Positions 1 to 38,428 of a DNA stretch of 38,428 bases are shown here, one piece after another (the stretch's first letter is position 1; every line of letters starts with the position of its first letter). Below the pieces are notes generated by a model that had not been told where the DNA came from, did not search any database, and was given only the letters and a program-made list of their open reading frames with translations. Position numbers and translations under genes: made by a program. The DNA is from Clostridia bacterium (GTDB lineage: Bacteria > Bacillota > Clostridia > Christensenellales > Aristaeellaceae): the NCBI GenBank assembly GCA_017448975.1, contig JAFSKN010000033.1, forward strand, positions 1-38,428. The letters run 5' to 3'.

Positions 1-118
1 CCAGAAGGTACACGCTGAAATGCAGGAAATGCTGACCGCTCGCGCCAACATGGAACAAATGCTCAAGCAGGACGAAGCCATCATGGAGCAGGAAAGGAAC
101 CGTCAAAATGCTCGATAA
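1..118 (+). CDS. C-terminal end of an unknown coiled-coil protein (partial)
   Basis: The window opens inside a reading frame that ends at TAA 116-118 and gives about 38 residues. They are rich in Glu, Gln, Met and Lys, with no Pro or Gly, and end in a basic tail, as expected for a coiled-coil end. The gene runs off the left edge, so its family cannot be named. It is followed by a hairpin-rich spacer and then by gene fragments on the other strand, so it may belong to a different genetic unit, possibly a mobile element. A mobilization protein or a phage/conjugation protein is possible but nothing in these 38 residues proves it. Confidence 0.4.
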   Translation, partial: QKVHAEMQEMLTARANMEQMLKQDEAIMEQERNRQNAR

Positions 119-159
119 ATCTTCCGTCCGTACTTTTCTTGCCCCGGAGGGGAGCATAA

Positions 160-261
160 GCGTTTTGCTAAAACGCGCAGCCGCAGGATTTATCCTGCGA
201 TTTGGGGGCTTGGGGATTCTCTCCAACAAGCGTCCCGATGGCAGTTATTGGCCATCGGGAC
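160..261. repeat. Cluster of three short inverted repeats in an intergenic spacer
   Basis: Three perfect hairpins lie within about 100 bp of non-coding sequence. The first is GCGTTTT (160-166) with AAAACGC (170-176). The second is CGCAGGAT (182-189) with ATCCTGCG (192-199). The third is GTCCCGATGGC (232-242) with GCCATCGGGAC (251-261), with an outer AAGC/GCTT pair at 228-231 and 265-268. None is followed by a run of T on either strand, so they are not simple terminators. The rest of 119-295 shows no gene. Their role is unknown; a transfer origin or a mobile-element end is conceivable. Confidence 0.6.
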
Positions 262-295
262 ATTGCTTGCCAGTATTATCCCGAAAAGAATCGTG

Positions 296-670
296 CTACT
301 TGAACACCACCTCGTATCCAAGACTTCGGATAGCTAGGCGGATCACGGTCTGAGCGTTTTCCATACCCAAATCGAGAATCCCAAGCTCGATAGCCTTCTC
401 GCGCTCTGGTTCGCGATGCGAGTAGAGGTATTCAAGGACCTCACGCGGTTCGAGAGGATTGCAGACGTTATTCCGATCCTCATATGTTTCCATATCGATC
501 GAAATCTCGTTGCTGAGAACTATCACATCCGGCATATGGATCATGACAGTCTTGGTGGTTGGATCTACCCAGAGTACCTCGATTTCATCGAAGTTGCATC
601 CAACCTTGATAACCCCGGAGTAATCAAAAGCAAACCAGTGGTCGGTAGCCCAGACATCGTGCCCCAGAAG
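296..670 (-). pseudogene. 5'-truncated DUF4230 family gene remnant
   Basis: The minus-strand frame ending at 296 gives about 120 residues that read like the C-terminal part of DUF4230 proteins: an aromatic HWFAFDYSGVIKVG stretch, a beta-strand pair ending in IHMPDVIVLSNEI, then a helix rich in Arg and Glu (REPEREKAIELGILDLGMENAQ) and a YEVVF-like end. The membrane anchor and start of a full DUF4230 protein are missing. The frame is blocked upstream by the TAA stop of the flavodoxin gene at 671-673, which lies in the same frame, and the first ATG (544) is inside the conserved domain. I read this as a deletion that fused the flavodoxin gene to the rest of a DUF4230 gene. The function of the family is unknown. 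Confidence 0.65.
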
Positions 671-1273
671 TTACTGTGCCAGTCCTATCTGCTTCAGCCA
701 GTTTGCTACGTCCGTACCGGTGCCATCCGCGTCGCTCTGGGCCTTGCTGCCGCGAACTGCCAGGCCCTTGAGTACCGTCGCGCCGGTCAGCAGGCCTTCA
801 ATGTCCCGCTGGCTGTGCGCCTGACCGCTTCCCTCATGGGTGTTGAAGGGGATCACGGTCTTGCCGGTAAAGTCATAGGCTTCCATGAAGGTACAGACGA
901 TGTTCGGGATCTCTCCCCACCAGATGGGATAGCCGATAAAAACGGTGTCATACTGATCCCAGTTTTCGATCCCGCCCTCATATTCAGGCCGGGCATCCGT
1001 CCGCTGCTCTTCCGTGGCAATGTCCAGGCAGGAATCGTAATCTTCGGGATAGGGCACGACTGGTACCAGCTCAAAGACATCCGCGCCCAGCTGTTCCGCA
1101 ATGATCTTGCCCATTTTCGAAGTGTTGCCTTCTTCAATAACGCCCACATTGTTATTCTCACCGGCGTGGGAGAAATAAACCACCAGCACGTGAGCAGGCG
1201 TCTCCTCGGCAAAAGCTGGGATCGAAGCACACAGCAGCGCCATGGCAAGAATCAGGGAAAGCAGTTTGTTCAT
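671..1273 (-). CDS. Exported flavodoxin-like protein
   Basis: A 200-residue protein with an N-terminal signal sequence (MNKLLSLILAMALLCASIPA, cleavage expected after AFA) followed by a flavodoxin fold. The FMN-binding start reads VLVVYFSHAGENNN, and a GNTSKMGKIIAEQLGAD segment follows. Central FIGYPIWWGEIPNIV and a C-terminal NWLKQIG helix are typical of the secreted flavodoxin_4 group. It probably carries electrons or reduces an acceptor outside the membrane. The start at 1273 is preferred over upstream ATGs at 1279 and 1312 because GAGGAGG lies about 8 nt before it. It follows the 3' end of another flavodoxin-family gene, so the two were once an operon. A Cys in the signal region could also make it a lipoprotein. 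Confidence 0.8.
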   Translation of the reverse strand: MNKLLSLILAMALLCASIPAFAEETPAHVLVVYFSHAGENNNVGVIEEGNTSKMGKIIAEQLGADVFELVPVVPYPEDYDSCLDIATEEQRTDARPEYEGGIENWDQYDTVFIGYPIWWGEIPNIVCTFMEAYDFTGKTVIPFNTHEGSGQAHSQRDIEGLLTGATVLKGLAVRGSKAQSDADGTGTDVANWLKQIGLAQ

Positions 1274-1289
1274 GATCATATCCTCCTCA

Positions 1290-1457
1290 TCAACGAATGA
1301 AATTGGTCGCAATGCGCTTTTCTTCCTGTTCAGGCAGCGGAATACCCGCTTGCCTGCCCGCTTCCTTCAGCTTCAGGAACCAGGCAATGTTCCGGCCCAG
1401 TTGCCGCATGACCTGCAGGCCTTCCTCATCCTGCAGAACTTCCTCCGGCGTGTTCCC
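1290..1457 (-). pseudogene. 3' fragment of a flavodoxin-family NAD(P)H oxidoreductase
   Basis: The frame ending at TGA 1290-1292 gives about 55 residues: TPEEVLQDEEGLQVMRQLG, then a helix with NIAWFLKLKEAG and the terminal KRIATNFIR. This is the usual C-terminal tail of iron-sulfur-flavoprotein-like / FMN_red family proteins. Beyond about 1457 the minus frame loses similarity and the plus strand starts to read as a sugar-binding protein, so the first two thirds of the gene are gone. Its stop lies directly before the Shine-Dalgarno site of the exported flavodoxin, suggesting an ancestral two-gene operon. Confidence 0.65.
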
Positions 1458-1682
1458 ATTCTCTACTGGAAGGTCGCTTATCCCGATGTGTACCTCTCCG
1501 CGAAGGACACCAACCGGGCTGCCGACCTGAAGGTGCAGCTGGACTACGCCGTGGAAACCTGGACCGCCGAGTTCATCACCGGTTCCAAGTCCGTTGAAGC
1601 GGATTACGACGCTTTCCTGAACGAAATCCAGAAGCTGGGCGAAGAATACCTGGCGATCTACCAGGCCGCTTACGCCAAATAA
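1455..1682 (+). pseudogene. 3' fragment of an ABC sugar-binding protein gene
   Basis: The plus-strand frame ending at TAA 1680-1682 gives about 75 residues from YWKVAYPDVYLSAKD to EYLAIYQAAYAK. It resembles the C-terminus of extracellular solute-binding proteins. The segment ETWTAEFITGSKSVEADYDAF can be laid against KYSKVGANQFITGELDINDD near the end of the solute-binding protein at 22682-24370, which suggests the same broad (LipO-like) family. There is no start, signal peptide or N-terminal lobe. Its upstream edge abuts the oxidoreductase fragment on the other strand, marking a recombination joint near 1455-1462. A terminator follows. Confidence 0.65.
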
Positions 1683-1696
1683 CCCAAAAACGCATC

Positions 1697-1730
1697 GGAG
1701 CACAGCGCAAACGCGCTGTGCTCCTTTTTT
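1697..1730. terminator. Rho-independent terminator, probably bidirectional
   Basis: A perfect 12-bp stem, GGAGCACAGCGC (1697-1708) with GCGCTGTGCTCC (1713-1724), has an AAAC loop and is followed by TTTTTT on the plus strand. It sits 14 nt after the stop of the sugar-binding-protein fragment. On the minus strand the stem is followed by GATGCGTTTTT, so it can also end the long minus-strand operon, whose last gene stops at 1752. Confidence 0.88.
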
Positions 1731-1751
1731 GTGTGCGTAACCTTCAATGCT

Positions 1752-2564
1752 TCATGGCCGCGTTTTGGGCAGGGTGTGAAGGATGCGGCGGGCTTCCTCC
1801 GGGGCTGCGGCCTCCAGGCCCATGGCATGAATGAGCTGCACCAGGCGCTCCACTACCTGCCAATTATATTGGGCGTATTCGCCGGGAGCCAGGTAAGCGC
1901 TATCCTCAAAACCGATGCGTACCACGGACGCGCCCAGCGCCATGGCCCCGGCCAGGAAATCCCAGTTGTCCCGCCCGAAATGGGTCACGCCCCAGCGAGC
2001 GTCCGCGGGCACGGCGGAGCGGAACGCGGTCAGGCAGGTCATGTCCGGCTGCATACCGCCCTGGTGGCCGAACACCAGGTTGTAGAAGATGGGGCGGCGG
2101 TAGGGCGTGCGCTGAGCGCTGCGCTCGATGTTGCAGATCATGCCGATATCGAACACCTCCACCTCGGGAATGATGCCCCTGTCATAGCTTTGCCTGGCGC
2201 AGTAATCGATGTCGGCATCCGTATTCACATATAACGCGCCGTTCAAGTTGGTGCTGCCGCCGTTCAGGGAGGAGCTTTCCACCCGCCAATAGTTCAGCGG
2301 ATGGCAGCGTTCCTCGATGGTCATGCTGGAAATGCCCCCGGTGGAGGCCTGCACTACGACGTCGGTGCGTTTCAGGATTTCTTCAAAGGTGTCGATGAAT
2401 TCAGCCGTATCGGGGGTCAGGCTGCCATCCGGGCGGCGGCAGTGGAGATGGCACATACCCGCGCCTTTTTCCACACATTTTTTCACGTCCTCCGCCAGGG
2501 CGATTTTATCAATGGGAGTTCCGGCCTTCACCGGCGCCAGGGAAATAATAATTTTTCGGGACAT
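1752..2564 (-). CDS. DUF849 / BKACE family beta-keto acid cleavage enzyme
   Basis: A 270-residue TIM-barrel protein of the 3-keto-5-aminohexanoate cleavage enzyme family. Characterised members are zinc enzymes that split a beta-keto acid with acetyl-CoA, giving acetoacetate and a new CoA ester. The zinc pair is seen in CHLHCR (H39, H41). The conserved RIGFED segment provides R216, the third ligand E220, and D221. Length is normal for the family. The start has GAGGAGG about 8 nt upstream. It is the last gene of the minus operon, 18 nt after the DUF1537 kinase, and is followed by a terminator. The substrate cannot be read from sequence; context suggests an intermediate of sugar-acid breakdown. 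Confidence 0.85.
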   Translation of the reverse strand: MSRKIIISLAPVKAGTPIDKIALAEDVKKCVEKGAGMCHLHCRRPDGSLTPDTAEFIDTFEEILKRTDVVVQASTGGISSMTIEERCHPLNYWRVESSSLNGGSTNLNGALYVNTDADIDYCARQSYDRGIIPEVEVFDIGMICNIERSAQRTPYRRPIFYNLVFGHQGGMQPDMTCLTAFRSAVPADARWGVTHFGRDNWDFLAGAMALGASVVRIGFEDSAYLAPGEYAQYNWQVVERLVQLIHAMGLEAAAPEEARRILHTLPKTRP

Positions 2565-2582
2565 AGAGCATTCCTCCTCTCC

Positions 2583-4034
2583 TCAGCACAGGGTTTCCAC
2601 GATATTCCGCAGCGTGTCCGCCCCGCCCACGTTGCCAGGGAAAATGACGTAGGACAGGCCGGGAAACAGACTTTCTTTTCCCGTTTTCCATACGGGAATA
2701 CCGGGGGCCGCCTGGCCCAGCACCAGCGCCTTTTTCACCCGCAGGGCTTTCACCCCCACGTCGCTGGATGTGATGCCGCCTTTGGCGATGAGGAACCGTG
2801 GCCGGAAGGACAGGGAAGAAACCACGCCCGTCAGCGCATTGGAAATATTCACGGAGATTTCCAGCATTTTTTCCGGATTCATGCCCTCCGGCGCGATGAG
2901 CGTACGGCTGGTATAGACCACCGCTGTTTTCCCCTGCTTCATGGCTTCCTCGGCCAAAGCGGTCATCCGCTTGGTTTCCTGCGACAGGGCCCCTTCCCGG
3001 CTCCAGCCGCTGACGTCAAATTCAAGGAAGGACAGCGGAGCGGAGGATTCCCGAAGGCAGTTCAATTGATCCGTGGTTTTCTTCACATGGGAACCCACAA
3101 TCACAAGGCCGCCAAACGTTGAAGATACGTCGATCATTTCCTCCCGGGACAGCAGGGGCCGGTCCTCCACGTGTCCGAATACCTTGGGCACCGCCGCGGC
3201 GCTGCGGAGCATGTAATGCCGCCCCTGCCGAATCAGGCGCATCAGCACCACGGCCAGGGCCATTACGTCCGTTTCTTCCAGGGCGTCGCAAACAATGTAT
3301 CGATATCCTTCCGCGTTTCGCAGTTTTTCTTCCATCGCCTGCCATTGAAGGCCCCGAAGCTCCGCAAGAGAAAGCACGATCACCTGATCGGCCCGGATTC
3401 TTCCACCGGATTTTTCCTCAATATACTCCGGCAAATAGGAATGATGATAGCCAAAGGTCTTATCCCTGGCAAATTCCGTTTGAGCCGCGGGGGTCAGCTG
3501 ATCCCCCTCCTTCACGTAATGCACGCCGTTCAGGGTAAAGCGTCCCCCTTCCCGGAAGAAGGGGCACAGCACCTCCCCGGCAAAGGCAGGGTGACCGTTT
3601 TCTTCCAAAGCCCGGCGCAGTGTTTCCGTTTCCAGAGGATAGTGCCCCCGCAGGGTGGAATCTCCCCGGGAGATCACGGTGAGCGTCTTTCCGGCTTTTC
3701 GGGCCGCCCGACAGGCGTTTGCAGCAATTTCCCGGTGTACCATTTCGGTTTTTTCCGCGGAAAAGCTTCGGGAATTGGTGAGTACGAAAAACATGCGGCA
3801 ATCCCGCATGGCGTCCGTCAGGGTGTCTTCCCGCCAATCGGTGACCACGGGAATATTGTGCACCGTCTGTACGCCGGTGGGATCGTCGTCCAGCACCATG
3901 ACCTGGCTGTGAAATCCGGCGTACGTTTCATCATACATGCGGCGCACGGTTTCCCGGGCGTTCTCAGTTGCCCACAGCTTTTCGCAATCCGCGAAGGCTT
4001 CCGCTGCGTTCAGGGGCTTGAAGTGTTCGTCCAT
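2583..4034 (-). CDS. Four-carbon acid sugar kinase family protein (DUF1537)
   Basis: A 483-residue cytoplasmic kinase of the DUF1537 family, whose members phosphorylate small sugar acids such as 3- or 4-carbon aldonates and 3-oxo acids. Family marks are VLDDDPTGVQTVH (residues 47-59), ISRGDSTLRGHYPLE (121-135) and, in the C-terminal nucleotide-binding domain, KGGITSSDVGVKAL (418-431) and YVIFPGNVGG near the end. The start overlaps nothing but lies 4 nt after the GH127 stop, with its GGGAGG site inside the end of GH127, so the two are translationally coupled. As I recall, a member of this family (3-oxo-isoapionate kinase) acts in the oxidative apiose pathway, but the other enzymes of that route are not seen here. 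Substrate undetermined. Confidence 0.9.
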   Translation of the reverse strand: MDEHFKPLNAAEAFADCEKLWATENARETVRRMYDETYAGFHSQVMVLDDDPTGVQTVHNIPVVTDWREDTLTDAMRDCRMFFVLTNSRSFSAEKTEMVHREIAANACRAARKAGKTLTVISRGDSTLRGHYPLETETLRRALEENGHPAFAGEVLCPFFREGGRFTLNGVHYVKEGDQLTPAAQTEFARDKTFGYHHSYLPEYIEEKSGGRIRADQVIVLSLAELRGLQWQAMEEKLRNAEGYRYIVCDALEETDVMALAVVLMRLIRQGRHYMLRSAAAVPKVFGHVEDRPLLSREEMIDVSSTFGGLVIVGSHVKKTTDQLNCLRESSAPLSFLEFDVSGWSREGALSQETKRMTALAEEAMKQGKTAVVYTSRTLIAPEGMNPEKMLEISVNISNALTGVVSSLSFRPRFLIAKGGITSSDVGVKALRVKKALVLGQAAPGIPVWKTGKESLFPGLSYVIFPGNVGGADTLRNIVETLC

Positions 4035-4038
4035 GTTC

Positions 4039-5988
4039 TCATACCTCCCGCCAGGCCAGGGGCATCCAGATCAGCATTTCGCCCCGTCCCCGGTTATCCC
4101 AGGCGTAATAGGGAATCAGCCGCGCTTTCACCGTTCGGATCGGTGCCGCATTCAGGGTGCGGTATAGGCTTTCCCGTTTTTCAGCAGGCACATCCCGGCA
4201 CAGCAGGGTGGTTTCATAACCCGGCACCGTGCGCCCGTCTATGGTTAATTCTGTTTTCTCAAACTTGGGGTTTGCGGGCAGCATCAGATCCTGCAGGCTT
4301 TCCGCCTCCGGCGCGTCCAGGTATTCGAAACAGTACACCAGCGGCCCCGCTTCCACGGCAGCCCGGCCCCGATCCTCCTCGATCATGCCGTTGCCCACGG
4401 TGAGCCGCGGCGCAGCGGGCAGGCGCAGCGCGCAGGAGAAGCCCTCCCCCGCCGGAACAGCAGCGTACGATCCGGCTTGTAATTCCTGCGTTTTGCCATC
4501 AAGGATCAATTCAGCCCCTTCCGCCCATGCGGGAACGCGCAGATGCAGAAGGAAGGGAATCCCGTTGCTGTCTTTTATGGTAAAGAGAATTTTTCCATCG
4601 AAGGGATAATCCGTTTCCTGGCACAGCGTAAAGGCTGCGCCGTTTTTCAGCGCGAACGCCGCCGTGCTTGCCCCATACAGCCCCGTCCACACGCCGTTTT
4701 CATCCGCGGCATAGGCGTATTCCGCGGTCTGCGCCAAGGTGCGGGCCAGGTTGGGCGGGCAGCAGTAGCTGGTAATATATTCGGTGCGTTCCTGTCCCCA
4801 CAGCAATTCATAGGCCAATTCCTTGGCCCGCTCCAGCATGTTTTCGTAGAAGAATTTTTTGCCGTTCAGGCTGATGCCCGCCATGTTTACGTTCAGGATC
4901 ATGCGCTCCAGCATGTCCATATACTCTGCCCGAGGCTCCATCAGGAACATGCGCCAAGCCCAGAACACCCCGCCCAGGGACGCGCAGGTTTCGTTGTAGG
5001 CGGTAATATTGGGCAGCTGATATTCGTAGCCGTAGGCCTGGTGCACCAGCTGGTGATGAAAGAAATTGCCGTAGGGCGACGCGCCGTTGTACAGCGCCCC
5101 GCAGCCGCCGGTCAGGTACATTTTCTGGGTGACCAAATGGTTCCATACGGACGTCAAAACTTCCCGGTAATCCTTATCGCCCGTTTCCATATACAGGTCA
5201 GTGACACCGGCGTACAGGTAATTGGCCCGCACGGCGTGACCCACGATTTTACGGTGCTGCTTTAAGGGCAGGCGGTCCTGGTTGTCATCCAGACCGTTTT
5301 TCACGGAATCCCGCAGCTCCACCACCAGCTTCGCCAGGTCCAGATATTCCTTCTTTCCGGTGGTGCGGTACAGCTCGATCAGGCCCATGTAGTGGGAAGG
5401 ACACACGGCGGTTTTCACTTCGCCCGTGCGGGCCGCTTCCTCATACAGATTTTTCAGATAACCGGCGGTTTTTTCGGCCACCTTCAAAAAGCTGTCCTTC
5501 CCCGTCAGGCGGTAGTACAGGCAGGCGGAGGTGAACATGTGGCCCATGTTGTACACCTCAAAATCGTTGATGTCCCCTTGCCGCATGGGGCCCTTTCCCT
5601 GCTTTTCGCCGATGATCTGCTTGGTGGAAAGATAGCCGTCGGGCTGCTGGGCCCGGGAAAACAGAGCGATATAATCCTCCAGCTGGTCCAACAGCTTTTC
5701 ATTCCCGGTCTTTACGGCTGTATAAACTGCGGCCTCGAACCACTTGTAAAAATCTCCGTCGCCAAATACCGTGCCGTCAAATCTTCCTTCCGCTTCCCCG
5801 GCGGCAATGCGGAAATTTTCCACTACATGGCTGATGTCCTTTTCCTCGAACATGCGCTGCAGGTGGGGCACGGTAACGGCGGCCACGGTGTCGAACCTTT
5901 CCTTGTACAGGCCGCCCGTCCACGCTACGTCTTTGTAAGGGATCGCGGACAGCCGGGCGTAAGGAGAACGGGAAGTATCGGTGATCAT
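4039..5988 (-). CDS. GH127 glycoside hydrolase (beta-L-arabinofuranosidase or aceric acid hydrolase type)
   Basis: A 649-residue (alpha/alpha)6-barrel protein (DUF1680) with a C-terminal beta-sandwich. It keeps the GH127 catalytic set, NETCAS (E333, C335) and SYCCPPN (C409, C410), where three Cys and one Glu hold zinc and one Cys acts as nucleophile. Known GH127 enzymes remove beta-L-arabinofuranose; one Bacteroides member acts on aceric acid in rhamnogalacturonan II. There is no signal peptide, so it works in the cytoplasm. Its ATG overlaps the stop of the racemase-like gene (ATGA), and it is coupled to the DUF1537 kinase downstream. That tight link to acid-sugar enzymes makes an acidic sugar substrate worth considering. 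Confidence 0.92.
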   Translation of the reverse strand: MITDTSRSPYARLSAIPYKDVAWTGGLYKERFDTVAAVTVPHLQRMFEEKDISHVVENFRIAAGEAEGRFDGTVFGDGDFYKWFEAAVYTAVKTGNEKLLDQLEDYIALFSRAQQPDGYLSTKQIIGEKQGKGPMRQGDINDFEVYNMGHMFTSACLYYRLTGKDSFLKVAEKTAGYLKNLYEEAARTGEVKTAVCPSHYMGLIELYRTTGKKEYLDLAKLVVELRDSVKNGLDDNQDRLPLKQHRKIVGHAVRANYLYAGVTDLYMETGDKDYREVLTSVWNHLVTQKMYLTGGCGALYNGASPYGNFFHHQLVHQAYGYEYQLPNITAYNETCASLGGVFWAWRMFLMEPRAEYMDMLERMILNVNMAGISLNGKKFFYENMLERAKELAYELLWGQERTEYITSYCCPPNLARTLAQTAEYAYAADENGVWTGLYGASTAAFALKNGAAFTLCQETDYPFDGKILFTIKDSNGIPFLLHLRVPAWAEGAELILDGKTQELQAGSYAAVPAGEGFSCALRLPAAPRLTVGNGMIEEDRGRAAVEAGPLVYCFEYLDAPEAESLQDLMLPANPKFEKTELTIDGRTVPGYETTLLCRDVPAEKRESLYRTLNAAPIRTVKARLIPYYAWDNRGRGEMLIWMPLAWREV

Positions 5989-6656
5989 GCCATCAATCCT
6001 TTCGCCTGCAGCGCTTTTTTCAGTTCAATCGCGCCAAACCGGGGGCTGGACAGGGTGGGTTTTCCGACAGCGTTTTCAATATCCTGTTCCACATAGGCCA
6101 TGGAGCCCTGGGCCAGCACGATCACATCCACCTGATCGGCGATTTTTTCCGCCGCACCAATGAGCAGGGCACGGAATTGCTCCTGATCCAAGTTGAAAGC
6201 GTCCACCAGGCCGTCCACCAGCTCCACATGCTTTCCCATTTCCCGGGCGGTGCGCAGAATGGTGTTTTTGGTGGGCTCCAGGGTGGTGGCCAGGGTGGCC
6301 AGCACGCCCACGCGGCTGCCCAGCCGGGCCGCCTCCCGGCACATTTCTTCATCAATACGCACCACCGGCACCCCAATATACCGGGCGGCTGGCTGGAACG
6401 CGTCCGCAACCTCGCCCACGGAGGAGCAGATGTTCAGGATCGCGTCCGCGCCTTGCTGCACGGCGGCGGCATACATACCGATGAGCCTTGCCGCCGCACC
6501 GGGGGTTACATAACCCGCCTGCCGTACTTCCCCAATGATGGTTGGGTCGGCGCTGCTGATTATTTCCGCGTCTGGGCCAATGTTTTTTCTTACTTCCTGT
6601 TCCACCAGTTCAATCAGCTCCGGGGTCGTACCGGTATACACCAATGCTACTTTCAT
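5985..6656 (-). CDS. Aspartate/glutamate/hydantoin racemase superfamily protein, second catalytic Cys missing
   Basis: A 223-residue protein with the two-domain Asp/Glu racemase fold. The first catalytic Cys is present in ILNICSSVGE (C77). The second position, in VIVLAQGSMAY, is Ser185 instead of Cys, so classical two-base racemization is doubtful. An isomerase, decarboxylase-like or hydrolytic role on a small keto or hydroxy acid is possible. The ATG has an AGGAG site about 9 nt upstream. It is 16 nt after the FGGY kinase and overlaps the GH127 start by 4 nt. Its place between sugar kinase, GH127, DUF1537 and DUF849 genes argues for a step in carbohydrate-acid breakdown rather than amino acid metabolism. 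Confidence 0.82.
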   Translation of the reverse strand: MKVALVYTGTTPELIELVEQEVRKNIGPDAEIISSADPTIIGEVRQAGYVTPGAAARLIGMYAAAVQQGADAILNICSSVGEVADAFQPAARYIGVPVVRIDEEMCREAARLGSRVGVLATLATTLEPTKNTILRTAREMGKHVELVDGLVDAFNLDQEQFRALLIGAAEKIADQVDVIVLAQGSMAYVEQDIENAVGKPTLSSPRFGAIELKKALQAKGLMA

Positions 6657-6672
6657 GGATTGTCACTCCTTT

Positions 6673-8139
6673 TTATAGAATCCTGCGAACGGCTTCCTTC
6701 CATCCCGCATGTTTTTCCTGCCGGGTTGTTTCGTCCATCCGGGGTTCATAACGGAAGTACCGGTTGTTTTCAAAAATGCTGTCATCGTACAGGCCCAAGG
6801 CCATGCCCGCGGCGTAAGCCACGCCCATGCAGGACAGTTCCTCCGCCTCCGGCACCAGCACGGGGCTTTTCAGCATATCGCTTTGAAACTGCATGAGCCA
6901 CTTGTTCCGGCTGGGGCCGCCGTCCACCCGAAGTTCGATTTCGGGGATATTCGCTTCCTGCTGCATCAATTGCACGATGTCGGTGATCTGGTAGGCGATG
7001 GCCTCCAGCCCGGCCCGTACCAGTTCGGCCCGGCCCGTGGTGCGGCTCATGCCGATAAACGCGGCGGAAACGTCGCTGCGCCAGTAAGGCGCGCCCAGAC
7101 CGGAGAAAGCGGGTACCAGATAGGTTTTGTCGCTGGGATTGGCCTGCTCCGCCAGCGCCTGGGATTCGGCGGCGGTTTTCAGCAGCCCAGCCTGATCCTT
7201 GAGCCAGGTGACGATAGCCCCGGAATAATTCACATTGCCTTCCAGAGTATAGTTGACCTGCCCTTTCAGCTTCCAGGCCAGGGAAGTGACGATGCCGCGC
7301 TGGGACAGGATGGGCTTTTCCCCGATGTTCATCATGATGGAGGAGCCGGTGCCGTAGCTCACCTTCAGCATTCCTTCGGTCAGGCAGCCCTGGGCGAACA
7401 GCGCGGCGTGGGAATCTCCCATGACGCAATGGATGGGAACGGGTGCGGGCAGAGCACCGCCAAAATCGGTGTATCCGAACAGCCCGTCCGAGTCTGTCAA
7501 TTGTGCCATGCAGCAGGCGGGAATGTCGAACAGCGACAGCAGCTCCTCATCCCATTGCAGGGTATGGATGTTGAAAAGCTGAGTGCGGGAAGCGTTGGAA
7601 TCATCCGTGCGGAATTCTTTTCCCCCCGTCAGGCGGAACACCACATAGCTGTCCATGGTGCCGCAGCAGATTTCGCCCTTCTCCGCCCGTTCTTTGATCC
7701 CTGGCACGTTCCGCAGTATCCAGGCCAGCTTGGCGGCGGAAAAATAGGGCGACAGCTTCAGCCCTGTTTTCTGCTGTACGGTTTCCGCGTGATCCTCCAG
7801 GCTGTCGCAGATGGCCGCGCCCCGGGCGCATTGCCAGACCACGGCGTTGTATACCGGCTTTCCGGTCGCCCGCTCCCACATCACCGACGTTTCCCGCTGG
7901 TTGCTGATGCTCACCGCCGCGATGTTTTGGGGATCGACGCCCGTTTTTTCGATCAGCTCCGGAATCAGGGCCAGCAGATTTTGATATATTTCCTCCGGAT
8001 CGTGCTCCACGTAGCCCCGCTCGTCGATGATCTGGCGATGGGGCCTGTCCACCCGCAGGCAGATATGGCCCTGGCTGTCAAACAGCAGGGCCTTGGTGCT
8101 CTGGGTGCTTTGATCGATCGCTATCAGATAGGACGCCAT
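6673..8139 (-). CDS. FGGY-family carbohydrate kinase, glycerol-kinase-like (candidate apulose kinase)
   Basis: A 488-residue ATP-dependent sugar kinase of the FGGY family. It shows the N-terminal phosphate loop IDQSTQSTKAL (8-18), NQRET (80-84), W102, PYFSAAK (131-137) and the C-terminal GLGAPYW and VDGGPSRN motifs. R82, E83, W102 and Y132 match the substrate-contact residues of glycerol kinase. At the GDQQA position of glycerol kinase it has GDSHA (D242, S243), so the substrate is probably not plain glycerol. The start at 8139 is chosen over 8211 because the family begins at MASYLIAID, with GGTGAG upstream. It follows the transketolase C-terminal gene by 7 nt. Beside a FucI-like isomerase and split transketolase it is the expected kinase of the non-oxidative apiose pathway. 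Confidence 0.88.
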   Translation of the reverse strand: MASYLIAIDQSTQSTKALLFDSQGHICLRVDRPHRQIIDERGYVEHDPEEIYQNLLALIPELIEKTGVDPQNIAAVSISNQRETSVMWERATGKPVYNAVVWQCARGAAICDSLEDHAETVQQKTGLKLSPYFSAAKLAWILRNVPGIKERAEKGEICCGTMDSYVVFRLTGGKEFRTDDSNASRTQLFNIHTLQWDEELLSLFDIPACCMAQLTDSDGLFGYTDFGGALPAPVPIHCVMGDSHAALFAQGCLTEGMLKVSYGTGSSIMMNIGEKPILSQRGIVTSLAWKLKGQVNYTLEGNVNYSGAIVTWLKDQAGLLKTAAESQALAEQANPSDKTYLVPAFSGLGAPYWRSDVSAAFIGMSRTTGRAELVRAGLEAIAYQITDIVQLMQQEANIPEIELRVDGGPSRNKWLMQFQSDMLKSPVLVPEAEELSCMGVAYAAGMALGLYDDSIFENNRYFRYEPRMDETTRQEKHAGWKEAVRRIL

Positions 8140-8146
8140 CGTATGC

Positions 8147-9082
8147 TCACCCTTTCCATATTTCAAGAACGGTTTTGACGATGCCCGGGCCTGTGAGCCC
8201 GTAATATTCAAACACTTCTTTGGATGCGCCGGTAATCACGGGACTGTCCGGCAAGGCCAGGTTGATCACCTTTTTCGGGTCGTTGGCGCTGATTGCCTGG
8301 GCCACCATGGAGCCCAGCCCGCCGAATGGCGCGTGCTCCTCCACAGTGACGATCAGGCGCTTGCCTTTGGCGGCTTTCAGCAATCCTTCTTTATCCAGGG
8401 GCTTGACGCAGTACATGTCCAGCGCGCCGGTGGAAATACCCTGGCTGTTCAGCAGCTTGGCCGCTTCCTGGATGGGGCGTACCATTTCGCCGCAGGCCAC
8501 CAGCAGCACGTCCGTACCCTCGGACAGCACGGTGGCCTTGTTCATTTCAAAGGGCACGTTATTTTCCTCGTACACATCCTCCACCGGGTTCCGGCCCAGG
8601 CGGATGTAAGCGGTTTGCGTATCCTGCAAAAGAGCTTCAAACAGCTTCCGGGTCTGATGGCGGTCAGAAGGCAGATACACCCGCATGCCGGGGATAGCGC
8701 TCATGGCGGCGATGTCCTGGGCGGAATGATGGGTCATGCCCAGGGCCCCGTAGCTGACGCCGCCGGAGATGCCCACCAGCTTCACATTGGTGTTGGAATA
8801 GGCACAGTCCACCTTGCACTGCTCGTAGCTGCGGGTGCTGATGAAGGAGGCGGGAGAAACGGCGAAGGACTTTTTGCCACAGGAGGCCAGGCCCGCGGCA
8901 ATGCTGACCAGGTTCTGCTCCGCAATGCCCACTTCCACGAACTGCTGGGGGTAAGTATCGGCGAAGGAGGTCATGCTGCCGCTGCCCCGGCTGTCGCTGC
9001 ACAGCACGACAACATTTCTGTCTTTCGCCGCCGCTTCCTTCAACACTTCGCACATGACGGCCCGATTGGGAATCTTATTCAC
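8147..9082 (-). CDS. Transketolase C-terminal subunit (pyrimidine and C-terminal domains)
   Basis: A 311-residue protein covering the pyrimidine-binding and C-terminal domains of transketolase. The catalytic Glu that activates thiamine diphosphate is E55 in VEVGIAEQNL, and the conserved SYEQ, GVSYGALGMTHHSAQD and EEHAPFGGLGS segments follow. It pairs with the N-terminal subunit gene just upstream, overlapping it by 8 nt. The start codon is GTG at 9082. Split transketolases of this kind include AptA/AptB of apiose degradation, which act on apulose 4-phosphate with glyceraldehyde 3-phosphate to give dihydroxyacetone phosphate and xylulose 5-phosphate, as I recall the published pathway. The neighbouring isomerase and kinase fit this, but sequence alone does not exclude a general transketolase role. 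Confidence 0.93.
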   Translation of the reverse strand: MNKIPNRAVMCEVLKEAAAKDRNVVVLCSDSRGSGSMTSFADTYPQQFVEVGIAEQNLVSIAAGLASCGKKSFAVSPASFISTRSYEQCKVDCAYSNTNVKLVGISGGVSYGALGMTHHSAQDIAAMSAIPGMRVYLPSDRHQTRKLFEALLQDTQTAYIRLGRNPVEDVYEENNVPFEMNKATVLSEGTDVLLVACGEMVRPIQEAAKLLNSQGISTGALDMYCVKPLDKEGLLKAAKGKRLIVTVEEHAPFGGLGSMVAQAISANDPKKVINLALPDSPVITGASKEVFEYYGLTGPGIVKTVLEIWKG

Positions 9083-9905
9083 GAAGCAGCGCCTCCTTCC
9101 GTTCTTTCAGTTCCTTACTGATCGCGGCGTATTCCTCGACGTTGGGCAAATGATGATGCCAGGAGGCCTTATTTTCCATGAGCACGGAGCCCTTGCCCTT
9201 GACGGTGTTGGCGATGATCACCGTGGGCATTCCCTTTGTATTCTCCGCTTCGTCAAAAGCGGCGTTCAGCTGCTCCACGTCGTTGCCGTCCTGCACGTCG
9301 ATCACATGCCAGTCAAACGCGGCAAAGCGGGCGTGCAGATCGTGATGGGCCATCACGTCCTCCGTGCTGCCGGAAATCTGCAAATGGTTCCGGTCAATGA
9401 CGGCGCACAGGTTTTCCAGCTTATAGTGGCCCGCCGCCATCGTCCCTTCCCACACGGAGCCCTCCGCCAGTTCCCCGTCGCCCATCAGGGTGTACACCCG
9501 ATAATTCTGTTGATCCATCCGGCCTGCCAGCGCCATGCCGACACAAACAGAAAGGCCGTGGCCCAGGGAGCCGGAATTCATTTCGATGCCGGGCAGGGTG
9601 TTGTGGGGATGGCCGATGTATTCGCTGCCGAATTTGGAAAACTGCGATTTGACTTCTTCAATATTCAAAAAGCCCTTATCCGCCAGCACGGCGTACAGCG
9701 TTTCCACGCAATGGCCCTTGCTGAGCACAAACCGGTCCCGGTCCGGGTCGTTCTGCTTTTCGGGAGATACATTCATGCGGCTGTACAGCGTCAGCATGAT
9801 TTCCATGCTGCTCATATCCCCGCCGATGTGCCCGCCCCCGCCGGACACGATGATGTCCAGCACGTCCTGGCGCAGGTCATAGGCTTTTACTGTTAAAGGA
9901 TTCAT
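9075..9905 (-). CDS. Transketolase N-terminal subunit (thiamine diphosphate binding)
   Basis: A 276-residue protein with the transketolase diphosphate-binding domain. Visible are GHIGGDMSS (25-33), LSKGH (61-65), GSLGHGLS (112-119) and the thiamine diphosphate motif GDGELAEGS...N (142-173), which binds magnesium and diphosphate. The start at 9905 (MNPLTVKAYD) is preferred over an ATG at 10034 because the extra 43 residues come from a non-coding palindromic spacer. It overlaps the C-terminal subunit by 8 nt, so the two halves are probably made in equal amounts. It lies after the FucI-like isomerase gene, separated by a 20-bp hairpin. The best guess is apulose-4-phosphate transketolase. Confidence 0.93.
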   Translation of the reverse strand: MNPLTVKAYDLRQDVLDIIVSGGGGHIGGDMSSMEIMLTLYSRMNVSPEKQNDPDRDRFVLSKGHCVETLYAVLADKGFLNIEEVKSQFSKFGSEYIGHPHNTLPGIEMNSGSLGHGLSVCVGMALAGRMDQQNYRVYTLMGDGELAEGSVWEGTMAAGHYKLENLCAVIDRNHLQISGSTEDVMAHHDLHARFAAFDWHVIDVQDGNDVEQLNAAFDEAENTKGMPTVIIANTVKGKGSVLMENKASWHHHLPNVEEYAAISKELKERKEALLRE

Positions 9906-9928
9906 AACAACCTCTCTATTCTTTTCTT

Positions 9929-9973
9929 CTGGGGGTAACCGCTCTTTGCAGTCCAAAGAGCGGTTTCCCCCAG
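9929..9973. repeat. Long intergenic hairpin inside the operon
   Basis: A 20-bp stem with one mismatch: CTGGGGGTAACCGCTCTTTG (9929-9948) with CAAAGAGCGGTTTCCCCCAG (9954-9973), loop CAGTC. On the minus transcript it lies between the isomerase and transketolase genes and is followed by a purine-rich stretch rather than T residues, so it is not a standard terminator. It could protect or cut the mRNA, or be a dispersed palindromic repeat. The otherwise gene-free interval is 9906-10030. Confidence 0.75.
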
Positions 9974-10030
9974 ACCCCTTTCCGAGAAAGACGCATTGGG
10001 ATATGTTTTTAATGATTGAGCTGATGACGC

Positions 10031-11455
10031 TCAAATCTCGTCAAAAGTTACATTTTCGCCGTGCAGATACGCCTTCACCTTGTCCTCGATGGGATCGTAC
10101 AGGTCGGGCGTGACACCGATGTACTTGCAGGCCTCGTACACGATGGGCACAATGTCGCCGTGAATGGCTGCCACATGATGGATGTAGGGGCCTTCCACCA
10201 CCTTGGCCTCCAGGCGCTTTAAGTTGTTCACTTCCACCCACACATAGGTGCCTCTCGTCCAGGGACCGTCGATGCCGCGGGCGTGGCCCAGGAGGATGCT
10301 GTATTCGCCCTCGTCTCCGTCAAAGCGCAGCAGGCTCATGAGGCCGTGCTTGGCCTCGGCGGATACCGCGCCGTTCTCCGGGAAGGCCACCGGCACGCAG
10401 ATGGTGGGCTTTTCCTTGGCGACGGAAATGGGCCAGGGGCCGCAATGCTGCAAAAGCTCACCATTGTCGTTGTCGGGGTGGCGCACCGTCCAGTCGCTGA
10501 ACATGACCCGGCGCTCGTTCATGCTGGCGGCTTCGGCCATGAGCTGGGAAATTGCGCCGTGAATGTCGGTTTCGCAGACCACCGGAATGCCCTCTTCATT
10601 AAGCAGGCTGTTGGCGGCGCAGGGCATGATGTGAATCTCGTCCTGCAAGGCATTCCAACACTGAATGGCGATGGCGTTGCAGCCGTATTTTTCCGCCAGG
10701 GCTTTCATGGCAACCTTCAGTTCCGCCACGTTCGCCAGATAATTGTCCTCGATTTTGCAGATCATGTTGGCCTTGCAGTAATCGACGACCTTCTGAACCT
10801 CCGATTTTTCCTCCCGCCATTTTTTCATTTCGGCGTACAGCTCAGGCAGCGGGATGGGGGCCAATTGAATATTGAATTTCTCCAGCAATTCCCCTTCATT
10901 GCACATGGTGGACCAGAAATCGAAGGGCCGGGGACCGATCTGCAAAATGCGGGTGTGGCGGAAAACACGCACCACATTGCACACCGCCAGGAAGTCTTTT
11001 ACGCCCCGCTCAAATTCCTTGTCTTCCAGGTTGCAGTTGTTCATATAGGTGAAGGGCACCCGGAACCGGCGCAGCACCTTGCCGGTGGCGAACAGGCCGC
11101 ATTGGCTGTCCCGCAGTCTCATGCCGTTGGCGTCGGGCCGCTCGTCCCGGGGGCCCCAGAGAAGCACAGGCACGTTCAGAGCCTTGGCCAGCCGGGCGCA
11201 TTCATATTCCGTGCCGAAATTGGCGTGGGGAATGAACAGGCCGTCCACCTTTTCCCGCCGAAATTTTTCGATGATCTTTTCCAGCCCCGCGTCGTCGTAA
11301 AGCAGGCCTTCTTCGTTGATGTCATCAATGTCCACAAAATCAATGTTCAATTCCCGCAGCCGGTTAGCGGTCAGCTTCCGGTATTCCACAGCGGCCGGGG
11401 CGCTGAAAATGGCCCGGCGGGTCGGGGCATAGCCCAGTTTGATGTGTGCGCTCAC
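10031..11455 (-). CDS. L-fucose/L-arabinose isomerase family protein (candidate D-apiose isomerase)
   Basis: A 474-residue protein of the FucI-like aldose-ketose isomerase family, which uses a divalent metal. Key stretches are QCWNALQDE (265-273) and VCETDIHGA (293-301), giving metal-ligand candidates E295 and D297, plus HHVAAIHGD (426-434) with the His ligand. No signal peptide. Its start has AGGGAGGATC upstream, and the gene follows GH78 by 32 nt. True FucI is usually nearer 590 residues, so this belongs to the shorter COG2407-type group with variable substrates. With an FGGY kinase and a split transketolase directly downstream and no fuculose-phosphate aldolase, an apiose-to-apulose reaction is more likely than fucose isomerization. 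Confidence 0.85.
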   Translation of the reverse strand: MSAHIKLGYAPTRRAIFSAPAAVEYRKLTANRLRELNIDFVDIDDINEEGLLYDDAGLEKIIEKFRREKVDGLFIPHANFGTEYECARLAKALNVPVLLWGPRDERPDANGMRLRDSQCGLFATGKVLRRFRVPFTYMNNCNLEDKEFERGVKDFLAVCNVVRVFRHTRILQIGPRPFDFWSTMCNEGELLEKFNIQLAPIPLPELYAEMKKWREEKSEVQKVVDYCKANMICKIEDNYLANVAELKVAMKALAEKYGCNAIAIQCWNALQDEIHIMPCAANSLLNEEGIPVVCETDIHGAISQLMAEAASMNERRVMFSDWTVRHPDNDNGELLQHCGPWPISVAKEKPTICVPVAFPENGAVSAEAKHGLMSLLRFDGDEGEYSILLGHARGIDGPWTRGTYVWVEVNNLKRLEAKVVEGPYIHHVAAIHGDIVPIVYEACKYIGVTPDLYDPIEDKVKAYLHGENVTFDEI

Positions 11456-11487
11456 GGTAAGATCCTCCCTTTCTTTTTGGCCGTTGT

Positions 11488-14262
11488 TTATTCATTCAAT
11501 TGATAAGTGACCGTCCATGTGCCGGAGCCGGTTTCGGCCTGCCATTGGCCTTGGCCGTTCCGGACAAAGCTCAGCTCGCTTTCCGGATTTTCCGCGCCTT
11601 TTTCCAGAATGATGGACGCGGAAGCGTTCACCGGCGCCCGCGCCGTTAACGTGATTTTTCCTTCGTCCCGCGTCCAATGAGAAGATACGGGGCCGTATAC
11701 GCTGTCGTATTCCCCCCGGACCCAGGCAAGGCCTCCGCCGGTCTGAGGCGCGATGACGGCATGGCGGTAACCGGGCTGAGCCTCGTCAATTTCCAATCCT
11801 GCCGCCGCCCGGTACAGCCATTCGCCGATGGCTCCGTAGGCGTAATGATTGAAGGAATTCATGTCCGGGCTCCACATGGCGCCGTCGGGCTTCAAGCCGT
11901 CCCAATGCTCCCAAATAGTGGTAGCCCCGGCCTTGACCTGATACAGCCAGGAGGGGAAATCCTCTTTCAGCAAAAGATCATAGGCTTCCTTTTTGCAGCC
12001 GTTCTGGCTGAGCGCGTGGCAAAAATAGGGCGTGCCCACAAAGCCGGTGACCAGATGGCCGTTTTCTTTTTTCAGCAATCGCTTCAGCCCTTCCACCGTG
12101 CCGGGGATTCCCTTTTCCGGAATCAAACGGAAGTACAGGGCCACAATGTGGGCTGTCTGGGTCTGCACGGTCATGACGCCGTTTTCGTCCAGGAAAGCGC
12201 TTTGGAACTTGTCCGCGATTTTTTCATAAAGCGCCGTATACTCCCGGGCAAGCGCGTCCCTTTTCAAAGCCTTGCAGATTTTCACGAACAGGCCTGTGGA
12301 ATAAGCGAAGTAGGCGGTGCAGGTGAGATCGTTGGGGGTCGCGCCCCAATAGCTGCCGTCCTCCGCGTCCAGGGCCACCCAATCGCCGAACTGCAGCTTA
12401 TAATTCCAGATATAATCCTTGGCGTGGTCCCGCATAAAATCGATCCAGGCCTTCATGCTGTCAAACTGATCTTGAAGCACCCGGGTATCCCCATACGTCA
12501 GATACAGCGTCCAGGGCAGAATCACCGCCACGTCCGCCCAGGCCGCGGCGGAATGGATGCCCTGGCTGAGCAGCCAATCCTGCGTGGCGGGGAAGTATTG
12601 CAATTGGTTGGGCACCATATGGGGCACGCCGCCTTCGGCTTTTTGCTGGTCGATGGCCACGTCCCGCAGCCATTTGCGGTAGAAAGCATAGGTATTGCGC
12701 AGGAAAGAGGCGGTACGGCAGAAAATCTGAGCGTCCCCCGTCCAGCCCATGCGCTCGTCCCGCTGGGGGCAGTCCGTGGGAATATCCAGGAAATTGCCCC
12801 GCAGACTCCATTCGATATTGCTTTCCAATTGATTTATGAGGGGATTGGAGCAGGAAAAACGCCCGGTTTTCGCCATCTGGGAATGAATGACGCAGGCGGC
12901 AAAATTTTCTTTTTTGATTTCCTCCGGCCATTCCTGGATCAAAGCGTAGCGGAAGCCCTGGAAGGAAAAGCGCTCATCATAAGTGATCGGCTGATCATCC
13001 CGGCAGATAAAACGGATTTCCGCCAGCGCTCCCCGCAGATTGTCAAAGTAGGCGTTGCCTGCCGCGTCCAGGGTTTCAAAGCAGCAAAGATGCGCCAGGG
13101 CCCCCGTTTTGCCCCGCACAGTAAAGCGCACGTGACCCGTCAGGTTCTGGCCGAAGTCCAGCACGGTTTCTCCCTTGGGGGTTTTCAAAATTTCCCGCAC
13201 CGGCAGTTCGCGCAGGATTTTCGGCCGGGAAGCGGCCTGCGGCGTGAGGATGCCAAGGGGTACGCTGACGGTATCCACGGGCCGCCACAGAATGTCTTTT
13301 GGGCGGTATTCCTGGGCGAAGCGGCGCTGGGCAGTTTTTTCCTCGTCGGTGTAGCTTTCTTTCAGGCGATTCAGCAAAGGGGGAACAGGCGGCTCGTTCC
13401 GCGCTCCGCCCCTTTGCGGCGCAAAGCCCGGCGCGTTCCAGCCAGGCTGCTCCAGCCGGGCGTCGTACCGTTCGCCGTCATAAATCTCGGAGAAGGTCAC
13501 GGGCGACGCGCAGCCCAGCCAGCTTTCATCCGTGACGACGGTTTCCTCCGTGCCGTCCTGATAGCGAATCGTTAATTGGGCCATTAGCGCGGTGCGGTTC
13601 CCATAGGTGCAGCGCTCGTGCACAAAGCCCATCATGCCCTTGTACCAGCCCGCGCCTACATGGGCTCCCAGCACGTTTTCACCCTGCCGGAGAAGCCTGG
13701 TCGCTTCCCAGGTCTGGTAGCACAGATGCTCGTGATAGCTGGTCCAGCCGGGCAGGAACTGTTCTTCGTTTACCTGTTCGCCGTTTATATAGACGTGATA
13801 CAGGCCCAGCGCGGTGGCGCACACATAGGCTTCCTTCACGGGCTTTTCGATGCGCCAGCTTTTGCGAAGATAGGTGCCCTTGGAATTGACCCAGTCGTTT
13901 TCCGTTTCTGCGGTAATGAAGGTTCCTTTCCAGCGCCCGCCTGTCATGCCGGTGAGAAAGGAAGCGGTTGCCCAGCCGCTTTCTTCCACTCCCGCCCATA
14001 CCTTTGCCCGGATAAAATACTTCCGGCAGGGAAGCAGGGAAACATCCGGCAGCGGAACTGAACGGGATTCGTCGCTGTCCACCCGTCCGCTGTCGTACAG
14101 GGAATGTTCAAAAGTTTCCGTTTCAGCAAGCTGCCATTGATAGGCGCTTTGCCGCACGTTCCGCCCGTCGCTTTCCAACGCCCAGCCAAGCTGTGGCATT
14201 TCCTCCGCCCCCAGAAGCGGCTGATCCTGGTAATCCAATAATATTTTTTGAATGGCAATCAC
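11488..14262 (-). CDS. GH78 alpha-L-rhamnosidase
   Basis: A 924-residue protein with the full GH78 layout: N-terminal fibronectin-like and beta-sandwich domains (about 1-360, including the GWYKGMMGF lectin-like domain), an (alpha/alpha)6 catalytic barrel (about 460-820) and a C-terminal beta domain. The signature TDCPQRDERMGWTGD (496-510) holds the general-acid candidate E503, and WEHWDG holds E785. It removes terminal alpha-L-rhamnose. No signal peptide, so it acts on imported material. The start codon is GTG, overlapping the GH42 stop by 4 nt (GTGA). Rhamnose is abundant in pectin side chains and in plant flavonoid glycosides. Confidence 0.95.
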   Translation of the reverse strand: MIAIQKILLDYQDQPLLGAEEMPQLGWALESDGRNVRQSAYQWQLAETETFEHSLYDSGRVDSDESRSVPLPDVSLLPCRKYFIRAKVWAGVEESGWATASFLTGMTGGRWKGTFITAETENDWVNSKGTYLRKSWRIEKPVKEAYVCATALGLYHVYINGEQVNEEQFLPGWTSYHEHLCYQTWEATRLLRQGENVLGAHVGAGWYKGMMGFVHERCTYGNRTALMAQLTIRYQDGTEETVVTDESWLGCASPVTFSEIYDGERYDARLEQPGWNAPGFAPQRGGARNEPPVPPLLNRLKESYTDEEKTAQRRFAQEYRPKDILWRPVDTVSVPLGILTPQAASRPKILRELPVREILKTPKGETVLDFGQNLTGHVRFTVRGKTGALAHLCCFETLDAAGNAYFDNLRGALAEIRFICRDDQPITYDERFSFQGFRYALIQEWPEEIKKENFAACVIHSQMAKTGRFSCSNPLINQLESNIEWSLRGNFLDIPTDCPQRDERMGWTGDAQIFCRTASFLRNTYAFYRKWLRDVAIDQQKAEGGVPHMVPNQLQYFPATQDWLLSQGIHSAAAWADVAVILPWTLYLTYGDTRVLQDQFDSMKAWIDFMRDHAKDYIWNYKLQFGDWVALDAEDGSYWGATPNDLTCTAYFAYSTGLFVKICKALKRDALAREYTALYEKIADKFQSAFLDENGVMTVQTQTAHIVALYFRLIPEKGIPGTVEGLKRLLKKENGHLVTGFVGTPYFCHALSQNGCKKEAYDLLLKEDFPSWLYQVKAGATTIWEHWDGLKPDGAMWSPDMNSFNHYAYGAIGEWLYRAAAGLEIDEAQPGYRHAVIAPQTGGGLAWVRGEYDSVYGPVSSHWTRDEGKITLTARAPVNASASIILEKGAENPESELSFVRNGQGQWQAETGSGTWTVTYQLNE

Positions 14263-16295
14263 GGCAGTTCACACCCGTCCTTGTCCAGCCTGAGAATCCA
14301 CACGTCCCGGCCCCGGATGGTTTGCTTCCCGGATACGTATTCGTCCGTGATCCGGTTCGTCAGTTCCGCTTTGCCAAAATCCACCTGGGCGTCTTCGGGT
14401 TTATGGTTGATCACAAATATGGTGGTTCCCTTTTCGCCTACCCGGCGGGTGATTTCGATGCCGGGATCGGCGGAGAAAAGCCCTTTCAAGCCTGTATCGG
14501 CGCAGATCGCATGCAGCAGATCAGCAAGAAAAGCATCCTCCGGCTGCGTGCCGATATAATAGGCCATCCCTTTGCCAAAATGATTTTTAGCCGCGCAGGG
14601 TATTCCCGCATAGAAATCGCTTTCATAATGAGCCAGCGGTTGTGCGGAGCGGCAATGCAGCAAATCGCAAAGGAAGGTGCATTCGTAGCGTTCCTGGGGG
14701 AAGCCCGTGCTTCCTTCCATCACCATCCGGTTGTGTTCATCCAGCCGCAGCGCGTCCGTTTCCTCCACCCAGACGCCCAGCACGTCCCGCAGCTTGCCGG
14801 GGTATTCCCCGAACACGCACCGGTCGTTTTCGTCGGCCAGGCCACTCATGACGGTGGCGATCAGCGTGCCGCCGTTTTTCACATATTCGGTCAGGCGTTC
14901 CGCGACCCCGGGCTTTGTCATGTACAGCATGGGCGCCGCCACCAGGGAGTAACCGGAATAATCCGTATCGGCGGCGGGGTTCACAATATCCACCGGGATG
15001 TTTTGATCGTGGAAGGGCTTGTAATACCGGGCCAGGGTTTTCAGATAATCCATGTCCTTGCTGGGGCCGCTGGCAAGCTCCAGGGCCCACCAGTTGTTCC
15101 AGTCCATGAGCAGGGCGGCCTTGGCCGGGGTGCGGGCCCGGAGGAAGGAATCGCCCAGCGCTTTCAGCTCATGGCCCAATTTTTCCGCCTCCCGGAACAC
15201 CCGGGTGTTTTCGTGCCCCGCGTGGCTGATGATGGCCCCGTGGAATTTTTCCTGCCCGGCCACGGATTGGCGCATCTGGAAAAACAGGCAGGTGTCCGCC
15301 CCGTGGGCCATGGCCTGATAGGACAAAAGGCGCACTTCCCCGGGCCGCTTTAATTTATTGTAGGGCTGCCAATTCTGCTGGTTGGGGGACTGTTCGGTGA
15401 GCACGAAGGACTGGCCGCCCTTAAGCCCCCGCATAATATCATGCTTCATGGCGACGAAATGGGGCGGGTCCTGGGGCCAGGGGTAATTGTCCCAGCCCAC
15501 CACGTCCATTTCTTTGGTGAAGGTGAACTGATCCAGCTTTTTGATAAAGCCGCTCATGTTGGTCAGGATAGGGATTTCGGGGTTGTAGCTTTTCAGCACG
15601 TCGTATTCATTTCGGAAACATTCTGCGGTGGAATCCGTCAGAAAACGCATGTAATCCAATTGAATGGCGGGATTGAAGCGGTAATCGTCGTTCAGCTCCG
15701 TGGGCAGGGTCACTTCCTCAAAGGAATACACCGTGCGGCCCCAGAAGGAAGTATGCCACCGTTCGTTCAGTCCTTCCACGCTGCCGTAGCGCCTGCGCAG
15801 CCACAGCCGGAATTTGGCCTGGCAGTTGGGGCAGTAGCAGCTTGTTCCGTATTCGTTGCTCACGTGCCACATGGCCAGGGCGGGGTGATGAGCATAGCGC
15901 TTCCCAAATTCATGGGCGATGGCGGCGGCCCGCTCCCGGTATTTCAGGCTGTTCACGCAGAAAAACACCCGCATGCCGTGGGTGCGCTTTCTGCCCTGAA
16001 TATCCACCGGCAGCACCTCGGGATACCGGGTTGACAGCCAGGCGGGCTGAGCGGTGGTGGGAGTAGCCAGGCAGACATAAATGCCGTTTGCCCAGATCGT
16101 GTCGATGATTTTGTCAAGCCAATCAAAATCGTACACACCCTCGTCCGGCTCCAGCTTAGCCCAGGAAAATACCGGCAATGTCAGCAGATTGATGCCCGCC
16201 TTTTTAAACAGGCGCATATCCTCCCGCAGCGTTTGTTCATCCCATTGGTCAGGGTTGTAGTCCCCGCCGTAATAGATCCGGTCCGCCTGCTTCAT
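14259..16295 (-). CDS. GH42 beta-galactosidase / alpha-L-arabinopyranosidase
   Basis: A 678-residue GH42 protein with TIM barrel, Rossmann-like middle domain and small C-terminal beta domain. The acid/base Glu is E148 in WHVSNEYG and the nucleophile is E301 in VLTEQSPNQQNW. Four Cys (C113, C153, C155, C158) form the zinc site seen in many GH42 enzymes. No signal peptide. The family cleaves terminal beta-D-galactose, and some members also alpha-L-arabinopyranose, which occurs on a galactose in rhamnogalacturonan II. The gene starts 15 nt after the LacI regulator and overlaps GH78, so all three are probably read from the lacI promoter as well as from the upstream one. Confidence 0.94.
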   Translation of the reverse strand: MKQADRIYYGGDYNPDQWDEQTLREDMRLFKKAGINLLTLPVFSWAKLEPDEGVYDFDWLDKIIDTIWANGIYVCLATPTTAQPAWLSTRYPEVLPVDIQGRKRTHGMRVFFCVNSLKYRERAAAIAHEFGKRYAHHPALAMWHVSNEYGTSCYCPNCQAKFRLWLRRRYGSVEGLNERWHTSFWGRTVYSFEEVTLPTELNDDYRFNPAIQLDYMRFLTDSTAECFRNEYDVLKSYNPEIPILTNMSGFIKKLDQFTFTKEMDVVGWDNYPWPQDPPHFVAMKHDIMRGLKGGQSFVLTEQSPNQQNWQPYNKLKRPGEVRLLSYQAMAHGADTCLFFQMRQSVAGQEKFHGAIISHAGHENTRVFREAEKLGHELKALGDSFLRARTPAKAALLMDWNNWWALELASGPSKDMDYLKTLARYYKPFHDQNIPVDIVNPAADTDYSGYSLVAAPMLYMTKPGVAERLTEYVKNGGTLIATVMSGLADENDRCVFGEYPGKLRDVLGVWVEETDALRLDEHNRMVMEGSTGFPQERYECTFLCDLLHCRSAQPLAHYESDFYAGIPCAAKNHFGKGMAYYIGTQPEDAFLADLLHAICADTGLKGLFSADPGIEITRRVGEKGTTIFVINHKPEDAQVDFGKAELTNRITDEYVSGKQTIRGRDVWILRLDKDGCELP

Positions 16296-16310
16296 GGCAT
16301 TTTCCCCCGT

Positions 16311-17324
16311 TTATCTCGTTTTCACGCTGTCCCGCATCACGAGTTCCACGCCCACTTCGGTTTTGATAAAGCAGGCGCTTTGCTTTTCCGGCAGGGCAAA
16401 GAGGGTGTGCACCACGGTTTGCCCCAGCTCCTGCCGGAATACATGCACGGTGCTTAATTGGGGCGTGCAGGCCAGGCAGATGGAGGTATCGTCCATGCCG
16501 ATGATGGACACGTCCTCCGGCACCTGGTAGCCCGCCTCCCGGATGGCCCGCATACAGCCGATAGCCATAATATCGTTGGCGGCGAAAAAAGCTTCCGGCA
16601 GCGTTTTTCTTTCCTGGATCAGGACCTTCATATCCTCGTAAGCGCCGTTCATGGTGGGCCGCACCGGCCAGATTTTCTCGTTCTCCAGGGAAAGGCCGTA
16701 CTTGTTCAGGCCCTCCGTTAATCCCCGCTGCCGATCCGTCATATTATTGAAACCAATGCTGCTGGTGATGTGCTGAATGTCCCGGTGCCCGGCGGCGTAC
16801 AGCGCTTCGGCAGCCAGGTATCCCGCCTGCCAGTTGTTCATCACCACGGAATGCACCTTCTGCAGCCGGAACAGATTATCCAGCACCACCATAGGCGAAC
16901 GGAAATCGGAGAACTGCTTCAGCTCTTCTTCGTTCATTTCCGTCCCCAGCAATATGATACCGGCGCATTCCTCGCTGCGGAAGGCGTTGATTTGATTGAC
17001 ATAATCCGCGTCCTTCTTGGCGCTTACATGGCTGATGAGCAATTCCAGCTCCATACGGTGGCACTCCAGCTGAATGCTTTCGATCAGCTCGGAAAAAAAC
17101 TGGGTATCCATCACCACCATGCCGTGGGAACGGAAAATGATCAGGCGGACGTGGCGGCTGGCTTTCGTGCTTTCCCGGCTCAGCTGATACCCCATTTCCT
17201 GAGCGATGGATAAAATATGTTCCTGCACCGCTTTGCTGACGCCCGCCCTTCCGTTCAGCGCGTTGCTGACCGTGGCGGGAGAAACGTTGGCGCGTTTGGC
17301 AATATCTCTTAGGGTATACTTCAT
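16311..17324 (-). CDS. LacI-family transcriptional regulator
   Basis: A 337-residue regulator. The N-terminal helix-turn-helix and hinge read YTLRDIAKRANVSPATVSNA (3-22), and a periplasmic-binding-protein-like sugar sensor follows, with ANDIMAIGCMRAIREAG and VSIIGMDD as typical late motifs. The start at 17324 is used because the DNA-binding domain begins there and GAGAGGGG lies upstream; the longer frame to 17393 would overlap the promoter. It probably represses the surrounding hydrolase and transporter genes until an inducing sugar, perhaps a free pentose or oligosaccharide, binds. It sits between GH2 and GH42 in the same direction and has its own promoter. Confidence 0.93.
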   Translation of the reverse strand: MKYTLRDIAKRANVSPATVSNALNGRAGVSKAVQEHILSIAQEMGYQLSRESTKASRHVRLIIFRSHGMVVMDTQFFSELIESIQLECHRMELELLISHVSAKKDADYVNQINAFRSEECAGIILLGTEMNEEELKQFSDFRSPMVVLDNLFRLQKVHSVVMNNWQAGYLAAEALYAAGHRDIQHITSSIGFNNMTDRQRGLTEGLNKYGLSLENEKIWPVRPTMNGAYEDMKVLIQERKTLPEAFFAANDIMAIGCMRAIREAGYQVPEDVSIIGMDDTSICLACTPQLSTVHVFRQELGQTVVHTLFALPEKQSACFIKTEVGVELVMRDSVKTR

Positions 17325-17364
17325 AGGAAAAGCCCCTCTCATTTTGGTTTTTGCTTTCCTCTGT

Positions 17365-17393
17365 ATTATACAAAAGAAATAAACAAGCGTCAA
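17365..17393 (-). promoter_or_regulatory. Sigma-70-type promoter for lacI-GH42-GH78 and downstream genes
   Basis: On the minus strand TTGACG (plus 17388-17393) and a perfect TATAAT (plus 17365-17370) are 17 nt apart, about 41 nt upstream of the regulator's start codon. It lies directly after the GH2 stop codon at 17401. A CAATTG overlaps the -35 edge and also occurs at 26384-26389 in the divergent promoter region, possibly part of an operator. Confidence 0.85.
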
Positions 17394-17400
17394 TTGGAAA

Positions 17401-19689
17401 CTAAATATTTATAAAAAATTTTGTTGAATTTTCTTTTTGCAGCCCTTCTGCCCAGGCGGCTGCAAGAGGCGGTTTATCCGAAAATTGAACAACCGCGGTG
17501 GCCTGGCCGTGGTAAGCCCGGGCTTTTCCCTGCTGAAAGCCCTCCCCCGAGGAGGGATTGGCGCTGCCCACGGCCAGAATTTTACCGTCCTCGCAGGAAA
17601 AATGGATTTCCCGGCTGTCGAAATAGCAGGGATTCCCCTCCGCGTCGGCAATCTGCGCGGTCACCCAGGCCAGACTTCCCATCCGGCAGGAAGATAATTG
17701 AATTTGAGCCGCGGGACCCGGAGTGCGCAGGGAAGCAATGTGTCCCGAAGCGTCCGCCGCCTTTAAGGTGCCGGGGGTATACGTCAGGTCAAAGGAAGCG
17801 ACACATTCCTGACAGGACGCCGTTCCCATTTCCTTCCCGTTCAGGAACAGGGTAACGCTTTGCGCGGCGCTGTACACATCCACCTGCACGGGCTTTCCCT
17901 CGAATCCGGGATAATCCCAGGCGGGATGCCTTTCGGGCCAGGCCCAGTAGGACACGTCGCCGTCCTCATGGTAATGTTCGGGATGCTGCACGGCGATATA
18001 AGGACGCTCCAGCGTACCCCACACCGCTTTTCGATAATACCCCGCCGGGGTGACAAAGCCGCACAGGTCCATATCTCCGCAGTTGGCCTGGCGCCATGGC
18101 CATTTTTCAAAGAAGCCTTCCCCGTCTCCGGGATGACGCCACACATGGCCGATGCCCGCCTCTCCCAGATAATCCATGGCCGCCCAGGCAAAGTCCCCGA
18201 TGACGCGGGGCAGGGCCAGCGTTTTCTGCCAGCATTCCAGCGCTTCCTTCGCCACGCTTTCCGTGCCGCAAATAAAGCGAAGCGGATGATCCTCCAAATC
18301 CTTTTCGTACCGCCGGGACAGATAATTGTAGCCTGCCACATCCAACGGAGCCAGGTATTTTTCGCTCAGGACGCCAAAATAATCAATGCTGTCCGGGTCG
18401 TCCGCCTGCACGTTGGCCGCCAGCATGTCCAGCCGCCGCCTGCCGATATTGTTCAGGGCAGCCGTGACCAGGCGGGTATCATCCCTTTCCCGTACAAAGC
18501 GGCACATTTCTTCACTCAGGGCGAAGCCGTTTCCCGAACCGTCCCGTTCGGGAATTTCATTCCCGATGCTCCACAGGATCACGGAAGGATGATTCCAGTC
18601 CCTTTGAAGCATCCTTTCCAAATCCTGCCGCCAGCAATTCTGAAAATGGAGATGATAATCATAGGGATTTTTGCCGATGTTCCAAATATCGGTAAACTCA
18701 TCCATCACCAGCAAACCCCATGCGTCGCAGGCGTCCAGAAACGCGGGGGCGGGGGGATTGTGGGCGCAGCGCACCGCGTTAAAGCCCTGTCCCTTCAGGC
18801 GGGCTGCCTTGATATACTCTGCGTCCTTCATGCTCGCCGCACCCAGCAGGCCGTTATCGTGGTGCACGCAGCCGCCCCGGAGCTTGATGGGCTGCCCGTT
18901 GAGCAAAAGGCCCCTGCCGGTGTCCAGCTTGACTTCCCGGAAGCCCACGGAAACAGATGCTGCATCCACTGTTTCTCCCTTGGAGCGCAGCTCCGCCGTC
19001 AATTGGTACAGCGTTGGCGTATCCGGCGTCCAGGCCCGGATATTTTCAAGCGCCGCCTCTGCGGAAACACTTGGGGCCGCCACCGGTTCTTCCGCCTTGT
19101 ATACGCTGTTTCCCGCATCATCCTGTAAGGTCAGAAGCAGCGTGAACTTTGAGCTGACAGCTTCCGCGGACACAGGAACCATGACGCTCAGGCACCATGC
19201 GTTTTCCGCCTGACGCGTCTGCACGCGCAGCCCCCGGGGCTCAATGCAGGCCCTGGGACTTTCCAGCAGCCAGACCGGGCGGCAAATGCCCGTGCCCACA
19301 TACCAGCGGGAATTGGGCAGGGCGTCGCCGTGCACGTTCACCCGGATTTTTTGCGTCCCCAGGCGAAGATGGGGCGTCATATCCGCCAGGAAGGACACAT
19401 AGCCGTAGGGCTGCCGAGCGAGCAGGGTATCATCCAGATACACCTCGGCATTGGGCAGCACGCCTTCAAATTCCAGCATGAGCCGCCGGGAAAGCATGTC
19501 CTCTGTTATCTGGATCTCTTTGTCATAGATGATGTTTGCCCCCTGAAACCAGCCGCCGGCGCTGCCCGCTTTGCTGTCCGGAGTACGGGGCAAATGTTGG
19601 CTGTAATCATGGGGCAGCGCGACGGGCGTATCCCCCGGAACGCCCCAGACGCGGAACGTCCAGCCCTGGCAAAAATCCGTGCGCTTCAT
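17401..19689 (-). CDS. GH2 family glycoside hydrolase
   Basis: A 762-residue GH2 enzyme: N-terminal sugar-binding jelly roll (about 1-150), immunoglobulin-like domain (150-250), TIM barrel (250-540) and C-terminal beta domains. Acid/base E378 is in WSIGNEIPE and nucleophile E477 is in FICGTESVA. The GH2 marks GGCVHHDNG (272-280) and VRCAHNPP (306-313) are present. GH2 covers beta-galactosidases, beta-glucuronidases, beta-mannosidases and beta-galacturonidases, and the sequence does not choose among them; a pectic sugar is likely from context. No signal peptide. The start follows the GH29 gene by 6 nt, with AAGGAG upstream. Confidence 0.92.
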   Translation of the reverse strand: MKRTDFCQGWTFRVWGVPGDTPVALPHDYSQHLPRTPDSKAGSAGGWFQGANIIYDKEIQITEDMLSRRLMLEFEGVLPNAEVYLDDTLLARQPYGYVSFLADMTPHLRLGTQKIRVNVHGDALPNSRWYVGTGICRPVWLLESPRACIEPRGLRVQTRQAENAWCLSVMVPVSAEAVSSKFTLLLTLQDDAGNSVYKAEEPVAAPSVSAEAALENIRAWTPDTPTLYQLTAELRSKGETVDAASVSVGFREVKLDTGRGLLLNGQPIKLRGGCVHHDNGLLGAASMKDAEYIKAARLKGQGFNAVRCAHNPPAPAFLDACDAWGLLVMDEFTDIWNIGKNPYDYHLHFQNCWRQDLERMLQRDWNHPSVILWSIGNEIPERDGSGNGFALSEEMCRFVRERDDTRLVTAALNNIGRRRLDMLAANVQADDPDSIDYFGVLSEKYLAPLDVAGYNYLSRRYEKDLEDHPLRFICGTESVAKEALECWQKTLALPRVIGDFAWAAMDYLGEAGIGHVWRHPGDGEGFFEKWPWRQANCGDMDLCGFVTPAGYYRKAVWGTLERPYIAVQHPEHYHEDGDVSYWAWPERHPAWDYPGFEGKPVQVDVYSAAQSVTLFLNGKEMGTASCQECVASFDLTYTPGTLKAADASGHIASLRTPGPAAQIQLSSCRMGSLAWVTAQIADAEGNPCYFDSREIHFSCEDGKILAVGSANPSSGEGFQQGKARAYHGQATAVVQFSDKPPLAAAWAEGLQKENSTKFFINI

Positions 19690-19695
19690 GGAAAA

Positions 19696-21123
19696 CTACT
19701 CCTTATCCAAGCGAATCACGAAGCCTTCCTCAAAAGGCCGCTCCTCCGGCAGGCGCAGGGTCATCGCTTCCCCATTCCGTTCAAACGTCACCTTGGCTTC
19801 CGTGCCCAGCATCCGGGCGGAACGAACGGCGCCCAGCTCGCTTCCTTCCCGCAGAGCGCGCAGGCGAAGGGTGTTGTTTTCCGGGATGCCGAAGCCGATC
19901 ACATACAGCGCTTCATCGGTCTGGGTATAGCGCACGTCGTCCCCCGTCAGATGGTATTGGCCGCTTTCCAGGGCGATTCCATCCTTCATCTGGGCCTTCA
20001 GCCGCTCCGCGTTGTAATCCTCGTTGGTGCCGACCGTTACGCCTTCCCCGGCCACGTTATAGGGGCGTGTGCAGTAAATAGCCTCCCCATTCACCCGCAG
20101 CCATTCGCCGATGCGCTTTAACTGCTTCACCGCGTCGGGATGGAAGGTTCCGTCCTCCCGAGGCCCCACGTTCAGCACCAGGCAGCCGTTTTTGGCGGTT
20201 ACGTCGGCGATTTGCTGGATCATTTTTCCGGCGCTCTTGTATTTGGGCTCCTGCACGATGCACCAGGTAATGTTGTCCTCCAGCCGGTCGTCCGTCTGCC
20301 AGAAGAAGGACTGCCTTTCCGCGAAGCGTCCGCATTCCACGTCAAACACGCCCAGGCCCTGGGGAAAGTCCTCCTGCTTGTAGGTGATGATGCCCTGGGG
20401 CACCGCGTCGTAATAATACCGGGCTGCCTGATAGCGGTATTCCTCCGGCAGGATCATCACCCGCCCGTCAAAATACAGCACATCCGGGCGGTAGGCCTCC
20501 GCCACCTCCCGAATCTTTTCCAGCCAAATGTCGGCAAATTTCTTATCCGGCTTCCGGTAGGGAATGTACCGGTTGGTTTCCAGGGGCAGAGCCGGGCCGT
20601 AATACATCTCATTGGCGGGGTCGTACACGTCCGCTTCGTTGTCCGTGGACATGAACCAGCCCCACAGCCATTGATGGTGGAAGGTGGCCAGATACTTGAT
20701 GCCCTGTTTGCGGAACGCCGCGGCGCATTCCCCCGCAATGTCCCGATGGGGGCCTGTTTTCACGGAATTGATGGGGTTGATTTTGCTGTCCCACAGGGAA
20801 TAATTGTCCGCGTGCTCGGTAACGGGGCCGGCATATTTGGCCCCGCTGAGCTTCACCAAATCGGCCCAGGCGTCGGGATCGAAACGCTCCGCTTTGAACA
20901 TGGGAATAAAATCCTTGTAGCCGAATTTGCTCAGCTTGCCGTAATGCTGCTCATGCCACAGGTTTTGCTTGCAGCCCTTTAAATACATGTTTCGGGAATA
21001 CCATTCGTTTTCGCAGGCGGGCACGCTGTACACGCCCCAATGGAAAAACAGGCCGAATTTGCCGTCCCGCATCCACTGCGGCGCGTCGTGCTCCAGGGGC
21101 TTCCAATCCAGATTCCAGCTCAT
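19696..21123 (-). CDS. GH29 alpha-L-fucosidase-like enzyme with altered active site
   Basis: A 475-residue GH29 protein. It has FFHWGVYSVP (26-35), catalytic nucleophile D219 in VLYFDGR, and NVGPREDG late in the barrel, then a C-terminal beta domain. The usual KHHDG substrate loop reads EHADN here (E103, H104, A105), so the His that normally contacts O3 of fucose is replaced by Ala. That suggests a modified or different sugar such as substituted L-fucose or L-galactose, both found in rhamnogalacturonan II. No signal peptide. Its ATG overlaps the esterase stop by 4 nt. General family assignment is firm; the sugar is not. Confidence 0.9.
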   Translation of the reverse strand: MSWNLDWKPLEHDAPQWMRDGKFGLFFHWGVYSVPACENEWYSRNMYLKGCKQNLWHEQHYGKLSKFGYKDFIPMFKAERFDPDAWADLVKLSGAKYAGPVTEHADNYSLWDSKINPINSVKTGPHRDIAGECAAAFRKQGIKYLATFHHQWLWGWFMSTDNEADVYDPANEMYYGPALPLETNRYIPYRKPDKKFADIWLEKIREVAEAYRPDVLYFDGRVMILPEEYRYQAARYYYDAVPQGIITYKQEDFPQGLGVFDVECGRFAERQSFFWQTDDRLEDNITWCIVQEPKYKSAGKMIQQIADVTAKNGCLVLNVGPREDGTFHPDAVKQLKRIGEWLRVNGEAIYCTRPYNVAGEGVTVGTNEDYNAERLKAQMKDGIALESGQYHLTGDDVRYTQTDEALYVIGFGIPENNTLRLRALREGSELGAVRSARMLGTEAKVTFERNGEAMTLRLPEERPFEEGFVIRLDKE

Positions 21124-22517
21124 ACAGATACCTCCACATGATCAAAAGCAAGAATGGGCAAATAGGTCTGCGCATCCACGATGCAGCCCTCCGGCCCCTG
21201 GGGATGCGCGCCGTAGGAAAGGTGCGCTTTCCCGACAACGGACCGGCCGGGAGTGAGCCACAATTCATTTTCCTGCGCGGCGACGTTTTGAACAGCGTTT
21301 TCGCCCTGTTCATCGGTCAGCTGAAAATCGGAAGCGTCATGCAGCGGGCGCAGGCGCATAAAGCCAGTGGCATTGCGGAAAGTCAACCGGATTTTCTCGC
21401 CCTCCATCCGCGCCTCTGTTACGTCCGGCGCTTCAAAGTCCGGGCCGCCGTTCAGCGCGCCATGCGCCTGCCGGGCCAGCATTTCGCCCAGCGTCACGTT
21501 GCCCGCCGCGGAGGAATGGATTTCGTCCCCCTGGGGAATCCCTGCGGTTGGCAGAATCCAGACTTTTTCCAAGTTCAGCGCCGCCTGCCGCTGGATCTCT
21601 TTGATTTTTCCCCAGGCGGCGGCGTCGGGCTGAGTTTCGTAGCGGTTCAATTGGAAGGTGAAAAAGGGGATTCCCCAGCCCAGCTCCCGCCGCGTGTCTT
21701 CCACCATCCGGGCGAAGCTGTCCGCATAAGCGGCGGCGTTTTCTTGGTCCGCGTCGGCGCAGCCCTGATACCAGAGAATCGCGCGCACACCCCCCGCCGC
21801 CTGAATCTTCGCTGCCATATTGCGGTATAAATCACCGTTTCGGCGTCTGTCCCACCGGGCCATGGGAGACCCGCCCTGGGCAGCCTGAACGAGGCCCACG
21901 GGCAAGCCGGTATAATCCGCGTACCGGCGGCCAAAGGACAGGAAGGGCGAGGTGCCCGTGACGCTCATGGGGGCGTTCACGCAGTCCGCCGCGTCCGTGG
22001 CATCGTTCATGGGGTGGGCAGCCATATCCCATTTGCCGCTGTTGCGCTGCAGATGCACGCGCACGTCCGGCGGGTCAAAGGCCAGGCCCTTGGCGTATCC
22101 CGCCGCGTTGGACTGGCCCGCCATGCAGAACACGTCCCCCACGCCGATATGCACCCGGATGTCCCCCCGGAACATCCAGTGCTCCCCCGTCGCCTTCGAT
22201 ACCGCGTCCAGGGAGGTTTCCAGGCGGTAAGGCCCGCCCTGGGGAAGCGCAATGTCCGCTTCCCAGCTGCCCTTCACTTCTTCCCCGGTCAGGACATCCC
22301 CGCCGGTTTGACGGCTGCAGGCCGTCCAGGGAATCATGATGCATTGGTCCTGCTCGCTGACCAGCCGCCACACGGGGGTCGCGGACCGGACGCCCGCCCG
22401 GATAGCGCCTTTTTCCAATTCCCAGCGGCCTTTCAGCGTTGCTTTCGCTTTTCCCTTATGCCGCTGCAGCACCTGCCAATCCTGCAGGCCGGTGATGATT
22501 TCCACGCCGTAAAACAT
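21120..22517 (-). CDS. SGNH-type carbohydrate acetylesterase (sialate O-acetylesterase-like)
   Basis: A 465-residue esterase of the SGNH/SIAE type. The catalytic Ser is S136 in VFCMAGQSNAAGY. The Asp/His end of the triad is in QGDEIHSSAAG (D331, H334), with the family segments GLVQAAQGGSP and ILWYQGCADA between. Such enzymes remove O-acetyl groups from sugars; in this setting acetylated pectic oligosaccharides (rhamnogalacturonan II carries acetyl groups on methyl-fucose and aceric acid) are a natural target. No signal peptide, so it acts after import. It is the first gene after the solute-binding protein and its terminator-like hairpin, and is coupled to GH29 by an ATGA overlap. Confidence 0.87.
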   Translation of the reverse strand: MFYGVEIITGLQDWQVLQRHKGKAKATLKGRWELEKGAIRAGVRSATPVWRLVSEQDQCIMIPWTACSRQTGGDVLTGEEVKGSWEADIALPQGGPYRLETSLDAVSKATGEHWMFRGDIRVHIGVGDVFCMAGQSNAAGYAKGLAFDPPDVRVHLQRNSGKWDMAAHPMNDATDAADCVNAPMSVTGTSPFLSFGRRYADYTGLPVGLVQAAQGGSPMARWDRRRNGDLYRNMAAKIQAAGGVRAILWYQGCADADQENAAAYADSFARMVEDTRRELGWGIPFFTFQLNRYETQPDAAAWGKIKEIQRQAALNLEKVWILPTAGIPQGDEIHSSAAGNVTLGEMLARQAHGALNGGPDFEAPDVTEARMEGEKIRLTFRNATGFMRLRPLHDASDFQLTDEQGENAVQNVAAQENELWLTPGRSVVGKAHLSYGAHPQGPEGCIVDAQTYLPILAFDHVEVSV

Positions 22518-22630
22518 AAATACAGCCTTTCATCGATTCAGTTTATTTTGATCGGACGATTGTCCGCTGCTTTCAATGCCGGGCGGAAGCGCTTTGGCTT
22601 CCGATTCGATATTGCAAACCTGTTCCTTTG

Positions 22631-22664
22631 AAAACGTGGGCCGGGAGGGAACCTCCCAGCCCAC
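22631..22664 (-). terminator. Terminator-like hairpin after the solute-binding protein gene
   Basis: On the minus transcript GTGGGCTGGGAGG pairs with CCTCCCGGCCCAC (plus 22636-22648 and 22652-22664, one G-U pair, 3-nt loop) and is followed by GTTTTC. It lies 17 nt after the stop of the solute-binding protein gene, so it may stop part of the transcription and keep the binding protein in excess over the enzymes. The rest of 22518-22681 shows no gene. Confidence 0.7.
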
Positions 22665-22681
22665 GAAGGGTTTTCGGGGAA

Positions 22682-24370
22682 TTACTTATAGTACTTCAGG
22701 GATTCGATGTCGGTCTTTTCGTTCAGGGTCTTGAAGAAGCCGTCGAAATCTTCGGTCTGGCTCTTCACGCCCGCCACATAGGCTTCCCAAGCGGCGTCGT
22801 CATTGATATCCAGTTCGCCGGTGATGAACTGGTTGGCGCCCACCTTGGAATACTTTTCGCAGGCGGAGGTCAGCGTGGACTTCATCTTGCTTTCTTCCTC
22901 GTTCAGGTGGGTCAGAGGAGCGCGGTCATAGGGAGAAATGGAATCGGGGCCGCCGTTCACAGCGGTGTCGATCCAGTACTTGCCGTCATAGTAGCCCTTT
23001 TCAGCGGACCACCAGGGTTCGGTGGAGGAGTACTGCAGGATGGTGGAGAAGATCTGGGGAACGAAGGGGATGCCGGTGCGGGCGCTGGCGGAAGCCATGA
23101 TGCCGCGGTCAGCCAAGGCCTGGCCGGGATTCTCGGCGTTCAGGATCTCATCCACATAGGTGCGGGTGCCGTCTTCCAGGGTCACGAAGTCTTCGCCTTC
23201 CACGCCCCAGTTCAGCATCTTGTAGATGTCTTCGGAATACTGATAGTCGATCAGGCGCACAACATATTCGGGATATTCGGTGTCAGCGCTGATGATGATG
23301 CCCATGGTCAGGGTGGTGCCCAAGTTCTTGCCGTTCAGCTTGGAGCCCCACTTCCAGCCGGTGCCGAACTGAGAGGAAGGCAGGTAGGCCAAGCCCCATT
23401 CCATATCTTCGGAAACCTTGGCCTGGTTCCAGGACTGCACGGAGCCGGCCCAGTTGGTGGGAACGATCAGGATGTTGCCGTTGGCAGCCTTGGCGTCGCA
23501 GCTTTCATCGGTGGCGTATTCGGGATCGATGTAACCGGCGGCGTACAGCTCGTGCATTTCCTTCAGCATGGTGCGGAAGTTGTCCTCAATGGGGCCGAAA
23601 GCCCATTCGGTGCCGTTCCAGTAGGTGGTGTCCCAGGTATGGAAGGTGCCCACGAAGCCACGGAAGAAGGCCATCCAGGAAGCGCCGTTGGACATGACGT
23701 ACTTGGCGTTTTCAATTTCACCGGCGTCGATCTTTTCCTTCAGGAAGGCGCACAGCGCTTTGAATTCTTCCCAGGTGGTGGCGGGCTTCAGGTCGTACTT
23801 CTTCAGCACGTCGAAACGATAGGCGTAAGCGGAGAAGCTCTGGCCGCCGGCCAGGTTCAGGTCGTTGTCATAACCGTCCCAGAACACATAGGAGGTGCCG
23901 TCGTCGTTGAGAACGCCGTTCCAGCCGCCCACCTTGCCTTCCACAAATTCAGGATAGTACACCAGGTAATCCTTGTAATCCATGATGTCCAGCACCAGGG
24001 AATCGCCGTCCTCGTCCTTGCCGTAGCCGTTCACCAGGGTGCCCTGGGAATAGGTGTTGACGTCGGACAGGTCGCCCGCGGCCAGGTTGACGGATTCATT
24101 GTTACGGAAGTCGTTCCAGGGCGCGACCTGCCAGGTGATATCCAGCTTGCAGCCCAGGTATTCTTCCACCTTTTCCTGCCACAGCTTCTGCATCTTGGTG
24201 GGCAGCTGGTCGGTGCCCCAGTTGGCGGTGGTGACGGTGAGCTTCAGGGTGTTGTTGGGAAGCTCGGGGAAAGTGAGGCCGTCGCGGTTCATAGTGCCCT
24301 CAGCGGAAGCAAAGGACACGCAGCCCAGCAGCAGGGCCAGCGCAAGGATCAGTGCGAGAGTCTTTTTCAT
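22682..24370 (-). CDS. ABC transporter extracellular sugar-binding protein
   Basis: A 562-residue solute-binding protein of the LipO/family-1 type used with LplB and YtcP permeases. The N-terminus MKKTLALILALALLLGC is an export signal. LLGC (Cys17) is an imperfect lipobox, while a signal peptidase I site after ASA is also possible. The mature part has the usual two-lobe composition rich in Trp and Tyr, as expected for oligosaccharide binding, and the family length (about 500-560) fits. GGAGGACT precedes the ATG. It lies 74 nt after ytcP and is followed by a partial terminator. The most likely ligand is an apiose- or rhamnose-containing pectic oligosaccharide, judged only from the neighbouring genes. 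Confidence 0.93.
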   Translation of the reverse strand: MKKTLALILALALLLGCVSFASAEGTMNRDGLTFPELPNNTLKLTVTTANWGTDQLPTKMQKLWQEKVEEYLGCKLDITWQVAPWNDFRNNESVNLAAGDLSDVNTYSQGTLVNGYGKDEDGDSLVLDIMDYKDYLVYYPEFVEGKVGGWNGVLNDDGTSYVFWDGYDNDLNLAGGQSFSAYAYRFDVLKKYDLKPATTWEEFKALCAFLKEKIDAGEIENAKYVMSNGASWMAFFRGFVGTFHTWDTTYWNGTEWAFGPIEDNFRTMLKEMHELYAAGYIDPEYATDESCDAKAANGNILIVPTNWAGSVQSWNQAKVSEDMEWGLAYLPSSQFGTGWKWGSKLNGKNLGTTLTMGIIISADTEYPEYVVRLIDYQYSEDIYKMLNWGVEGEDFVTLEDGTRTYVDEILNAENPGQALADRGIMASASARTGIPFVPQIFSTILQYSSTEPWWSAEKGYYDGKYWIDTAVNGGPDSISPYDRAPLTHLNEEESKMKSTLTSACEKYSKVGANQFITGELDINDDAAWEAYVAGVKSQTEDFDGFFKTLNEKTDIESLKYYK

Positions 24371-24444
24371 GGGGAGTCCTCCTTTACATATTTAATTTCA
24401 CCGCGCAAACGCGGAAAAATCCAGCTTTCATTTTGGGCTGCCTT

Positions 24445-25362
24445 TTATCCTTTGACCGCGCCGACCTGCATTCCCTGCTCGAAATACTTCTGAATGAAGG
24501 GATAGATCAGCAGCAGCGGGGCGATGGTGGCCACCAGGCAGGCATATTGCACGTTCTTGGGGTTCACCTGGCCGTTGGTCAGCATGATGTTGGCGTCGCC
24601 GCCAAAGGAAGAGCCCATGGAATTGGACGTGAACACGATGGAGCGCAGGATCATCTGGATGGGATGGCGGGAAGCGTCCTTGATATAGAGCAGGGCGCTG
24701 AAATAGCTGTTCCACATACCCACGATGGCAAACAGGGAGAAGGAAGCGATCAGCGCCTTGGACAGGGGCAGGATCACGCTGATCAGGATGCGCACCTCCC
24801 CCGCGCCGTCAATCAGCGCCGCCTCGCGGATCTCGTGGGAAATGCCCTTGAAGAAGGAGCGGTACATGAACACGTTCCACGCGGACACGCACCCCGGCAG
24901 CACCAGCGCCCAGGTGGTATTCATCATGCCCAGATTGCGGATGTTCAGGTAGGAGGGAATGGTGCCGCCGCTGAAAAACATAGTGATCAGCATGATCACG
25001 CTAATCAGGCCCTTCAGCTTGAATTCCTGCACAGACAGGGCGTAGCCCAGGCAGGAGGTCAGCGATACGTTCAGCGCTGTGAACAGCAGGGCGTACCAAA
25101 TCGTCCACAGATAGGAAGTGTAAATCGTGGCCTTGGAGAACACGATTTCATAACCCTTTACGTTCAGCTCCTGGGGAATCAGGCCCACCGCGCCGCGGGT
25201 GATCATGCGGCTGGAGCTGAGCGACACGGCGATCACATGCAGGAAGGGATACAGGATGATGACGCAGAAAAGCACCAGCAGCAGAATCAGCGTGATGTCG
25301 AAAGAAATATTGCCGATCCGGATTTTGTTTTTCGGCTTGGAAGAAATCGTTTTCTGGCTCAT
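24445..25362 (-). CDS. ytcP: ABC sugar transporter permease, YtcP/MalG type
   Basis: A 305-residue inner-membrane permease of the CUT1 carbohydrate class. Hydrophobic segments start at ITLILLLVLFCVIILYPFL (about 23-41) and recur five more times. The EAA loop that docks the ATPase reads EIREAALIDGAGEVRI, about 100 residues from the C-terminus, and the end FEQGMQVGAVKG is typical of YtcP. It follows lplB by 12 nt. No ATPase gene is present in the cluster, so a shared MsmK/UgpC-type ATPase encoded elsewhere probably powers the importer. Confidence 0.94.
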   Translation of the reverse strand: MSQKTISSKPKNKIRIGNISFDITLILLLVLFCVIILYPFLHVIAVSLSSSRMITRGAVGLIPQELNVKGYEIVFSKATIYTSYLWTIWYALLFTALNVSLTSCLGYALSVQEFKLKGLISVIMLITMFFSGGTIPSYLNIRNLGMMNTTWALVLPGCVSAWNVFMYRSFFKGISHEIREAALIDGAGEVRILISVILPLSKALIASFSLFAIVGMWNSYFSALLYIKDASRHPIQMILRSIVFTSNSMGSSFGGDANIMLTNGQVNPKNVQYACLVATIAPLLLIYPFIQKYFEQGMQVGAVKG

Positions 25363-25374
25363 ACCGGCACCTCC

Positions 25375-26340
25375 TCACCAAATGCTCTGTTCAGGATCGA
25401 TGAAGCGCACGATATAGTTCGTGCCCACCACCAGGATCAGGCTGACCAGGGAAACGAACAGGTTCACGGCGGTGGCGAATTCAAAGCGGCCGTCCTGGAT
25501 GCCCATGCGGTACACATAGGTGCTGATGACCTCCAAATCCATGCGGTTGGTTTCGTTCATCATCAGCAGGATCTTGGTGTAATCCTGAGTAAAGATATTG
25601 CCCGTGTTCAGAATCAGCACCACGGTGGTGGTGGGCAAAATGGCGGGCAGGCAGATGTGGCGGATTTTCTGGAAGCGGTTGGCCCCGTCCAGGTTCGCCA
25701 CGTCATACAGCGACGTATCCACGTTGGACAGGGCGGACAGGTAAATGATGCTGCCCCATCCTACGCCTTGCCAGATGGCCGAGCCGATGAACATCGGCAT
25801 AAAGAACGCCGAGCCCGCGTTCATGTTCACCCTCGCCATGCCGAACATTTCCCGCACGTTGTTGAACAGGCCGTCCAGGGAGCCGAAGGTGTTCAGCATG
25901 GAGCAGATGACCACGATGGAAATGAAGTGGGGCAGATATGAAATGGTCTGGACGGAGCGCTTGAACCATTTGGAGCGCACTTCATTCAGCATCAGCGCCA
26001 GGATGATGGGCATGGGATAGGTAAACAGCAACGACAGGATGCCCACCTTGACGGTCTGCAAGATGATGTGTTCGCAGTTAACGTTATTAAAAAATTCCTG
26101 AAAATTTTTGTACCACGGGTTTAGCCACGCGCTGCCCCACACGCCCTTCTTGGGCTTGTATTTTTTAAAGGCGATCAGCACGCCGTACATGGGCACATAC
26201 TGGAACAGAATCACCACGGCCAGCGGGACCAGGCACAGGGCCACCAGCGCCCGCTGCTGCCACAGGATGCGAAACCATTTTTTCAGTCGTTCCCACGGCG
26301 TTTTTTTGGTGATGGTATGCATTGCGGCCATGTTGCTCAT
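25375..26340 (-). CDS. lplB: ABC sugar transporter permease, LplB type
   Basis: A 321-residue inner-membrane permease of the LplB family. The opening WQQRALVALCLVPLAVVILF is followed by the characteristic YVPMYGVLIAFKKYKPKKG, and the EAA-like loop reads SLYDVANLDGANRFQKIRHI. The C-terminus RFIDPEQSIW is the LplB hallmark. The start at 26340 is preferred because GAAAGGAG lies 7-8 nt upstream; ATGs at 26346 and 26397 are worse placed. It is the first gene of the minus-strand operon and faces the divergent plus-strand operon across about 300 bp. Confidence 0.93.
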   Translation of the reverse strand: MSNMAAMHTITKKTPWERLKKWFRILWQQRALVALCLVPLAVVILFQYVPMYGVLIAFKKYKPKKGVWGSAWLNPWYKNFQEFFNNVNCEHIILQTVKVGILSLLFTYPMPIILALMLNEVRSKWFKRSVQTISYLPHFISIVVICSMLNTFGSLDGLFNNVREMFGMARVNMNAGSAFFMPMFIGSAIWQGVGWGSIIYLSALSNVDTSLYDVANLDGANRFQKIRHICLPAILPTTTVVLILNTGNIFTQDYTKILLMMNETNRMDLEVISTYVYRMGIQDGRFEFATAVNLFVSLVSLILVVGTNYIVRFIDPEQSIW

Positions 26341-26378
26341 AAGCATTCTCCTTTCACCCGGAAGATGAACGCAGATTA

Positions 26379-26397
26379 CTAAACAATTGCTAAACAA
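26379..26397. promoter_or_regulatory. Direct repeat, possible operator for the ABC operon
   Basis: CTAAACAA occurs twice, at 26379-26386 and 26390-26397, 11 bp apart, about one helical turn. It lies between the minus-strand -10 box and the lplB start, where a bound repressor would block transcription. The binding protein is not known; the LacI regulator is one candidate. Confidence 0.45.
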
Positions 26398-26415
26398 AGC
26401 TCTCTATCCGGTTCA

Positions 26416-26443
26416 ATTATAGCACGATTATCGCGCTTGATAA
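26416..26443 (-). promoter_or_regulatory. Putative promoter of the minus-strand ABC/hydrolase operon
   Basis: On the minus strand TTATCA (plus 26438-26443) and a perfect TATAAT (plus 26416-26421) are 16 nt apart. Transcription would start near 26409, leaving a leader of about 70 nt before lplB that contains the CTAAACAA repeat. Confidence 0.6.
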
Positions 26444-26484
26444 ATGGGATATTTGGGAAATAATTTTACATCAATTTCATTTTT

Positions 26485-26532
26485 AAACAGCATTATCGCC
26501 TGTTTACTAATTTGTTCAGTAAAATTTTACTG
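26485..26532. promoter_or_regulatory. Palindrome cluster between the divergent promoters
   Basis: AAACAG (26485-26490) and CTGTTT (26500-26505) form an inverted repeat with a 9-nt gap. TTTACT/AGTAAA/TTTACT units at 26503, 26518 and 26526 overlap a perfect 16-bp palindrome, CAGTAAAATTTTACTG (26517-26532). The cluster lies upstream of both promoters, the usual place for an activator or looping repressor site. The protein that binds is unknown. Confidence 0.55.
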
Positions 26533-26545
26533 CAAAATTTTAAAT

Positions 26546-26575
26546 ATGGCAGGAAATTCAATTTTCATGTATAAT
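26546..26575 (+). promoter_or_regulatory. Putative promoter of the plus-strand hydrolase operon
   Basis: A perfect TATAAT at 26570-26575 is preceded 18 nt upstream by ATGGCA (26546-26551), a four-of-six match to the -35 box. The weak -35 fits a regulated promoter. A small palindrome, ACAGGA-A-TCCTGT (26583-26595), lies around or just after the expected start point and may be an operator. The first gene starts at 26641 with CGGAGG upstream. Confidence 0.65.
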
Positions 26576-26640
26576 ACATTAAACAGGAATCCTGTGCGCT
26601 GAACGAGCTGAATCCCCAGAGCAAGAAACGGAGGAATACC

Positions 26641-29600
26641 ATGGCTGCCGCAAATCACGTTTCCTTTCCCGAACAGGCTTTTCTTTCTCCGCCCGCGCAG
26701 TTTCGCGGGGTGCCCTTCTGGGCGTGGAACTGCAAAGTAACAAAAGAAAAGATCGACCGCCAGGCGGCATATTTTCAACAGATGGGTATGGGCGGCGCTA
26801 TGGTGCACCCCCGGACAGGGATGGATACCCCTTATTTATCGGATGAATACTGGACGCTGGTCGCCTACGCGGAAGAAAAGCTACGGGAAAAAGGCATGAC
26901 CTGCTGGCTGTACGACGAGGAACGTTTTCCATCCGGCGCGGCAGGGGGCTTCGTGACCCGGAACATGCGGTATCGGGCCCGGTATATCGTTTTGTCTGAT
27001 CATCCATTGTCCGGCTATTGCGAAAGCAAAGCGGTCTTTGACAGGCAGATAGACGCTGGAGAAAAGCCCAGGGGGTATTTTCTGTGCGATTATCAGATTG
27101 GATTTGACAACGGTTTTCTTTCTTCTTATAAAAGAATGCAAGCGGGCGGCAATTACCACGCCTATGTGGAATTGATGGAAGAAAGCCCCTGGTTCAACGG
27201 CGAAACCTATGTGGACGTATTCAATCCACGGGCGATTGATGAATTCCTGCGCGTGACCCACGAACAATACTGGGAAGCGCTGAAGGATCACATCGGCAAA
27301 TCCGTTCCCGCCATTTTTACGGACGAGCCCCACATGAAGGGCAAGCACTGCCTGCCCACCGTCCAGGCAGGCCGCGCCACCCTGGCCTATACAGACGATA
27401 TGAACGATACCTTCCGGGCAGCTTACGGGACGGAGCTTCTGGAGATTCTGCCGGAGCTGGTTTGGGAGCTTCCGGAAGGATACAGCGTATGGCGCTATCG
27501 GTATCATGAGCATGTGACCGAACGCTTTGCCGCCGCCTACGGCGATCGGATCGGCGCCTGGTGCGGGCGGCACGGCATCGCCTATACCGGCCATTTCCTG
27601 TCCGAGCGCACGCTGTTTTCCCAGACCCTGGCCCTGGGCGAAACCATGCGGCAGTACCGCAGCCAGCAACTGCCCGGCATCGATATTCTGGCAGGCCAAT
27701 TGGAGCTGACCACCGCCAAGCAGGCGGAGTCCGTCCGCCGCCAGATGGGGCGGCAGGGGCTGGTATGCGAAATGTACGGCGTGCTGGAATGGGACGTAAC
27801 CTTCCGCCAGCATAAGCTGCAGGGGGATTGGCTGGCCGCGCTGGGCGTCACCACTCGCGTGCATCATTTGGCTTTTATGGGCATGGGCGGCGAAGCCAAG
27901 CGTGATTGGCCCGCGGCCATCGGCTGGCAATCTCCCTGGTGGACGCAGTATGAATGGCTGGAAACCTATTTTGCCCGCGTCAATATGCTGCTGACCCGCG
28001 GAACCCCCGTCACCCATGTGGCGGTGCTGCATCCCATCGAATCCTTCTGGCTGCTGTTCGGGCCCAACGATCAAACCCTGGCCCGCCGGGAAGAAATGGA
28101 CGGACAGTTTGAAAACCTGGCCCAATGGCTTTTGTATGGCGGGATTGATTATGATTATTTGTCGGAAGCCATGCTGCCGGACCTGTGCGAACAGGGCGGC
28201 AATCCGCTGCGGGTAGGACAGTGCGCCTATGACGCGGTGATCGTACCGCCCGTCCTCACTCTGCGGGAATCCACCCTGCGCCGCCTGAATGCTTTCCTGA
28301 AAACGGGGGGTTCTTTGATTGTATTGGGAGACGCTCCGGAACTGATCGACGGCGTACCTTCGGCGAAGGCAAAAGCGTTATGGGAAAAGAGCCGCCGCGT
28401 ACCCATGGAACGCGCGTCGGTGTTGGACGCGCTTTCCGCCCAGCGGGAAATCGAGGTGCGCAGCCAGGCCACGGGCAGCCTGTCTGACAATTTGTTTTAT
28501 CAACTGCGTCAGGATGGGCAGGAGCGGATTCTGTTCCTCTGCCACGTACGGGACGAAATACCCGCCCGGCCCCGAATCTACCGTATCCGCATCAGGGGCC
28601 TGTGGCGCGTTCGGCGGATGAACGCCCTGGATGGCGCCGTACAGGAAATGGGCGGCGCACAGGAAAACGGCTGGACAGAAATCCTGTGGCCCTGCGATCC
28701 CCAGGACAGCCTGCTCTTGCGTCTGATCCCCGGCGCGTGCAATCTTCCCGATCCGCTGCCGGAGAACCCAAAGGCGTTTATGAAGCTTTCCGAAACGGAG
28801 GATTTCACGCTGGATGAACCCAACGCCCTGCTGTTGGACCGGTGCGAGTACGCATTGGACGAAGGCCCCTGGCAGCCTGCCGACGATGTGCTCCGGGCTG
28901 ACAACGCCCTGCGGAAGCAAATCGGACTGCCGCTTCGCAACGGCAATCAGGTGCAGCCCTGGCTGACTCCGGAGGAAGACGCGCCTGGGCATACGGCCTG
29001 CCTGCGTTACCGCTTCTATGCGGAGGAGGCTGTGGACGGCCTGCTTCTTGCCATGGAACAGCCGGAAAAAGCGGAAATCACGCTGAACGGCGCGCCTGTT
29101 TCCAACGGATCAACAGGATGGTATGTGGATGAAGCCATTCAAACCCTGCCTTTGCCGCCGGTGCGGCAGGGAGAAAACGTGCTGACCCTGCGGGTGCCCC
29201 TGTCCCGCCGAACAGACCTGGAAGCCCTCTACGTTTTAGGGCGCTTCGGCGTGCGCATCGCCGGTACGGAACTGACCTTGACCGGCGCGCCTGAACGCCT
29301 GGCGTTGGACGATCTGACCCGCCAGGGCCTGCCCTTCTATACGGGGAATGTGACCTATCGTTTCCGTGTGCGGCTGAACAGGGATCATCCCCACGCGTTC
29401 CTACATATCCCGCACATGGCGTCCCCTGTGGCGGCTGTGCGGGTGGACGGGCAGGAAGCGGGAAAAATCGCCTGGGCTCCTTATGGGGTGAAGCTGCCTT
29501 TCCTGCAAGCGGGGGAACACGAAATCGAAGTAGCCGCTTTCGGCAGCCGCTTCAACGGCTTCGGCACCCTGCACAATGCCAACCCCAACTATAAATGGTA

Positions 29601-29706
29601 CGGCCCCGACGCCTTCCGCACCACCGGCGACGATTGGTCGGACAATTATCTTGTCCGGCCCAGCTATATCATTTCGCCCATTGAGCTGATGGAGGACATG
29701 GAATGA
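26641..29706 (+). CDS. GH106-like large glycoside hydrolase (candidate alpha-L-rhamnosidase)
   Basis: A 1021-residue protein. The N-terminal part matches the GH106 style: FRGVPFWAWN (21-30), MGMGGAMVHPRTGM (48-61), CWLYDEERFPSGAAGG (88-103) and an acidic AIFTDEPH (E229) in the barrel. The second half is beta-rich, with a galactose-binding-like domain, an AAVRVDGQEAGKIAW stretch and a conserved C-terminal DDWSDNYLVRPSYI. GH106 enzymes remove alpha-L-rhamnose, including from rhamnogalacturonan II. Assignment to this family, rather than a related unnamed group, is by motif memory. No signal peptide. GGAGG precedes the ATG. It is the first gene of the plus operon and overlaps the next by 4 nt. 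Confidence 0.75.
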   Translation: MAAANHVSFPEQAFLSPPAQFRGVPFWAWNCKVTKEKIDRQAAYFQQMGMGGAMVHPRTGMDTPYLSDEYWTLVAYAEEKLREKGMTCWLYDEERFPSGAAGGFVTRNMRYRARYIVLSDHPLSGYCESKAVFDRQIDAGEKPRGYFLCDYQIGFDNGFLSSYKRMQAGGNYHAYVELMEESPWFNGETYVDVFNPRAIDEFLRVTHEQYWEALKDHIGKSVPAIFTDEPHMKGKHCLPTVQAGRATLAYTDDMNDTFRAAYGTELLEILPELVWELPEGYSVWRYRYHEHVTERFAAAYGDRIGAWCGRHGIAYTGHFLSERTLFSQTLALGETMRQYRSQQLPGIDILAGQLELTTAKQAESVRRQMGRQGLVCEMYGVLEWDVTFRQHKLQGDWLAALGVTTRVHHLAFMGMGGEAKRDWPAAIGWQSPWWTQYEWLETYFARVNMLLTRGTPVTHVAVLHPIESFWLLFGPNDQTLARREEMDGQFENLAQWLLYGGIDYDYLSEAMLPDLCEQGGNPLRVGQCAYDAVIVPPVLTLRESTLRRLNAFLKTGGSLIVLGDAPELIDGVPSAKAKALWEKSRRVPMERASVLDALSAQREIEVRSQATGSLSDNLFYQLRQDGQERILFLCHVRDEIPARPRIYRIRIRGLWRVRRMNALDGAVQEMGGAQENGWTEILWPCDPQDSLLLRLIPGACNLPDPLPENPKAFMKLSETEDFTLDEPNALLLDRCEYALDEGPWQPADDVLRADNALRKQIGLPLRNGNQVQPWLTPEEDAPGHTACLRYRFYAEEAVDGLLLAMEQPEKAEITLNGAPVSNGSTGWYVDEAIQTLPLPPVRQGENVLTLRVPLSRRTDLEALYVLGRFGVRIAGTELTLTGAPERLALDDLTRQGLPFYTGNVTYRFRVRLNRDHPHAFLHIPHMASPVAAVRVDGQEAGKIAWAPYGVKLPFLQAGEHEIEVAAFGSRFNGFGTLHNANPNYKWYGPDAFRTTGDDWSDNYLVRPSYIISPIELMEDME

Positions 29707-30713
29707 ATATCGAGCATCTTCTGACCCCGTACAAATTTGGAGAGCCCATTCTGTCCGGCACGGGCGCGGAAGGCCGTTTTGACCGGAACGCCGTGGACTG
29801 TCCCACCCCCTTTCGCCATAACGGACGGTATTATCTGCTGTTCGTTGGCTTTGACGGAACAGGGTACCAGACCGGCCTGGCCGTTTCCGACGATCTGGTA
29901 AGCTGGGAAAAAATAGGCGTGATCCTTCCCCGCGGCGGCAACAGGGACTGGGACAAGGTGGGCATGGCGGGCACCGGGCTGCTGATGGAAAACGATCTGT
30001 TCGGCCCCCGGACGCTGAAAAAAGCCTTCGGGAAATATTGGATGATCTATCATTCCTATCCACGGACGGGTTATGAAGCTGGCGCGGCGGAAATCGGCCT
30101 GGCCTGGACGGAGGATGAAGATTTGCTCCATTGGCATTTCGTGGGCGATCCCATCCTGTCCTGGCGGGATGGGGCGGCCTGGGAGCACGGCGGGCTGTAC
30201 AAAGGCTGGCTGATGGAGCATGAAGGCCTGTTTTATCTGTTCTACAACGCCAAAACGGACGAAACGGAACGGGGCTGGATCGAGCAGACCGGCTTTGCCA
30301 CCTCCAGAGACTTGCTGCACTGGGACAGGAATCTTTTGAATCCCGTACTGCCCGTAACGCCCGGCGCGTGGGACAGCGTGTTCGCTTCCGATCCGGCGGT
30401 GTTTTACGACAGTCGGGAAAAGCAATGGGTGATGTACTACTATGGCCTGGGCAACCTGAGCGCCTGCGAGGGGCTGGCGGTGAGCAGGGATTTACGGGTA
30501 TGGAAGAAATTTCCTATCCCCATCCTGACCATCGGCACCCGGAAATCCGTGGACCAGATTCACGCCCACAAGCCCGGCATCCTGTACGACGGGAAAAACC
30601 TGTATCATTTTTACTGCGCCTGCCGCCCTGCCGCAGAGCAGGACGCCACTTTCCCCTATTCCCCGGAGCACCGCTGCATCACGGTGGCGCGGGATACAGC
30701 ATGGACGAAATAA
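29703..30713 (+). CDS. Five-bladed beta-propeller glycoside hydrolase (GH43/GH130/GH137-like)
   Basis: A 336-residue cytoplasmic protein built of repeated strands of the type YYLLFVGFDG...GLAVSDDLVSWEK, each blade ending with a DLxxW pattern (about 64, 141, 203, 260). This is the five-bladed propeller of the GH43, GH32, GH117, GH130 and GH137 superfamilies. D32 in VDCPTPF and E161 in AWEHGGLYKG are candidate catalytic acids. GH137 enzymes are beta-L-arabinofuranosidases from rhamnogalacturonan II breakdown, which would fit here, but the family cannot be fixed by eye. The ATG overlaps the stop of the GH106-like gene and the stop lies 6 nt before the GH140-like gene. Confidence 0.75.
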   Translation: MNIEHLLTPYKFGEPILSGTGAEGRFDRNAVDCPTPFRHNGRYYLLFVGFDGTGYQTGLAVSDDLVSWEKIGVILPRGGNRDWDKVGMAGTGLLMENDLFGPRTLKKAFGKYWMIYHSYPRTGYEAGAAEIGLAWTEDEDLLHWHFVGDPILSWRDGAAWEHGGLYKGWLMEHEGLFYLFYNAKTDETERGWIEQTGFATSRDLLHWDRNLLNPVLPVTPGAWDSVFASDPAVFYDSREKQWVMYYYGLGNLSACEGLAVSRDLRVWKKFPIPILTIGTRKSVDQIHAHKPGILYDGKNLYHFYCACRPAAEQDATFPYSPEHRCITVARDTAWTK

Positions 30714-30718
30714 GGAGG
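30713..30718 (+). promoter_or_regulatory. Shine-Dalgarno site that questions the next start codon
   Basis: AGGAGG at 30713-30718 lies only 1 nt before ATG 30720, too close for normal initiation, but 7 nt before an in-frame TTG at 30726. The GH140-like protein may therefore start at the TTG, losing two residues. Confidence 0.6.
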
Positions 30719-30719
30719 G

Positions 30720-32027
30720 ATGATCTTGCTCACGTTATCCAAGGATCGCCGCTATTTCCTTCGGAATGGAAACCCCTTTTTCTGGCTGGGAGACACGGCC
30801 TGGCTGCTGTTTCAAAAGCTGACCGTCGAGGAAGCCATGGTGTACCTGAAAAACCGGGCGGAAAAAGGCTTTACCCTCATCCAGGCTACCCTGGTGCACA
30901 AACCCGATTACCGGAACCGGGCGGGCTCTCCCGCCTTGCTGGATGATAACTTTGCCCGTCCCAATCCCGATGCATCGCCGGACGCCTATTGGCCCATGGT
31001 GCGGAAGCTTGTGGACGCGGCGGCGGAATTGGGACTGGTGATGGCGCTGCTGCCCTCCTGGGGACACTTTGTTTCAAACGGTGTATTGTCCGGGGACGCT
31101 GTGGATGTATATGTGGATTTTCTGGCGGAGCGCTTCGGGGACTGTGAAAACGTGATCTGGCTGGTGGGCGGCGACGTACGGGGCAGCGACGCTCCGGAGG
31201 ATTTCAACCGCATCGGCAGCCGCCTGCGGGAAAAGTGTCCGCACCAGCTGATCGGCTTCCATCCCTTCGGCCGCTGCTCCTCCTCCCAATGGTTCCAGGA
31301 CGCCCCCTGGCTGGATTTCCATCTGTTCCAGTCCGGCCACCGGCGGTATGACCAGATCAAGCTGAACCAATGGGATGACGGGGTGAACGCGGAAACCTAC
31401 GTAGGGGAAGACAATTACCGCTATGTGCAGCGCGACCGGGCGCTGACCCCTGTGCGCCCGACGCTGGACGGGGAGCCCAGCTACGAGTTTATCCTCCAGG
31501 GCTTGCACGATCCTGCCCAGCCCTATTGGCAAACCCGGGACGTGCGGCGTTACGCCTATTGGTCGCTGCTGGCGGGAGCGGCGGGGTTCACCTACGGCAG
31601 CAACGCCATCATGCAGTTCTGGCAGGGAACGGAAGAAGGCGCTTTCGGCGTATTTGAAACCTGGCAGGAAGCGCTCCACAATCCGGGCAGTATGCAAATG
31701 ACCCACATCCGCCGCCTGATGGAGTATATTCACTGGCAAACCGGCGAACCGGCCCAGGAGTATTTGGTCAGCAATACGGGCACACAGTACGAATACAACC
31801 TGGCACTGAAAACGGACTGCGCGCTCTGCGTCTATACCTATACCGGAAAGCCGTTCTCCGTGGATACCAGCGCTCTTGGCGAAACTGATGCCTGGTGGTT
31901 CGATCCCGTATCCGGCGGGAAAAGCTATCTGGGAAAAATCCCATCCCAGAAAAACGTGTGCTTCACCCCGCCAGACCGGCGCTGTGACCAGAACGACTGG
32001 ATTCTGCTCATCTCCCCGGCAGACTGA
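30720..32027 (+). CDS. GH140-like apiosidase (DUF4038 family)
   Basis: A 435-residue TIM-barrel protein of the DUF4038 type, the catalytic domain that defines GH140, whose founding enzyme removes D-apiose side chains from rhamnogalacturonan II. The entrance motif FFWLGDTAWLLFQKLTVEEA (20-39) and GFTLIQA are present, as are a long LPSWGH loop and a C-terminal beta domain ending in DWILLIS. Likely acid/base is D152 in WLVGGDVRG and likely nucleophile is E252 in TLDGEPSYE, about 100 residues apart as in the known enzyme. No signal peptide, unlike the Bacteroides version. The gene lies in the plus operon opposite an isomerase, kinase and split transketolase that could use the apiose it releases. 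The start could be TTG 30726. Confidence 0.85.
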   Translation: MILLTLSKDRRYFLRNGNPFFWLGDTAWLLFQKLTVEEAMVYLKNRAEKGFTLIQATLVHKPDYRNRAGSPALLDDNFARPNPDASPDAYWPMVRKLVDAAAELGLVMALLPSWGHFVSNGVLSGDAVDVYVDFLAERFGDCENVIWLVGGDVRGSDAPEDFNRIGSRLREKCPHQLIGFHPFGRCSSSQWFQDAPWLDFHLFQSGHRRYDQIKLNQWDDGVNAETYVGEDNYRYVQRDRALTPVRPTLDGEPSYEFILQGLHDPAQPYWQTRDVRRYAYWSLLAGAAGFTYGSNAIMQFWQGTEEGAFGVFETWQEALHNPGSMQMTHIRRLMEYIHWQTGEPAQEYLVSNTGTQYEYNLALKTDCALCVYTYTGKPFSVDTSALGETDAWWFDPVSGGKSYLGKIPSQKNVCFTPPDRRCDQNDWILLISPAD

Positions 32028-32057
32028 AAAAGAGAAACGGCATGGAGGCGACCCTGC

Positions 32058-34208
32058 ATGCGGGCGGACATTGTGCGGCTTCTTTCCTCCTGCAGCCGCA
32101 CCCTGCCAGGCCATCCCGACAAATGGATGCTTGGTCCCACGGGGAAACGGCTGTGGGTGGATTACCTGGACGGCGCGCCGGGGTTTTCCGGCAGGGTGGA
32201 TTTTATTCACAAAATGAATCTTCCCCTGCTTTTTTCCGTGCGCTTCGTGGGAAAGGAAGAAGGCGCGTTTTCCCCCGCGCGGGTGCAGTGGCGGGTGAAC
32301 GAAAGCCGCGTTAATGCCCAGAGAGGCGATTATACCTTTTTTGAAAGAAAGCTCATCACCTGGGAGGACGAAGCCCTGTCCTGCCAGGTTTGGGAAAACA
32401 AAGGGAATAAGCCCCTCACCTTGGAGCTTTGTCTGCCGGAGGGAGCCGCTTTGGGGGTTCCCTATCGCTTTCCCGTCTGTCTCCACGGCGTTTCCCCCGT
32501 GATGCTGGCAGGCAGCACCGCTTCCTGGAGCAATGGACAATTAACAATCGGCCCCGGAGAAAAGCGCGTCTTTTTGCTGGCCGCGGCGGTGGGCCTTTCC
32601 GGGGAAGAAAGCGAACTGGCGCGCAGGCTTTCCGCCCTGCTTAAGGAGGAGGACCCTCAGGGGCTGATGGATAAAAAAGCCCATGAGAACGCGCGCTGGC
32701 TGGACAGCGTGCCGGATTTTGAATGTGAAGACCGGCAGCTCACCGCCTGCTGGTACTACCGGTTTTACCTGATGCGGAAGAACTTGGCGGAGCCGGGCTT
32801 GGGCCGTCTGCCCGGCCGCTGCCTGTACGAAGGGCGCAGCCACCGCATGGAGAAAACGCCCTGTCAGGCGTCGGGCTGGGAGTTTTCCCGGGTGATTCCC
32901 CTATCCGTGCCTCTGCAGGCGATGGACGCCCGCTGGACCAAGGATGGCCAGGCCGCCCGGGATGCGCTCGGGGCCCTGATCCATTGTGTGGATGAAAACG
33001 GTGTGTTCGCCGTTACCAGCGTGGATGCCTGCCAAAAAGAATACGCCCATTTCGCCGCATGGGCGCTGTACCAGTATTATCTGGTTTCCGGGGACACCGC
33101 GTTCATCCGGGCTGTGCTGCCCGCGTTCAAGCGAGACGCACGGAATGTATATGAAAGCACCCGCAAAGGCGACGCTCTCCAAATCGAGCGCACCCACGCC
33201 CTGACCGGCAAGGAATACCAGCCCAGCTTCTGGTTCTTTACCCAGGATTGTTTTCCCGCCTCCGTCCGCCCCGCCCAGGAAGGCTACACTCCCCTCAAGC
33301 GGGTGGACCGATCCGTCTATACCTATCTGAACTTTACAGCCCTTTCCCGGCTGTGCCGCGTCCTCCGGGACGGGGACGAAGGGTATTTTGCCGGGGAAGC
33401 GCTGAAAATCAAAAGGGATATTCTGGAAAAAATGTGGGACAGCCCCTCCCGATGCTTCTATGATCTCCACCATGAAACGGATGAAAAGGCCTATGTGAAA
33501 AACATCGTGGCCATCTATCCCCTGTGGGCGGATATGACGGAGGAAACCCATCTGCCCATCCTGGAATATCTGCTGAGCCCGAGTTACTTTGCTCTGGGCT
33601 CCGGCTTTGCCTCCTGCGCGTCGGATTGCCCGGTGTTTTCCTCCAACGGCGGCTGGCGGGGGAATTATTTCAAAGGCCCCCACGGCTGCATGTGGAACGG
33701 ACCCTCCTGGCCCTATACCACCGGCATCGCCCTGGACGCCCTGGCCAGGCAATCCAAAAAGCACGGGCACGCCTATGACGCGGCCTTTGAAAAGCATTTG
33801 CAGGAATATACCCTGGAGCATTTCCGGGCAGGTGATTCCGCCGTGCCCTGCCTGGTGGAATTTTATGACAGCAAAACAGGCGCCCCGCTGAGCGAAGAGG
33901 CGGATTACTTCCATTCATTCTATATCGACTTAATCGTTCGCCATCTGGCGGGCATTGAGCCAACGGAAAAAGGCGTGGGCTTTCACCCGCTGCGAACGGA
34001 AAGAAGCTATTTTTCCCTGCTGGGCCTGAACGTGCGGGGAACAAACGTGGATGTGTACTACCAAAAGAAAGACGGTCTGCGCTATCCCTATCCCGCGGGG
34101 TACACCGTGTTTGCGAACGGGAAGCTATGTTATCAGGGCAGCGGCAAGGAACCGGTTTTCCTCTTTCCTTACCCTGGAGAAGATCCTGACGCGAAAGAAA
34201 ACGGATAA
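32058..34208 (+). CDS. (alpha/alpha)6-barrel glycoside hydrolase (GH63/GH142/MGH1-like)
   Basis: A 716-residue cytoplasmic protein. The first 210 residues are beta-rich; the rest is a helical barrel with repeated Tyr/Trp-rich helices and the motif WNGPSWPYTTG (546-556), typical of trehalase-clan and GH63-like enzymes. A probable base is E601 in LVEFYDSKTGAP, and an acid candidate lies in the DACQKEYAHFAAW region. Related barrels include glucosidases, mannosylglycerate hydrolases and GH142 beta-L-arabinofuranosidase. The sugar is not known; a terminal pectic sugar fits the operon. The ATG has GGAGG 9 nt upstream and follows the GH140-like gene by 30 nt. Confidence 0.7.
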   Translation: MRADIVRLLSSCSRTLPGHPDKWMLGPTGKRLWVDYLDGAPGFSGRVDFIHKMNLPLLFSVRFVGKEEGAFSPARVQWRVNESRVNAQRGDYTFFERKLITWEDEALSCQVWENKGNKPLTLELCLPEGAALGVPYRFPVCLHGVSPVMLAGSTASWSNGQLTIGPGEKRVFLLAAAVGLSGEESELARRLSALLKEEDPQGLMDKKAHENARWLDSVPDFECEDRQLTACWYYRFYLMRKNLAEPGLGRLPGRCLYEGRSHRMEKTPCQASGWEFSRVIPLSVPLQAMDARWTKDGQAARDALGALIHCVDENGVFAVTSVDACQKEYAHFAAWALYQYYLVSGDTAFIRAVLPAFKRDARNVYESTRKGDALQIERTHALTGKEYQPSFWFFTQDCFPASVRPAQEGYTPLKRVDRSVYTYLNFTALSRLCRVLRDGDEGYFAGEALKIKRDILEKMWDSPSRCFYDLHHETDEKAYVKNIVAIYPLWADMTEETHLPILEYLLSPSYFALGSGFASCASDCPVFSSNGGWRGNYFKGPHGCMWNGPSWPYTTGIALDALARQSKKHGHAYDAAFEKHLQEYTLEHFRAGDSAVPCLVEFYDSKTGAPLSEEADYFHSFYIDLIVRHLAGIEPTEKGVGFHPLRTERSYFSLLGLNVRGTNVDVYYQKKDGLRYPYPAGYTVFANGKLCYQGSGKEPVFLFPYPGEDPDAKENG

Positions 34209-34223
34209 AAAGGTGGTGACACC

Positions 34224-36056
34224 ATGGCGCATTTTCGCTATATCGGAGAAGAAAACGCCGACACGCGCTTCCACGACGGAGCGCTTCGGCCCATCATCGG
34301 CGCTCAGAATATTCAGGTGATGCGGGCCAACCGGGAGCACCCGGAGCAAAGCCAGGGGCTTTCTTTTACCTATAATCACGCACCCATGCTGTGCAGGTGG
34401 CAAAAAAAGCTGTATCTGATGTACCTGACCAGCCCGGTGCACGAGCACGACGGCCTGAGCCACGTGATGCTGACGGAGAGCGGCAGCGGGTTTTCCTGGG
34501 CCCCTCCCCGCCTCCTTTTTCCGGAGATTCCGGTGCCTCAGGGCGTCTACCGGGGCAAAGGGGCGGACAGTATGCCCCCGGACGCGAAAACAGTGGCGCA
34601 CCAACGCATGGGCTTTTATCTTTCCTCTGGTGGTGTGTTGCTGGCCATGACCTTTCACGGCGTGTCACCGAACATTCATATCGCCCCCAATTCAGGCTGG
34701 GGCATGGGCCGGGTGGCGCGCAGGATTTTTGAGGATGGCAGCCTGGGCGAAATTTTCGTGCTGCGGGTCAATGAAAAGGCAGGCTGGAAAAAGGAGCATT
34801 TTCCCTATCGGTTTTTCGAAGAAAGCGAGGACAGGGACTTTGTGGCCGCCTGCCAGGAATTGCTGGCAGACGGTCTGGCCACGGGGGCCTGGTGGGAGGA
34901 GGAGCGGTTGGACGAAGCTTTTTTCCCGTTAAAAAACATAAAAGCCCCCTCCTTTTGCCCGCTTCCAGACGGCCGTGTGGGCGTCATTGGTAAAATGGGC
35001 CTTACTGCCGTCAGCCAAGATCACGGCGGCACCTGGTCGGAACCCGAAAGAATGGACGGACTGTTTACCGCCACAGGCAAGTGCGCCATGCTGAAAACCG
35101 GCGACGGGAGGTACGCCATTGTATACAACCCATCGCCGGATGGACAGCACCGCTGGCCCCTGGCGGCCATTGTGTCGGAGGATGGGTATACCTACAGCCA
35201 CCTTGCCTGCGTATGCGGCGAGGTGCCGCCCATGCGCTACGGCGGCTATCTGAAAGACTTTGGCCCCCAGTATGTTCGGGGCATCATGCCAGGCAACGAC
35301 GATTCCCCGGACGGGTACACCTGGCTTGCCTATTCCATGAACAAGGAGGATATCTGGGTACTGCGGCTGCCTCCCCGGTTGGAATGGCGGGAAAACCGAC
35401 CCGTGCGGGAGGTGTTTTCTCAAATGCCCGGGCCCTTTCCGGAGCGCTGGCACATCTATTCTCCTCAATGGTCAAGGGTGGGCATTGAGAACAGGGCCCT
35501 GACCCTGCACCAAAGCGATGCCTGGGATTACGCCAAGGCCATCCGTGTATTTCAGGAGGGGGAAACCGCCTGTCTGCGCTTGCTTTTATCCGTCCAGGGC
35601 CTGGAAAACGGGGAAATGCACATCGAGGTATCCGACGGGAAGGGCATGAACGCCGTCAGGCTTCTGCTTCGGCGGGACGGACAGGCCGCTCTGCGGGGCG
35701 GAGGCGGCCAATGGCCCATCGCGGCATACCAAAATGGAGACCTGCTGGACATTGTGATCAAAATAGACTGCCGCAAAAAGCGGGTGTCCGCCAGCGTAAA
35801 CGGAAAGAACAGTGGGGATTATATGCCCATTTCTCCCTGCCGCACGGTGGAAAGGCTGACCCTGCGCACAGGAGAAAGCCGCACCAGGCCAACGCTGGAA
35901 ACGGAACTGAAAAACATACGCCTGCCCGATGTGCCGGGCGGGGGCGAAAGAGGAAAGGAAGCCGTATACCGGCTGTATCAGGTGGAAATCAGCTCAACAG
36001 AATTTCCTCAGGATCAAATTGCCTGCGATTCCAAACCAGCGTCCTTCCATCAATGA
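34224..36056 (+). CDS. Sialidase-fold beta-propeller protein with C-terminal lectin-like domain
   Basis: A 610-residue protein. The first 400 residues form a sialidase-like propeller: YNHAPMLCRWQKKLYLMYLT (50-69), an Asp-box SQDHGGTW (264-271), and further Asp-box relics. Residues 420-590 look like a laminin-G/concanavalin domain (LRLLLSVQGLENGEMHIEV and later). It does not show the Arg triad and Tyr of true sialidases clearly. The conserved NHAP motif is reminiscent of seven-bladed propellers in GH145 and ulvan/rhamnose-glucuronate lyases, so an uncommon hydrolase or lyase of uronic-acid-linked sugars is possible. No signal peptide. It follows the barrel hydrolase by 15 nt with AGGTGG upstream. 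The C-terminus ends 59 nt before an insertion sequence and may not be original. Confidence 0.7.
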   Translation: MAHFRYIGEENADTRFHDGALRPIIGAQNIQVMRANREHPEQSQGLSFTYNHAPMLCRWQKKLYLMYLTSPVHEHDGLSHVMLTESGSGFSWAPPRLLFPEIPVPQGVYRGKGADSMPPDAKTVAHQRMGFYLSSGGVLLAMTFHGVSPNIHIAPNSGWGMGRVARRIFEDGSLGEIFVLRVNEKAGWKKEHFPYRFFEESEDRDFVAACQELLADGLATGAWWEEERLDEAFFPLKNIKAPSFCPLPDGRVGVIGKMGLTAVSQDHGGTWSEPERMDGLFTATGKCAMLKTGDGRYAIVYNPSPDGQHRWPLAAIVSEDGYTYSHLACVCGEVPPMRYGGYLKDFGPQYVRGIMPGNDDSPDGYTWLAYSMNKEDIWVLRLPPRLEWRENRPVREVFSQMPGPFPERWHIYSPQWSRVGIENRALTLHQSDAWDYAKAIRVFQEGETACLRLLLSVQGLENGEMHIEVSDGKGMNAVRLLLRRDGQAALRGGGGQWPIAAYQNGDLLDIVIKIDCRKKRVSASVNGKNSGDYMPISPCRTVERLTLRTGESRTRPTLETELKNIRLPDVPGGGERGKEAVYRLYQVEISSTEFPQDQIACDSKPASFHQ

Positions 36057-36115
36057 TTACCAATCGCCCAAGGTTTGCAAGGCTTTCTTTCATCGCAAAG
36101 AGAATTACTTCACTA

Positions 36116-37059
36116 GAGTGTGTTTCTAAACTCATAATGACATAACAAAAGCGAAAAAAGATGCAAAAACCAAAAGGAAATTCCACGATAGCGTCGAATA
36201 ATACAATGAGGTGAAGGAAATGATTCGACGTTATGAGGTCACGGATGAGGAATGGGAAAAGCTTAAGAAATACTTTCCAGAGCGGCAGGCTGGAACGCTG
36301 GGACGGCCGCGGAAAGATTCCCGGAAGATACTGAACGGAATCTTCTGGATCGCGCGGAGCGGGGCGGCATGGCGTGATCTGCCGGAGCGTTACGGGCCAT
36401 GGCAGACGGTGTACAAACGGTTCGTAGAGTGGCAGAAAAGCGGATTGATCGAGAAAATCTTCCATGAATTAGGGGAAGACGCGGATCTGGAAGACATCAG
36501 CATAGACAGTACCTATATCAAGGCACACAAGGCAAGCGCGGGTGCCGAGAGAGGGGGAGGAAGATAGCCAAAAGGCGGAAAAGAACGCTGCTCAAAAGAA
36601 TCAGTGCATCGGAGTCAGCAGAGGCGGCAGAAGCACCAAGATTCATGCCGTTGTGGATGCTCTTGGCAACCCAATCCATGTCCAGCTTTCCGCCGGAAAC
36701 GTTCATGACGTAAAGGTCGCGCAGGAGTTATTGGAAGCAATCAAGGTGCGGCCAGGAATGGCTGTACTGGCCGACAAAGCTTATGGCAAGTGGGAACTGC
36801 GGGAGTACATAGCCAACCATGGTGCTGATTTCTGTATCCCTCCCAAGAACAATGAATCCGATCCCTGGTATGTGGATTGGTGGCTTTATTTTATAAGGAA
36901 CGGCATTTGGTAGAGACCTTTTTCTTGAAACTGAAAGAATTTCGCCGCGTCGCTACCCGCTATGATAAGCTCGCTGACCGTTTTCTGGCCTTTGTTCATC
37001 TGGCCTGTATTCGCATACTTCTTGCATGATGCAGGCGGGTATATTTTAGAAACACACTC
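36116..37059. mobile_element. IS5-family (IS427-like) insertion sequence, about 944 bp
   Basis: Ends carry perfect 15-bp inverted repeats, GAGTGTGTTTCTAAA (36116-36130) and TTTAGAAACACACTC (37045-37059), flanked by TA on both sides (36114-36115, 37060-37061), the target duplication usual for this group. Inside is one transposase region in two overlapping frames. The element follows the plus-strand hydrolase operon and separates it from the KdgF/GH38 genes. Confidence 0.92.
36220..37029 (+). pseudogene. IS5-family DDE transposase, frameshifted
   Basis: The first frame (36220-36567) holds the N-terminal IS5 domain, from YEVTDEEWEKLKKYFPE to the first catalytic Asp in SIDSTYIKAH. The second frame (about 36542-36913) continues with the SRGGRSTKIHAVVDALGNP motif and the second Asp in VLADKAYGKW. 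The step between them (+1) may be the programmed frameshift normal for this group. A second break is not normal: TTTAT is duplicated at 36885-36894, shifting the frame just before the catalytic Glu. Removing the 5 bp restores YKERHLVETFFLKLKEFRRV and a natural stop at 37029. The transposase is therefore probably inactive. Confidence 0.88.
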
Positions 37060-37136
37060 TAATTTCCACGTTCCTTCACGCAGCAGCGGGAACCAATTTG
37101 TTTTTTTGCAGTTCACGTAGTATCCGCTGCGGGAGT

Positions 37137-37186
37137 CCAGAGGACGAAGTCCTTTGGCGCGGGGTTTAGGGGCCGCGGAGGCCCCT
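37137..37186. repeat. Double-hairpin intergenic repeat
   Basis: Two hairpins lie side by side: CCAGAGGAC/GTCCTTTGG (37137-37145 and 37149-37157, one G-U pair, loop GAA) and AGGGGCC/GGCCCCT (37168-37174 and 37180-37186). They are joined by a G-rich linker. There is no T tract on either side. It looks like a dispersed palindromic repeat rather than a terminator. The surrounding 37062-37289 shows no convincing gene. Confidence 0.55.
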
Positions 37187-37289
37187 GCCTCGTAAGTGCG
37201 TTAAAGTGTCCTTTATGAATCAGCAAACACACGCGAAGGTTTGTCCGCTGCGTCTGTGCCAAGCCGCGCAGTCTTTTTCGCCGTCTTTT

Positions 37290-37622
37290 CTATTTCAGGA
37301 AATCAGCGCGCATAGGCGTAAAGATATCCAGCAGAACGCCTTTTTCCAGGCAGACCGTGCCGTGAGGCAGGCCCGAGGGCACCACGATGGAATCGCCGGG
37401 ATTGAGTTCCACGGCCTCCCCCTCCACCGAATAGCGGAACTTGCCGGACAGCACATAGCTGCATTGGGTGTGGGGATGGGTATGGACAGCGCCCTCGGAG
37501 CCGGTTTCAAAGGACACTTCCACGGACATGAGGCTGTCGTCGTAGGACAGAATGCGCCGGGTGACGCCGCCTCCCAAATCGATCAGCTTTTGTTCGTCGT
37601 GAAGAGCAACTTTTCCTTTCAT
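37290..37622 (-). CDS. kdgF: KdgF-like cupin, pectin-derived uronate ring-opening protein
   Basis: A 110-residue single cupin. The metal site VHTHPHTQCSYVLSG and PHGT gives H47, H49, Q53 and H87, the spacing seen in KdgF, and the end LDIFTPMRADFLK is the usual KdgF tail. KdgF speeds conversion of unsaturated 4,5-uronates from pectin or alginate lyases into linear keto sugars that enter the KDG pathway. No signal peptide. The ATG overlaps the GH38 stop by 4 nt, so the two are co-translated. Other cupins share this fold, but the ligand pattern and pectin context support KdgF. The IS and repeat lie just downstream. Confidence 0.82.
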   Translation of the reverse strand: MKGKVALHDEQKLIDLGGGVTRRILSYDDSLMSVEVSFETGSEGAVHTHPHTQCSYVLSGKFRYSVEGEAVELNPGDSIVVPSGLPHGTVCLEKGVLLDIFTPMRADFLK

Positions 37623-38428
37623 GCCTGCATTTCCTCCTTTTTCAATGGGATGCCCACCGTGATGATTTCAAAAGGCGACACATACATTGCGTCGAAGGTT
37701 TCCCAGTTCGCGTCCTCCAACATGTTCATGCCGTATACGCCCTGGGGGAAGCGCACCAAAGCGCGCCGTCCGTCCTGTTCGGACAAGCGCAGCACCAGAT
37801 ATTTTCCGTCCTCGGACACTTTCACGCTTTGCAGCCAAAGTCCGCTTTCACAAAGGGTCTTGCGCCATTCTTCGGGAAGAACGGGCGCGGCCTGGATGAG
37901 GGGCACGTTATAGGCGAAAGCCAGTTTGTTGATCCCCGCCTGCACCGCGTCGCCCTCGTGGGGCACGATCAGGTATTTGATATGATGCCTCCCCATGTCG
38001 CTGGTGATGTCGGGCCGGATGGTGGAGCGCAGCAGGCTCAGGCTCACTTCGCCGTTCTCGATGCCCACGCCGTACTTGCCGCTGTTGATGACGGCCACCC
38101 CCGCGCCGGTCTCGGAAAGGTCGAACCACTTGTGGTGGCAGACCTCGAACCGGGCCTGCTCCCAGGTGGTGTTTTTGGTAAGCGGCCGCTTGACGAACCC
38201 CGCGCTGGTATCGCAGACCAGCTCCCGGGTGAGGATGTTGGGGCCGAAATTCACCTTCATCAGCCGGTGCTTTTCCTGCCAGTCCAAAATATGCTCCACT
38301 TCCACGGCCCGGCTGTCCCGGAACAGGCGGATCACCATGCGCCAGGCGCTCTTTTCCGTGGCGAAATCCACAGTGAATTCAGCGGAAACGCCATCCTGAT
38401 AGGTCAGGCGGACTTTTTCTGTGATGGG
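37619..38428 (-). CDS. C-terminal part of a GH38 alpha-mannosidase (partial)
   Basis: The last 269 residues of a large protein whose start lies beyond the right edge. The reading frame is open to base 38428. The sequence VEVEHILDWQEKHRLMKVNF, followed by TTWEQARFEVCHHKWFDLSE and VAVINSGKYGVGIENGEVSL, is the conserved C-terminal beta domain of GH38 alpha-mannosidases. The catalytic domain is outside the window. It is translationally coupled to kdgF (ATGA overlap), which is unusual because mannose and pectin uronates are handled by different pathways; some GH38-like enzymes may act on other sugars. Confidence 0.9.
   Translation of the reverse strand, partial: PITEKVRLTYQDGVSAEFTVDFATEKSAWRMVIRLFRDSRAVEVEHILDWQEKHRLMKVNFGPNILTRELVCDTSAGFVKRPLTKNTTWEQARFEVCHHKWFDLSETGAGVAVINSGKYGVGIENGEVSLSLLRSTIRPDITSDMGRHHIKYLIVPHEGDAVQAGINKLAFAYNVPLIQAAPVLPEEWRKTLCESGLWLQSVKVSEDGKYLVLRLSEQDGRRALVRFPQGVYGMNMLEDANWETFDAMYVSPFEIITVGIPLKKEEMQA

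Follow-up and report, generated by a model that had tools for sequence, protein, structure and literature searches.

The window, by which we mean the whole stretch of 38,428 nt analysed here (Clostridia bacterium GCA_017448975.1, contig JAFSKN010000033.1, positions 1 to 38,428), reads as a rhamnogalacturonan II (RG-II) import-and-degradation locus of a Gram-positive gut bacterium. Its gene content suggests that an operon for the non-oxidative D-apiose pathway is joined to a second, apparently undescribed gene set that probably breaks down aceric acid. Both sugars are rare and of plant origin, and they are the only branched ones in RG-II, which is the most complex of the pectins. The best overall explanation, to which we assign a probability of roughly 0.75, is an apiose pathway within an RG-II locus together with an aceric acid cassette in the same operon.

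Organisation of the locus

The initial annotation had placed consecutive genes for an isomerase, a two-subunit transketolase and an FGGY kinase at 6673..11455, with no aldolase and with a GH140-like apiosidase in the divergent operon. The open reading frames of the window agree with this in strand and order. The isomerase gene (iso, 10031..11455), the transketolase N- and C-terminal subunit genes (tktN, 9075..9905; tktC, 8147..9082) and the FGGY kinase gene (kin, 6673..8136) follow each other on the minus strand, none of the four encodes an aldolase, and the apiosidase-like gene lies on the plus strand at 30720..32027 (PF13204, 320.4 bits). The apiose unit is larger than 6673..11455, because the four genes are part of a single minus-strand run that extends from 26397 down to 1752 and in which no gap exceeds 164 bp. 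For the kinase and tktN, the ORF finder proposed TTG starts at 8211 and 10034, probably too far upstream, as starts at 8136/8139 and 9905 match those of relatives.

The minus-strand run opens with two ABC permeases (25375..26397 and 24445..25362) and a probable importer solute-binding lipoprotein (22682..24370), the latter without a Pfam match and named from its position next to the permeases. These are followed by a SASA carbohydrate esterase (21120..22517), a GH29 alpha-L-fucosidase-like protein (19696..21123), a GH2 glycosidase (17401..19689), a LacI-family regulator (16311..17393), a GH42 beta-galactosidase-like protein (14259..16295) and a GH78 alpha-L-rhamnosidase-like protein (11488..14262), all assigned by Pfam, with NCBIfam agreeing for the GH2 enzyme and the regulator. 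On the plus strand, a weakly matched GH106-like rhamnosidase (26641..29706; NCBIfam, and PF17132 at 21.1 bits, under the cut-off of 29) precedes a protein at 29703..30713 that is presumably GH137-like. This protein resembles the N-terminal part of the beta-glucuronidase/beta-L-arabinofuranosidase model NF049877 (127 bits over profile positions 27-336 of 1400; the cut-off of 1800 is not reached). Beyond the apiosidase lie an MGH1-like glycosidase (32058..34208; Pfam) resembling the C-terminal part of 5mqr (51 bits) and the N-terminal part of a BT_1020-like hydrolase (34224..36056; PF24067, 260.6 bits; 5mqr, 424 bits). Homologues of RG-II-specific hydrolases in the window are of the apiosidase, aceric acid GH127, BT_1020 and glucuronidase/arabinofuranosidase types, two of the models being matched under their curated cut-offs.

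The apiose genes

The four genes very probably constitute the non-oxidative D-apiose pathway. The isomerase would convert apiose to apulose, the kinase would yield apulose 4-phosphate, and the transketolase would move a two-carbon unit from apulose 4-phosphate onto glyceraldehyde 3-phosphate, so that DHAP and xylulose 5-phosphate are formed. This pathway is already known, and the window is a further example of it. The gene set is homologous to the E. coli SE15 apiose cluster; PMC13001218 describes the pathway second-hand and states that E. coli strains with this cluster grow on apiose.

The isomerase matches Fucose_iso_C at only 20.3 bits (Pfam cut-off 29.3), and its sole NCBIfam match is a sulfoquinovose isomerase model at 117.8 bits, far under the cut-off of 700. 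A profile built from 12 isomerase sequences matches a solved L-arabinose isomerase (E 2e-4). A Rahnella plasmid carries a cluster in the order SBP-DUF2291-ATPase-permease, regulator, aptA-aptB-isomerase-kinase, and the isomerase located there between aptAB and the kinase appears homologous to that of the window (28% identity, E 8e-39). Through this homologue the protein fits the FucI/AraA-like family of apt-type clusters, and we propose it as an ApsI-like D-apiose isomerase. Selenocysteine was considered, as an in-frame TGA seemed present in eight iso orthologs; in the four that were aligned it lies past residue 467 and is the natural stop.

The transketolase subunits are matched by Transketolase_N (tktN, 184.7 bits) and by Transket_pyr and Transketolase_C (tktC, 102.9 and 98.3 bits), with 40.6% identity of tktN to SE15 AptA and 35.8% of tktC to AptB. 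In trees of 35 and 34 rows both subunits group with AptA/AptB (SH-aLRT 99 for tktN and 82 for tktC, with long reference branches), consistent with an apulose-4-phosphate transketolase. The transketolase of a different kind of locus (L030; L and G numbers denote sampled loci and genomes, respectively) also falls inside the AptA group, which counts against this assignment. The host genome carries a separate full-length transketolase as well.

The kinase matches FGGY_N (215.8 bits) and FGGY_C (123.6 bits), and scores above the cut-off of the GlpK subfamily model NF000756 (570 versus 498 bits) and under that of the GlpK equivalog TIGR01311 (559.7 versus 590.35 bits). A separate GlpK (737 bits) is encoded in the host genome. 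By raw identity the kinase is slightly nearer to this GlpK (42.4%) than to SE15 AplK (38.4%), a measure that is misleading on its own, as tree and pocket residues point to the AplK side. A 41-row tree, which has long reference branches and takes very distant FGGY kinases as its root, separates 22 kinases from iso operons or related to them, together with SE15 AplK, from 15 glycerol-kinase-like proteins (SH-aLRT 86 and 88). At the positions of Gln246 and Phe270, which we take to form the glycerol pocket in E. coli GlpK numbering without Met, AplK and each of the 22 kinases have two Ser residues, whereas Gln and Phe are present in 14 of the 15 GlpK-like rows. On tree and pocket residues we reject a glycerol kinase role and propose an AplK-like D-apulose kinase. 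On this reading, proteins that carry the annotation 'glycerol kinase' and lie next to split transketolases would be apulose kinases too.

Orthologs of iso (88-100% identity) are found in 13 of 100 genomes including the window's own, with G046 holding two pieces at 88 and 84%. Among the 12 carriers besides the window's, iso is followed by tktN-tktC-kin in 11; in G044 the contig stops some 1.8 kb past iso, and no transketolase was found there. PF13204 matches above 200 bits occur in 10 of the 13 genomes with iso versus 5 of the 87 without (Fisher p 4e-8, uncorrected for kinship), a threshold that leaves out G070 and G097, whose matches reach at most 173.5 bits, and numerous matches of around 60 bits. 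An apiosidase also adjoins iso-tkt-tkt-kin in Listeria (PF13204, 282 bits) and Acetatifactor, and an SE15-type importer is present in L152 (identities 53/50/24/41%). The proposal of the initial annotation that the gene set corresponds to the published apiose route is thus supported by the kinase tree and pocket, the transketolase trees, the Rahnella isomerase and apiosidase adjacency. Clustering of the kinase and transketolase with glycerol, erythritol or xylulose families, which it had named as evidence to the contrary, is not seen in the trees or the pocket residues. The link of apiosidase, importer and pathway is likewise present; whether it is the window's strongest signal can be disputed, because the adjoining GH127 part of the operon is less known.

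A candidate aceric acid cassette

The same operon continues with genes for a member of the Asp/Glu/hydantoin-racemase superfamily (race, 5985..6656), a GH127 enzyme (4039..5988), a DUF1537 (SBD_N/NBD_C) acid-sugar kinase (2583..4034) and a BKACE (DUF849) family protein (1752..2564), all on the minus strand. The GH127 gene shares 4 bp with race and is separated from the DUF1537 gene by 4 bp. On balance we favour a cassette that releases and catabolises L-aceric acid.

The GH127 protein is aceric-acid-hydrolase-like: its best solved match is 5mqo (534 bits versus 322 for the next), and it scores 740 bits against the aceric acid hydrolase equivalog NF049879, under the cut-off of 950, a shortfall that counts against the aceric acid assignment. 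That cut-off is passed in 0/200, 0/42 and 0/391 genomes searched, and in 1 of 14 control genomes. No signal peptide is visible by eye. Among 200 family genomes, all 6 DUF1537 orthologs with 67% identity or more adjoin GH127, as do both BKACEs with 50% or more among 391 class genomes, one of them in another family. In the BKACE tree, a GH127 is found in the locus for 28 of 30 rows in the window's clade but for just 2 of the 29 rows of its sister clade.

Asp/Glu racemases have two catalytic cysteines, one per motif. The race protein does not fit this pattern: C77 of the first motif is present in 38/38 rows, and in each of them a Gln aligns with the second cysteine of a hydantoin racemase. C106 (36/38) and Cys182 (7/38) lie elsewhere, and given these a two-cysteine mechanism may apply. 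We propose race for a step of the aceric acid pathway, tentatively and at clearly less than even odds as a decarboxylase; other cysteines found in part of the family weaken that reading. As such it would be a one-sided enzyme of the arylmalonate decarboxylase type, with the first-motif cysteine kept and the second replaced by Gln, and would remove the branch carboxyl to leave a 5-deoxypentulose. The DUF1537 protein, proposed as an acerulose or 5-deoxypentulose kinase, would phosphorylate C1 of the latter; its weak NCBIfam matches are threonate kinase and 3-oxo-tetronate kinase. Either the BKACE or a rhamnulose/fuculose-phosphate aldolase would then cleave the product to DHAP and acetaldehyde. 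The BKACE, which was also aligned to 2y7d, has H39, H41, R198, E220 and D221 invariant in 25 rows; we take these to be the metal ligands (HxH and E) and the catalytic R and D of the BKACE/3-keto-5-aminohexanoate cleavage enzyme family. It scores 200.3 bits against the Kce equivalog NF052387 (cut-off 382). The textbook BKACE reaction would not proceed at a quaternary alpha carbon, which counts against a BKACE role in an aceric acid pathway.

Distribution of race loci and an alternative module

Among 80 race loci, 38 contain a GH127 of this type, and 26 have the strict order race-GH127-DUF1537-BKACE, spanning Lachnospiraceae, Oscillospiraceae and relatives of the window. Race cannot serve as an exclusive marker of GH127 carriers, since 38 of the 42 genomes whose race locus has no GH127 are without one above 600 bits to NF049879. 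These loci count against the aceric acid assignment, as do the 26 strict loci in that none has an isomerase gene inside the unit. Also against it, the stretches read of G005/G025 and G498 show a GH127 but no race, and the race match of G555 amounts to just 35% across 300 bases.

Elsewhere a GH127 and race pair is accompanied by a different transketolase, a TIM-barrel isomerase and a transaldolase. L064 was left out of the count of such transketolase-type loci, as its subunit, 92% identical to that of the window, is part of an apiose run that is cut short. In these other Firmicutes DUF1537 and BKACE would give way to a distinct transketolase and a transaldolase, often with a TIM-barrel isomerase as well, and we propose two interchangeable aceric acid pathways with predicted enzyme steps. 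That they represent the first candidate L-aceric acid catabolic pathway, in two Firmicutes forms sharing GH127 and a racemase-like decarboxylase and completed either by a DUF1537 kinase and BKACE-family lyase or by a transketolase of two subunits dedicated to the route, a transaldolase and a TIM-barrel isomerase, is a proposal we hold at even odds. If true, TRAP-linked loci that have no GH127 would serve to scavenge free aceric acid. The TRAP label covers clustered DctP/DctQ/DctM only, and some loci classed as 'other' may carry other transporter kinds; a Sporomusa race locus has an SBF-type transporter.

Alternative explanations

It is very improbable that the four apiose genes serve another ketose (erythrulose, xylulose, or glycerol plus a pentose) with the apiosidase as a bystander. 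The GlpK subfamily score of the kinase, an isomerase family that includes quite different enzymes and whose only NCBIfam match is sulfoquinovose isomerase, and the presence of the four genes without a PF13204 match in the 97% complete genome G054 all speak for it; they are set against the kinase tree and pocket residues, the transketolase trees, an apiosidase adjacency that recurs in unrelated Firmicutes, and the importer of L152. For the second cassette, mere co-inheritance of GH127 and race as pectin-locus passengers without a common substrate is quite improbable. Many unrelated sugar genes gather in pectin loci, the GH127 label takes 8 changes on the race tree, and 42 of 80 race loci are without GH127, yet the same four-gene order recurs in 26 loci of Lachnospiraceae, Oscillospiraceae and window relatives, and samples centred on GH127, DUF1537 or BKACE give the same link.

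The substrate of race, DUF1537 and BKACE could instead be 3-deoxy-D-lyxo-heptulosaric acid (Dha) or Kdo, cleaved by an aldolase to pyruvate and a smaller acid or sugar. The DUF1537 enzymes known to us phosphorylate four-carbon acid sugars, and Dha would yield a four-carbon acid whose 3-oxo form is a classical substrate, in line with the weak threonate and 3-oxo-tetronate kinase matches. A Succinatimonas race adjoins a TRAP importer and otnK/otnC/otnI-like genes (the kinase by Pfam, the others by resemblance), and the window itself has a BT_1020-like gene. Across the 80 race loci (at most about 20 kb each), however, a BT_1020-like match occurs in one (L066) and GH127 in 38, and within the stretches read, the transketolase-type runs of G625/G455 have GH127 but lack a BT_1020-like match; we regard these substrates as unlikely. 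It is also rather unlikely that race is an aldose-ketose isomerase for aceric acid, with BKACE as a metal-dependent decarboxylase or retro-aldolase and DUF1537 acting in between. Such roles would fit the 26 strict loci without an internal isomerase gene, the conserved BKACE residues, and six transketolase- or transaldolase-type loci of at least 14 kb without a TIM-barrel isomerase (L082, L083, L106, L108, L121, L135). They are opposed by the transketolase-type loci L115, L192, L195, L087 and L132, which carry race and a separate TIM-barrel isomerase that would be redundant, and by an iso ortholog elsewhere in 10 of 15 race genomes tested, which could act on aceric acid.

Comparison with known systems

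The non-oxidative D-apiose pathway was reportedly established by Carter et al. 2018. The window resembles it in having an isomerase, an apulose kinase and a two-subunit apulose-4-phosphate transketolase without an aldolase. In contrast to that system, its genes lie inside an RG-II glycosidase operon with a LacI regulator, permeases of another kind take the place of the ribose-type importer, and the operon runs on into a second catabolic cassette. The RG-II loci of Bacteroides thetaiotaomicron are said to contain GH140, aceric-acid GH127, BT_1020-like, GH137-like, GH106, GH78 and GH2 enzymes (Ndeh et al. 2017), types the window shares. In contrast to them, the window is Gram-positive, has ABC permeases and no SusCD pair, and includes monosaccharide catabolic genes; we know of no report of such genes in Bacteroides RG-II loci.

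Hydrolases freeing apiose and aceric acid are known, as is apiose catabolism; for a catabolic route for aceric acid, searches of open-access PMC text turned up no paper. A locus importing and cutting RG-II fragments with both routes in one operon would make Gram-positive gut RG-II use testable and, if the reading is true, would give functions to racemase-like, DUF1537 and BKACE subfamilies. The 3-oxo-isoapionate pathways use the DUF1537 kinase OiaK and RuBisCO-like proteins. The cassette shares with them a DUF1537 kinase and a proposed branched beta-keto acid intermediate, and differs in having BKACE and race and no RuBisCO-like protein among the window genes named. In another described system a BKACE is likewise proposed for a sugar-derived beta-keto acid; its substrate has an alpha-CH2, and it is set apart by a gene list with neither DUF1537 nor race.

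Layout of the locus

A closely packed minus-strand run (gaps of no more than 164 bp, several 4-8 bp overlaps) extends from 26397 to 1752. It encodes, in order, two ABC permeases, a probable binding protein, a SASA esterase, GH29, GH2, a LacI regulator, GH42, GH78, an isomerase (iso, 10031-11455), two transketolase subunits (tktN, 9075-9905; tktC, 8147-9082), an FGGY kinase (6673-8136), a protein of the Asp/Glu/hydantoin-racemase superfamily (race, 5985-6656), GH127 (4039-5988), a DUF1537 kinase (2583-4034) and BKACE (DUF849, 1752-2564). The divergent plus-strand run comprises a GH106-like gene, a GH137-like gene (29703-30713) matching the N-terminal region of a glucuronidase/arabinofuranosidase model, a GH140 apiosidase, an MGH1-like glycosidase (32058-34208) with a weak match to the C-terminal part of 5mqr, and a BT_1020-like hydrolase (34224-36056) corresponding to residues 28-614 of 5mqr and to the Pfam BT_1020 propeller. 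The window GH127 has the aceric acid hydrolase model as its sole NCBIfam match (740 bits versus a cut-off of 950). Among solved structures it is closest to 5mqo (534 bits), which we take to be BT_1003; a GH127 arabinofuranosidase follows at 322 bits. With its GH127, BT_1020-like, 5mqr-like and glucuronidase/arabinofuranosidase-type proteins and GH140, the window reads as an RG-II locus on sequence grounds. We found no paper on a Gram-positive RG-II locus in the open-access literature; PMC6118326 mentions RG-II loci in rumen Bacteroidetes.

Among named contigs, the closest come from bins of uncultured Clostridiales and Clostridia, and several of these bear animal gut sample names. No tRNA genes were found in the window. 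Beyond the BT_1020-like gene lie a match to an IS4/5-type transposase (DUF4096, 36211-36913) and the C-terminal part of a GH38 (37619-38428), cut by the window end.

The apiose genes probably belong to a published pathway

The initial annotation had proposed a complete non-oxidative D-apiose pathway at 6673..11455, supplied by the GH140-like apiosidase of the divergent operon. As a yardstick we used E. coli SE15 (ECSF_RS02670 to RS02715), taken as the apiose cluster in PMC13001218; AplK was picked there by its FGGY annotation. That paper reports that E. fergusonii and three E. coli strains carrying the cluster grow on apiose (SE15 itself is not among them), gives apsI as missing from the cluster, and already states apiose use by Clostridia.

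The window kinase, tktN and tktC are 38.4, 40.6 and 35.8% identical to SE15 AplK, AptA and AptB. Beside this kinase, the window's genome encodes a separate, clear GlpK (737 versus 572 bits), as well as a full-length transketolase. Across 12 genomes, GlpK-model matches above cut-off comprise one group at 728-878 bits, ten iso-operon kinases at 554-619 bits and one further match (G269, 522.6 bits). A kinase tree (41 rows) places SE15 AplK with 22 iso-operon or related kinases, apart from 15 GlpK-like rows (SH-aLRT 86 and 88, with very distant outgroups). Where E. coli GlpK has Gln246/Phe270, AplK and all 22 of these kinases have Ser/Ser, versus Gln/Phe in 14 of the 15 GlpK-like rows and Gln/Val in the remaining one. 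In the transketolase trees, SE15 AptA and AptB, on long branches, join the iso-operon subunits and are separated from race-locus transketolases; locus L030 also falls inside the AptA group of the tktN tree.

A Rahnella plasmid carries SBP-DUF2291-ATPase-permease, regulator, aptA-aptB, isomerase and kinase in that order; its AptB is 76.5% identical to that of SE15, and its isomerase matches the window isomerase at 28% identity (E 8e-39). An iso ortholog of 70-74% identity was present in 10 of 15 race-carrying genomes examined, always in the order iso-tktN-tktC-kinase, and a LacI-type gene adjoins iso in eight. One of these loci (L152) also has a homologue of the SE15 cluster's importer (53, 50, 24 and 41% identity). 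Among 100 relatives, the apiosidase model PF13204 exceeded 200 bits in 10/13 genomes with iso versus 5/87 without. Two of the three exceptions with iso have a weak PF13204 protein on the contig of the core, one directly after the kinase, and the third (G054) had no PF13204 match. GH140 directly follows the kinase in Acetatifactor; in Monoglobus a weaker PF13204 match (60 bits) comes after the kinase. Taken together, the kinase tree and pocket, the transketolase trees, the Rahnella isomerase and the apiosidase co-occurrence therefore lead us to accept the proposed apiose interpretation as the one favoured by sequence comparison; on this reading the four genes are a further case of an already published pathway.

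In Listeria monocytogenes NCTC7974, a LacI gene, iso, two transketolase genes, a 'glycerol kinase', a PTS and a DUF4038 protein (282 bits to PF13204) form what is probably a locus for the use of apiose or an apioside, with uptake by the PTS (L188:5296-12696). Judged by titles and the beginnings of abstracts, we found no treatment of Listeria and apiose. Apulose-kinase-like proteins at L187:15198-16685 and L188:8485-9948 are named 'glycerol kinase' in public records; the Ser/Ser pocket, found in other rows, may separate such proteins from glycerol kinases. In L020-L023 (genomes G005 and G025), GH127 directly follows the apulose kinase, and the stretch fetched contains no race, DUF1537 or BKACE. 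Downstream there are a further, distant isomerase of the FucI-like type and a class V aminotransferase-like gene.

A separable cassette accompanies GH127

GH127 exceeded 600 bits in 11/200 family genomes. Race, GH127 and DUF1537 stand side by side in six of these 11. BKACE comes next in five of the six; in the remaining one, G046, the contig stops at DUF1537. In G042 the three catabolic genes lie ~18 kb away, and in G227 race occurs with transketolase, transaldolase and cupin. None of the cassette genes was found in the 35, 14 and 5.8 kb fetched for G005, G142 and G248. A DUF1537 with 67% identity or more is present in 6/200 family genomes and adjoins GH127 in every case. BKACE of at least 50% identity was present in 2/391 class genomes, the window's and G555 (another family), where gh127, bkace, race and duf1537 are neighbours, race being a 35% match over 300 bases.

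A race-profile scan of named genomes gave 163 matches, the best 80 of which were taken as race loci. GH127 (51-98% identical to that of the window) is present in 38 of these 80, and 26 of the 38 have the order race-gh127-duf1537-bkace within 7 kb, interrupted by GntR-like regulators in five and by nothing else (ORFs of at least 100 residues). Of the 38 loci, 7 also contain iso, so the cassette is separable from the apiose genes. The BKACE tree (59 rows) divides into 30 and 29 rows, with GH127 in the locus for 28/30 versus 2/29; one of the two GH127-free rows in the former clade (L068) has GH127 elsewhere in its genome. On the race, BKACE and DUF1537 trees the GH127 label requires 8, 5 and 4 changes, respectively.

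An iron-dependent alcohol dehydrogenase-like protein lies near BKACE in some relatives (L043:2035-3390, by Pfam; L064:7398-8765; L072:16566-17927), the latter two being 70 and 54% identical to the first.

A second type of race locus

Among the best 80 race loci, 53 have DUF1537 and BKACE, 11 (L064 set aside) have a second-type transketolase, TIM-barrel isomerase or transaldolase, and 16 have neither set, ten of them under 14 kb. DUF1537 and BKACE jointly with second-type genes occur in none of the 80; L135 combines BKACE with transaldolase. GH127 above 600 bits was found in 5/391 class genomes: the window's, G555, G625, G455 and G498. In G625 and G455 (L192:8411-15593 and L194/L195), race, TIM isomerase, tktN, tktC, a GntR-like gene, transaldolase and GH127 form one run, and the stretches read there contain no apiose genes; the 35 kb read in G498 held none of the race, transketolase-type, DUF1537 or BKACE genes beside GH127. 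Transketolases of the G625/G455 loci and of L082, L108 and L115 share 65-92% mutual identity versus 32-40% with those of the window and SE15, so these loci carry a separate transketolase family.

In a genus of the same family, gh127, race, tktN, tktC, transaldolase and cupin form one run (L049:3041-9945 and L059), with gh140 next in L049. No FGGY kinase was found in either run, possibly indicating a kinase-free route.

Proposed mechanism

No paper on an L-aceric acid catabolic route was found in the open-access literature. The 2-ketose formed on opening L-aceric acid is a beta-keto acid whose alpha carbon is quaternary. In race, C77 is present in 38/38 rows, with Gln in all 38 at the site that aligns with a hydantoin racemase's second cysteine; the race profile matches hydantoin and allantoin racemases weakly (E 0.004-0.011). 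By analogy with arylmalonate decarboxylase, this lone conserved motif cysteine would suit one-sided protonation after decarboxylation. Further cysteines lie elsewhere (C106 in 36/38 rows, one at 182 in 7/38), and the mechanism may be of another type. The decarboxylation product would be an ordinary 5-deoxypentulose, which would explain two unrelated downstream gene sets behind the same race.

Window-type BKACE retains its metal and catalytic residues. For a BKACE acting on a sugar-derived beta-keto acid, PMC6365646 offers genetic support, its authors admitting no direct evidence for cleavage. The acetyl-CoA-dependent reaction needs an alpha hydrogen, so step order and chemistry may depart from the proposed scheme.

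Race loci without GH127

A point against the proposed aceric acid role is that GH127 is absent from 42 of the best 80 race loci, and exceeds 600 bits elsewhere in the genome in only 4/42. By the clusters used, 23 of these 42 contain TRAP importer genes; GH127 and TRAP share a locus in three cases (L108, L109, L115). The TRAP-bearing, GH127-free loci may serve to take up aceric acid in free form, or a different acid. The latter may apply to Succinatimonas hippei, where four-carbon acid sugar genes lie alongside race; there (L093:6333-14329), race has otnK/otnC/otnI-like genes on one side and a TRAP importer with BKACE on the other.
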